DNA from: Sphingobacteriaceae bacterium
GTDB taxonomy: Bacteria > Bacteroidota > Bacteroidia > B-17B0 > Aurantibacillaceae
NCBI GenBank assembly: GCA_023251775.1
Contig: JAHEYC010000020.1
Location: 1 to 45,411, forward strand
Direction of reading: 5' to 3'
Length of the DNA stretch: 45,411 bases
Of the stretch, positions 1 to 45,411 are shown piece after piece. The notes below the pieces were generated by a model, which made no database searches, was not told the DNA's origin, and saw only the letters and a list, made by a program, of their open reading frames with translations. The translations under genes were made by a program, and so were the position numbers. Numbering within the stretch: the stretch's first letter is position 1; each line of letters starts with the position of its first letter.

Positions 1-3000
1 TCCATTGTAAAATATTACTTGTTGCGATTGAAACTGCAGTTACGCCTGTTGTTGGTAGAGTTGGTGTGGTAATAGTTGCTCCACCCGAAATTAATGTCCA
101 TAAGCCTGTTCCTATCACCGGTGTATTTCCGGCAAGTGTTGCAGCTCCCGCGCAAATTGTTTGATTTGGTCCGGCCACTGCTGGTGTTGGATTTGGATCT
201 CTCACAATGGCAACTGTAGAAATTGACGGTGGACAAACACCATTTGTAATTGTCCATTGCAAAATATTTGTTCCTACCGCAACCGAAGTTAATCCTGTAC
301 TAGATAACGTTGGCGTGGTGATCACCGCACCTCCGGATATCAACGTCCAACTTCCTGTTCCTATCGCCGGAATATTTCCTGCAAGCGTTGCAGTACTTAT
401 ACAAATAGTTTGGTTTGGTCCTGCAGTTGCAGAAGTTGGCGGTGCATCAGCATCAATAAGAACGGTGGAAGTCGAAACAGCACATGGTCCATTGCTTATT
501 GTCCACATGAAAATATTTGGAACAGATGTAGAAGTTCCAAGAGCGGACAAAGGCGTAGTAGCTAATGTTGTATTAGCGATAGTGCCTGCTCCCGAAATAA
601 GTGTCCAACTTCCTGTTCCTATTGCCGGAACATTCGCAGCCATTGTTGCCGAAGTGGCACAAACTGATTGTGATGGGCCTGCAACAGAAACTGAAGGAGG
701 CAGATAACGAGTTATTGAAACTGTAGATGAACTGTTTGGACAAACGCCATTACCAATGGTCCATTGAAATACATTTGTTCCAACTCCCAATGCAGTTAAA
801 CCCGTATTGAACAAATTAGGGCTTGTAATTACGCCCGATCCTGAAACTAAATTCCATGTTCCTGTTCCAACTGCAGGTGAATTTCCGGCCATGGTTGCAA
901 CTGTTGCACAAATACTTTGTGAAGGGCCAGCATTTGAAACAGAAGGTAATTGATCAACATAAACACTCACGGTAGAAGTTGAAGCAGGACAAACACCATT
1001 GGTGATCGACCATTCAAATTGATTTAATCCATTACCTAACAAGATCACTTGGGTATTTGGAGATGTAGGTGTGATGATCAATCCTGGTCCTGTAACAACG
1101 TTCCAAGAACCTACACCAACAACAGGATTGTTTGCTGCAAGATTTGTTGAGAATGATGAAGGAACTCCACAAAGCGATTGTGTTGGACCGGCATTCGACA
1201 CTGTTGGATTAGCATCTCTTTGAACAGATAATGTTGCGCTTGATGAAGGACAAACACCATTACTAATTGTCCACTGGAAAACATTTACACCAACTGCAAG
1301 TGCGGTTACACCTGTAGTTGCAGAAGCAGGACTAGAAATTACAGCGCCACCAGACACAAGGGTCCACAATCCTGTTCCAACTGTAGGAGTGATACCTGTT
1401 AGTGTTGCAGTTGTTGAACACGTAACCTGGTTTGCACTAACAGTTGCAGTTGTTGGATTAAGATCGCGTTGAATGGAAACGGTTGACGACGATGGCGGAC
1501 AAATACCATTGCTTATTGTCCATTGAAAAATATTTACTCCTCCACCTAAACCTGTTACACCACTGTTAGCAGAAGTTGGTGAAGTAATTACCGCGATCCC
1601 TGAGATCAATGTCCAGCTTCCTGTTCCAACTGCAGGAACATTTCCGGCTAGATTTGCAATTGTTGCACACACTGTTTGATTCGATCCTGCGTTAGCCGGT
1701 GTAGGACTTCCATAATTGATCACCGACATTGTTGAACTTGATGCAGGACAAACACCATTGCTTATTGTCCATTGGAAAATATTTGTTCCGGTACCTAAAG
1801 CAGTAATTGCAGTTGCTGCAACAGTTGGTGAAGTGATTGAGCCTCCACCCGAAACTAATGTCCACAAACCAATTCCAATAGCAGGAACATTTCCTGTCAT
1901 GTTTGTTGTTGGAGATGCACACAATGTTTGATTTGTTCCTGCAACCGAAATGCTTGGCGGCTGATCGTTTTGTATTGACATTGTAGCAGTTGAGTTTGGA
2001 CAAATACCATTACTGATCGTCCATTGAAAAACATTTACACCAAAGCCAAGACCCGTTATTCCCGTATTGGGTGATGTTGGTGAAGTGATAACACCACTTC
2101 CGGAAACCAATGTCCAACTTCCTGTTCCAACTGCAGGTAAATTTCCTGCCATGGTTGCGGTTAATACACAAACAGTTTGATTTGGTCCTGCGTTTGCAAC
2201 GGTAGGACTTGGGTCGCGCTGAATCGACATTGTTGATGATGATGATGAACAAACACCATTACTAATCGTCCATTGAAAAATATTTGTTCCTATAGCAAGT
2301 GCAGTTAATCCGGTTGAAGATAATGTAGGAGTCGTGATCGTAACACCACCTGATATTAATGTCCAACTTCCTGTTCCAACCGCCGGAGTATTTGCAGCCA
2401 TAGTTGCACTGGTAACACATACCGTTTGATTCGGACCTGCAACTGATACAGAAGGATTTTGATCATTCTGAATAGAAACGGTGGAAATTGAATTTGCACA
2501 AACTCCATTACCAATTGTCCACTGAAAAATATTTACTCCAAAACCTAGTGCGGTAATTCCACTGTTTGGAGAATTTAGTGAAGTAATATTTCCGGCACCA
2601 AAAATTAAACTCCATGTTCCAGTTCCAACAGCAGGTGTGTTTCCGGCAAGAGTTGCTGTTGCTGCACATACCGTTTGATTTGGTCCGGCAAGTGATGCTG
2701 TAGGATTAAGATCACGTTGAATAGAAACTGTTGAAGTAGATACCGCACAATTTCCATTACTGATGGTCCATTGAAAAATATTAATTCCTCCGGCAAGCGC
2801 TGTTAAACCTGTTGTTGCTAAAGTTGGGGTTGTAATTGTACCACCACCTGATATTAATGTCCAACTTCCTGTTCCTATTGCTGGAACATTACCTGCCATC
2901 GTTGCTATTGTTGCACACACTGTTTGATTTGTTCCTGCGTTTGATACTGATGGTGGTAAATAACGAATGATGGCTACCGTTGATGTTGATGCAGGACACA

Positions 3001-6000
3001 CTCCATTACTAATTGTCCATTGTAGAACATTTGTTCCTACACCTAAAGCGGTTAATCCAGAAGTTGGAGATGTTGGAGACGTGATCGAACCAGAACCTAG
3101 AATGATTGTCCAACTTCCTGTACCAACAGCAGGTACATTTCCAGCAAGCGTTGCAGTTGTAATTCCACAAACACTTTGTGTTGCACCAGCATTAGCTATT
3201 GTAGGCGTTTGATGAAGATAAACACTAACTGTTGATGTTGATGCGGGACAAACTCCATTGGTGATCGACCATTCAAATTCATTCAATCCTAATCCTAGAG
3301 AAAGTACTTGCGTATTTGGAGATGTTGGAGTAACTATTAAACCCGGACCCGAAACAACATTCCAAACACCTACACCAATTGCGGGAATATTTGCTGCGAG
3401 ATTAGTAGAGGTAGTAGTGATACATAAAGATTGTGTTGGACCAGCATTTGAAACTGTTGGACTTGCATCTCGTTGAATTGACACAGTTGCACTCGATGAA
3501 GCACACACACCATTGCTAATTGTCCATTGGAAAATATTTATGCCAACTCCTAAGGCAGTAATTCCTGTAGTTGGTAAAGTTGGTGTTGTAATTGTTCCTG
3601 CGCCCGAGATCAGCGTCCAACTTCCTGTTCCGATCGCTGGTACATTACCGGCCATAGTAACTGTTGTTGAACAAACAACTTGATTCGATCCGGCATTCGC
3701 AGGGGTTGGAATTGCATCGCGTTGAATCGACATGGTTGAAGTTGAAGGTGGACAGGTACCATTGCTTATTGTCCATTGAAAAATATTTACACCAACTGCG
3801 ATCGCGGTAATACCTGTATTAAAACTTGTAGGAGAAGTAATTACTGCAGATCCTGAAATTAGTGTCCAACTTCCTGTTCCAACTGCGGGATTATTTCCGG
3901 CCATTGTTGCAACTGTTGCACATACTGTTTGATTTACTCCGGCGTTTGCTGCAGTTGGATTTCCAAAATTGATAATGGCCATTGTTGAACTGGATGATGC
4001 ACAAACACCATTACTGATCGTCCATTGAAAAATGTTTGTTCCTGTTCCTAATGCGGTGATACCTGTGGTTGCTAATGTTGGAGTTGTAATTGTTCCTACA
4101 CCGGATACTAATGTCCAACTTCCTGTTCCAACTGCAGGAACGTTACCTGCCATCGTAGTATTTGAAGTAGAACATAATGTATAATTTGATCCTGCATTCG
4201 ATGCTGTTGGATTATTATCACGTTGTATAGAAACTGTTGAACTTGATGGCGGACATGATCCATTGATCACTGTCCATTGTAAAATATTTATTCCAACTCC
4301 TAATCCTGTAAGTTGAGATGATGGAGAAGTTGGACTTACAATTGTTGCAACGCCCGAAACCAATGTCCAACTTCCCGTACCAACAGCTGGAATATTTCCC
4401 GCAAGCGTTGCTGTTGTTGCGCAAACTGTTTGATTTGGTCCTGCGTTAGATAATGTTGGATTATTATCACGATAAATTTCTACGGTTGCACTTGATGCGG
4501 GACAAACACCATTACTAATTGTCCATTGAAAAACATTACTACCTAAAGCCATTCCTGTTATTCCCGAAGTTGGCGATGTTGGTGTTGTTACAACTCCACT
4601 TCCTGCGATCAATGTCCAAACGCCATTTCCAATAGCAGGTGTATTTGCTGCGTGAGTTCCTGTACTTACGCAAACTGTTTGGTTAGGGCCCGCAATTGCA
4701 GCTGTTGGATTTGCATCGCGTTGAATTGACATTGTTGAACTTGAACTTGGACAAACACCATTGCTTATTGTCCACATGAAAACATTTACACCAACACCTA
4801 ATGCAGTAATTCCACTAGTGGCTAAAGTAGGCGTTGTAATATTTGCTGCTCCTGAAACTAGTGACCAACTTCCCGTTCCAACTGCAGGAACATTTCCTGT
4901 CATAGTTGCAGTTGTTGCACACACCGATTGATTTGATCCAGCAACAGAAGGTGTTGGATTATTATCTCGTTGTATTGACATGGTGGAAGAAGAAACAGGA
5001 CATACACCACTTGTGATGCTCCACTGAAATACATTCACTCCAACACCAAGTGCTGTTATACCGGTCGTTTCTAAAGTTGGGGTTGTAATATTTCCAGAAC
5101 CAGAGATCAATGTCCAACTTCCTGTACCAATTGCAGGCGTATTACCTGCCATGGTTGCTACAGTTGCACAAACGGTTTGATTTGGTCCGGCAATAGATGC
5201 AGTTGGATTCGGATATCGCGTGATCGACATTGTTGAAGTGGATGTAGGACAAACACCATTACTGATCGACCACATGAAAACATTTACACCAATTCCTAAA
5301 GCTGTTATTCCAGTGGTTGGTGATGTTGGTGTTGTAATTAACGCAGATCCTGAGACCAATGTCCAAGATCCGGTCCCAACTGCAGGAATATTTCCTGCCA
5401 TGGTAGCATTTGTTACTGCGCAAACACTTTGTGATGGTCCAGCATTTGATGCAGTAGGATTTGTATCCACAAAAATTTGCACTGTTGAACTTGATGACGG
5501 ACAAACACCATTTGAGATCACCCATTGAAAAACATTTGATCCTAAACCAAGACTGATAACACCAGAATTTGATAAGGATGGCGCACTTACTAATCCTGGA
5601 CCTGTGACCACATTCCAAACTCCTGTTCCAATAGCGGGTGCATTACCTGCTAATGTTGCCGTAGTTGCGCAAACAGTTTGATTGGGTCCAGCATTTGAAA
5701 CTGTTGGTGGAGTATCTCGCTGAATTGACATCGTTGAAATTGACGTTGCACAAATTCCATTTCCGATGGTCCATTGAAAAACATTTATTCCAAAACCTAA
5801 AGCCGTTAATCCGGTTGTTGGAGAATTTGGAGAAGTAATATTTCCTGCGCCCGAAACTAAACTCCAGGTTCCTGTTCCAACAGCAGGTGTGTTTCCATTC
5901 ATAGTTGCGGTTGCGGCACAAACGGTTTGATTTGCTCCAGCCACTGATGTTGATGGTAAGGTGTGAGAAATAATAGAAACTGTTGAAGTAGTTGAAGGGC

Positions 6001-6975
6001 AAACACCATTTTTTATTGTCCACGAAAAACTTGTTGTTGAAAATGGCGAACCAGGGCCAACTGTTACGTTTGATGTTGCCAAATTCACATTGGTAATTGT
6101 GCTTGTTCCTGCAAATGTACTCCATGTTCCCGTTCCTACTGCTGGTACATTTCCGGCCAAGGCGGTTGGGGTTCCACAAACAGACATAGTTACACCTGCA
6201 TTTGAGGGAGGAGAATTAGTGTATGAAATAATAGAAACTGTTGACGTAGTTGAAGGACAGACTCCGTTCTTAATTGTCCACGAAAAATTTGTTGTTGAAA
6301 ATGGTGATCCTGCGCCAACGGTGACATTTGAAGTTGCAAGATTCACATTCGTGAGCGTACTTGTTCCCGCAAACGTACTCCACGTTCCGGTTCCAGCCGC
6401 AGGTACATTTCCGGCCATTGTAGTTGAGGTTCCACAAATGGACATAGTAGTTCCTGCATTCGAAGGAGAAGAAGTTGTGTAAGAAATTATGGAGACAGTA
6501 GATGTTGACACTGGACAAATTCCATTTCCAATTGTCCACGAAAAATTTGTTGTTGAAAATGGCGCACCCGCTCCAACAGTTACAGCTGATGTTGCTAAAT
6601 TTACATTGGTAATTGTACTTGTTCCTGCAAAGGTACTCCATGTTCCTGTTCCGACGACGGGAACATTACCCGCCAACAAAGTTGTAGTTCCACAAAGCGA
6701 CATAGTTGTACCTGCATTTGAAACAGTAGGAAAATTTTGTCGAATTATCTTCACAGTATCCGAAAGTGGAGCGCACCCACTACCTGTTATTGTCCAAACA
6801 AATGTGTTAGTACCAACTGCCAATGCAGTTATACCCGAAGTTGGTGTTGTTGGACTTGTTATTGTTCCTCCTCCTGATTGCAAACTCCATGTTCCTGTTC
6901 CGTTCGTTGGCGTATTCGCTGCAAATGTTGCTGTTGTTGCACATACTGTTTGATCGGCACCTGCAGTTGGATAAG
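1..6975 (-). repeat. ~28 tandem ~252-bp repeats coding for Ig-like domains, with a nine-unit superperiod
   Basis: The FQWTI-coding motif (seen on the plus strand as gtccattgaaaaatattt and variants) recurs near 1, 252, 502, 757, 1007, 1267, 1517, 1768, 2019, 2268, 2516, 2764, 3016, 3268, 3520, 3770, 4020, 4270, 4520, 4770, 5018, 5267, 5520, 5767, 6018, 6277, 6530 and 6790, a period of ~250 bp. Subtypes exist. Units near 955-1207, 3211-3465 and 5465-5715 have a WNVV core. Three adjacent units at ~5965-6735 share a WSTFAGTS core. Linkers with Arg-Tyr lie near 705, 2955 and 5215. Units are similar but not identical, so this is old or actively diverging amplification, and short-read assembly here may have miscounted copies. 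Confidence 0.9.
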
Positions 6976-8437
6976 ACAAAACTCCTCCGCATCCAACTTT
7001 TGCTAAAAAAATATTTGACAACGCTGCTGTTGGCAACGCTGCTAATGGCGGAAAGACCGCAGCGCCCGCATGTATCCCTCCTAAATAAGCATCCGAAACA
7101 AGATCAACTGCAATTCCATTTCCATAATCATCACTACTGGAAGTACCGGCTGAAGTTCCACCACGAGTTCCATAGTAGAGTTGACCATTCACAAGATATG
7201 AAGCAACAAAAACATCGCTACCTCCTATTGTTGAAAGTGATGTATTAGGAGTTCCGGCAAGGATAAGTGTGTTATTAAAAGCACCGCCAACAAATAATTT
7301 GCCTGAGGCATGTATGTCGATCGCATTTCCTACAGCAGTAGCTGTACCTAAAGCACTTGTCTCCGCTCTTCCCCATTGAAAAAGTCCACTCGCATTGTTT
7401 AACCCTGCAACAAACAATCCTAAGGTGGCGTTAGTTGATCTAGTAAATGTTGGTGCTGGATATTTGAAACCAACTGTTCCGGTGCCCACTCCTCCTGTAA
7501 CGTAAACATTATTTGCGTCTACCGTAATGCCACGACCACGATCGGCTGTTGTTGTAGAAATATTATTATGCCATGCGTAAGTTCCGTTTTGATTGTAAGC
7601 AATAATTGCAATATCACCTGTTGCACCTTGCGATGTTAGATTTCCAACCGTTACCGAAGCACTATTGGTTACAGTAAAAGTTCCATTATAATCACCAATG
7701 AGATAAATTCGATTCGCATCTGCCGTGATATTATAACCGGCATCGTTCACAGTACTTGCTGAATTTGCTACCCATTGTACAACACCTGCTGCATTATATT
7801 TTGCGCAAAAAATATCGCTTCCGCCCATGGCAGTTTTTACGATCGTTGTTGCGTTAGAAGACGAAAACGTTGTTGCGCCAATAAATGAACCTGTGACATA
7901 AACACCATTCGCATCTGCTTTCACCCCAACAGCAGCGTCGGTACTTGCGCCACCAATTTTTGCACACCACTGAAATGTTCCTCCGCGATTGTATTTCGCA
8001 AGAAATGCATCTTGTGCAGTAGAAACTAAATTGTAAACTCCCGCACCCGGATCAAAATCACAGGTTCCATTGAATCGCCCTGCAATATAAATATCTCCGT
8101 TAGTTGCATCTGTTGCAACAGCATATCCTTCATCTGCACCGGTGCCGGATCCAAAACTTTTTGATAATCCCAACGTTCCTGTTCCCTTATGATATTTTAA
8201 AAAGAAAACATCACCACCTCCGCCAATTGCAACCAAACCAAGACCTGCAATATTTCCGGAATACAATCCTGTAACAACAATACTATCAGTAAAAGGATCA
8301 TAAACTACTTTGTTAATGTATTCTGCGGAAGCGCTACTACCATTTCTTGACCATACCCAAGGCGGCGCTTGAGAGTACAATTTTGTGGCACAAAATATCC
8401 CAAACAGAAAGAAAATATATAAAAAACTCTTCCTCAA
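1..8437 (-). CDS. Giant secreted repeat protein, 3' end outside window (propeller plus ~28 Ig-like repeats)
   Basis: I read the minus strand in triplets from 8437 to 2 and found no in-frame stop, giving at least 2,812 codons. The start must be TTG (8437-8435): an in-frame TAG lies four codons upstream, and translation from TTG gives a signal peptide (MRKSFLYIFFLFGIFC, then ATKLYSQA). Residues ~25-485 hold repeated motifs of the type GGxDxFxAKYNxxGxxQW and VDANxVYVTGxF, as in SBBP/delta-60 type beta-propellers. From residue ~488 there are about 28 tandem ~84-residue Ig/PKD-like repeats, with a core like NAGPNQTVCA, GTGSWTLVSG and NVFQWTISNGVCP. Each has two conserved cysteines, probably forming a disulfide. 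Known for the family: such proteins are usually T9SS-secreted adhesins of Bacteroidota. A C-terminal sorting domain is expected beyond the left edge but not seen. Adhesin function is inference. Confidence 0.9.
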   Translation of the reverse strand, partial: MRKSFLYIFFLFGIFCATKLYSQAPPWVWSRNGSSASAEYINKVVYDPFTDSIVVTGLYSGNIAGLGLVAIGGGGDVFFLKYHKGTGTLGLSKSFGSGTGADEGYAVATDATNGDIYIAGRFNGTCDFDPGAGVYNLVSTAQDAFLAKYNRGGTFQWCAKIGGASTDAAVGVKADANGVYVTGSFIGATTFSSSNATTIVKTAMGGSDIFCAKYNAAGVVQWVANSASTVNDAGYNITADANRIYLIGDYNGTFTVTNSASVTVGNLTSQGATGDIAIIAYNQNGTYAWHNNISTTTADRGRGITVDANNVYVTGGVGTGTVGFKYPAPTFTRSTNATLGLFVAGLNNASGLFQWGRAETSALGTATAVGNAIDIHASGKLFVGGAFNNTLILAGTPNTSLSTIGGSDVFVASYLVNGQLYYGTRGGTSAGTSSSDDYGNGIAVDLVSDAYLGGIHAGAAVFPPLAALPTAALSNIFLAKVGCGGVLSYPTAGADQTVCATTATFAANTPTNGTGTWSLQSGGGTITSPTTPTSGITALAVGTNTFVWTITGSGCAPLSDTVKIIRQNFPTVSNAGTTMSLCGTTTLLAGNVPVVGTGTWSTFAGTSTITNVNLATSAVTVGAGAPFSTTNFSWTIGNGICPVSTSTVSIISYTTSSPSNAGTTMSICGTSTTMAGNVPAAGTGTWSTFAGTSTLTNVNLATSNVTVGAGSPFSTTNFSWTIKNGVCPSTTSTVSIISYTNSPPSNAGVTMSVCGTPTALAGNVPAVGTGTWSTFAGTSTITNVNLATSNVTVGPGSPFSTTSFSWTIKNGVCPSTTSTVSIISHTLPSTSVAGANQTVCAATATMNGNTPAVGTGTWSLVSGAGNITSPNSPTTGLTALGFGINVFQWTIGNGICATSISTMSIQRDTPPTVSNAGPNQTVCATTATLAGNAPAIGTGVWNVVTGPGLVSAPSLSNSGVISLGLGSNVFQWVISNGVCPSSSSTVQIFVDTNPTASNAGPSQSVCAVTNATMAGNIPAVGTGSWTLVSGSALITTPTSPTTGITALGIGVNVFMWSISNGVCPTSTSTMSITRYPNPTASIAGPNQTVCATVATMAGNTPAIGTGSWTLISGSGNITTPTLETTGITALGVGVNVFQWSITSGVCPVSSSTMSIQRDNNPTPSVAGSNQSVCATTATMTGNVPAVGTGSWSLVSGAANITTPTLATSGITALGVGVNVFMWTISNGVCPSSSSTMSIQRDANPTAAIAGPNQTVCVSTGTHAANTPAIGNGVWTLIAGSGVVTTPTSPTSGITGMALGSNVFQWTISNGVCPASSATVEIYRDNNPTLSNAGPNQTVCATTATLAGNIPAVGTGSWTLVSGVATIVSPTSPSSQLTGLGVGINILQWTVINGSCPPSSSTVSIQRDNNPTASNAGSNYTLCSTSNTTMAGNVPAVGTGSWTLVSGVGTITTPTLATTGITALGTGTNIFQWTISNGVCASSSSTMAIINFGNPTAANAGVNQTVCATVATMAGNNPAVGTGSWTLISGSAVITSPTSFNTGITAIAVGVNIFQWTISNGTCPPSTSTMSIQRDAIPTPANAGSNQVVCSTTVTMAGNVPAIGTGSWTLISGAGTITTPTLPTTGITALGVGINIFQWTISNGVCASSSATVSIQRDASPTVSNAGPTQSLCITTTSTNLAANIPAIGVGVWNVVSGPGLIVTPTSPNTQVLSLGLGLNEFEWSITNGVCPASTSTVSVYLHQTPTIANAGATQSVCGITTATLAGNVPAVGTGSWTIILGSGSITSPTSPTSGLTALGVGTNVLQWTISNGVCPASTSTVAIIRYLPPSVSNAGTNQTVCATIATMAGNVPAIGTGSWTLISGGGTITTPTLATTGLTALAGGINIFQWTISNGNCAVSTSTVSIQRDLNPTASLAGPNQTVCAATATLAGNTPAVGTGTWSLIFGAGNITSLNSPNSGITALGFGVNIFQWTIGNGVCANSISTVSIQNDQNPSVSVAGPNQTVCVTSATMAANTPAVGTGSWTLISGGVTITTPTLSSTGLTALAIGTNIFQWTISNGVCSSSSSTMSIQRDPSPTVANAGPNQTVCVLTATMAGNLPAVGTGSWTLVSGSGVITSPTSPNTGITGLGFGVNVFQWTISNGICPNSTATMSIQNDQPPSISVAGTNQTLCASPTTNMTGNVPAIGIGLWTLVSGGGSITSPTVAATAITALGTGTNIFQWTISNGVCPASSSTMSVINYGSPTPANAGSNQTVCATIANLAGNVPAVGTGSWTLISGIAVITSPTSANSGVTGLGGGVNIFQWTISNGICPPSSSTVSIQRDLNPTTATVSANQVTCSTTATLTGITPTVGTGLWTLVSGGAVISSPASATTGVTALAVGVNVFQWTISNGVCPSSSATLSVQRDANPTVSNAGPTQSLCGVPSSFSTNLAANNPVVGVGSWNVVTGPGLIITPTSPNTQVILLGNGLNQFEWSITNGVCPASTSTVSVYVDQLPSVSNAGPSQSICATVATMAGNSPAVGTGTWNLVSGSGVITSPNLFNTGLTALGVGTNVFQWTIGNGVCPNSSSTVSITRYLPPSVSVAGPSQSVCATSATMAANVPAIGTGSWTLISGAGTIANTTLATTPLSALGTSTSVPNIFMWTISNGPCAVSTSTVLIDADAPPTSATAGPNQTICISTATLAGNIPAIGTGSWTLISGGAVITTPTLSSTGLTSVAVGTNILQWTITNGVCPPSISTVAIVRDPNPTPAVAGPNQTICAGAATLAGNTPVIGTGLWTLISGGATITTPTLPTTGVTAVSIATSNILQW

Positions 8438-8765
8438 GTGTTTATAGCCCTATAAAATTAAAATTTACTGCTCTAAATCCTATTAATTTTAGATAAATTA
8501 GTCCATTTTGTCGATTAATAGTTATTTCTAAACAAAAAGTGAAAAATTTTAGGTCCAGTGTACTGATAATTAGCCCTTTAATCGTTTGCCTGGGGAATAG
8601 AAATTTTGATCGAAAAGCAGCTCTTTTTCTACTTTTTTAGTGTTTAGTTTTTCAAAAATTTAGCATCGATTTTTGTTGAACACTTTTCTCAATTTTTGTT
8701 TCTTCAATAAATTCATCGCGAAAAGAAATTATTCTTAATTTAGAAATCTTTTAAAACAAAATTCA
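8438..8765. other. Divergent intergenic region between the giant gene and rfbA
   Basis: This 328-bp AT-rich stretch must hold promoters for both flanking genes, which are divergent. I found no clean TAnnTTTG box on either strand. The nearest match for rfbA is TAATTTAG at 8736-8743, one mismatch, without a convincing -33 element. No coding region, RNA gene or clear terminator was recognised. Confidence 0.5.
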
Positions 8766-9635
8766 ATGAAGGGAATCATACTTGCCGGAGGATCAGGAAC
8801 ACGTTTACATCCATTAACGCTTGCCATGAGTAAGCAAATGATGCCAATTTATGATAAGCCCATGATCTATTATCCACTATCTGTTTTGATGATGGCAGGT
8901 ATCAAAGAAATTTTGATCATCTCTACACCCCACGACCTGCCTAACTTCCAGAAGTTGTTGGGAACAGGCGAAGAGATCGGTTGCAAATTCTCTTACAAAG
9001 TTCAAGAAGTTCCGAACGGACTTGCACAAGCATTTGTTTTAGGTGAACAGTTCATAGGAAAAGATAAAGTTGCTTTGATCTTAGGCGATAATATTTTTTA
9101 TGGAGTTGGTTTAGGACGAATGTTCCAAAAAATAAATGATCCTGATGGCGGCGTTGTTTTTGCGTATCACGTTAGCGATCCCGAACGTTACGGTGTTGTT
9201 GAATTCGACAAACAAAATAATGTACTTTCTATAGAGGAAAAACCAAAAACTCCCAAGAGTAATTATGCAGTACCCGGATTATATTTCTATGATAATTCCG
9301 TTGTTGAGATCGCTAAAAATTTAAAACCTAGTCCGCGCGGAGAATATGAGATAACCGATGTAAATAAAGAATATTTGAAACAAGGAAAATTAAAAGTGAG
9401 CATTATGGACAGAGGAACCGCGTGGTTAGACACCGGAACTTTTGCATCGTTAATGCAAGCCGGACAATTTGTTCAAGTAATTGAAGAGCGTCAAGGACAA
9501 AAAATTGGTTGTATTGAAGAGGTTGCATTCAAAATGAAATACATCACCAAAGAACAATTGATGAAAATTGCACAACCACTCACCAAAAGTGGTTACGGAA
9601 ATTATTTATTGGATCTTGTGAAACAAGCCGATTAG
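8766..9635 (+). CDS. rfbA: Glucose-1-phosphate thymidylyltransferase
   Basis: Makes dTDP-glucose from glucose-1-phosphate and dTTP, the first step towards dTDP-L-rhamnose and related deoxysugars for surface polysaccharide. The 289-residue length is typical of RfbA/RmlA. The N-terminal nucleotide-binding signature [11 protein letters not shown] is at residues 8-18, followed by [17 protein letters not shown]. Further family blocks are [37 protein letters not shown] and [10 protein letters not shown]. No rfbB, rfbC or rfbD lies beside it; the next gene, five bases downstream, is a prenyl synthase, so the other rhamnose genes must be elsewhere. The identification is secure. Confidence 0.96.
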
Positions 9636-9640
9636 ATACA

Positions 9641-10627
9641 GTGAATACATTTGAAACACATCGTCAACTTTTTGATTCGCATCTCGAAAACTATAAAGCT
9701 GATGTTAATTTACGATCGCCAAGAGAACTTTACGAACCCGAACATTATATTTTATCGCTGGGCGGAAAACGCTTAAGGCCTTTACTGGCGCTCATTTCCT
9801 GCGATCTATTCGGAAAAGATCCGTCACATGCTTTGAACTCTGCCTTGTGTGTTGAGTTGTTCCATAATTTTTCTTTGATCCATGATGATATTCTTGATGA
9901 AGCTCCACTTCGAAGAAATAATCCAACCGTGCACACAAAATGGAATACAAATATTGCTATACTAAGTGGTGATGTGATGCTTGTGAAAGCTTTTGAAGTA
10001 TTAAAGAATTATGACGCTAAAGAATTTTCGCAATTATTTTCCATCTTCTCAAAAACATGTATTGAAGTTTGTGAAGGTCAGCAATTGGATATGAATTTTG
10101 AAAATACGAATTCGCTTACGGTTGATGAGTACATTCAAATGATCACCAAAAAAACCGCAGTTCTCCTTGGGTGTAGCTTGCAAATGGGAGCCATTAATTC
10201 TGGCGCAAGTAAGATCGATCAAGAACATATTTACGAATTCGGAAAACATTTAGGGATCGCTTTTCAATTATTAGATGATACGTTGGATGCGTATGCCACA
10301 GATGAAAAAAGTTTTGGGAAACAAATTGGAGGCGATATCCTAGCCAACAAAAAAACATTTTTAGTATTGAAAGCGTTTGAACTTGCAAAAGTAGAACAGG
10401 CAAAAAAACTCCACGAATTAATGGGTCAAACAAAAGTTGTTCCGGATAAAAAGATACAAAATACTCTTGAGATCTTTAACGAATTAGGCGTGAAAGCCTT
10501 GTGTGAAGCGGAAGCCGACAAGCATACTAAGATCGCCATCGATCATCTTTTAAAAGTAAGTGCCGACAGAACAAAACTAAAAGCGCTCGAAACTTTTTCA
10601 CTAGCCCTCTTAAAAAGAAACACCTAA
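9641..10627 (+). CDS. Polyprenyl diphosphate synthase (IspA/GGPPS-like)
   Basis: Condenses isopentenyl diphosphate with an allylic diphosphate to make a linear isoprenoid diphosphate. The 328-residue protein has GGKRLRPLL at 41-49, the first Asp-rich motif DDILD at 82-86 and the second, DDTLD, at 212-216. The residue five before the first motif is Phe (F77). In established prenyltransferase rules, an aromatic residue there limits the product to about C20, so a C15-C20 product is my inference, not shown. The start is GTG at 9641, five bases after the rfbA stop; no closer ATG gives the family N-terminus. Its stop overlaps the next ATG by one base, so the genes are probably co-transcribed and translationally coupled. 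Confidence 0.92.
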   Translation: MNTFETHRQLFDSHLENYKADVNLRSPRELYEPEHYILSLGGKRLRPLLALISCDLFGKDPSHALNSALCVELFHNFSLIHDDILDEAPLRRNNPTVHTKWNTNIAILSGDVMLVKAFEVLKNYDAKEFSQLFSIFSKTCIEVCEGQQLDMNFENTNSLTVDEYIQMITKKTAVLLGCSLQMGAINSGASKIDQEHIYEFGKHLGIAFQLLDDTLDAYATDEKSFGKQIGGDILANKKTFLVLKAFELAKVEQAKKLHELMGQTKVVPDKKIQNTLEIFNELGVKALCEAEADKHTKIAIDHLLKVSADRTKLKALETFSLALLKRNT

Positions 10628-11052
10628 TGATCGCATTTGAAGATTATAAACATTCCATTCCTATACAAATTCGCTTTAGCGATATTGATAAGATCAATCA
10701 TGTGAACAATGCGTGTTATCTGAATTATTTTGAAACAGCCCGCGTAAATTATTTTGATACCGTTTTTAAAGGGCGAAATGATTGGGATAAACAAGGATTT
10801 GTATTAGCGCGAAATGAGATCAATCATATTCATCCTATTCATTTGGAAGATCAGATCTTTTGTTACACTAAAGTTACAGAGCTTGGTAATAAAAGTCTCA
10901 CCTTAAAAAATTGCGTTCTCAAAAAAACAAATGATGGCTTAGTAGAATGTGCTAACGGTATTGGCATTTTGGTGGCCATGAATTATATAACTCACGAAAG
11001 CATTCCGCTTCCGGAAGATTGGAAAAAAATGCTCGCTGAATTTGAGAAATAA
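10627..11052 (+). CDS. Acyl-CoA thioesterase, 4HBT hotdog family
   Basis: A 141-residue single hotdog domain. The family block is near the N-terminus: IRFSDIDKINHVNNACYLNYFETAR, in which the Asp of FSDID and the HVNN stretch match the 4-hydroxybenzoyl-CoA thioesterase (YbgC/FadM-like) active-site region. It probably hydrolyses acyl-CoA thioesters in the cytoplasm; the substrate cannot be told. It overlaps the upstream prenyl synthase by one base (TAATG) and ends two bases before the convergent MFS gene. No terminator is visible between the two stops. Confidence 0.88.
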   Translation: MIAFEDYKHSIPIQIRFSDIDKINHVNNACYLNYFETARVNYFDTVFKGRNDWDKQGFVLARNEINHIHPIHLEDQIFCYTKVTELGNKSLTLKNCVLKKTNDGLVECANGIGILVAMNYITHESIPLPEDWKKMLAEFEK

Positions 11053-11054
11053 AA

Positions 11055-12347
11055 TTACACCTTCGCCGGCATTTCTTCTGTAAACATTGCTTTTCCCTTG
11101 GTGTTATCAAGGTTTTGCTTATCTTTTTTCTTCACCACTTCGCTTACTCTCCATAAAAAATAAATACACACCACGATGACAAACGAAACAACGTAACCAA
11201 GAATATCGTAGTGTTCGATCGGACTAGTTTTTGTTTGTTGATGCACGATCAAGCCTGCGATCACGGCCGATACTCCTCCTGACATTTGTTGCAAAGAAGA
11301 GTTGATACTCATAAACGCACCGCGATCCTTCATGTCAGGAATTGCGGTTGTCAAAATACTTGATGGTACCATTCGGCTCATGATGCCCATAAACAAAAGC
11401 ATATTGAGTGCGATCACTAACCATAATGGTGTTACTCCAATATTTGTATACACAACAACCATGATTATTGCCCAGATAGAACCTACTGTAAAAATTTTGA
11501 ACTTATCTATTCTATCACTCAGTCTTCCAATGATAGGCATAATGATGATCGAAGAAATTCCTGTGAACAAGAACACCCAATGTATTTCCCCTTGGGGAAT
11601 GCCCACATTATTTACCAAAAATGCACTTCCAAAAGGCATTAACATAAATCCTCCAATAGATAACATAGCGGTTGCAATAAATCCAACCTGATAGGTTTTA
11701 TTTTTTGCTGTATGCAGCAAATGTTCAAATGCACTTTTATCGGATTGTAATTTTAAATGCGCGATGATCGGTCGCACTTTTGCAACCATGATGATGCCAA
11801 CGCTAACCGCCACAGCTACGATCATAAAAAAAGCAACATGCCAATTCCAACGCGTTGCTAAATACAATCCAATTGGAATTCCAAGTACCTGACTCGCTGC
11901 AAAAGACATTTGTATAGTTCCCATCACGCGTCCTCTTTGTCGCATTTCAAAAAGATCGGTAATAATGGCCATCGCTACGGAAGCAATAACACCACCAAAT
12001 AATCCTGTGATGATCCTCGCTGCCAATAATGTTTCGAATGTATTTGCTATTCCACAAAAAAATGTTCCAATAATAAATCCTGCATAGAAGAACATTAATA
12101 ATTTCTTACGATCAAATCGATCTGCAAATCCTGCTGCTAAAATTCCCGAGATTCCCGCACTAAATGCGTACGACGAAACAACGTAGGCGAATTTTGATGG
12201 CGTAATATCCATCGACTTCATTAAAATATCTCCAAGCGGCGACAAGATCATGAAATCAAGAACAACTGTAAATTGTATGAATGCCAAAACAGCAATGATA
12301 AATTTTTGGTAACCGGTAAAGGGGATTATGTCAGGTTTTTTTTCCAT
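11055..12347 (-). CDS. MFS transporter, DHA1-like
   Basis: A 430-residue inner-membrane protein with about 12 hydrophobic segments. The loop after helix 2 carries the MFS motif A (GFADRFDRKKLLMFF, residues ~77-91), and a second copy (IGRLSDRIDKFKIF) sits in the C-terminal half. The DHA1/AraJ-like pattern suggests proton-driven efflux of small compounds such as drugs or sugars, but the substrate is unknown. The C-terminal tail is charged and cytoplasmic (VVKKKDKQNLDNTKGKAMF). It is a lone gene on the minus strand, converging on the thioesterase gene. I saw no standard promoter box upstream. Confidence 0.88.
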   Translation of the reverse strand: MEKKPDIIPFTGYQKFIIAVLAFIQFTVVLDFMILSPLGDILMKSMDITPSKFAYVVSSYAFSAGISGILAAGFADRFDRKKLLMFFYAGFIIGTFFCGIANTFETLLAARIITGLFGGVIASVAMAIITDLFEMRQRGRVMGTIQMSFAASQVLGIPIGLYLATRWNWHVAFFMIVAVAVSVGIIMVAKVRPIIAHLKLQSDKSAFEHLLHTAKNKTYQVGFIATAMLSIGGFMLMPFGSAFLVNNVGIPQGEIHWVFLFTGISSIIIMPIIGRLSDRIDKFKIFTVGSIWAIIMVVVYTNIGVTPLWLVIALNMLLFMGIMSRMVPSSILTTAIPDMKDRGAFMSINSSLQQMSGGVSAVIAGLIVHQQTKTSPIEHYDILGYVVSFVIVVCIYFLWRVSEVVKKKDKQNLDNTKGKAMFTEEMPAKV

Positions 12348-12430
12348 AGTGTTTTTTTACCAGAAATGTTTTTGTATAGAATTCATTGCGTAAAAATAGG
12401 CTTTTTTGATCAGATTGTTTGAAGACTCGA

Positions 12431-12635
12431 CAGATTAGCTACGCTGATCTGGAATGAGGAGGCGTTGCAAGTAAAAACCTTTTCGCGTGAACAGATTAGC
12501 TACGCTGATCTGGAATGGGAGGCGTTGCAAGTAGCAAAAGCTTTGCCTTCGGCAAACTTTTTTTGTTGTTCGATAAAATACTTAAGTTTTGGTGGCCGAT
12601 TAGCTACGCTGATCTGGAGTGGGGAGGCGTTGCAA
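12431..12635. repeat. Three direct copies of a ~40-bp hairpin-containing repeat
   Basis: Copies lie at 12431-12472, 12492-12532 and 12598-12635. Each reads gattagctacgctgatctgg and then, after a few bases, a conserved ggaggcgttgcaa. The first part is a near-perfect hairpin, AGATTAGC-TAC-GCTGATCT, with one G-T pair. Copies 1 and 2 are closest; copy 3 has small changes and lacks the leading ca. Between copies 2 and 3 is a further hairpin (tttgcc-ttc-ggcaaa, 12543-12557) followed by seven T. The arrangement resembles REP-like intergenic elements. No transposase is nearby. Confidence 0.8.
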
Positions 12636-12752
12636 ATAAAAGTCTCTTTTTTCGCTGCGCGAAAATGGTCCTTTTTTGTTTCTCGCTTTCGAAAGCGAGC
12701 TTTCGACGCTTGAAACAAAAAAGTCCCTTGCAAAGCAAGAGACTTTTATTTG
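12633..12752. repeat. Nested inverted-repeat region downstream of tRNA-Pro
   Basis: Outer arms of 16 bases match perfectly: caaataaaagtctctt (12633-12648) and aagagacttttatttg (12737-12752). Inside are a hairpin ttttcgc-tgc-gcgaaaa (about 12648-12664), arms cttttttgttt (12671-12681) and aaacaaaaaag (12713-12723), and the 18-bp perfect palindrome at 12682-12699. The palindromes can fold in several exclusive ways. One of them is the tRNA terminator, listed separately. Confidence 0.85.
12715..12748 (-). terminator. Intrinsic terminator of tRNA-Pro
   Basis: Read on the minus strand, AAGTCTCTTGC, loop TTT, then GCAAGGGACTT followed by further T residues: an 11-bp stem with one G-T pair. It starts 8 bases past the tRNA 3' end, the right place and strand to end the tRNA transcript. 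Confidence 0.8.
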
Positions 12753-12826
12753 TCGGGGTGGCCAGATTCGAACTGACGACCTCCTCGTCCCAAACGAGGC
12801 GCGATACCGGGCTACGCTACACCCCG
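12753..12826 (-). tRNA. tRNA-Pro, anticodon UGG
   Basis: On the minus strand the acceptor arm CGGGGTG pairs with CACCCCG over 7 bp, with discriminator A. The anticodon stem CCTCG/CGAGG encloses the loop TTTGGGA, so the anticodon is TGG (reads CCA and, by wobble, other Pro codons). The T-arm has GTTCGAATC. CCA is not encoded; the bases after the acceptor stem read ACA. A matching promoter lies upstream and an intrinsic terminator directly downstream. Confidence 0.95.
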
Positions 12827-12878
12827 CTCTACTCCCGGCCTAAGGCACAAGAGTTTAGCGTTCTCAAAAAAGAGAGTG

Positions 12879-12908
12879 CAAATATAGCTATTTTTTACTT
12901 TCTGCAAA
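12879..12908 (-). promoter_or_regulatory. Promoter for tRNA-Pro
   Basis: On the minus strand TTTG (complement of 12905-12908) is followed after 18 bases by TATATTTG (complement of 12879-12886), a full match to the Bacteroidota -33/-7 pattern. It lies ~53 bases before the tRNA 5' end. Confidence 0.75.
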
Positions 12909-12947
12909 AAAATATTAATATCTCTCCACATGGCGTATTTATTGCAT

Positions 12948-12975
12948 TTGTAGCATGAAATTAATTGTATTTTTG
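12948..12975 (+). promoter_or_regulatory. Promoter for guaA
   Basis: TTG (12948-12950, within TTTG), a 17-base gap, then TATTTTTG (12968-12975) fits the Bacteroidota TTG-N17-23-TAnnTTTG pattern. The guaA ATG begins only five bases after the -7 box, so the transcript would be leaderless or nearly so. Confidence 0.65.
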
Positions 12976-12979
12976 AGGG

Positions 12980-14512
12980 ATGAATAACGAGCAGATCTTG
13001 ATCCTCGACTTTGGTTCGCAGTACACGCAACTCATTGCCCGCAGATTACGTGAATTAAATGTTTATTGCGAGATACATCCTTATAATAAAATTCCAACTA
13101 TTGACGCTACCATCAAAGGTGTCATCCTGAGTGGAAGTCCGCATTCCGTTAGAGAAGAACCACCATTAAAACCTGATCTTTCAAACATCAAAGGAAAAAT
13201 TCCTTTACTCGGTGTTTGTTATGGCGCACAATATCTTTCGCATTTTTATGGCGGCGAAGTTGGAAGATCAAGTCACCGCGAATATGGTCGCGCCAATTTA
13301 ACCTACGCCGACAATTCAAGTCCGCTTCTCACTTCTATTTCGCAAGATTCACAAGTGTGGATGAGTCACGCTGATACAATTTTAACTGTTCCAAAAACAT
13401 ACAAAACAATTGCAAGTACAAACGATGTGAAAGTTGCTGCGTTCAAAATTGATAATGAAACAACCTTTGGTATTCAATTTCATCCGGAAGTTTATCACAC
13501 ATTAGAAGGCGCACAATTACTTAAGAATTTTGTTTATGATATTTGTGGTTGCACCGGTAATTGGACCCCTGCCTCATTTGCTAATAATACAATTGCTGAT
13601 CTTAAAAAACAATTGGGCAACGATAAAGTGATCCTTGGCTTAAGCGGTGGTGTTGACAGCAGTGTTGCCGCCATGCTTTTACACAAAGCCATTGGAAGTA
13701 ATTTGCATTGCATTTTTGTTGATAATGGATTGCTTCGCAAAAATGAATTTGAAAATGTGTTGGATTCATACAAGCATATGGGATTGAATGTAAAAGGTGT
13801 GAATGCGAAAGATAAATTTTACGCTGCGTTAAAAGGAATTTCTGATCCCGAACAAAAAAGAAAAGCTATTGGCAAAATTTTCATTGATGTGTTCGATGCC
13901 GAATCCAAATTAGATAGAGACGCTAAATGGTTGGGACAAGGAACAATTTATCCGGATGTGATTGAAAGCGTGAGCCAGGGCGGTCCTTCGCAAACAATTA
14001 AATCGCATCACAACGTTGGAGGATTGCCGGATTACATGAAATTAAAAATTGTTGAGCCACTTAGAAGTTTATTTAAAGATGAAGTTAGAAGAGTTGGAAA
14101 AGAATTAGGATTGGATGCAAACATTTTAAATCGTCACCCATTCCCCGGACCAGGCTTAGCCATTCGCATCTTAGGAGATATCACTGAACAAAAAGTAAAA
14201 ATTCTTCAAGACGTTGATCATATTTTTATTGAGGGATTGAAAACTCATAATTTATATAACCAAGTATGGCAAGCAGGCGCCATTTTACTGAATGCACAAA
14301 GCGTTGGTGTGATGGGTGATGAAAGAACGTACGAAAATGTGGTTGCATTGCGCGCTGTATCAAGTACGGATGGAATGACGGCAGATTGGTGTCATTTACC
14401 ATATGAATTCCTTTCTAAAATGAGTAACGAGATCATCAACAAAGTAAAAGGTGTTAATCGCGTGGTGTATGATATAAGTTCAAAACCACCGGCAACTATT
14501 GAGTGGGAATAG
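12980..14512 (+). CDS. guaA: GMP synthase (glutamine-hydrolysing)
   Basis: Converts XMP, ATP and glutamine into GMP, the last step of guanine nucleotide synthesis. At 510 residues it has the usual single-chain layout. The N-terminal class I glutamine amidotransferase has catalytic C80 in LLGVCYGAQ and the His-Glu pair (H168, E170) in QFHPE. The ATP pyrophosphatase domain has the P-loop LSGGVDSS at 221-228. The C-terminal dimerisation domain carries [15 protein letters not shown] and ends with the conserved [12 protein letters not shown] Bacteroidota-type promoter lies immediately upstream. The following gene begins 22 bases downstream and may be co-transcribed. Confidence 0.98.
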
Positions 14513-14534
14513 ATTTAATTATGAATGATGAATT

Positions 14535-16232
14535 TTGAATTATAAATTGAGATATTTTAATAAATACTACCTTTCTTTTGTCTTTTTACTTTTGACTTTT
14601 GTCTTGATTTCACAAACTAAGTCAACAAATATCCAAACCATTAATGGTAAAAAATATTATTTGCACAAATTAGATAAGGGACAAAGTCTTTACTCCATTA
14701 CCAAACTTTACAGTGTAAAATTGGATGATCTTTATGCCGAGAATCCTGAATTAAAGAATGGGACAAAAGCCGGACAAGAGATCAAGATCCCTTTTGCAGG
14801 AGAGACTGCGCATTTTAATACGACAACTACTTCAACGCCTACCGTTTCAACAACACCGCGTACAGCGAGTGTAATTGACACAACAAAATATTCCGTTTAC
14901 AAAGTTGGAAAAGGAGAAACGGTTTATGCCATCACAAAAAAATTCAACCTTTCGGTTGATTATTTCGAGAAATTAAATCCGGGATCAAAAGCGGGATTAA
15001 AAGACGGACAATTAGTTGCTATTGGCGAAAGATCGCCAATAAAAACATTGACCACCACAACAAATTCGGTAAAACCTAGTGCAGATACATTTCCATTAAA
15101 AATTCATTTTCCTAAGAAGACTAACTACAATCTGGCTTTAATTCTCCCTTTTAAATTAGATCAGTTAGACCTTATTAATTCTTCTGCCCTTGTAAAAGCG
15201 AACATGAGTTTTCCTCAGATCAGTTCCTTGGCCATTGATTTTTATTTAGGATTTAAGCAAGCGGCTGATTCATTAGCATCAAAAGATTTTAAAGTTAGCA
15301 TGGAATTACACGATCTAGATGATAAAGATTCGTTGAACATGGTGAATATCCTTAGTAGCTTGGATAAAAAACAAACCGACTTTATTTTTGGCCCTATGTA
15401 TGCCAATGGTTTTAAAACCATTTCGGTAAAAGCAAAAGAATTAAATATTCCCATAGTTTCTCCGATCACTCAGCAAAATAAATTTCTTTACGATAATATC
15501 TACGCCTCTAAAACAAATCCCTCGCAGTACACAATGGTAGAAGCTTTGGCAGATTATATCCTTGATTCGCTTAAACCAAAAAAAGCAAAAGTGTTATTGA
15601 ACATTGCTTCGGATAAAGACACAAAGGAAATGGGATTCGTAAAAGCCTTTAAACAATATTATAACGAGAAAGCCAGAAAACTAGGTTATACTTTAAAAGA
15701 TACGGTGAACACTGTTCGCAGCATTACAGGAATAAAAACAGCACACGAGAGTGGAATAAAAAATGTAGTTGTGTCTTTCAGCGCCAATCAAATATTAATT
15801 ACTGATTTTATAACGCAATTGGCTTTGTTTGCGGATAAAAAAGATATTACTCTGTGTGGTTTTGAAGAAACATCCACCTCATTTGATAATATAGATCAAG
15901 AATATCTTAATCAATTGAATTATACATTTCCTTCGGCAAATAATCTCACCAATACAAAAGCGTATCAAACAATTATTACAAGATATTGGGCCAAACAGAA
16001 TACTTACCCGGGTAAATTTTACTTTATAGGATTTGATATTGGAATGTATTACTTAAAGAATTTGCGCGATCATGGACAGGATTTTATTTTCCGTTTGAAT
16101 GAATTACCATCGGAAACAAATTACCTTCGTTTTAAATTCACTCGTCCGGATAACTCAACCGGATTTGACAACAACGGCGTTTACATTTTTAAATACGCCA
16201 ATTACCAACTGGTAGAAACAGGATGGAAATAA
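14535..16232 (+). CDS. LysM-domain protein with periplasmic-binding-like C-terminal domain
   Basis: A 565-residue exported protein. The N-terminus (NKYYLSFVFLLLTFVLISQT) is a signal peptide or anchor. Two LysM domains follow, at ~41-86 (YLHKLDKGQSLYSITKLYS...) and ~119-165 (YSVYKVGKGETVYAITKKFN...), expected to bind peptidoglycan. From ~195 on, a type 1 periplasmic-binding fold begins with YNLALILPFKLDQLD and contains FIFGPMYANGFK and IVSPITQQN, as in branched-chain amino acid and LppC-like receptors. An in-frame TGA six bases upstream leaves TTG at 14535 (or 14547) as the start; no ATG precedes the signal peptide. It overlaps hemF by 10 bases. A wall-associated sensor or binding protein is likely; the ligand is unknown. 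Confidence 0.82.
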   Translation: MNYKLRYFNKYYLSFVFLLLTFVLISQTKSTNIQTINGKKYYLHKLDKGQSLYSITKLYSVKLDDLYAENPELKNGTKAGQEIKIPFAGETAHFNTTTTSTPTVSTTPRTASVIDTTKYSVYKVGKGETVYAITKKFNLSVDYFEKLNPGSKAGLKDGQLVAIGERSPIKTLTTTTNSVKPSADTFPLKIHFPKKTNYNLALILPFKLDQLDLINSSALVKANMSFPQISSLAIDFYLGFKQAADSLASKDFKVSMELHDLDDKDSLNMVNILSSLDKKQTDFIFGPMYANGFKTISVKAKELNIPIVSPITQQNKFLYDNIYASKTNPSQYTMVEALADYILDSLKPKKAKVLLNIASDKDTKEMGFVKAFKQYYNEKARKLGYTLKDTVNTVRSITGIKTAHESGIKNVVVSFSANQILITDFITQLALFADKKDITLCGFEETSTSFDNIDQEYLNQLNYTFPSANNLTNTKAYQTIITRYWAKQNTYPGKFYFIGFDIGMYYLKNLRDHGQDFIFRLNELPSETNYLRFKFTRPDNSTGFDNNGVYIFKYANYQLVETGWK

Positions 16233-17140
16233 GTAAAGAACATATCTCTGATCAGCTCAAACAACTTCAAGCGAACATTTGCGATGCCCTAGAAAAAGCA
16301 GATGGTAAAGGTAAATTCTCGATTGAAAATTGGACACGAGAAGAAGGCGGTGGCGGAATTTCCCGAGTAATTCAAAATGGTGCCGTGATCGAAAAAGGTG
16401 GCGTGATGTATAGCGCTGTACACGGAGATGCTCCTGATTTTTTATTTAAGGAAAGTGAACACGCGGTTGTAACCGAAAAAACAGCGCGACCAAAATTTTA
16501 TGCTACCGGTGTTTCTATTGTGATACATCCTGCAAGTCCCATGGTTCCTATCATTCATATGAACGTACGTTACTTCGAGATGAATAACGGCGTAAAATGG
16601 CTTGGCGGAGGAATTGATCTTACACCACACTACATTAATAAAGAAGATGCGAAATTCTTTCATTCCGAATTAAAAAAGGTTTGTGATAAACACCACCCTA
16701 CATATTATTCTCAATTTAAGAAATGGGCCGATGATTATTTCTTTATCACACATCGAAAAGAAACACGTGGCATTGGCGGAATATTTTTTGATCGTTTGAA
16801 TTCGAACACCGAAATGAGTTTTGAAAAGAATTTGAATTTTTGGAAAGATGTTGGCAGTAGTTTTGCAGGAATTTACACCGAACTCATTAAGCGCAATAAA
16901 GACAAATCATTTAACGAGCACAATAAACAATGGCAACTTTTGCGGAGAGGACGTTATGCAGAGTTTAATCTTATTTACGATAAGGGCACAAAATTTGGTT
17001 TAGAATCTAATGGAAGAGTAGAATCTATTTTGATGAGTTTACCAAAATTCGCATCTTGGGAATACGATCATAAGCCCCAAGCAGGCTCCGAAGAAGAAAG
17101 AACCTTATCGCTTCTTAAAAAGGAAATTAACTGGGTATAG
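16223..17140 (+). CDS. hemF: Oxygen-dependent coproporphyrinogen III oxidase
   Basis: Decarboxylates coproporphyrinogen III to protoporphyrinogen IX with O2 in heme synthesis, in the cytoplasm. At 305 residues it is full length. Family signatures are visible: RVIQNGAVIEKGGVMYSAVHGD near 50, HMNVRYFEMNNGVKWLGGGIDLTP near 113, GGIFFDRLN near 185 and RRGRYAEFNLIYDKGTKFGL near 236. It starts with ATG inside the last codons of the preceding LysM gene. Using the oxygen-dependent enzyme implies the organism can live with oxygen, although some bacteria also keep HemN. Confidence 0.97.
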   Translation: MEISKEHISDQLKQLQANICDALEKADGKGKFSIENWTREEGGGGISRVIQNGAVIEKGGVMYSAVHGDAPDFLFKESEHAVVTEKTARPKFYATGVSIVIHPASPMVPIIHMNVRYFEMNNGVKWLGGGIDLTPHYINKEDAKFFHSELKKVCDKHHPTYYSQFKKWADDYFFITHRKETRGIGGIFFDRLNSNTEMSFEKNLNFWKDVGSSFAGIYTELIKRNKDKSFNEHNKQWQLLRRGRYAEFNLIYDKGTKFGLESNGRVESILMSLPKFASWEYDHKPQAGSEEERTLSLLKKEINWV

Positions 17141-17258
17141 TTATTTTTCATTCTCATCACCTACAATTTAACTTATTATAGGGCTCTAAAGGCCGTTTTT
17201 GCTGCGAAATGTCCCTTTTTAGCATTCGCTCCTTTCAAATATTTCCTAAATTTATAGT

Positions 17259-18578
17259 ATGCAAAAGGCATTTGTTGCACATATAGAGCGTAAGGATCTT
17301 TTTAAAAAAGACGATCGACTTTTAGTTGCTGTAAGCGGTGGCGTTGATTCTATGGTATTGTGCGATCTTTTACTCAAAGCAGGTTATAAATTTTCTGTTG
17401 CGCATTGCAATTTTAAATTAAGGGATCATGATTCGGATACAGATGAACAGTTTGTAAAAAATTATTGCGCTAAAAATAAATTAGAATTTTACGTTCGTTC
17501 ATTTAACACAGCAAATTATGCCGAAGAAAAAAAACTGTCCATTCAAATGGCAGCGCGTGCCTTAAGATATTCTTTTTTTAATGAATTAATGATCAAGCAT
17601 TCTTTCACTTATCTTTTAACGGCGCATCATTTGAGCGATAATGTAGAAACGTTTTTAATTAATCTTGTTAGAGGCTCAGGAATTTCGGGATTAAAAGGTA
17701 TTTCTGAAAAAAGAGGAAATATTGTTAGGCCATTGCTTCCTTTCTCAAAAGAAGAGATACTTAATTATGCCAAAGAAAATTCAGTTGAATTTAGAACGGA
17801 TAAAAGTAATTTGGAAGATGCGTATTTACGCAATGATCTTCGATTGAATATCATTCCAAAATTAAAAGATCTTAACCCTTCGTTTGAAAGAACAATTTCA
17901 AAAGAATTGGGATTACTTCAACAGTATGATGCTATTATTACCGAACATTTTTCGAAGGAGAAAGAAAGTGCGGTCGTTAAAACTGATTCGGGCATTAAAA
18001 TTCAAATTGAAAAGATCAAAACAAACAAAACTCCTGAACTTTTTCTATTTGAACTTTTAAAAGAATATAGTTTTCATTCGGATGTTATCACAGATATTTA
18101 TAATAGCTTGGATGGCATTCCCGGAAAATTATTTTACTCCGAAGGTTATGAATTAGTAAAAGATAGAAACGAATTGATCCTAAATGAACGAACAAATAAG
18201 ATCATTGTACCAACTGTTATTGAAAAAGAAACCAAAGAGATCCATTCACCAGTGCATTTGAAAATAAAGCCATCTTCCGCATTTGTGAAAGAGAATAGCA
18301 AAGGCGTGGCTTATATTGATCATTCCAAATTAAAATATCCTCTAACAGTTAGAGGCTGGCAGAATGGCGATAAATTCAAGCCGCTTGGAATGAACGGTTT
18401 CAAAAAACTGAGCGATCTTTTTGTTGATTTGAAGTTAAATGCGTTTGAAAAAAATAAAGTTGCAGTTTTAGAAAATGGCGATAAAGAAATTATTTGGGTG
18501 GTGAATCATCGCTTGGATGATCGTTATAAAATATCAGAGAACACACATAACATATTAAGAATTGAAGTAATTGAATAA
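17259..18578 (+). CDS. tilS: tRNA(Ile)-lysidine synthetase
   Basis: Attaches lysine to C34 of the CAU-anticodon tRNA-Ile so that it reads AUA; usually essential. The 439-residue protein has the N-type PP-loop AVSGGVDSM (24-32), then AHCNFKLRDHDSDTDEQFV, TAHHLSDNVETFLINLVRGSG and RPLLPFSKEEI of the catalytic domain. The C-terminal TilS domain has the stretch from RGWQNGDKFKPLGM to KLSDLFVDLK. A 118-bp gap precedes it; I found no complete promoter there. It overlaps the next gene by eight bases if that gene uses its TTG start. Confidence 0.96.
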   Translation: MQKAFVAHIERKDLFKKDDRLLVAVSGGVDSMVLCDLLLKAGYKFSVAHCNFKLRDHDSDTDEQFVKNYCAKNKLEFYVRSFNTANYAEEKKLSIQMAARALRYSFFNELMIKHSFTYLLTAHHLSDNVETFLINLVRGSGISGLKGISEKRGNIVRPLLPFSKEEILNYAKENSVEFRTDKSNLEDAYLRNDLRLNIIPKLKDLNPSFERTISKELGLLQQYDAIITEHFSKEKESAVVKTDSGIKIQIEKIKTNKTPELFLFELLKEYSFHSDVITDIYNSLDGIPGKLFYSEGYELVKDRNELILNERTNKIIVPTVIEKETKEIHSPVHLKIKPSSAFVKENSKGVAYIDHSKLKYPLTVRGWQNGDKFKPLGMNGFKKLSDLFVDLKLNAFEKNKVAVLENGDKEIIWVVNHRLDDRYKISENTHNILRIEVIE

Positions 18579-19125
18579 TCGCGAGATCATATTTGAAGAG
18601 AAACAATATATGGGACATAATCGCCTAAGTATTTTTACGCGCTCAATATTAGCATTGTTTTGTTTTTTGGGATATTATTGGAGCGAGAATCCTAAACCTG
18701 TACAAGTTTCTTTTGTGAGCATTGGTTCTTATCCAATTGATAATGCAAGTCAATCGGGACTAATATTTTTCTTGAGTGGAATTTTTATTCTCATTTTTTC
18801 GGCAGGTCTAACTTATATTTTACACATTCACACAAAAGTATACAAAGGTTATATTTTAATTGATGGATTTTGGACAACACGTAAAGTGAAAATTGATCTT
18901 ACAAACATCACACATATTCGAAAAAGCAGATACAAACGCAATATATTAAGGCGCGCAGTTTATAACTTGCATAATAAAGGCATCATTAAATTTTATACAA
19001 GCGGCGAAGATTTTATTGAACTAACTGATAACAGCGGATTCATTTATCGTATTGGAACTCACAGAGTATCAGAGTTTTATAACAATATAAAAGGGCAACT
19101 TACTGTTATCAACAATGTAAGATAA
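18571..19125 (+). CDS. Small membrane protein of unknown function, possible PH-like C-terminal domain
   Basis: A 184-residue protein I cannot assign to a named family. Two hydrophobic segments (about residues 22-40 and 64-86) are followed by a soluble, strand-rich region (YKGYILIDGFWTTRKVKIDLTNITHIRK, then DFIELTDNSGFIYRIGTH) that looks like a bacterial PH-type domain; this is inference. The start is TTG at 18571, overlapping tilS. The first ATG, at 18610, would remove FEEKQY just before the first membrane segment. Its place between tilS and a second small protein suggests one transcript with tilS. Confidence 0.6.
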   Translation: MNNREIIFEEKQYMGHNRLSIFTRSILALFCFLGYYWSENPKPVQVSFVSIGSYPIDNASQSGLIFFLSGIFILIFSAGLTYILHIHTKVYKGYILIDGFWTTRKVKIDLTNITHIRKSRYKRNILRRAVYNLHNKGIIKFYTSGEDFIELTDNSGFIYRIGTHRVSEFYNNIKGQLTVINNVR

Positions 19126-19180
19126 AATGCAACCTAGGTTACTTTCCTTCGTTTAATAATATTCACCTAATGCTTTCAAC

Positions 19181-19471
19181 ATGACAACAACAACCAAATT
19201 TGAACCAATTGAAAAAGAGAAGATCGGCGAATTACGATTTCCTCAAACCGAAGTTCTAATTGATAAAGAAAAGATCGCAGAGCGAGAAGGCAATTTAAAA
19301 AGAGCTTTAACTCTTGGAAATTTAGAACGTTCAAAGACCAAAATATTTTTTGAAGATGAAACCGGATGTAAGGTTGTTGAAACAACAGTATGGGGAGTAA
19401 CCGATAAGCGGATCATTTTAAAACATGGCGTTGTTATTCCGATACAACGCGTTCATAAGATCGTTACTTAA
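19181..19471 (+). CDS. Conserved small hypothetical protein
   Basis: A 96-residue soluble protein without signal peptide or membrane segment. A charged helical N-terminal half (EKEKIGELRFPQTEVLIDKEKIAEREGNLKRA) is followed by a strand-rich half (KTKIFFEDETGCKVVETTVWGVTDKRIILKHGVVIPIQRVHKI). The second half resembles small beta-barrel proteins common in Bacteroidota, whose role I do not know. It ends by overlapping the convergent cdsA stop by four bases. It might be co-transcribed with tilS and the membrane protein gene, 55 bases upstream. Confidence 0.65.
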   Translation: MTTTTKFEPIEKEKIGELRFPQTEVLIDKEKIAEREGNLKRALTLGNLERSKTKIFFEDETGCKVVETTVWGVTDKRIILKHGVVIPIQRVHKIVT

Positions 19472-20322
19472 TGAACTAGCTTAAGTATCACAAAAACAAA
19501 CGGACTTACAAATAGCAAACTATCGAAGCGATCAAGAACGCCTCCGTGTCCCGGCATTAGTGAGCCGCTATCTTTTACACCGGCCATACGTTTCATCTGA
19601 CTTTCTACAAGATCTCCAATTGTTCCGAATATTCCAACAACCAAAGCGATCAAAGGCCAAATGCAATCACATGAAAATGTTTTATTGAGATTTAATAAAA
19701 AACCAACGGCTACACAAAAAATAATTCCTATGATCGTACCTTCCCACGTTTTACCGGGAGAAACACGTTCGTATAATTTATGTTTACCAAACATACTTCC
19801 ACCTAAATATGCAAATGTATCGTTAGCCCAGATCAAAAAAACAATTCCGAGAATTTTGAAGCTATTGTAACTCGCTGCCAACTCATTCACAGTTCCACTT
19901 TCAACAACAGGTATCTTTACCAATAATGCAAATGGGATAACACAATAAAAAATACCAGAAATGGTGAATGCTAGATCGTGAAAAGGATGTTCGTGTTTAC
20001 TGAACACAAATTGTAAGGCAATAATAAAAGGAACAAGATAAATGGAATAGCTTAGAAAATTTATGTCAGAACAATTTGGAGGTAACTGAAGTGCGTAAAT
20101 TGACATGAAGGTTATTATGCCACAAATCATTCCCAATGTTGCAAAAGGTTTATTGGCTATTCTTGCAGAGAGTTCATAAAACTCATACAGAGCCCAAATA
20201 GAAACACAAAAGAATAATGCAAGGAAAGAAAAATAACTGTAATAGATGCAGCTCAACAGAACGACCACAAATACTGCGGCCGTTAAACTTCGTACACGTA
20301 AGGTTTTAAGATCTAAAGCCAT
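19468..20322 (-). CDS. cdsA: Phosphatidate cytidylyltransferase (CDP-diglyceride synthase)
   Basis: Makes CDP-diacylglycerol from phosphatidate and CTP at the inner membrane, the branch point of phospholipid synthesis. The 284-residue protein has several membrane helices and a perfect C-terminal family signature, SQMKRMAGVKDSGSLMPGHGGVLDRFD (residues ~241-267). Upstream, GKTWEGTIIG is a further conserved block. It is the only minus-strand gene between guaA and the trp operon, tail to tail with the 96-residue protein gene (four-base overlap) and back to back with the trp promoter. Confidence 0.95.
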   Translation of the reverse strand: MALDLKTLRVRSLTAAVFVVVLLSCIYYSYFSFLALFFCVSIWALYEFYELSARIANKPFATLGMICGIITFMSIYALQLPPNCSDINFLSYSIYLVPFIIALQFVFSKHEHPFHDLAFTISGIFYCVIPFALLVKIPVVESGTVNELAASYNSFKILGIVFLIWANDTFAYLGGSMFGKHKLYERVSPGKTWEGTIIGIIFCVAVGFLLNLNKTFSCDCIWPLIALVVGIFGTIGDLVESQMKRMAGVKDSGSLMPGHGGVLDRFDSLLFVSPFVFVILKLVH

Positions 20323-20469
20323 TTTACGCTTTAAAGATACTTATTTTGCAGCGATACAGAAATTATTTTTTATTTTTTGTAAAGGTCGTAAAACTCTTGT
20401 CAGTTATGGATTTCAGGGCATTCAAGAGCCTCATGAGGAAGAACTTTAAAGCGTTTTAGAGAAATAATA

Positions 20470-20502
20470 TTTGTTCAATTCAATTTTTTGTGCTTAAATT
20501 TG
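20470..20502 (+). promoter_or_regulatory. Promoter of the trp-aro operon
   Basis: TTTG at 20470-20473, a 21-base spacer, and TAAATTTG at 20495-20502 fit the Bacteroidota -33/-7 consensus. The leader peptide ATG starts eight bases after the -7 box, so the leader transcript has a very short 5' end. Confidence 0.8.
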
Positions 20503-20510
20503 TAGCGCAA

Positions 20511-20573
20511 ATGAAAAACGTAACATTAAATAATTCATGGTGGTGGTTTGTAACAAACGTTATAAACAGCTAG
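20511..20573 (+). CDS. trpL: trp operon leader peptide
   Basis: A 20-codon frame, MKNVTLNNSWWWFVTNVINS, with three consecutive TGG Trp codons at 20538-20546 and a TAG stop at 20571. It sits between a good promoter and an intrinsic terminator, followed by trpE. Its stop codon directly follows the antiterminator arm, the geometry needed for ribosome-mediated attenuation: stalling at the Trp codons leaves 20561-20570 free, whereas reading to the stop covers it. The peptide itself probably has no other function. Confidence 0.93.
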   Translation: MKNVTLNNSWWWFVTNVINS

Positions 20574-20631
20574 AATTATTTAATTAAAGGATATTATTTC
20601 TAACCCGCTGTTTATACCAGCGGGTTTTTTT
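20546..20631 (+). promoter_or_regulatory. trp attenuator: pause hairpin, antiterminator and terminator
   Basis: Three competing structures are visible. A small hairpin GTTTG-TAA-CAAAC (20546-20558) lies just past the Trp codons and could be the pause signal. The antiterminator pairs tataaacagc (20561-20570) with its exact complement gctgtttata (20607-20616). The terminator stem aacccgctg (20602-20610) pairs with cagcgggtt (20618-20626). Because 20607-20610 is used by both long stems, they exclude each other. High charged tRNA-Trp should favour termination, and Trp starvation should favour read-through into trpE. Confidence 0.93.
20602..20631 (+). terminator. Intrinsic terminator of the trp attenuator
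   Basis: A perfect 9-bp stem (aacccgctg / cagcgggtt) with a 7-base loop is followed by a run of T to 20631. It ends 18 bases before trpE, so it acts as a conditional terminator. Confidence 0.93.
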
Positions 20632-20648
20632 ATTTATATAATATTACA

Positions 20649-22079
20649 ATGAAACTAAGAACATATCATATTCAGATCAGCCTTGATCTTCACACACCGG
20701 TAAGTGCCTATTTGTGTTTACGCGATACATATGCGGGATCACTTTTATTGGAAAGTTCTGATCATCACTCCAAAGAAGGAAATTTCTCATTTATTGCTTG
20801 TAAACCAATCTCTTCATTTAAAGTAGAAGGAAATTCTTTACGCATACTGAAGAATGATACAATAGAAACAAGAGAAATCTCCAAAGGCTCTTTAGAAAAA
20901 GAACTTACCCAATTTGTTTCTTCCTTTGAAACAGACAAGATACCTGTATCTTTTTCTTACAGCGCAGTATTTGGATATTCGTCATTTGACGTGATCGATA
21001 TGATCGAAGAAAATTTACAAACTTCACACCGATCTGAAATTCCTGAAGTGCACTACGCGTTCTATTCGCTCTTGCTTGTTTTTGATCACGCAAAGCATCA
21101 AGCGCATATTGTTGCTTTTGCGCCTTCTATCGACGAAGCAAAACTCAAGGCCTTAAAATTAAGTGAACAATTAAATACTACAACTACTCCCACAAATTCC
21201 TTCGAAACCATAGGAGAAATTTCTTGCGCAACCGGCGAACAAGAATTTCTAGCGAATGTTGCAAAAGCTAAAGATCATTGCAAACTTGGCGATGTATTTC
21301 AACTTGTTCTGTCGCGCCGCTTTAAACAAAAATTTATTGGTGATGAATTTAATGTATACCGTTGCTTAAAACAGATCAACCCTTCACCTTATCTGTTCTA
21401 TTTTGACATGGGTTCATTTAAATTATTTGGTTCATCGCCCGAAGCGCAATTAGTAGTAAAAAACAATGTGGCCGAGATCCATCCTATTGCCGGAACTTAC
21501 AAACGCACCGGCAATGATGAAGCGGATAAAGTGAATGCGAAACAATTAACAGAAGATCCTAAAGAAAATTCGGAGCATTATATGTTAGTTGATCTTGCAC
21601 GAAACGATCTGAGCACGTGTTGCAGCGATGTAAAAGTGGAACGCTTAAAAGAATTGCAGTTCTACTCACATGTTATTCATTTAGTTTCTAAGGTTACAGG
21701 AAAATTAAAAGAAGGAATAAATGGGATCAATTTACTCTATCGCTCATTTCCGGCAGGAACTTTAAGCGGCGCTCCAAAACACAGAGCAATTCAACTTATT
21801 CGTGAATACGAATCGGAACCAAGGAATTTTTATGGAGGTTGTGTTGGATGCATTGAGACCAACGGAAATATCAATCATGCCATTATGATCCGTTCTTTTT
21901 TAAGCAGTAATAATGAGTTACATTTCCAAGCCGGAGCAGGGATCGTGATAGATTCGATACCTGAGAACGAGTTAAATGAGATCAACCACAAAACAGGCGC
22001 CTTAAAAAAAGCGCTAAAAGAAGCCAATAAATTAAATATTATTCCAACCTTTGCACAAGATGAAACTCTTAGTACTTGA
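20649..22079 (+). CDS. trpE: Anthranilate synthase component I
   Basis: Converts chorismate to anthranilate, using ammonia delivered by TrpG; first committed step of Trp synthesis. The 476-residue protein has LLES (33-36), the known Trp feedback-binding motif, so allosteric inhibition by Trp is expected in addition to attenuation. The C-terminal chorismate-binding domain has GSSPEAQLVV, HPIAGTYKRTG, EHYMLVDLARND, FPAGTLSGAPK and FYGGCVGC. It begins 18 bases after the attenuator terminator and overlaps trpG by 20 bases. Confidence 0.97.
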   Translation: MKLRTYHIQISLDLHTPVSAYLCLRDTYAGSLLLESSDHHSKEGNFSFIACKPISSFKVEGNSLRILKNDTIETREISKGSLEKELTQFVSSFETDKIPVSFSYSAVFGYSSFDVIDMIEENLQTSHRSEIPEVHYAFYSLLLVFDHAKHQAHIVAFAPSIDEAKLKALKLSEQLNTTTTPTNSFETIGEISCATGEQEFLANVAKAKDHCKLGDVFQLVLSRRFKQKFIGDEFNVYRCLKQINPSPYLFYFDMGSFKLFGSSPEAQLVVKNNVAEIHPIAGTYKRTGNDEADKVNAKQLTEDPKENSEHYMLVDLARNDLSTCCSDVKVERLKELQFYSHVIHLVSKVTGKLKEGINGINLLYRSFPAGTLSGAPKHRAIQLIREYESEPRNFYGGCVGCIETNGNINHAIMIRSFLSSNNELHFQAGAGIVIDSIPENELNEINHKTGALKKALKEANKLNIIPTFAQDETLST

Positions 22080-22626
22080 TAATTACGATAGCTTTACGTA
22101 CAACCTGGTACACTTAGTTGAAAAAGTAAGTAATGCCAAGATCAGCGTTGTTAGAAATGATAAAATTTCTTTAGAAGAGATCGGCAATTTTGATAAGATC
22201 CTTTTATCTCCCGGACCCGGTTTGCCAAAGCACGCGGGCATCATGCCGCAATTATTAAATACGTATTCTTCCAGCAGATCTATTCTTGGTGTATGCTTGG
22301 GCATGCAAGCTATTGCCGAAAATTTTGGCGGCTCATTACAAAATCTTGAAACAGTTTATCACGGCATTGCCACTTTGGTAAATATTAAAACAAATGACTC
22401 TCTGTTCACCGGTTGTCCTACAACTTTTAAAGTTGGACGTTATCATTCATGGGTTGTTGACGCAAACACTCTTCCTGCTGTTTTAAAAGTAACCGCTGTT
22501 GATGATCAACATAACATCATGGCGCTTGAGCATAAAACGCTAGATGTAAAAGGTGTTCAATTTCATCCTGAATCAATTCTTTCTGAATACGGTGAATTGA
22601 TGATCACCAATTGGCTTAAGGCCTAG
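22060..22626 (+). CDS. trpG: Anthranilate synthase component II (glutamine amidotransferase)
   Basis: Releases ammonia from glutamine for TrpE. I choose ATG at 22060 (MKLLVLDNYDSFTYNL), which gives the standard N-terminus and 188 residues; a TTG three codons earlier is possible but unneeded. Class I amidotransferase features: SPGPGLPKHAG (50-60), nucleophile C79 in GVCLGMQ, and the His-Glu pair in VQFHPES. The dedicated partner gene directly after trpE argues for Trp rather than folate synthesis. A 64-base gap before trpD is the widest inside the operon. Confidence 0.96.
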   Translation: MKLLVLDNYDSFTYNLVHLVEKVSNAKISVVRNDKISLEEIGNFDKILLSPGPGLPKHAGIMPQLLNTYSSSRSILGVCLGMQAIAENFGGSLQNLETVYHGIATLVNIKTNDSLFTGCPTTFKVGRYHSWVVDANTLPAVLKVTAVDDQHNIMALEHKTLDVKGVQFHPESILSEYGELMITNWLKA

Positions 22627-22690
22627 TCTACTCCATACACCATTTTATTGGTCGGCTTTTGCTGAATTATTTAACCTTAATACTAAAACT

Positions 22691-23695
22691 ATGTCAAAAA
22701 AATATCTATTGCATAAATTTTATGCAAACCAACACCTAAATTCCGAAGAAGCAGAAGAATTGATGTTGCTCATCACTCAAGGCTCATTTTCTGAAATGGA
22801 AATTGCAATTATTCTCATGTTCTATAAAACAAATTCTGTTACACTAAACGAATTAAGTAGTTTCAGAAAAGTGCTTTTGGAAAGATCATTGAAGTTTTCC
22901 ATTCCATTTAAGGCAATTGATGTTTGCGGTACAGGCGGTGACGAAAAAGACACCTTCAATATTTCCACATTAAGTGCATTAATTATCGCTGCATGTGGAT
23001 ACAAAGTTGTTAAGCACGGAAATTACGGTGTTAGTTGTACAAGTGGTTCATCAAATATCCTTGAATACTTTGGATATAAATTCACCAACAAAACGGAGAT
23101 CTTATTAGATCAGTTGCAAGAAACTAATATTTGTTTTCTGCACGCACCACTTTTTCATCCCGCATTAAAACATGTGGCGCAAGTAAGAAGATCCATGGCT
23201 ACCAAAACAATTTTTAATTTATTAGGCCCATTAGTTAATCCTTGCACAATTTCTCATCAATTCATAGGCATAAATAGTTTGGAAGTGATGCGCTCTTATG
23301 ATTATCTTTTAGAAAAAACAAAACTAAAATATTCCTTAGTGCATAGTATCGATGGTTATGATGAGATCTCACTAACTTCTCCTTTCAAGATCACAGGAAG
23401 CCTAGGTGAACAATTGATCCATCCAAGTGAATTAAGAATTCCCATGGTAAAACCCAATGAGATAAGATCAAGTGGAAGTATTGAAAGTGCATCCAAGATC
23501 TTTATGGACGTTTTGAAAGATAAAGCAACTACTTCTCAAAAGAACGCCGTACTTATTAATTCGGCTTTTGCCATTCAACTGATCACACATAAATGCATTG
23601 AAGATTGCATCCAAGAATCGAAAGAAGCGATCGAAAGCTTAAAAGCACTTAACACATTTAAACAACTCACAAACAAAAAACATGAATACGCTTGA
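22691..23695 (+). CDS. trpD: Anthranilate phosphoribosyltransferase
   Basis: Joins anthranilate to PRPP. The 334-residue protein has the phosphoribosyl-binding glycine motif DVCGTGGDEKDTFNIST near 77 and the KHGNYGVSCTSGSSNILEYFG block that shapes the anthranilate site. NLLGPLVNP is a further family mark. The C-terminal part after FKITGSLGEQ is somewhat divergent, but no key block is missing. It overlaps trpC by 14 bases. Confidence 0.95.
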   Translation: MSKKYLLHKFYANQHLNSEEAEELMLLITQGSFSEMEIAIILMFYKTNSVTLNELSSFRKVLLERSLKFSIPFKAIDVCGTGGDEKDTFNISTLSALIIAACGYKVVKHGNYGVSCTSGSSNILEYFGYKFTNKTEILLDQLQETNICFLHAPLFHPALKHVAQVRRSMATKTIFNLLGPLVNPCTISHQFIGINSLEVMRSYDYLLEKTKLKYSLVHSIDGYDEISLTSPFKITGSLGEQLIHPSELRIPMVKPNEIRSSGSIESASKIFMDVLKDKATTSQKNAVLINSAFAIQLITHKCIEDCIQESKEAIESLKALNTFKQLTNKKHEYA

Positions 23696-24485
23696 AAAAA
23701 TAGTATTGGATAAACGCCAATTCGTAAAAGAAAGAAAAGAGTTAGTGCCCATTAAACTACTCGAGAAAAGTTTGTATTATGAAAGCAAAACTGTTTCCTT
23801 AAAAGATTATATTCTTAGAAAGGATAAGAACGGCATCATTGCTGAAATAAAAAAACGATCTCCCTCTAAGGGCAATATCAATTTACACGTTGATATTGAA
23901 AAAACCTCAATAGGCTATATGCAAGCCGGAGCCAGCGCCATTTCAGTGCTTACCGACACCCCCTATTTTGGTGGGAAAAATGAGGATCTAACCTTAGTTA
24001 GAAAATGTAATTTTTGTCCTGTATTACGAAAGGATTTTATCATTGACGAATATCAGATCATTGAATCAAGAGCAATAGGTGCAGATGCCATTTTACTGAT
24101 CGCCTCTATTCTTACCAAAGAGGAAATAAAAAAATTCACAGATATTGCTCACGCCTTAGGACTTGAAGTTCTTTTAGAGATCCATTCGCGAGATGAAATT
24201 GACAAGATCAGCGAGAACAATTCCATCGTAGGAATAAATAATCGAGATCTTGGAACACTTTCCATTGATCTGCAAAACTCTAGTTTGCTTCTTCCCTATT
24301 TGAAGGGAATTGATGTAAAGATCTCTGAAAGTGGAATTAGATCAGCTGAAGATGTTTTAGAGTTAAGATCCATAGGGTTCAATGGATTTCTCATTGGCAG
24401 TTTATTCATGAAAAGTAGTCGACCACACTTAGCTTTAAAACAATTTGTAGAAGAATTACAGAATAAAAAATTGAGTTATGCTTAA
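23682..24485 (+). CDS. trpC: Indole-3-glycerol phosphate synthase
   Basis: Closes the indole ring from carboxyphenylaminodeoxyribulose phosphate. A 267-residue TIM barrel with the family blocks IIAEIKKRSPSKG, ISVLTDTPYFGG, VLRKDFIIDEYQI, GINNRDLGTLSID and SESGIRSAEDV. The catalytic Lys and Glu pattern (EIKKRSPSKG, RKDFIID) is intact. It overlaps both neighbours (14 bases with trpD, 8 with trpF), so translational coupling is likely. It is separate from trpF, unlike the fused E. coli enzyme. Confidence 0.96.
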   Translation: MNTLEKIVLDKRQFVKERKELVPIKLLEKSLYYESKTVSLKDYILRKDKNGIIAEIKKRSPSKGNINLHVDIEKTSIGYMQAGASAISVLTDTPYFGGKNEDLTLVRKCNFCPVLRKDFIIDEYQIIESRAIGADAILLIASILTKEEIKKFTDIAHALGLEVLLEIHSRDEIDKISENNSIVGINNRDLGTLSIDLQNSSLLLPYLKGIDVKISESGIRSAEDVLELRSIGFNGFLIGSLFMKSSRPHLALKQFVEELQNKKLSYA

Positions 24486-25116
24486 GTTAAAAGTTTGTGG
24501 ACTCACAGATCCACAAAACATAAAAAAAGTAATTGAATTGGAACCGGACATGATAGGACTAATTTTTTATTCGCCTTCCAAAAGGGATGTGAGTGATAAA
24601 GGTGCAACGGAATTATGTGAAATGATCCCTTCGCACATCAAACGTGTTGGTGTTTTTGTTGATTCGCCGGTTAATTTTATTAGCGATGTTATTGAAGCCT
24701 TTAAATTAGATGTCATTCAACTTTATCACGATGATATGTCATCCTTTCAACAATTGCGTTCTAAAGTTCATATCATTAAGGCTATTTCTATAAGTAAAGA
24801 AGCAGATCTTTTAAGAACAATGGATTACATCACGCAAGCCGATCTTTTTTTATTCGACACAAAAGGAGAGAATCCGGGAGGTAACGGAAAAAAATTTGAT
24901 TGGCGAATTCTTCAAAACTACGAGGGAAAACTACCATTTATTGTAAGTGGTGGGATTGATGAAAATGATGCAGACGCGATAAAGCAAATACAACACGCGC
25001 AATTTTATGGCATTGATATCAATTCCAAATTTGAAACTAAACCAGGACTAAAAAATATAAAAGCAATACAACACTTTAAAAAAGAATTATATGCAAACAT
25101 TGAACATGCCGGATAA
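24478..25116 (+). CDS. trpF: Phosphoribosylanthranilate isomerase
   Basis: Amadori isomerase between TrpD and TrpC. The 212-residue TIM barrel begins LKLKVCGLTDPQNI with the catalytic Cys in the usual place, and has GLIFYSPSKRDV, RVGVFVDSP, QLYHDD, LFDTKGENPGGNGKKFDW and FIVSGGIDENDAD. The closing GIDINSKFETKPGLKN is the usual phosphate-loop end. It overlaps trpC by 8 bases and trpB by 26 or 11 depending on the trpB start. Confidence 0.95.
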   Translation: MLKLKVCGLTDPQNIKKVIELEPDMIGLIFYSPSKRDVSDKGATELCEMIPSHIKRVGVFVDSPVNFISDVIEAFKLDVIQLYHDDMSSFQQLRSKVHIIKAISISKEADLLRTMDYITQADLFLFDTKGENPGGNGKKFDWRILQNYEGKLPFIVSGGIDENDADAIKQIQHAQFYGIDINSKFETKPGLKNIKAIQHFKKELYANIEHAG

Positions 25117-26278
25117 AAAAGGCTATTACGGAGAATACGGCGGGGCTTATATTCCTGAATTACTTTTTAATAACATAAATGAATTAGAACAAAATTACTT
25201 GAAGATCATTCATTCAACTGAATTTCAGAAAGAATACCATGATCTGCTTGAGAATTATGTTGGAAGACCAACACCCTTATATCACGCCAAGAATTTATCG
25301 GAACAGTTCAAAACTAAGATCTATTTAAAGCGTGAGGATCTGTGTCACACCGGTTCGCATAAAATAAATAATACCATTGGACAAATACTAATTGCAAAAG
25401 CCTTAGGTAAAAAAAGAATTCTAGCCGAAACAGGTGCGGGTCAACATGGCGTGGCTACTGCAACCGTTTGTGCATTATTAAAACTTGAATGTATTATTTA
25501 CATGGGGCAAATTGATATGCATCGACAAGAAGCAAATGTGATTCGCATGAAAATGCTGGGCGCAACGATCATTCCTGCAATTTCGGGAAGTAAAACATTA
25601 AAAGATGCTACCAACGAAGCTATTAGAGGATGGATAAATGATCCCGATTCATATTATCTTATTGGATCTGCCGTTGGTCCACACCCTTACCCGGATATGG
25701 TTGCAAAATTTCAAAGTATTATTAGTAAAGAAATAAAACAACAATTACTAAAAGCAGAAGGTATGGAAGAACCGGATCTGGTAATTGCATGCGTTGGTGG
25801 TGGAAGTAATGCTGCAGGTGCTTTTTTTGAATTTATTGATTCTAAAAAAACAAAACTGATAGGCGTTGAAGCGGCGGGTAAAGGTATTGATACGGGATAC
25901 AGTGCTGCAACAATGACATTAGGAACAACCGGGATCTTGCATGGATCGCGCTCAATTATTATGCAAACAAAAGACGGACAAATTATAGAACCACATTCCA
26001 TTTCTGCCGGATTGGATTATCCCGGCATTGGTCCATTACATGCATTTTTAGGAAAACGAAAAAGAGCGCTTTATTTAAATGTAACAGATGAAGAAGCATT
26101 GCAAGCTGCTTTTAATTTAACAAAGCAAGAAGGAATTATTCCTGCACTTGAAAGCGCACATGCCTTAGCTATTTTAAATAAACTCGAATTACATAAAGAC
26201 CAGGTCCTAGTTATTAATCTTTCAGGAAGAGGTGATAAAGATCTTCCAACATATTTAGATCATTACCATGAAAAATAA
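25091..26278 (+). CDS. trpB: Tryptophan synthase beta chain
   Basis: Condenses indole with serine using PLP. The 395-residue protein has GYYGEYGGAYIPELL at its N-terminus, the PLP lysine K91 in HTGSHKINN, the substrate loop AETGAGQHGVATA and the phosphate-binding GGGSNAAG. It matches the standard TrpB1 type that partners with TrpA. Two starts are possible, ATG 25091 or ATG 25106; both keep all domains. It overlaps trpA by 11 bases, fitting equal synthesis of the two subunits. Confidence 0.97.
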   Translation: MQTLNMPDKKGYYGEYGGAYIPELLFNNINELEQNYLKIIHSTEFQKEYHDLLENYVGRPTPLYHAKNLSEQFKTKIYLKREDLCHTGSHKINNTIGQILIAKALGKKRILAETGAGQHGVATATVCALLKLECIIYMGQIDMHRQEANVIRMKMLGATIIPAISGSKTLKDATNEAIRGWINDPDSYYLIGSAVGPHPYPDMVAKFQSIISKEIKQQLLKAEGMEEPDLVIACVGGGSNAAGAFFEFIDSKKTKLIGVEAAGKGIDTGYSAATMTLGTTGILHGSRSIIMQTKDGQIIEPHSISAGLDYPGIGPLHAFLGKRKRALYLNVTDEEALQAAFNLTKQEGIIPALESAHALAILNKLELHKDQVLVINLSGRGDKDLPTYLDHYHEK

Positions 26279-27050
26279 AATTGATATTCTTTTTGAAACG
26301 AAAGAAAAAGACATACTATCGGTATTTTTTACCGCCGGGTATCCGCAGTTAAATGATACAGGAAGAATTTTAAAAGAACTGCAAGAAAACAATGTTGATC
26401 TTATTGAATTTGGCATCCCTTATTCAGATCCTTTGGCAGATGGGCCTGTGATCCAAAATGCAAGTCAGCAGGCGATCAATAACGGCATGAATTTGAATTT
26501 GCTTTTTGAACAGCTATTCAAAGAAACATCAACCATTACTATTCCCATAATTTTAATGGGTTATTTGAACAGCGTGATCCAATTTGGCCTTGAGGAATTT
26601 TATAAAAAATGCTTTGAGAATTCTGTGAGTGGTGTCATTCTTCCCGATCTTCCTTTAAGTGAATTTGAGGACGAACATAAACGCTTTGCTGATAAATATA
26701 ACGTAAAGGTTATTTTTCTCATCACTCCAAACACATCAATTACGCGAATAAAACAAATTGACGCTTTGAGTACAGGTTTTATTTATGTTGTTTCTTCGAA
26801 TAGTATTACAGGAAAAGGTCATACAGACTTTGAAGCTCTGGAAAAATTCTACAGACAATTACATCAAATTCCTTTAAAAAATAAAACACTCATCGGTTTT
26901 GGCATCAACACTAATTCAAGCTTTAAAAAAGCCACACAATTGGCTAATGGCGCTATCATTGGAACAGCTTTTATTAACGCACTATCAAAAGAACAAAGTA
27001 TCTCTGCATTTATAAATTACATTAATACTACTCAACCAATACTATCATGA
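26268..27050 (+). CDS. trpA: Tryptophan synthase alpha chain
   Basis: Splits indole-3-glycerol phosphate and passes indole to TrpB through a tunnel. The 260-residue TIM barrel has FFTAGYP, the catalytic Glu E47 in IEFGIPYSDP and Asp D58 in LADGPVIQ, then ILMGYLNS, GVILPDLPLSE and FLITPNTS. The phosphate-binding end IGFGINT and GAIIGTAFI is intact. Its stop overlaps the aroF ATG in a 4-base ATGA junction, tying the trp genes to the shikimate genes. Confidence 0.96.
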   Translation: MKNKIDILFETKEKDILSVFFTAGYPQLNDTGRILKELQENNVDLIEFGIPYSDPLADGPVIQNASQQAINNGMNLNLLFEQLFKETSTITIPIILMGYLNSVIQFGLEEFYKKCFENSVSGVILPDLPLSEFEDEHKRFADKYNVKVIFLITPNTSITRIKQIDALSTGFIYVVSSNSITGKGHTDFEALEKFYRQLHQIPLKNKTLIGFGINTNSSFKKATQLANGAIIGTAFINALSKEQSISAFINYINTTQPILS

Positions 27051-28054
27051 TCATTCAACTTAAAAACAAAATAGACTCCAATGAATTGGAAGCTATCACA
27101 AAAACTCTAAAGGAAGAACATATCAAATCAAACTTTGTTGAAACACAACATAACAAATACCTTGTTTGCTTCACCAAAACCGAATTTGATATTCGAAAAT
27201 TTGGTCATTTACCCGGTGTGCAAGACGTACATTCGGTTAGCGATGATTACAAATTGGTAAGTAAAAAATGGAAATTAAATAATAGTACGATCCAACTTTG
27301 CGATACCATTACTTATACAAAAGAGCCAATTGTTATGGCGGGACCATGTTCGGTTGAAAACGAAGAGCAAATGGAAAAGACCGTTTCGCATTTGGTTAAA
27401 AACAATATTAAGATCTTACGAGGTGGTGTTTTTAAACCACGTAGTTCGCCCTATGCATTTAGAGGACTAGGCATCGAAGGTTTAAAAATGATGCATTCGT
27501 TTTGCAAACCATATGATATAAAAATTGTGACAGAAGTAATGCAGGTTTCACAAATTGAGGAAATGCTTCCTTACGTAGATGTTTTTCAAGTTGGTGCTAG
27601 AAATTCACAGAACTTTAATTTATTGGACGCACTTGGTTCGGTAAATAAACCGGTCTTATTAAAAAGAGGTGTGAGCGGAACAATTGATGAGCTCTTGCAA
27701 TCGGCCGAGTATATTTTTTCAAAAGGAAATGAAAAGATAATGCTGTGCGAACGGGGTATTAGAACTTTTGAGAATTCGTACCGAAATACGTTCGACATTA
27801 ATGCGATCCAGGTTCTAAAAGAAAAATCGCATTTGCCGGTGATCGCCGATCCAAGCCATGGCGTTGGCATTCGCGATCATGTATCAAAATTGGCCCTTGC
27901 TTCTTTAGTTGCAGGCGCAGATGGCGTTATTTATGAAGTACATCCTAGTCCCGAAGAGGCTTTATCCGATGGATATCAAACCTTAAACTTTGAAGAATCG
28001 GATAATTTAATAAGGCAAATACACAATTTACGCAGCTTTTTAAATAGCAATTAA
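27047..28054 (+). CDS. aroF: 3-deoxy-7-phosphoheptulonate (DAHP) synthase, AroF / type I-beta
   Basis: First step of the shikimate pathway, from PEP and erythrose-4-phosphate. The 335-residue protein has a ~75-residue ferredoxin-like N-terminal domain (MIIQLKNKIDSNELEAI ... DYKLVSKKW), as in the Thermotoga enzyme, where it mediates feedback inhibition. The barrel follows with IVMAGPCSVEN, ILRGGVFKPRSSPYAF, VFQVGARNSQNF, PVLLKRG, ADPSHGVG and EVHPSPEEALSDG. There is no chorismate mutase fusion. It is joined to trpA by a 4-base overlap, so it should be under Trp attenuation. Which amino acid inhibits the enzyme cannot be read from sequence. Confidence 0.93.
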   Translation: MIIQLKNKIDSNELEAITKTLKEEHIKSNFVETQHNKYLVCFTKTEFDIRKFGHLPGVQDVHSVSDDYKLVSKKWKLNNSTIQLCDTITYTKEPIVMAGPCSVENEEQMEKTVSHLVKNNIKILRGGVFKPRSSPYAFRGLGIEGLKMMHSFCKPYDIKIVTEVMQVSQIEEMLPYVDVFQVGARNSQNFNLLDALGSVNKPVLLKRGVSGTIDELLQSAEYIFSKGNEKIMLCERGIRTFENSYRNTFDINAIQVLKEKSHLPVIADPSHGVGIRDHVSKLALASLVAGADGVIYEVHPSPEEALSDGYQTLNFEESDNLIRQIHNLRSFLNSN

Positions 28055-28079
28055 ATCCGTAATTTCATGCGTAATTGTT

Positions 28080-29129
28080 ATGGCAGAAAAAAACAATATC
28101 CTATTTGATACCGATACATTTTCAAAACTTAATTCCTTTTTAAAAAAGGGAAAGTATTCGCGCTTGATCGTACTTGCAGATTCTAATACAGTTACCGAAT
28201 GCTATCCAATTCTCGCAAAAAATTGCGCAGCCATACAAAAAGCAGATATTTTAGAAATTGATTCGGGTGAAGCATTTAAAACATTAGACACTTGCAAAGA
28301 ACTTTGGGAGACATTGAGCGAAGCGCGAGTTGACAAAAATTCTTTACTAATTAATGTTGGCGGAGGCGTTGTTACCGATATTGGCGGATTTGTAGCAAGC
28401 GTTTACAAAAGAGGAATTGATTTTATTCATATTCCTACCAGCTTATTGGCCATGGCCGATGCAAGCGTTGGCGGAAAATGCGGCGTTGACTTGAATAGTT
28501 TGAAAAATCAATTGGGTACTATTACCCAAGCAAAAGGGATATTTATTAATTCTGTTTTTTTAGGGACACTTTCTCAACGTCATTTAGCAAATGGAATTGC
28601 TGAAATACTAAAAATGGGACTCATTGCAGATGCCAAACTGGTAAAGGCCATGCAAGACAATAAAACAGAACTTGATACTTTGATCAAAAAGAACGTGGCG
28701 CTCAAAATGGCCATTGTAAAAAAAGATCCACACGATAAAGGCGTTCGAAAAATATTGAATTTTGGTCACACTGCTGGACATGCCATTGAAAGTTGTTTTA
28801 TGGGCACAGAAGATGAATTGCTGCACGGTGAAGCCATTGCCATTGGAATGCTTATTGAAAGCATAATTGCATTTGATAAAAAAATGATAAAGACCAACGA
28901 GCTTCAAACCGTTATTGATCTTATAAAACCAAATTATACGGTGATGGAATTTTCAGAAGCAGAACAAGAGAAAATAAAGGAATTAATGCTTCACGATAAG
29001 AAGAATAAAAATGACACTATTCGCATGAGCTTGATCACTAAAATAGGCGCATGTAAATTTAATGTAGAAGTGAATGTAGCACAAATTCAAAAAGCGTTCA
29101 AAACCTATCACCTTATAATTGGCGCTTAA
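28080..29129 (+). CDS. aroB: 3-dehydroquinate synthase
   Basis: Second shikimate step, NAD- and metal-dependent. The 349-residue protein has the glycine-rich NAD block VGGGVVTDIGGFVAS, then YKRGIDFIHIPTSLLAMADASVGGKCGVD and the metal-site region with NFGHTAGHAIE and LLHGEAIAIGM. The length is normal. ATG at 28080 lies 25 bases after aroF; its end overlaps the aroA start by 11 bases. Confidence 0.95.
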   Translation: MAEKNNILFDTDTFSKLNSFLKKGKYSRLIVLADSNTVTECYPILAKNCAAIQKADILEIDSGEAFKTLDTCKELWETLSEARVDKNSLLINVGGGVVTDIGGFVASVYKRGIDFIHIPTSLLAMADASVGGKCGVDLNSLKNQLGTITQAKGIFINSVFLGTLSQRHLANGIAEILKMGLIADAKLVKAMQDNKTELDTLIKKNVALKMAIVKKDPHDKGVRKILNFGHTAGHAIESCFMGTEDELLHGEAIAIGMLIESIIAFDKKMIKTNELQTVIDLIKPNYTVMEFSEAEQEKIKELMLHDKKNKNDTIRMSLITKIGACKFNVEVNVAQIQKAFKTYHLIIGA

Positions 29130-30327
29130 AGATCACATACCCTCCATTGAATTGCCCGGCTCAAAAAGCATTAGTAATCGTTTGCTAATGATAAAAGCGA
29201 TTGGTAAACTCAATTTTGATATTGAGAATTTGTCGGATAGTGATGATAAAAAATTACTTATCAAAGCACTTAATGATATTGATTCAGGAAAACAGGAGAT
29301 CAATGTTGGCGACGCGGGAACAACTATGCGTTTTTTGTGTGCATACCTTTCTTGCCGGGAAAATAAAACTTTCATTTTAACGGGAAGTGATCGAATGAAA
29401 GAACGACCAATTAGAGAATTGGCTGATTCTTTGAATGCTATTGGAGCTAATATCACTTATTTGGAGAAACAGGGTTATCCGCCTGTAAAAATACAAGGTA
29501 AAAAGATCGAAACAAATAAGATCTCAGTGAATGCAAATGTGAGCTCTCAATTTGTTTCTTCTATTCTATTGGTATCGCCCACATTTAAGAATGGATGCAC
29601 CATAAAATTAAATGGCGAGATCGTTTCTGCACCTTATATTACCATGACAATTGAATTAATGCGTTCTTTTGGAATTGAAATAAATTGTGATGATCACACA
29701 ATTAATGTAAAGCCCGGAACTTATTCATCAAAAACAAATTCCTTTTATAACGAAAGCGATTGGAGTGCGGCGAGTTATTTTTACTGCGCCCTGGCTCTTG
29801 GAAGTTTTGAAAAGGTAGAACTCAAAGGTTTGCTTCAAAACAGCATTCAAGCCGATTCAAAGATCGTTGACATTTTTAACGGACTTGGCATAAGCTCAAA
29901 CTTTGAGACGAACAGTGTTATAGTTTCCAAAGAAAATAAAAACGCGAAACATTTTTCTTTCGATTTTACTGATTGTCCGGATATAGCGCAAACCCTTGCT
30001 GTTACTTGCCTTGGGCTGGGAATCACAGCTGATCTTACCGGCTTAAAGACCCTAAAAATAAAAGAAACCGATCGCATCATAGCTTTAAAAAATGAATTGA
30101 AAAAATTTGGAGCCATTGTTGAAATAACGCCGAATTCTCTTCACATAAAAGGATATAATACCGTAAATAAAAATAAAGAAATTTTAGTGAACACTTATAA
30201 TGATCATCGCATGGCTATGAGTTTTGCTTCCTTGAAATTTATTTACCCGAATATGGTAATAGAAAATAAAGAAGTAGTAAGTAAATCATTCCCGAAATTC
30301 TGGGAGCAATTCTCAAAACTCTCATGA
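29119..30327 (+). CDS. aroA: 3-phosphoshikimate 1-carboxyvinyltransferase (EPSP synthase)
   Basis: Adds PEP to shikimate-3-phosphate. The 402 residues carry all core blocks: LPGSKSISNRLLM (13-25), GDAGTTMRFLCAYLS, DRMKERPIRELADSLNAIGA, NVSSQFVSS, KIKETDRIIALKNELKKFG and NDHRMAMSFA. The start must be TTG 29119, because an in-frame TAA directly precedes it and no ATG comes before LPGSKS. The N-terminus is therefore about ten residues shorter than in E. coli. It overlaps aroB by 11 bases and the next gene by 4. aroC, aroE, aroK and a dehydroquinase gene are not in the window. Confidence 0.95.
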   Translation: MALKDHIPSIELPGSKSISNRLLMIKAIGKLNFDIENLSDSDDKKLLIKALNDIDSGKQEINVGDAGTTMRFLCAYLSCRENKTFILTGSDRMKERPIRELADSLNAIGANITYLEKQGYPPVKIQGKKIETNKISVNANVSSQFVSSILLVSPTFKNGCTIKLNGEIVSAPYITMTIELMRSFGIEINCDDHTINVKPGTYSSKTNSFYNESDWSAASYFYCALALGSFEKVELKGLLQNSIQADSKIVDIFNGLGISSNFETNSVIVSKENKNAKHFSFDFTDCPDIAQTLAVTCLGLGITADLTGLKTLKIKETDRIIALKNELKKFGAIVEITPNSLHIKGYNTVNKNKEILVNTYNDHRMAMSFASLKFIYPNMVIENKEVVSKSFPKFWEQFSKLS

Positions 30328-31157
30328 AGCATTATCTTCTATTATTTTTTATTCTGTTGAATACTTTATCGGCACAAGTAAGTATTACCGGAAAGATCAT
30401 CGACGATAAAAATGAGATCATCCCTTACGCAGCCGTTGGAAGTATAAAACATACTACTGCTGTCTTATCAAATGATAAAGGTTTTTTTCGCTTAGAATTA
30501 AAGAATTATGATGAAACAGATAGTATTAAATTTTACGCCATTGGATATAAAGAGCAATACATTCCCATTGTGCAATTAAAAACATCAGGCGCAAATGAAA
30601 TTCGCTTATGGCCAACTGATGTAGAGATGGCCGAAGTAGAAGTGAATGCAAAAAAATTATACAGAAAAAAATTAGGTGTTGTAAAATACGATAAAACAAA
30701 TTGTTCGGGCTTTGTGGGATTAGAAAATAATTGGATAGGCGTTGAAACCGCGATAAAAATTCCTAATGAGAATAAAAAACTTCTAAAGATCGTTGATTTT
30801 CAATTTTACATCATCAAAAATCTATTGCCCGATACTTTACTGTTCCGTTTGAATATTTATTCTTCTAATGAATACTTCCCTACAAAGAATATTTTAAAAA
30901 AATCCATCGTTTTTAAAACAAAGGTAAAAGAAGGCGAAGTTTCTTTAGACCTCAGCGCTTATGATATAAGAGCTTACGACGATTTTTTTGTGAGTTTGGA
31001 ATGCTTAATGGAAAAAGTTAGCATCAACGATTTCTGCTTTGCAGGTCAAAATAACGAACCCTCTTATGTACGTGAGAGTGTATTTAAAAAATGGAAAAAA
31101 ATGCGAGGTGGCGGTGGAGCGTTTAATGTGAGTGTGCTTTACCAGAAAAAGAATTGA
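30324..31157 (+). CDS. Secreted protein with carboxypeptidase-regulatory-like (CarboxypepD_reg) domain
   Basis: A 277-residue protein with a signal peptide (MKHYLLLFFILLNTLSAQ) and, at ~19-95, the beta-sandwich found at the N-terminus of many Bacteroidota envelope proteins (VSITGKIIDDKNEIIPYAAVGSI ... VLSNDKGFFRLEL). The rest (~110-277) is strand-rich and unknown to me, with VEVNAKKLYRKKLGVVKY and a Gly-rich stretch near the end (RGGGGAF). It is not a carboxypeptidase: there is no catalytic domain. It overlaps aroA by 4 bases, so it rides on the aromatic operon although no link to Trp synthesis is apparent. Confidence 0.75.
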   Translation: MKHYLLLFFILLNTLSAQVSITGKIIDDKNEIIPYAAVGSIKHTTAVLSNDKGFFRLELKNYDETDSIKFYAIGYKEQYIPIVQLKTSGANEIRLWPTDVEMAEVEVNAKKLYRKKLGVVKYDKTNCSGFVGLENNWIGVETAIKIPNENKKLLKIVDFQFYIIKNLLPDTLLFRLNIYSSNEYFPTKNILKKSIVFKTKVKEGEVSLDLSAYDIRAYDDFFVSLECLMEKVSINDFCFAGQNNEPSYVRESVFKKWKKMRGGGGAFNVSVLYQKKN

Positions 31158-31177
31158 ATAATGTGTTAGTTCTCAGT

Positions 31178-31192
31178 CTCGGCTACGCCGAG
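31178..31192. repeat. Short perfect hairpin with TAC loop
   Basis: CTCGGC-TAC-GCCGAG, a 6-bp stem with a 3-base loop and no T run, 21 bases after the last gene of the trp-aro operon. The loop and core GCTACGC are the same as in the repeats at 12431-12635. It might slow polymerase or protect mRNA ends; this is inference. Confidence 0.6.
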
Positions 31193-31204
31193 GCGATTTG
31201 TTTT

Positions 31205-31343
31205 GCCACGAATTACACGAATTTCACTAATCTGGGTTTATAAAAATTTCACTAATCTGTGTGTGTTAATCTGGCTGGATTAGCAAACACAGATTAGTGA
31301 AATCAATCCACACAGATTAGTGCTAATTAGTGAAATTCGTGGC
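31205..31343. repeat. Nested inverted-repeat element between the trp-aro operon and uvrA
   Basis: Outer arms gccacgaatt (31205-31214) and aattcgtggc (31334-31343) are exact complements. Inside, cactaatctg occurs directly at 31225-31234 and 31250-31259, and inverted as cagattagtg at 31290-31299 and 31313-31322. The arms from 31250 and to 31299 pair over at least 12 bases. It has no coding potential and may also separate the converging trp-aro operon and uvrA transcripts. Confidence 0.85.
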
Positions 31344-31385
31344 TAAAAAAACCTGATTAGCAGTGGAGCTGCGATTATTTTCCTC

Positions 31386-34208
31386 TTATAATTTCTCCCT
31401 AAGATATTTTGCAGTATATCCTTTTTTGTTCGCTATCAAACCTTCCGGCGTCCCTTCAAAAACACTGTAGCCGCCTTCGTCGCCGCTTTCGGGACCAAGA
31501 TCAATTACCCAATCGGCACTTTTGATCACATCCAAATTGTGTTCGATCACAATAATGGAATGTCCTTTAGTAATAAGCGCTTCAAATGAGCGAAGTAATT
31601 TTGAAACATCATGAAAATGTAAACCCGTTGTTGGTTCGTCAAACACAAACAGAACAGAATTATTTGCGCCACCAATTCCTAAAAAAGTCGCTAATTTTAT
31701 TCGCTGTGCTTCTCCCCCACTCAATGTACTGCTGCTTTGTCCTAAATGCACATAACCCAAACCAACATCTTGCAAAGGTTTTAATTTCTCAACTATCTTG
31801 TTGGCAATTCTGTTCTCGTCATCACCAGAAAAGAAAGTAATGGCATCATCAATGGTCATGTCTAAAATATCGGCAATAGACTTTCCTTTATATAAGATCT
31901 CTAAAGTATCTGCTTTAAAACGTTTGCCCTTGCAGGACTCGCACGGCAATTGAATATCAGCCATAAATTGCATCTCAACAGTAATTGTTCCTTCACCCTG
32001 ACACATTTCGCAACGACCACCATCTACATTAAAACTAAAATGTCCCGCTTTATATCCGCGTAATTTTGCTAAGCCTTGTTCGCTGAACAATGTTCTAATC
32101 TCATCGTAGGCTTTTGTATACGTTGCAGGATTACTTCGCGAAGATCTTCCAATTGGATTTTGATCAACGTATTCCACCTGACTTATTTGTTTCAAACTAC
32201 CACTGATAATACTTTTATGTTCTACGTTCGCGTAAAAACCATCCAAATATTTTTGTAAACGTGGCACTAATGCTTTTTTTACTAAACTAGATTTTCCAGA
32301 ACCACTTACTCCGGTTACACAACACAAAACATTTAAAGGAAATTTTATAGATATATTTTTTAAATTATTGTCAGATACATTCTTTACTTCAATAAACTCT
32401 TTGAATTTCCGTCTGCTTGTTGGAACTTTAATTTCTAATTGTTTGGTTAAATATTTTGCGGTATAGCTATCCTTACTTTTTACCAGATCGGCATGTTTAC
32501 CTTGGAATACTAATTTTCCACCGCCTGTTCCGGCTTCCGGACCAATATCTATCAACACATCAGCTGCACGCATGATCTCTTCGTCGTGCTCTACAACAAT
32601 TACTGTATTTCCTTGGCGTTGTAATTCTCGTAATACTTTTATTAAACGTTCAGTATCTCTTGAATGTAAACCAATACTTGGCTCATCTAAAATGTACAAA
32701 CTTCCCACCAAACTACTTCCTAATTGCGTTGCTAAATTAATGCGTTGACTTTCTCCTCCGCTTAATGTATTGGCCACGCGATTCAGCGATAAATAATTCA
32801 AACCAACATCCATTAAATATTGTAAACGGTTATTGATCTCAATTAATAAGCGTTTCGAGATCTTTTCATCACTTGCATTCAATTTTAAATTCTTAAAATA
32901 TCCTTGCGCTTCCGAAACAGGCATTAAAATAATATCGCGCAAGCATTTCTCGCCTACTCTTACGTAATTCGCATCTTTACGCAAACGTGTTCCTTCACAA
33001 TCGGGACAAGATGTTTTTCCCCTGTATCTTGCCAACATCACACGGTATTGAATTTTGTAGATCTCTTTCTCTAACATTTTAAAGAAATCATTTATCCCTT
33101 CAAAATGAGAATTTCCTTCCCACAATAATTTATACTGAGCTTTTGTAAGTTCTGCAATTGGTTTGTGTACCGGGAAATTAAATTTATGAGCGCTCTTTAG
33201 TAATTGTTTTTTATAAAAACTCATTGTCTCGCCATTCCAGCAAGCAACAGCATTATCAAATACACTTGCGCTTTTATTTGGGATAACCAGATCTGGATCC
33301 ACGCCAATGATACTTCCAAAACCTTCGCAGGTTTTACACGCGCCAATTGGATTATTGAACGAAAAGAAATTTACGCTTGGTTCTTCAAAGGTAATTCCAT
33401 CCATCTCAAATAAATTACTGAAATGATAGCTTGTGCTCTTACCCTTTGTATCTTCAATTATTACATCGCATTCTCCTCCACCTTCAAAAAAAGCAGTTTG
33501 CACGCTATCCGAAATTCTGTTCAACAGATCCTCATCATTTTTTTGTACGATGATGCGATCAACCAATAAAGATATTTCCGTATTCTTTTTTATTTTCTTC
33601 AGATCAAGATCCGTTATCTTTTGAATTCCTTCAGTTGTAATAACGCGCGAAAAACCTCCTTGATTTAAAAGTTCTAATTGTTTTGAAAGTGTGCGATCTT
33701 TTTTCTCTTTTAATTTTACGGCAACTAATGCTTTTGAATCAACTTCTTGTTGCATCACAAAATCAACCACATCACTTATTTTATGGCGGATCACTAATTT
33801 GCCGGTCACCGGACTATATGTTTTTCCAACGCGCGCAAACAATAATTTTAAATAATCATATATCTCGGTAACAGTTCCAACTGTTGAACGCGGATTACGC
33901 GATACCACTTTTTGTTCGATGGCAATTGCAGGAGAAATGCCTTTTATATAGTCAACTTGAGGCTTCTCCAAACGCCCCAAAAACTGCCTTGCATAGGCAG
34001 ACAAGCTCTCCACATAACGTCTTTGACCCTCGGCATATAAGGTATCAAAAGCCAGGGTTGACTTGCCCGAACCCGATAAACCCGTGATAACCACCAGTTT
34101 ATTACGGGGTATAACTACATCAATGTTCTTTAAATTGTGTAAACGGGCCCCTTTTATGATTATATGGGTTTTGGCATCAACCTTAGAGATATCGGCTATT
34201 TGGGACAT
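31386..34208 (-). CDS. uvrA: Excinuclease ABC subunit A
   Basis: DNA-damage recognition ATPase of nucleotide excision repair. The 940-residue protein has two ABC modules: first Walker [10 protein letters not shown] (43-51) and signature [16 protein letters not shown], second Walker [10 protein letters not shown] and signature [16 protein letters not shown]. Zinc-finger cysteine pairs are visible at [16 protein letters not shown], and the CEMCQGEG ... CESCKGKR module. The length is normal for UvrA. The gene is transcribed away from the sigma factor gene. A possible -7 box lies just upstream of its ATG. Confidence 0.98.
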
Positions 34209-34215
34209 GGAAGCG

Positions 34216-34223
34216 CAAAATTA
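34216..34223 (-). promoter_or_regulatory. Possible -7 element of uvrA
   Basis: The minus strand reads TAATTTTG, matching TAnnTTTG, seven bases before the uvrA ATG. No -33 TTG lies at the right distance, so this is only a weak call. If real, the mRNA would be nearly leaderless. Confidence 0.35.
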
Positions 34224-34308
34224 GGGCTTAATTTCGAGTTTTTGGGGTATTATTTCCCTCAATAAGACTAACAACTGGCTCAATTATGGGGCTATTTTAA
34301 CATATATC

Positions 34309-34340
34309 TTTTGGGGTAAAAACTAAATGGCCTATATTTG
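34309..34340 (+). promoter_or_regulatory. Promoter of the ECF sigma factor gene
   Basis: TTG at 34311-34313 (within TTTTG), a 19-base spacer, and TATATTTG at 34333-34340 match the housekeeping Bacteroidota pattern. The leader is ~75 bases. The gene therefore seems to be read by the primary sigma factor, not only by itself. Confidence 0.75.
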
Positions 34341-34420
34341 CCCTAATAACCAATTAAAAAATTAAGCCATAGAATAGACTTTTACTAGCAAAACAGAACT
34401 TTAATTTAAAGCAAGTAAAC

Positions 34421-35020
34421 ATGTCTATTCAATCATTCACTGATCACGAGTTAGTTGAGTTATACCTAAAGGGTAACGAAAAAGGCTTAGAAACTCTCCT
34501 CCAACGTCACAAATCAAAACTCTTTTCGAGTATTTTGGTCATTGTTAAAGATAGAGCTTTAGCCGAAGATGTATTTCAAGATACCTTCCTAAAAGTGATC
34601 CAAACCTTAAAAAAAGGTCAGTACAACGAAGAAGGAAAATTCCTTCCATGGGTATATCGCATAGCGCATAATTTGATCATCGATCATTTCCGTCGCATCA
34701 AAAAAATGCCGCCGGCTTCTATTTATTATAACGAAGAAGGTGAAGAGATCCATCCATTGGATAAGGTAAGCGATACCAAAGATGTATATCAAACGGGCGA
34801 TGAAAGTGCCAAACGCAAAAATAATGTTCGCGATCTGATACATATGTTACCGGCCGATCAACGCGAGGTTGTAATTATGCGTACGTATTATGACATGAGC
34901 TTTAAAGAAATTGCGGATATGACCAATGTGTCTATCAATACATCGTTAGGACGTATGCGTTATGCTTTGATCAATTTAAAGAAGATGATAGAAGAACGTA
35001 AAGTGGAAGTTTCGTTTTAA
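34421..35020 (+). CDS. ECF (RpoE-like) RNA polymerase sigma factor
   Basis: A 199-residue sigma-70 family factor of the ECF type, with only regions 2 and 4. Region 2 spans ~24-92 (LLQRHKSKLFSSILVIVKDRALAEDVFQDTFLKV ... WVYRIAHNLIIDHFRR), which binds the core enzyme and the -10 element. A charged linker (EEGEEIHPLDKVSD) leads to region 4 at ~137-190 (LIHMLPADQREVVIMRTYYDMSFKEIADMTNVSINTSLGRMRYAL), the -35-reading helix-turn-helix. No anti-sigma gene follows: a strong terminator closes the unit and the next gene faces it. Targets are unknown. Confidence 0.92.
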   Translation: MSIQSFTDHELVELYLKGNEKGLETLLQRHKSKLFSSILVIVKDRALAEDVFQDTFLKVIQTLKKGQYNEEGKFLPWVYRIAHNLIIDHFRRIKKMPPASIYYNEEGEEIHPLDKVSDTKDVYQTGDESAKRKNNVRDLIHMLPADQREVVIMRTYYDMSFKEIADMTNVSINTSLGRMRYALINLKKMIEERKVEVSF

Positions 35021-35041
35021 AATAAGATTCAATTGCAAATA

Positions 35042-35071
35042 AAAAAGGCCACAGAATTCTGTGGCCTTTTT
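35042..35071. terminator. Bidirectional intrinsic terminator
   Basis: A perfect 30-base palindrome: aaaaaggccacagaa and its complement, centred on an EcoRI-like gaattc. It lies between the convergent sigma factor gene and the T9SS operon and has A and T runs on both sides, so it can end transcripts from both directions. Confidence 0.93.
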
Positions 35072-35090
35072 GTTTTTATTAATTCTTTTG

Positions 35091-37226
35091 TTACTTCGTC
35101 TTATTAATAATATGCAAACTCGTCTCACCAATAACTTTAAACGCTGTTCTTCTATTTTTTTGATGTGCAGCTTCCCACTCAGGACTTTTAGGAACCATGG
35201 CATTGATCTCTGCTTCGGTAATAATTGGTCGTGTTTCGCCATAACCAGTAGAAGTGATCTTTGATTTAGGAATGCCTTTACTAATAATATAATCCACACA
35301 ACTTTTAGCACGTGCAGCCGATAATTTCATGTTGTAATCATCATTACCGCGAGCGTCGGTGTGCGCACCAAGATCGATGGTGATATTGTCATTCAATTTC
35401 ATCAAGTCAACGATCTTATCCAATATCTCCATAGATTTAGGACGTAATGTTGCTTTATTAAAATCGTACTCAATACCTTCTATCTCGATATCACCTGAAG
35501 GAATTTTATTCAAGGTAAAATCGCGCATAAATACTTCCGATTCTGTTTTACCTTCGGTAGCAACTTCATTGGCGCTTGCAAAGTATCCGTTCTTTTGCGC
35601 TTTTAAGAAGTATTGCATGTTCAATTTAAGATCAGTGCTATAAAATCCTTTATCATCGGTAACAACAAAGAAAGGTTCATCGCCATCATGAACGTCTTTA
35701 ACCGTAATAAGTGCGCTTGGAATTGGATCTCCTGTTTGCTCATCCGTTACTAAACCTTCCAATGAGAATTTAATTGGTTCATTTTCGAAACTGTAAATAT
35801 CGTAACAATGTCCGCTAGGGCAATCTTCTCTATCACTCGCAAAAAATCCTTTGCTTTGTAAACGATCTAAAATAAAATATGCATCATCTTTTGCCGAATT
35901 AATTGGAGAATTTAAATTCTTTGGAACGCCATATAAAGAATCGTCTGCATTCAACGCCGACTTAAAAATATCCAATCCACCAAAACCGGTCAAACCATTT
36001 GTGCTGTAATATAAAGTACTGCCGAGTGTATGAAAGAAAGGCGTAACCTCATCGCCAGGCGTATTAATTGTTTCAGGTAAATTTACAGGATTACCAATAA
36101 ATCCATTCTCGTCAATGCCAGCCATCCAAATATCAAATCCCCCATGTCCACCCGGACGATTAGACGAGAAGAATAATTTTCTTCCATCTTGCGTTACAAA
36201 TGGTTGTTGCGATTTATAACCCGGTAAATTAATATGGGTTCCTAATTTCATGGCCTCGTAAAATTTTCCTTCGAGCGTACGCGCCATATAAATAAATGCT
36301 TCGTTACGGTTATTATCACTCCAACGGGTAAATAACATTACTTCTTCGGGCGTGAACACTCCGGCACCTTCGTGCAAAGATGTATTAACCGGGCGACCAA
36401 AATTCACAGGACGTTGCCAAATGGTATCATCCAATGTTGTATAATACAGATCGCAATAATATTTTGCATCTTGTTTTTCAGGATCACTTACAACACCACC
36501 TCTGCGAGAGCTAGTAAATATCACTTTATCCGAACTTAAATAATATTGTGGCGCAAAATTACTTGTACCTCTATTGAAAACAAGACTATCCATCATGTGC
36601 ACGATGATCTTTTTCTTTGGAGATAAACTATCTAAAGCAAAATAACACGATTGCGCGTGTTTACTTGAGATCTTCACTAATGAATCCGTTGGCACCAAAG
36701 TAACTTTAGTGATAGAATCAACAATAGGAGTTCCTTTAGAATATTTATCAAAAACCGGTAATGCATCTTGATATCTTTTTATCGACATCAATGAAAGGCC
36801 GTAATAGTATGGCGCATCAGGGTACACATTCTTATCAACTACTTTTTTGTAATACTCAACGGCGTGTTTATAATCAAAATTCAAACGGTAGCTGGTTGCC
36901 AAACGATTTAAAATGAAATCGTATTTGGTGGCATTTAAACTCGGATCTTCTTTAAGAACATTGGCGCTATCTCTTTTTCTTTGTCCTTTTAATTCAGGCA
37001 CTTTAAAAAGTGATTTCATTTTTAAGTTCACCAATTGTGCTTCGTAAGGAATAACGTAGGTCTTTAGAACAGTTGTATCATCTAAAACCTTTAAATAGAA
37101 ATTAGCGGCGTTGGCATAATCCTTTTTAAGGTATGCATCGTCTGCAAGCTCAAGCCACAGTTTTTTTGACTGTGAAAAGGTAAGTAACGAAATTAAAACA
37201 AAAATGAGGGATAATGACTTCTTCAT
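35091..37226 (-). CDS. PorE-like OmpA-family protein (TPR, PD40 propeller, carboxypeptidase-regulatory-like, OmpA)
   Basis: A 711-residue exported protein with signal peptide MKKSLSLIFVLISLLTFSQS. In order: a TPR-like helical region (~20-165, including YANAANFYLKVLDD and HAVEYYKKVVD), WD40-like PD40 repeats (~220-480, such as KLFFSSNRPGGHGGFDIWMA and TLYYSTNGLTGFGGLDIF), a carboxypeptidase-regulatory-like sandwich (~505-580) and a C-terminal OmpA peptidoglycan-binding domain (~590-711, with DLGAHTDARGNDDYNMKLSAARA). This is the domain order of PorE, which ties T9SS parts to peptidoglycan. PorE is a lipoprotein; I see no lipobox cysteine here, so it may be a paralogue. It follows the PorP/SprF gene by three bases. 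Confidence 0.88.
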   Translation of the reverse strand: MKKSLSLIFVLISLLTFSQSKKLWLELADDAYLKKDYANAANFYLKVLDDTTVLKTYVIPYEAQLVNLKMKSLFKVPELKGQRKRDSANVLKEDPSLNATKYDFILNRLATSYRLNFDYKHAVEYYKKVVDKNVYPDAPYYYGLSLMSIKRYQDALPVFDKYSKGTPIVDSITKVTLVPTDSLVKISSKHAQSCYFALDSLSPKKKIIVHMMDSLVFNRGTSNFAPQYYLSSDKVIFTSSRRGGVVSDPEKQDAKYYCDLYYTTLDDTIWQRPVNFGRPVNTSLHEGAGVFTPEEVMLFTRWSDNNRNEAFIYMARTLEGKFYEAMKLGTHINLPGYKSQQPFVTQDGRKLFFSSNRPGGHGGFDIWMAGIDENGFIGNPVNLPETINTPGDEVTPFFHTLGSTLYYSTNGLTGFGGLDIFKSALNADDSLYGVPKNLNSPINSAKDDAYFILDRLQSKGFFASDREDCPSGHCYDIYSFENEPIKFSLEGLVTDEQTGDPIPSALITVKDVHDGDEPFFVVTDDKGFYSTDLKLNMQYFLKAQKNGYFASANEVATEGKTESEVFMRDFTLNKIPSGDIEIEGIEYDFNKATLRPKSMEILDKIVDLMKLNDNITIDLGAHTDARGNDDYNMKLSAARAKSCVDYIISKGIPKSKITSTGYGETRPIITEAEINAMVPKSPEWEAAHQKNRRTAFKVIGETSLHIINKTK

Positions 37227-37229
37227 AGA

Positions 37230-38228
37230 TTATAAACGCGGACAATTTTTAATTTCTTGAACTTTACTTTTCTTGCCTAAATAGGTAAGCGATACTTCAA
37301 ATGCACCTCTTGCTTTTGATGTACTTCTTAATGAAGAGGTATTCATATCGTAACCTAACTTAATAATGTAATTATCTTTCTTCAAACCAATGTAAGCAAT
37401 GTTAGCATCAGAAGTTCTGTAAACATATCCTGCCAATAGATAGAATTTTTCGCCTTTTACGAAATATCCACCATCAATAGCATAAGTTTGTTCAATATTA
37501 TTTGTTTGCTTCATCACTAAAACCTTAGGTATGAAATAGAACAACTCATTTACATTCACGCGAACACCACCATGAGCATAAAAGCGCATTGGTAAACGGT
37601 TATTACCTCCAAAAAATGTTTCGCGAGGTTGAGTAAGATTAAAACCGCTGATCCCTATGAACGGATTGATGCGTGATTGTTGTTTACTGTAATAATATAA
37701 AGCACCAAAATTCACCACTTCCTGAAATTGCACGCCGCGTGTAAATGTTTCGTTATTTGGTAAATTCTTATCGAATGATCCTCCGGAAGAGTTGCTCCAC
37801 TGTGCATCATACGTTAAGGCCTGATACTCTATCTTTTTTTGTTTAACACCTAATTGCATTCCAAAACTTAATTGATGGTACTTTTCTTTATCAATTGGTA
37901 AAAGATAAGCGCCTGAACCAAGGATCTCGAGTACATTATAATTACTTAAGCCTGCACGCATGTTTGATATTTGTCCGCCATAACTCCATTTGGTCTTTGT
38001 TGGCATATCAAAACTTACCAATGCCGTTGTAAAAGGTTTGAACGCAATAGCGCTCCATTGTGTACGATATTGTGCATGTGCACGCATTTTAGTTTCAATT
38101 AAACCTGTCATTGCGGGGTTTAAGTAAATAGGTGCTGCGTCGTACATACTCAAGTGAAAATCCTGAGCAATAGTTCGCCCTATCAATGCACAAAGTAAAA
38201 CGGTTGTTAATCTTATGTTTCTTTTCAT
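37230..38228 (-). CDS. PorP/SprF family T9SS outer membrane protein
   Basis: A 332-residue outer membrane beta-barrel with signal peptide MKRNIRLTTVLLCALIGRTIAQ. The family block comes right after: FHLSMYDAAPIYLNPAMTGL, then AQYRTQWSAIAFKPFTTALVSFD. The body is alternating amphipathic strands. In Flavobacterium johnsoniae, SprF is needed for secretion of the SprB adhesin, and PorP/SprF-like proteins pair with type B cargo. Here the gene directly follows the 1,290-residue cargo gene (5-base gap), so it is its likely partner (inference). It is one of two such genes in the operon. Confidence 0.9.
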   Translation of the reverse strand: MKRNIRLTTVLLCALIGRTIAQDFHLSMYDAAPIYLNPAMTGLIETKMRAHAQYRTQWSAIAFKPFTTALVSFDMPTKTKWSYGGQISNMRAGLSNYNVLEILGSGAYLLPIDKEKYHQLSFGMQLGVKQKKIEYQALTYDAQWSNSSGGSFDKNLPNNETFTRGVQFQEVVNFGALYYYSKQQSRINPFIGISGFNLTQPRETFFGGNNRLPMRFYAHGGVRVNVNELFYFIPKVLVMKQTNNIEQTYAIDGGYFVKGEKFYLLAGYVYRTSDANIAYIGLKKDNYIIKLGYDMNTSSLRSTSKARGAFEVSLTYLGKKSKVQEIKNCPRL

Positions 38229-38233
38229 GATTC

Positions 38234-41200
38234 TTATCTCATTAATGTAACATCACCATTTTTTCTCACGGTTCTGTTGTTATACAGGTCAACTTCTAAG
38301 GTCCATACATAAACGCCTACAGGTTGCTCTTTTCCATCTTTCTTTCCATCCCATCCTTCTTTTTGATCTTCACTTTCGTAGATCTTCTCTCCCCAATTAT
38401 TATAGATCCTGAATTTCATTTTATTGAATGGTCCGCCTTTTACATAAAGTCTGTCATTGTTACCATCACCATTAGGTGTAAATCCGGTTGGCACTTGCGG
38501 TATCAAATTCACTTCAATGGTTTTTATAACTGTATCTGTGCAACCCTGATTATCAATAACGGTTAAGGTTACATAATAAACGCCACCGTTTTGATAACTG
38601 TGAGAAGGAGCGCGACCCGTATCAGAAAGTTCATCTCCAAAATTCCAGATCCAAGTAACTAAGCTACCTGTTGGTGTTGAGAAATCGGAATAATAAACAG
38701 GTTCTTGCGCAACTGTTGGATTATTTGTCATACCAAACTCTGCATTAGGTTTTGAATTTATATTTACAATTTTAGTTACGCTGGCCGAACATTGTGTGGC
38801 GGCAATAACTTCTTTTAGATCAACACTAACCGGACCATTTTGAATGAAGGTAATATTACTTGGTGTTTGCGCCGAAGATAAAGTTGGAAGCGCTTTTGGA
38901 CCAAAGAACCAAGTGAAACTTCCGTTAGGAGGTACCGAAAGATTTGTAAGTTGCGCAACAATTCCTACGCACGCATTGTTCATTGAGAAATCCGGAGTTG
39001 GTAAAGGGTTCACTGAGATATTCTTACTAATAGTATCTATACAAACGATACTCAACGAGTTTGTACCCGTTACCGTAAATGTAATATGATAAATGCCGGC
39101 CGCAGTATAAGTTGTTATAACCGATCCTACGCCGATACTTGTTAATCCATTATTGAAATTCCAATTTGCTCCCGTGATATTAGTACCATTTGGATTTGAG
39201 ATATTCACAAAACTAACCGGGTCACCGACGCAACGTTTGGTTGAAAAACTAAAGTCGGCTTTGGGCGAAGGCACAAATGTAATTGTGAACGAGCGGCTAG
39301 ATGGACAGTTTATACCCGTAACACTTGCACTATTTAATGTAATAACAACACTTCCTGTGGCAATATCTGATTGACTTGGATAATAAATTCCTCCCAGTGC
39401 ATAATTATCAGGGAAAAATCCTCCGTTCAAAGGTAAACCCGGGTTAAGACTATTGCTTCCAACGCTACCTCCGGCGATCCAAAACCCTGCAGTTGTATAT
39501 CCACTTACTGATCCGGATAAAGTGATCGCAGCAAATTGACAAACGGATGTAGAAGAGTTAACACTGATGAATGGAAGTTTAATAATAGTAACTGTGATCG
39601 TATTGCTTACTGCAGGACAAAACCCTCCTACACTACCGGCAACAAAGGTTAAAGTATTTACACCGGCTAGTGTATCGTTCAAACTTATTACATAATTTGC
39701 ATCGGTAGGTGGAACAGGAGTAAACGCTCCAGAACCATTGGTGGTTGTCCAACTTATTGCACCTGCACCTCCACCGGTTACTGTGCCTTGTAAAGCAATT
39801 ACTCCAACGCTTGCACAAACTGTTGGTTGCGTTGCCAGGGTTAAACTTGGTTGTGGTTGAATATTTATGACCATGTTACCGGCTACATTGGAGCATAAAG
39901 CAGTATTATCTATTACGGTTAACGTTAATTGTATCTGAGGCTGTAAAAGGTCGGTTCCTCCAAAAAAATACGTTGTACTTAATGATGTGTTTGAAGGAGA
40001 AAAGAATCCTTGTCCATTTCCGGTTGACCAACTATACGTAATATTAGCTCCGGTAACAGTTCCTGTGATCGCAACACTTTGGCTATTTGTACAAGCAATA
40101 GTACTGCTTAAAACGCTTACAGTTGGGGGGTTTACAAATCCAACTGTATATGTTGCAGATGTATTCACACATCCAACAGACGGTCCCTGACTTGATAATA
40201 CCAATGTTACTCCATTGGCTGCAAGATCAGCAATTGAAGGAGTATAGGTTGTATTAGCACCCGGAGCTCCGAACGAACCTCCATTTCCTCCGGTCCATGT
40301 AGCACCAAGAGAATTAGAAAAAGATCCTGCACAAGTTAATGGTATAACATTATTTTTACACTGTAAAGTTGGCGTAACTGCACCTGCAACAGAAGGTGGT
40401 TTATTGATAAGCATGATCACTGAGTCTTTTTTAGGTACACAATTACCAACGCTGGTTAAATAGAATTTAATGCTTGGGAGAAGCAGATCGGCAGGAGATA
40501 AACTATAATTTGTGGTTACTGTATTTAATGTTGACGAATAAGCTGCACTAATTGTTCCTGTTCCATTAGCAGCTGTCCAACTTCCTGTTATTGCTCCACC
40601 TGTAACTGTACCGCTTAATACAGCAACAGCATTTGGAGTTGCACATACAGGCGTGATAGTTCCGCATGTTACGAACGTACGACGTAAGAAACTCGACATA
40701 TAATAAAAATTCATTCCCCCTCCTGCGCTACCGTCAAAAATTCCAAGGGCAAATTCACCGCTTGGGGCAACATTGGCGTTACCTACTGTATATGATCCAA
40801 TCGGAATCTGCGCCAAACTGAATGGGATCTGTGCAGCAACATATTGGTTACCTGTGCCGGGGACAACAGTAAACTGACCTGCTGTGATCAAAGCGGTACT
40901 ACCATTAATTGTAAATGAACCTTGTGCTCCATTCTTACATAAAATGTTCAAGAAATACTGATTTGGTTGATTTCTTGAAAATGCCACTAAGGTTGATCCC
41001 GCACAACTCAAAGGTGGTAAAATGGCAGATCCACTTTCGCAACCAATACCATCGGCTTGATAGCAATATACGGGCTTATTTGCCTGTACATACGTCATAG
41101 GAGTAGTTACAGGATAAAAATATGTTTGGCCCTTATTAATTGTCACAGCGGTAGTAGCACTTAGTGCGTTAGTAATCAGAACAGAAGTGAAATTCTCGGT

Positions 41201-42106
41201 ACCTACAATATAGCCGCCTTCCAAGGCTCCCGGATTCATATTGCCTTTATTCATGATGTAATCCTTTCCAACAATATCAACAGGAACGATCTGATCGCCG
41301 ATCAAATCGTGACAGCCTCCGCTTGGATTTCTTACAGAGTCATCAGCAGTTGTTACAGCAATAGGTTTGTTAGAAGTAATTATCGTACCGGAAAGATTAT
41401 TTCCCGGTACATTTGTGTTTTGTACACTATTCTCCAAAGTATAAGCATCACCCGGGTTAACGAGCAAAATACTGTAGGTGATATTTGCCACATGTCCAAT
41501 AATATTACATTTTGGTGTTATCCATACAACGGTATTTGGTTTTGTGCCTACAAGATTGATCTGTTGTTTTGGTTGGTTAACACCAGGAGGAGTACCGCCA
41601 AAATCTGTTTTGAATTGGTTGAACCAATTGGTTTGATGAGGAACTACGAATTCAGTGCCTAAGCCATTCTGGCCTTTTAAGGACATTGTTTCTGGATTAT
41701 TTCCTGTTGTAATAACATCATATGCGATCGAAATAGTAGAGGTAGAAGAGAAATATAAACCGAAAGGTACAACCTGATCGGCCGGCCTTACCTCTAATGA
41801 ATCCCAACCTCTATTCCCAAGTGTAGCAGGGGCATCTTTCCAAAACGTATAATCAAAAACGCTATTAGCAGGGATCTGAATAGTTGTGTCGTACTTATGA
41901 AAACAAGCAGGCATAGAAGGTTGCCTTAGCCTCACCGTTGTAGTTGGTGCTGCAAATGTTGCAATGTGAACTTTGATAGGCTGCCTTGCAGCGTGATCGG
42001 GAGTTACCCAAGGAGCTGCGAACCAAAAGGCAGTATCAATTTGCGAAAACGATGGTGTTACATTAAACAGGGTTAATAGTAACAATATGATCAGTTTATT
42101 TTTCAT
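38234..42106 (-). CDS. T9SS type B cargo: IgGFc-binding-like N-terminal domain, Ig/PKD repeats, sorting domain
   Basis: A 1,290-residue secreted protein. A signal peptide (MKNKLIILLLLTLFNVTPSFSQ) is followed by a ~450-residue region resembling the IgGFc-binding N-terminal family (TTAVTINKGQTYFYPVTTPMTYVQANKPVYCYQADG). About five or six Ig-like repeats of ~90 residues with paired cysteines follow (~485-960). Next come PKD-type domains with WNFNNG, WFFGPK and WIWNFGDE. The last ~90 residues form a type B gliding-motility-associated sorting domain (VPTGFTPNGDGNNDRLYV ... YNNWGEKIYES ... PVGVYVWTL). It should pass the outer membrane by T9SS and be displayed or released. Binding of IgG is not implied. 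Confidence 0.9.
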   Translation of the reverse strand: MKNKLIILLLLTLFNVTPSFSQIDTAFWFAAPWVTPDHAARQPIKVHIATFAAPTTTVRLRQPSMPACFHKYDTTIQIPANSVFDYTFWKDAPATLGNRGWDSLEVRPADQVVPFGLYFSSTSTISIAYDVITTGNNPETMSLKGQNGLGTEFVVPHQTNWFNQFKTDFGGTPPGVNQPKQQINLVGTKPNTVVWITPKCNIIGHVANITYSILLVNPGDAYTLENSVQNTNVPGNNLSGTIITSNKPIAVTTADDSVRNPSGGCHDLIGDQIVPVDIVGKDYIMNKGNMNPGALEGGYIVGTENFTSVLITNALSATTAVTINKGQTYFYPVTTPMTYVQANKPVYCYQADGIGCESGSAILPPLSCAGSTLVAFSRNQPNQYFLNILCKNGAQGSFTINGSTALITAGQFTVVPGTGNQYVAAQIPFSLAQIPIGSYTVGNANVAPSGEFALGIFDGSAGGGMNFYYMSSFLRRTFVTCGTITPVCATPNAVAVLSGTVTGGAITGSWTAANGTGTISAAYSSTLNTVTTNYSLSPADLLLPSIKFYLTSVGNCVPKKDSVIMLINKPPSVAGAVTPTLQCKNNVIPLTCAGSFSNSLGATWTGGNGGSFGAPGANTTYTPSIADLAANGVTLVLSSQGPSVGCVNTSATYTVGFVNPPTVSVLSSTIACTNSQSVAITGTVTGANITYSWSTGNGQGFFSPSNTSLSTTYFFGGTDLLQPQIQLTLTVIDNTALCSNVAGNMVINIQPQPSLTLATQPTVCASVGVIALQGTVTGGGAGAISWTTTNGSGAFTPVPPTDANYVISLNDTLAGVNTLTFVAGSVGGFCPAVSNTITVTIIKLPFISVNSSTSVCQFAAITLSGSVSGYTTAGFWIAGGSVGSNSLNPGLPLNGGFFPDNYALGGIYYPSQSDIATGSVVITLNSASVTGINCPSSRSFTITFVPSPKADFSFSTKRCVGDPVSFVNISNPNGTNITGANWNFNNGLTSIGVGSVITTYTAAGIYHITFTVTGTNSLSIVCIDTISKNISVNPLPTPDFSMNNACVGIVAQLTNLSVPPNGSFTWFFGPKALPTLSSAQTPSNITFIQNGPVSVDLKEVIAATQCSASVTKIVNINSKPNAEFGMTNNPTVAQEPVYYSDFSTPTGSLVTWIWNFGDELSDTGRAPSHSYQNGGVYYVTLTVIDNQGCTDTVIKTIEVNLIPQVPTGFTPNGDGNNDRLYVKGGPFNKMKFRIYNNWGEKIYESEDQKEGWDGKKDGKEQPVGVYVWTLEVDLYNNRTVRKNGDVTLMR

Positions 42107-43170
42107 TATTTTTTCTTCTGACTTTTAATATTAGTTTTCATACTATTGTCTATAGTATTTAATTCATCTTCATCGGCAGCTTGAACTTTATCCTTAACAA
42201 CACCTTTTTTGCTGAGCAGTGTGTAAGTTAAGATCAATTCATGCGAACCGTTATTGTATTTACGTAAGTTGTTCATCGCAATATCGTAACTATAGCCTAA
42301 TGTAAATTGTTTACTAACGGTTACACCAAGAAGTCCGCAGAATGAATTATTTTGCCATTGTTTAGCAATTGAGCTTACCGTTTTTGCATGTCGGAAACTA
42401 AAACCTGCCCATAACATTGATTTGTAAGTACACTTCACATTGTACTCAATTTCAAAAGGTGCAGGTGTATTAAATCGCATTAAAATAGAAGGTTGAAGAA
42501 CATATTCTTTTTTCTTTTTATCAAGCACTTGATTAAATCCTGAATAAATATAGAAGTGAGGTGTTAAACGGCCAATGGTATTATCCCAATGGATCTTCGC
42601 GCTTAATAATTGCTGCCCGCTAACTCCAAAAAAGAATTTTTTGTGATATAATAAAAATCCGCTGTTGGCGTCCATCGCATTCGCATTCAAAATACTTGAG
42701 GATAAGAAATTATCATCTTTATCGTAAGGCTTCGCGTTATAAACCTTCACATTATATTGAACAAGCCCAAGAGAAAGACCAAAACCCATTTTCCAATGAT
42801 CATTTAATTTTAAATGATAACTGTATGAACCATAAATTGAGGTACGATTAAGTAATCCCATTTGATCATTGAGCACCATTCCGCCAACAGCCATTTCCGG
42901 ATGTTTTTTTAATGTTCCATACCCCGAAGCCATGTAGGCGCGTGGGGCTCCATCAAATCCTGTCCATTGCAAACGCGAGCCTGCATTAAACTGCATTCCT
43001 TTGAACGTACCGGCAAAAGCAGGGTTGTACAAATACTGATTAAGTAAAATATTGGTGAATTGCGTTTGTTGTTGCGCTTTTGTTTGAGTACACAAAAGCA
43101 TCAAAGCTACACACGTTAGTGCAAACATTTTTTTACTTGATCTTAGTTCTATCATTTTGATCCTTGACAT
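42106..43170 (-). CDS. PorP/SprF family T9SS outer membrane protein
   Basis: A 354-residue second member of the family. The signal peptide (KKMFALTCVALMLLCTQTKAQ) is preceded by a 13-residue extension if the first ATG is used; starting at the second Met (MIELRSS) looks as likely. The family block is QFTNILLNQYLYNPAFAGTFKGMQFNAGSRLQWTGF. The mature part is a predicted beta-barrel ending in a charged tail (DKVQAADEDELNTIDNSMKTN). It follows the upstream cargo gene by 21 bases and shares one base with the next cargo gene, so it probably serves the cargo at 43192-45411. Confidence 0.9.
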   Translation of the reverse strand: MSRIKMIELRSSKKMFALTCVALMLLCTQTKAQQQTQFTNILLNQYLYNPAFAGTFKGMQFNAGSRLQWTGFDGAPRAYMASGYGTLKKHPEMAVGGMVLNDQMGLLNRTSIYGSYSYHLKLNDHWKMGFGLSLGLVQYNVKVYNAKPYDKDDNFLSSSILNANAMDANSGFLLYHKKFFFGVSGQQLLSAKIHWDNTIGRLTPHFYIYSGFNQVLDKKKKEYVLQPSILMRFNTPAPFEIEYNVKCTYKSMLWAGFSFRHAKTVSSIAKQWQNNSFCGLLGVTVSKQFTLGYSYDIAMNNLRKYNNGSHELILTYTLLSKKGVVKDKVQAADEDELNTIDNSMKTNIKSQKKK

Positions 43171-43191
43171 ATCTTAATTTTTTCTAAACAA

Positions 43192-45411
43192 TTATTTTAA
43201 TAACGTTATATTGCCCTTAATGACCCCGGGTTTATTAGGGTCCTTAAGATCGATCGTGTAATAATAAGCTCCCACTGGTAATGCATCCCCTCTATAAGTT
43301 CCGTCCCACGCATTTGAATACCCGGTTGATCTGAAAATAGATTCACCCCATCGGTTAAATATCTCTATCACTGCATTCTTATAATAAACGTCAATGAAAT
43401 CGAGTCGCCAATAATCATTTTTACCGTCGCCGTTAGGTGAAATAACATTTGGTATCAATTGCGAAACATCATTTACAACATTATTTATTCCAACGATCAC
43501 ACTATACGAATCTGTACAACCAAACTGATCGGTTACAACTTGTGTTACGGTATAATTACCATTACTGGTATAAATTGTAGTAGGGTTCTGTAAATTACTT
43601 GTTGTGCCATTACCAAAATCCCAGAACCAACCTACAGAATACTTTGATGAATCTATAAAGTTCACCGAGGTTCCTAAAGATAATTGTCCCGAATTAATAG
43701 GATGAAATTTAGCAATAGGCTTGGGAGTAATATTTATGGTTTGAACCAATGAAGCTAAACAGCCATTTGACGAAGTAACTTGATGCGTTACCGAATACTT
43801 TCCATTTGTAGGGAAAATAAAGCAGGTATCCTTTGTAACACTAAATCCAACACCGCCAAAATCCCAATAATGATTGGTTATAGGAATTGTTGAAGGTGGT
43901 AAAATTGTTGAACTATCCGTGAAACAAATATTTTGTCCTATTCCCGTACATGATCGGGTATAACCAAATTTTACATTAGCAAGAGGATACACAGTTGTTG
44001 GTTTTCGAATAGTATCATAGCAATTAAATACATTGTTAACCACCAACATTACGGTATAAGTTCCGGGCGCCGTATACGTTAACGTAGGATTAATATTATT
44101 AGAGTTCTGTCCATTTCCAAAATCCCATTGCCAACCGGTTAATTGATTATAAAGATCAACAGCCTGACTGCTGAATTGCGTAGCTTGATTTAAACAAACC
44201 GTGTTAGAAATAAAATTTGATATAGGTTTATCTCTAAAATCAATTCGTATTTGATCCGTTGCGCCAAAACAATTTCCATTTGCAGTTGTTGATACTGTTA
44301 GAATAACAAAACCTAAAGTTGTTTCAGTTGGTGTTGCAATATAACTTGTTGTTGGAGCAGTTGTATTTGAAGGAACAAAGACCCCACTGCCTCCGCTCCA
44401 GACCAATGAATTTGATGAAGTTCCCGTGATCACAGCATTAAGTGAAATAACAGGATTGTTTTTACAACTGTTAAGATCGGGACCGGCAGTTATTGTAGAC
44501 GGCGATGTAAAATATACCAGCACGCTATCCGAAACATCCTTACACAAAGCGCTTGGCGGAGTGGTTAACTTTAATTTAATTGGGCCGGTACTTAGGTCGG
44601 TGAAACTCGGAACATAATTATTAATTAAGGCAATATTATTTGGAATAAATAAACCTGTTCCACTCGTGGTCCAAATACCTGAAGGAATGCTATTGCTAAT
44701 ATAACCTGTTAGATAAACTGTGGAGTTATTACTACATTTCACAATACTCGATGTTGGAGCCGCGTCAACAATAGGCGCTTTTTGTAAATTTATCTTTATC
44801 GTATCTCTTGCAGCCGCACAAATTCCATTATTGATACTGGTCAATAATATTTTTATGTAAGGCAAGGCCGTATCACCGGGAAATGCAGTATTGTAAATTG
44901 TTGTTAGCGAAGAGTTATTGACCACTGTTCCACTTGCAGGTGCAACCGGCGACCAAGTTCCTTGACTCGAAGCACCAAGAACCGATCCACTTAATTGAAT
45001 AGTTGCCGTGTTGTTTGTACACTTGATCTGATCGGTACCTGCGTTCACAATTGGCCCTTGTAAAACTCTTACAGAAAAAGTACTTGCTATATTAGGACAA
45101 ATTCCTGTAGACGTTAAATTAAAAACAACTTGTCCACCACTCCAAGGAGTTGGTGTAGGAACCGGAACCAGCGAAGTGTCTAATAAATTTGGTGTGTACA
45201 CATTATTAGCAATTTGATTTGGTCCACCCGAAAGTGTTCCGTAACCGTTGCTTGTCCAAATACCTGTATTTGGTCCGCCCCCAATTACACCATTGAGTGT
45301 AAATGTTGTATTGGTACAAATGGTAGCTGTTGGTACAGGATTAGCCTGAACAAATGTTTGAGAGTTGAAACTGGAATGGTGCGACATATGACTACCGTTT
45401 GTACTGCTTCC
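43192..45411 (-). CDS. T9SS type B cargo with Ig-like and PKD domains, 5' end outside window
   Basis: The frame stays open to the right edge; eight more codons without a stop precede the internal ATG at 45387, so that ATG is not taken as the start and 739 C-terminal residues are visible. About five Ig-like repeats with paired cysteines (GPIVNAGTDQIKCTNNTATIQLSGSV and similar) come first. Then three PKD domains carry the WDFGNG type motif (WQWDFGNGQN, HYWDFGG, WFWDFGNGTT). The end is a type B sorting domain: IPNVISPNGDGKNDYW, IFNRWGESIF, WDGTYRGDALPVGAYYYTIDL. The role is probably surface adhesion or matrix, by analogy. It is the first visible gene of the minus-strand operon. Confidence 0.9.
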   Translation of the reverse strand, partial: GSSTNGSHMSHHSSFNSQTFVQANPVPTATICTNTTFTLNGVIGGGPNTGIWTSNGYGTLSGGPNQIANNVYTPNLLDTSLVPVPTPTPWSGGQVVFNLTSTGICPNIASTFSVRVLQGPIVNAGTDQIKCTNNTATIQLSGSVLGASSQGTWSPVAPASGTVVNNSSLTTIYNTAFPGDTALPYIKILLTSINNGICAAARDTIKINLQKAPIVDAAPTSSIVKCSNNSTVYLTGYISNSIPSGIWTTSGTGLFIPNNIALINNYVPSFTDLSTGPIKLKLTTPPSALCKDVSDSVLVYFTSPSTITAGPDLNSCKNNPVISLNAVITGTSSNSLVWSGGSGVFVPSNTTAPTTSYIATPTETTLGFVILTVSTTANGNCFGATDQIRIDFRDKPISNFISNTVCLNQATQFSSQAVDLYNQLTGWQWDFGNGQNSNNINPTLTYTAPGTYTVMLVVNNVFNCYDTIRKPTTVYPLANVKFGYTRSCTGIGQNICFTDSSTILPPSTIPITNHYWDFGGVGFSVTKDTCFIFPTNGKYSVTHQVTSSNGCLASLVQTINITPKPIAKFHPINSGQLSLGTSVNFIDSSKYSVGWFWDFGNGTTSNLQNPTTIYTSNGNYTVTQVVTDQFGCTDSYSVIVGINNVVNDVSQLIPNVISPNGDGKNDYWRLDFIDVYYKNAVIEIFNRWGESIFRSTGYSNAWDGTYRGDALPVGAYYYTIDLKDPNKPGVIKGNITLLK

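Follow-up and report, generated by a model that had tools for sequence, protein, structure and literature searches.

A probable ribosome-mediated trp attenuator with a predicted near-leaderless start in a Bacteroidota genome

In the 45,411-nt stretch of DNA analyzed here (the window), a short leader open reading frame is preceded by a promoter of the Bacteroidota type and followed by trpE, the first gene of a trpEGDCFBA-aroF-aroB-aroA cluster. Our analysis makes it highly probable that the region is a classical ribosome-mediated attenuator that responds to charged tRNA-Trp and regulates trpEGDCFBA, probably together with the downstream aro genes. The cluster extends from 20649 to 30327, with trpE being followed by trpG, trpD, trpC, trpF, trpB, trpA, a DAHP synthase gene, aroB, and aroA. 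Most of these genes pass their NCBIfam cut-offs, trpG by way of a subfamily model, while trpE (424 bits against TIGR00564, cut-off 518) and trpF are family matches that fall under the strict equivalog cut-offs. A TrpR repressor was not found in the window's genome.

Elements of the trpE leader region

The features of the region are as follows:

20470-20473, + strand: -33 element TTTG, read from the sequence, with a 21-nt spacer to the -7 box
20495-20502, + strand: -7 box TAAATTTG, fitting the Bacteroidota consensus TAnnTTTG
20507, + strand: predicted transcription start, assuming a box at -12 to -5
20511-20573, + strand: leader peptide ORF MKNVTLNNSWWWFVTNVINS, 20 codons, kept in relatives
20538-20546, + strand: Trp codons 10-12 (TGG TGG TGG), the proposed sensor; WW/WWW is conserved across the class
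20546-20567, + strand: protector (1:2) hairpin, 20546-20554 with 20559-20567, 9 bp, from the free fold
20561-20570, + strand: antiterminator 5' arm (region 2) UAUAAACAGC, exact complement of the 3' arm
20571-20573, + strand: stop codon TAG of the leader ORF, from the sequence
20602-20632, + strand: intrinsic terminator, stem 20602-20610/20618-20626 followed by a T run, from sequence, folding, and compensation
20607-20616, + strand: antiterminator 3' arm (region 3) GCUGUUUAUA, exact complement of the 5' arm
20649-22079, + strand: trpE, anthranilate synthase component I, the first gene of the cluster, with TIGR00564 as its best NCBIfam match

The primary sigma factor of Flavobacterium uses a TAnnTTTG box at -12 to -5, according to PMC9723704, and only 8 nt separate the end of the -7 box from the ATG at 20511; a 5' UTR of ~4 nt is therefore predicted. 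No second TAnnTTTG box, exact or near, was found between the leader and trpE. An upstream GTG start in the same frame at 20490 (MLKFVAQMKNV...) was rejected, as it lies 5' of the predicted transcription start.

The antiterminator helix is an exact 10 bp pairing of -10.7 kcal/mol and the terminator stem an exact 9 bp pairing of -14.2 kcal/mol, with the terminator 5' arm overlapping the antiterminator 3' arm. The antiterminator 5' arm begins 14 nt after the last Trp codon, and the protector hairpin can be extended by 20541-20544/20569-20572. As a whole, the leader region folds with a z-score of -5.2 (0/200 shuffles were equally stable), and when the 300 nt preceding trpE were dinucleotide-shuffled, any short ORF carrying paired Trp codons arose in 7/2000 cases. 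The original prediction had described the -33/-7 promoter, an ATG eight bases past the -7 box, the 20-codon leader with three consecutive Trp codons, the 10-bp antiterminator, the 9-bp terminator sharing bases with it, and the 14 bases between the Trp codons and the antiterminator arm. All of these elements lie exactly where it had placed them, but it had overlooked the protector hairpin. Since this hairpin is present as well, the classical set of elements is complete.

Conservation and compensation among relatives

If the leader is a sensor, its Trp codons should be kept in other trp loci of the Bacteroidia. Using ATG-started ORFs of 8-45 codons that contain WW or WxW and lie <=300 nt upstream of trpE, a leader with paired Trp codons was found at 63/77 Bacteroidia loci, about a dozen of which share a genus or family and are thus not independent, versus 1.35% of 7700 shuffles. 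With a wider distance limit, a leader is found at 66 loci, 60 of which have a terminator between it and trpE. Among these relatives, the Trp codons are mostly located 11-16 nt ahead of an arm complementary to the terminator. At seven loci (L038, L050, L058, L059, L062, L066, and L070), WRW or WLW takes the place of WWW, leaving the Trp codons one codon apart.

The location of the leader is also informative. Where trpB is the first gene, as in the Rikenellaceae (L005, L012, L013, L014, and L016) and Phocaeicola (L010), the leader precedes trpB, and in three genomes of one family (L106, L107, and L112), a second WWW leader with a terminator precedes a separate trpD unit. The element therefore tracks the point where the trp transcription unit begins, not trpE itself. 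At the six trpB-first loci and at L015, a Trp-rich leader lies ~1.4-1.5 kb upstream of trpE, apparently before trpB. In a search of 197 genomes of the class with the covariance model R1, the matches L101-L105 and L108-L111 proved to be ordinary terminators away from trp genes and were left uncounted.

Pairing of the stems is retained even though their sequences are not. The antiterminator arms differ fully between lineages, yet remain complementary: TATAAACAGC/GCTGTTTATA in the window, CGGGGTTCTG/CAGAACCCCG in L063, and AGCAGTAGGC/GCCTACTGTT in L083. When arms were swapped among 53 representatives, the mean duplex energy was -8.6 kcal/mol as compared to -12.0 kcal/mol for a locus's own arms, and 0/10000 permutations were as good. 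As base composition might account for some of this difference, arms were also shuffled in place; own arms were better than the shuffled mean in 56/60 loci and beyond z = -1.64 in 39/60. The antiterminator taken alone reaches p <=0.05 at 29/60 loci, many of the distant loci not being clearly above chance.

Across 18 aligned near relatives, antiterminator pairing holds in 98.4% of cells, a percentage equaled by 12/500 shuffles, and terminator pairing in 97.8%, versus 28-62% when the partners are slid. Both stems show double-sided changes: from G-C to A-U at antiterminator columns 54/110, which is a single A-U/G-C exchange distinguishing two sister lineages from the rest, and at terminator columns 100/124 and 101/123. 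The RNAalifold covariation term by itself is small (-0.46), and the case for compensation is consequently built upon the arm swaps, the shuffle tests, and the pair counts. Both of the comparative checks proposed with the original prediction, namely conservation of the Trp codons and covariation in the two stems, were thus borne out.

A proposed switch and its alternatives

The nascent RNA was folded with the positions beneath the ribosome footprint kept unpaired. With the RNA extended to 20617, a ribosome stalled at the first, second, or third Trp codon leaves the antiterminator as the minimum-energy structure, whereas the terminator is obtained if the ribosome sits at the stop codon or is absent. 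The original prediction likewise had a ribosome at the stop codon covering the antiterminator arm. Once transcribed, the full terminator is more stable than the antiterminator in all ribosome states, and due to this difference in stability, the switch must be kinetic. The decision is likewise a kinetic one in enteric bacteria.

From these features, the following sequence of events can be proposed. RNA polymerase would start at ~20507, and a ribosome would load onto the AUG, ~4 nt into the transcript. Under Trp scarcity, this ribosome would presumably stall upon codons 10-12 and cover a strand of the protector hairpin, which otherwise would occupy the antiterminator arm. The arm at 20561-20570 would thus be freed to pair with 20607-20616 upon its emergence, before the 3' half of the terminator is made, and transcription would continue into trpE. 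When Trp is plentiful, a ribosome reaching the stop codon would mask 20561-20570, which should permit the terminator at 20602-20626 to form and yield a short RNA of ~125 nt having its 3' end near 20631. Without translation, the protector and terminator would form together, creating an off state. It had also been argued that initiation must couple to transcription as a consequence of the short 5' UTR; such coupling is common to all ribosome-mediated attenuators, and the short 5' UTR gives no special reason for it.

Taken alone, a terminator ahead of trpE would also be compatible with other readers, such as a constitutive attenuator or one controlled by a protein (TRAP-like or other), in which case the short ORF would be incidental. 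We regard this as very improbable, as an incidental ORF is difficult to reconcile with paired Trp codons at 63/77 loci versus 1.35% by chance, or with their placement, in most cases 11-16 nt ahead of an arm still complementary to the terminator. Furthermore, inspection of the leader by eye revealed no (G/U)AG repeat array. A marginally smaller chance still is given to a leader acting mainly in trans, as an sRNA or peptide like the proposed rnTrpL/peTrpL of Sinorhizobium meliloti, with attenuation being secondary. The terminated RNA predicted here would begin almost at the AUG, as does rnTrpL (PMC7298713). However, the entire anatomy suits termination in cis, the leader position tracks the start of the trp unit in the trpB and trpD cases, and a role in trans would be compatible with attenuation anyway. 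Ribosome-mediated trp attenuation, as originally predicted, is accordingly the best explanation, having passed the comparative test in its Trp codons, its compensated stems, and its constant position before trp genes.

Relation to known systems and the predicted near-leaderless start

At the gathering threshold, an Rfam search of the window finds tRNA only, while a lax search yields matches to RF00513 and RF01692. Against RF01692 (Bacteroid-trp; threshold 49), the window's copy reaches 26.8 bits, and against RF00513 (Trp_leader; threshold 41), 27.3 bits (E = 0.0011), both scores being below threshold. Five relatives (L041, L044, L045, L046, and L065) pass the RF01692 threshold, and L020, a congener of the window's genome, passes that of RF00513 with 42.4 bits. 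Judged by its own features, the region has the short ORF with clustered Trp codons before trp genes that marks the attenuator class, and folding and compensation support an exclusive antiterminator and terminator sharing one arm, together with a protector. The window's copy is a well-formed, diverged example of the known Bacteroidota trp attenuator class.

Bacteroid-trp, the "Bacteroidete tryptophan peptide leader RNA" of Weinberg et al. 2010 (PMC2864571), is likewise a Bacteroidota Trp leader peptide RNA located before trp genes, although the relatives passing RF01692 have stem sequences unlike those of the window. The enteric-type trpL attenuator of RF00513 shares the consecutive Trp codons, protector, antiterminator, and terminator, and the window aligns with it end to end, but the window differs in having no Shine-Dalgarno sequence, a predicted 5' UTR of ~4 nt, and a genome in which TrpR was not found. 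In F. psychrophilum, leader-peptide attenuation of amino-acid operons has been inferred from the transcriptome and RNA structure; the phylum and inferred mechanism are the same, whereas the elements named in the part of that article drawn upon here lie before genes including pheA and hisG, with trp not being among them (PMC9723704). The original prediction was of a complete attenuator with a WWW leader peptide in a Bacteroidota genome, its compact form being singled out as notable. The example is sound, but its novelty is weaker than claimed, given the Rfam entries RF01692 and RF00513 and the flavobacterial attenuators described in PMC9723704. Its value is rather that of a clean and complete example from a Bacteroidota group missed by the Rfam models; the Bacteroid-trp and Trp_leader models catch just part of the class-wide set of trp attenuators.

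The sole unusual trait of the window's switch is the predicted position of the peptide start codon, almost at the 5' end of the RNA. An exact -7 box lies <=40 nt from an in-frame ATG in 50/66 leaders and <=10 nt in 36/66, as compared to 0.9% of shuffled upstreams. In the window's genome, the gap is <=10 nt in 2/19 promoter-gene pairs (median 39), a small sample drawn from ~356 kb. Published values are 5.5% for leaderless mRNAs in F. psychrophilum and, for UTRs of less than 10 nt, about 3.7% in B. thetaiotaomicron. The short gap is thus enriched among trp leaders, with the 5' UTR length being predicted from box position. Four of the five loci above the Bacteroid-trp threshold have gaps of 18-20 nt, and the fifth, L065, has one of 4 nt. 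A Shine-Dalgarno core was found in 0/65 leaders, as would be expected because mRNAs of this phylum lack Shine-Dalgarno sequences (PMC6847099). On balance, we lean slightly toward near-leaderless initiation (a 5' UTR of 0-6 nt and no Shine-Dalgarno sequence) being the usual trp attenuator design across Bacteroidia, not a local oddity.

The description of the leader as nearly leaderless and devoid of a Shine-Dalgarno sequence is therefore well supported as a prediction, but as a novelty it is preceded by the established leaderless trp leader of S. meliloti, trpL/rnTrpL (PMC7298713). There, too, a short leader peptide with Trp codons has its AUG at or very close to the 5' end; the S. meliloti RNA starts with the AUG itself, whereas the start predicted in the window is ~4 nt upstream, and the S. 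meliloti attenuator belongs to another phylum and controls only trpE(G) (PMC7298713). Should the near-leaderless design be true, the first ribosome would be on the RNA as the AUG exits the polymerase, in a non-Shine-Dalgarno phylum, and its confirmation would make these leaders a natural setting in which to examine how the ribosome and RNA polymerase are synchronized in the absence of a Shine-Dalgarno sequence.

Within the window's own genome, a scan of 311 kb plus the window revealed no second promoter/short ORF/terminator module of the same shape, and hisG lies directly 3' of another gene without space for a leader. Across the genus, the trp operon has a patchy distribution: trpB exceeds its cut-off in 11 of the 40 genomes (G000-G036, G230-G232), trpE is present in about the same genomes, and the operon is absent from G001, a complete one-contig genome. 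It looks likely that the whole operon and its attenuator have been lost or transferred. In the window's genome (G000, 98.5% complete), PF00800 (prephenate dehydratase) had no match despite the presence of shikimate and trp genes, possibly reflecting Phe auxotrophy or a missing contig. Elsewhere in the window, the minus strand at 37230-45387 encodes long, secreted-looking proteins with C-terminal ends of the gliding-motility type, as well as PorP/SprF-like outer membrane proteins, which, judging the translations by eye, are suggestive of type IX secretion.
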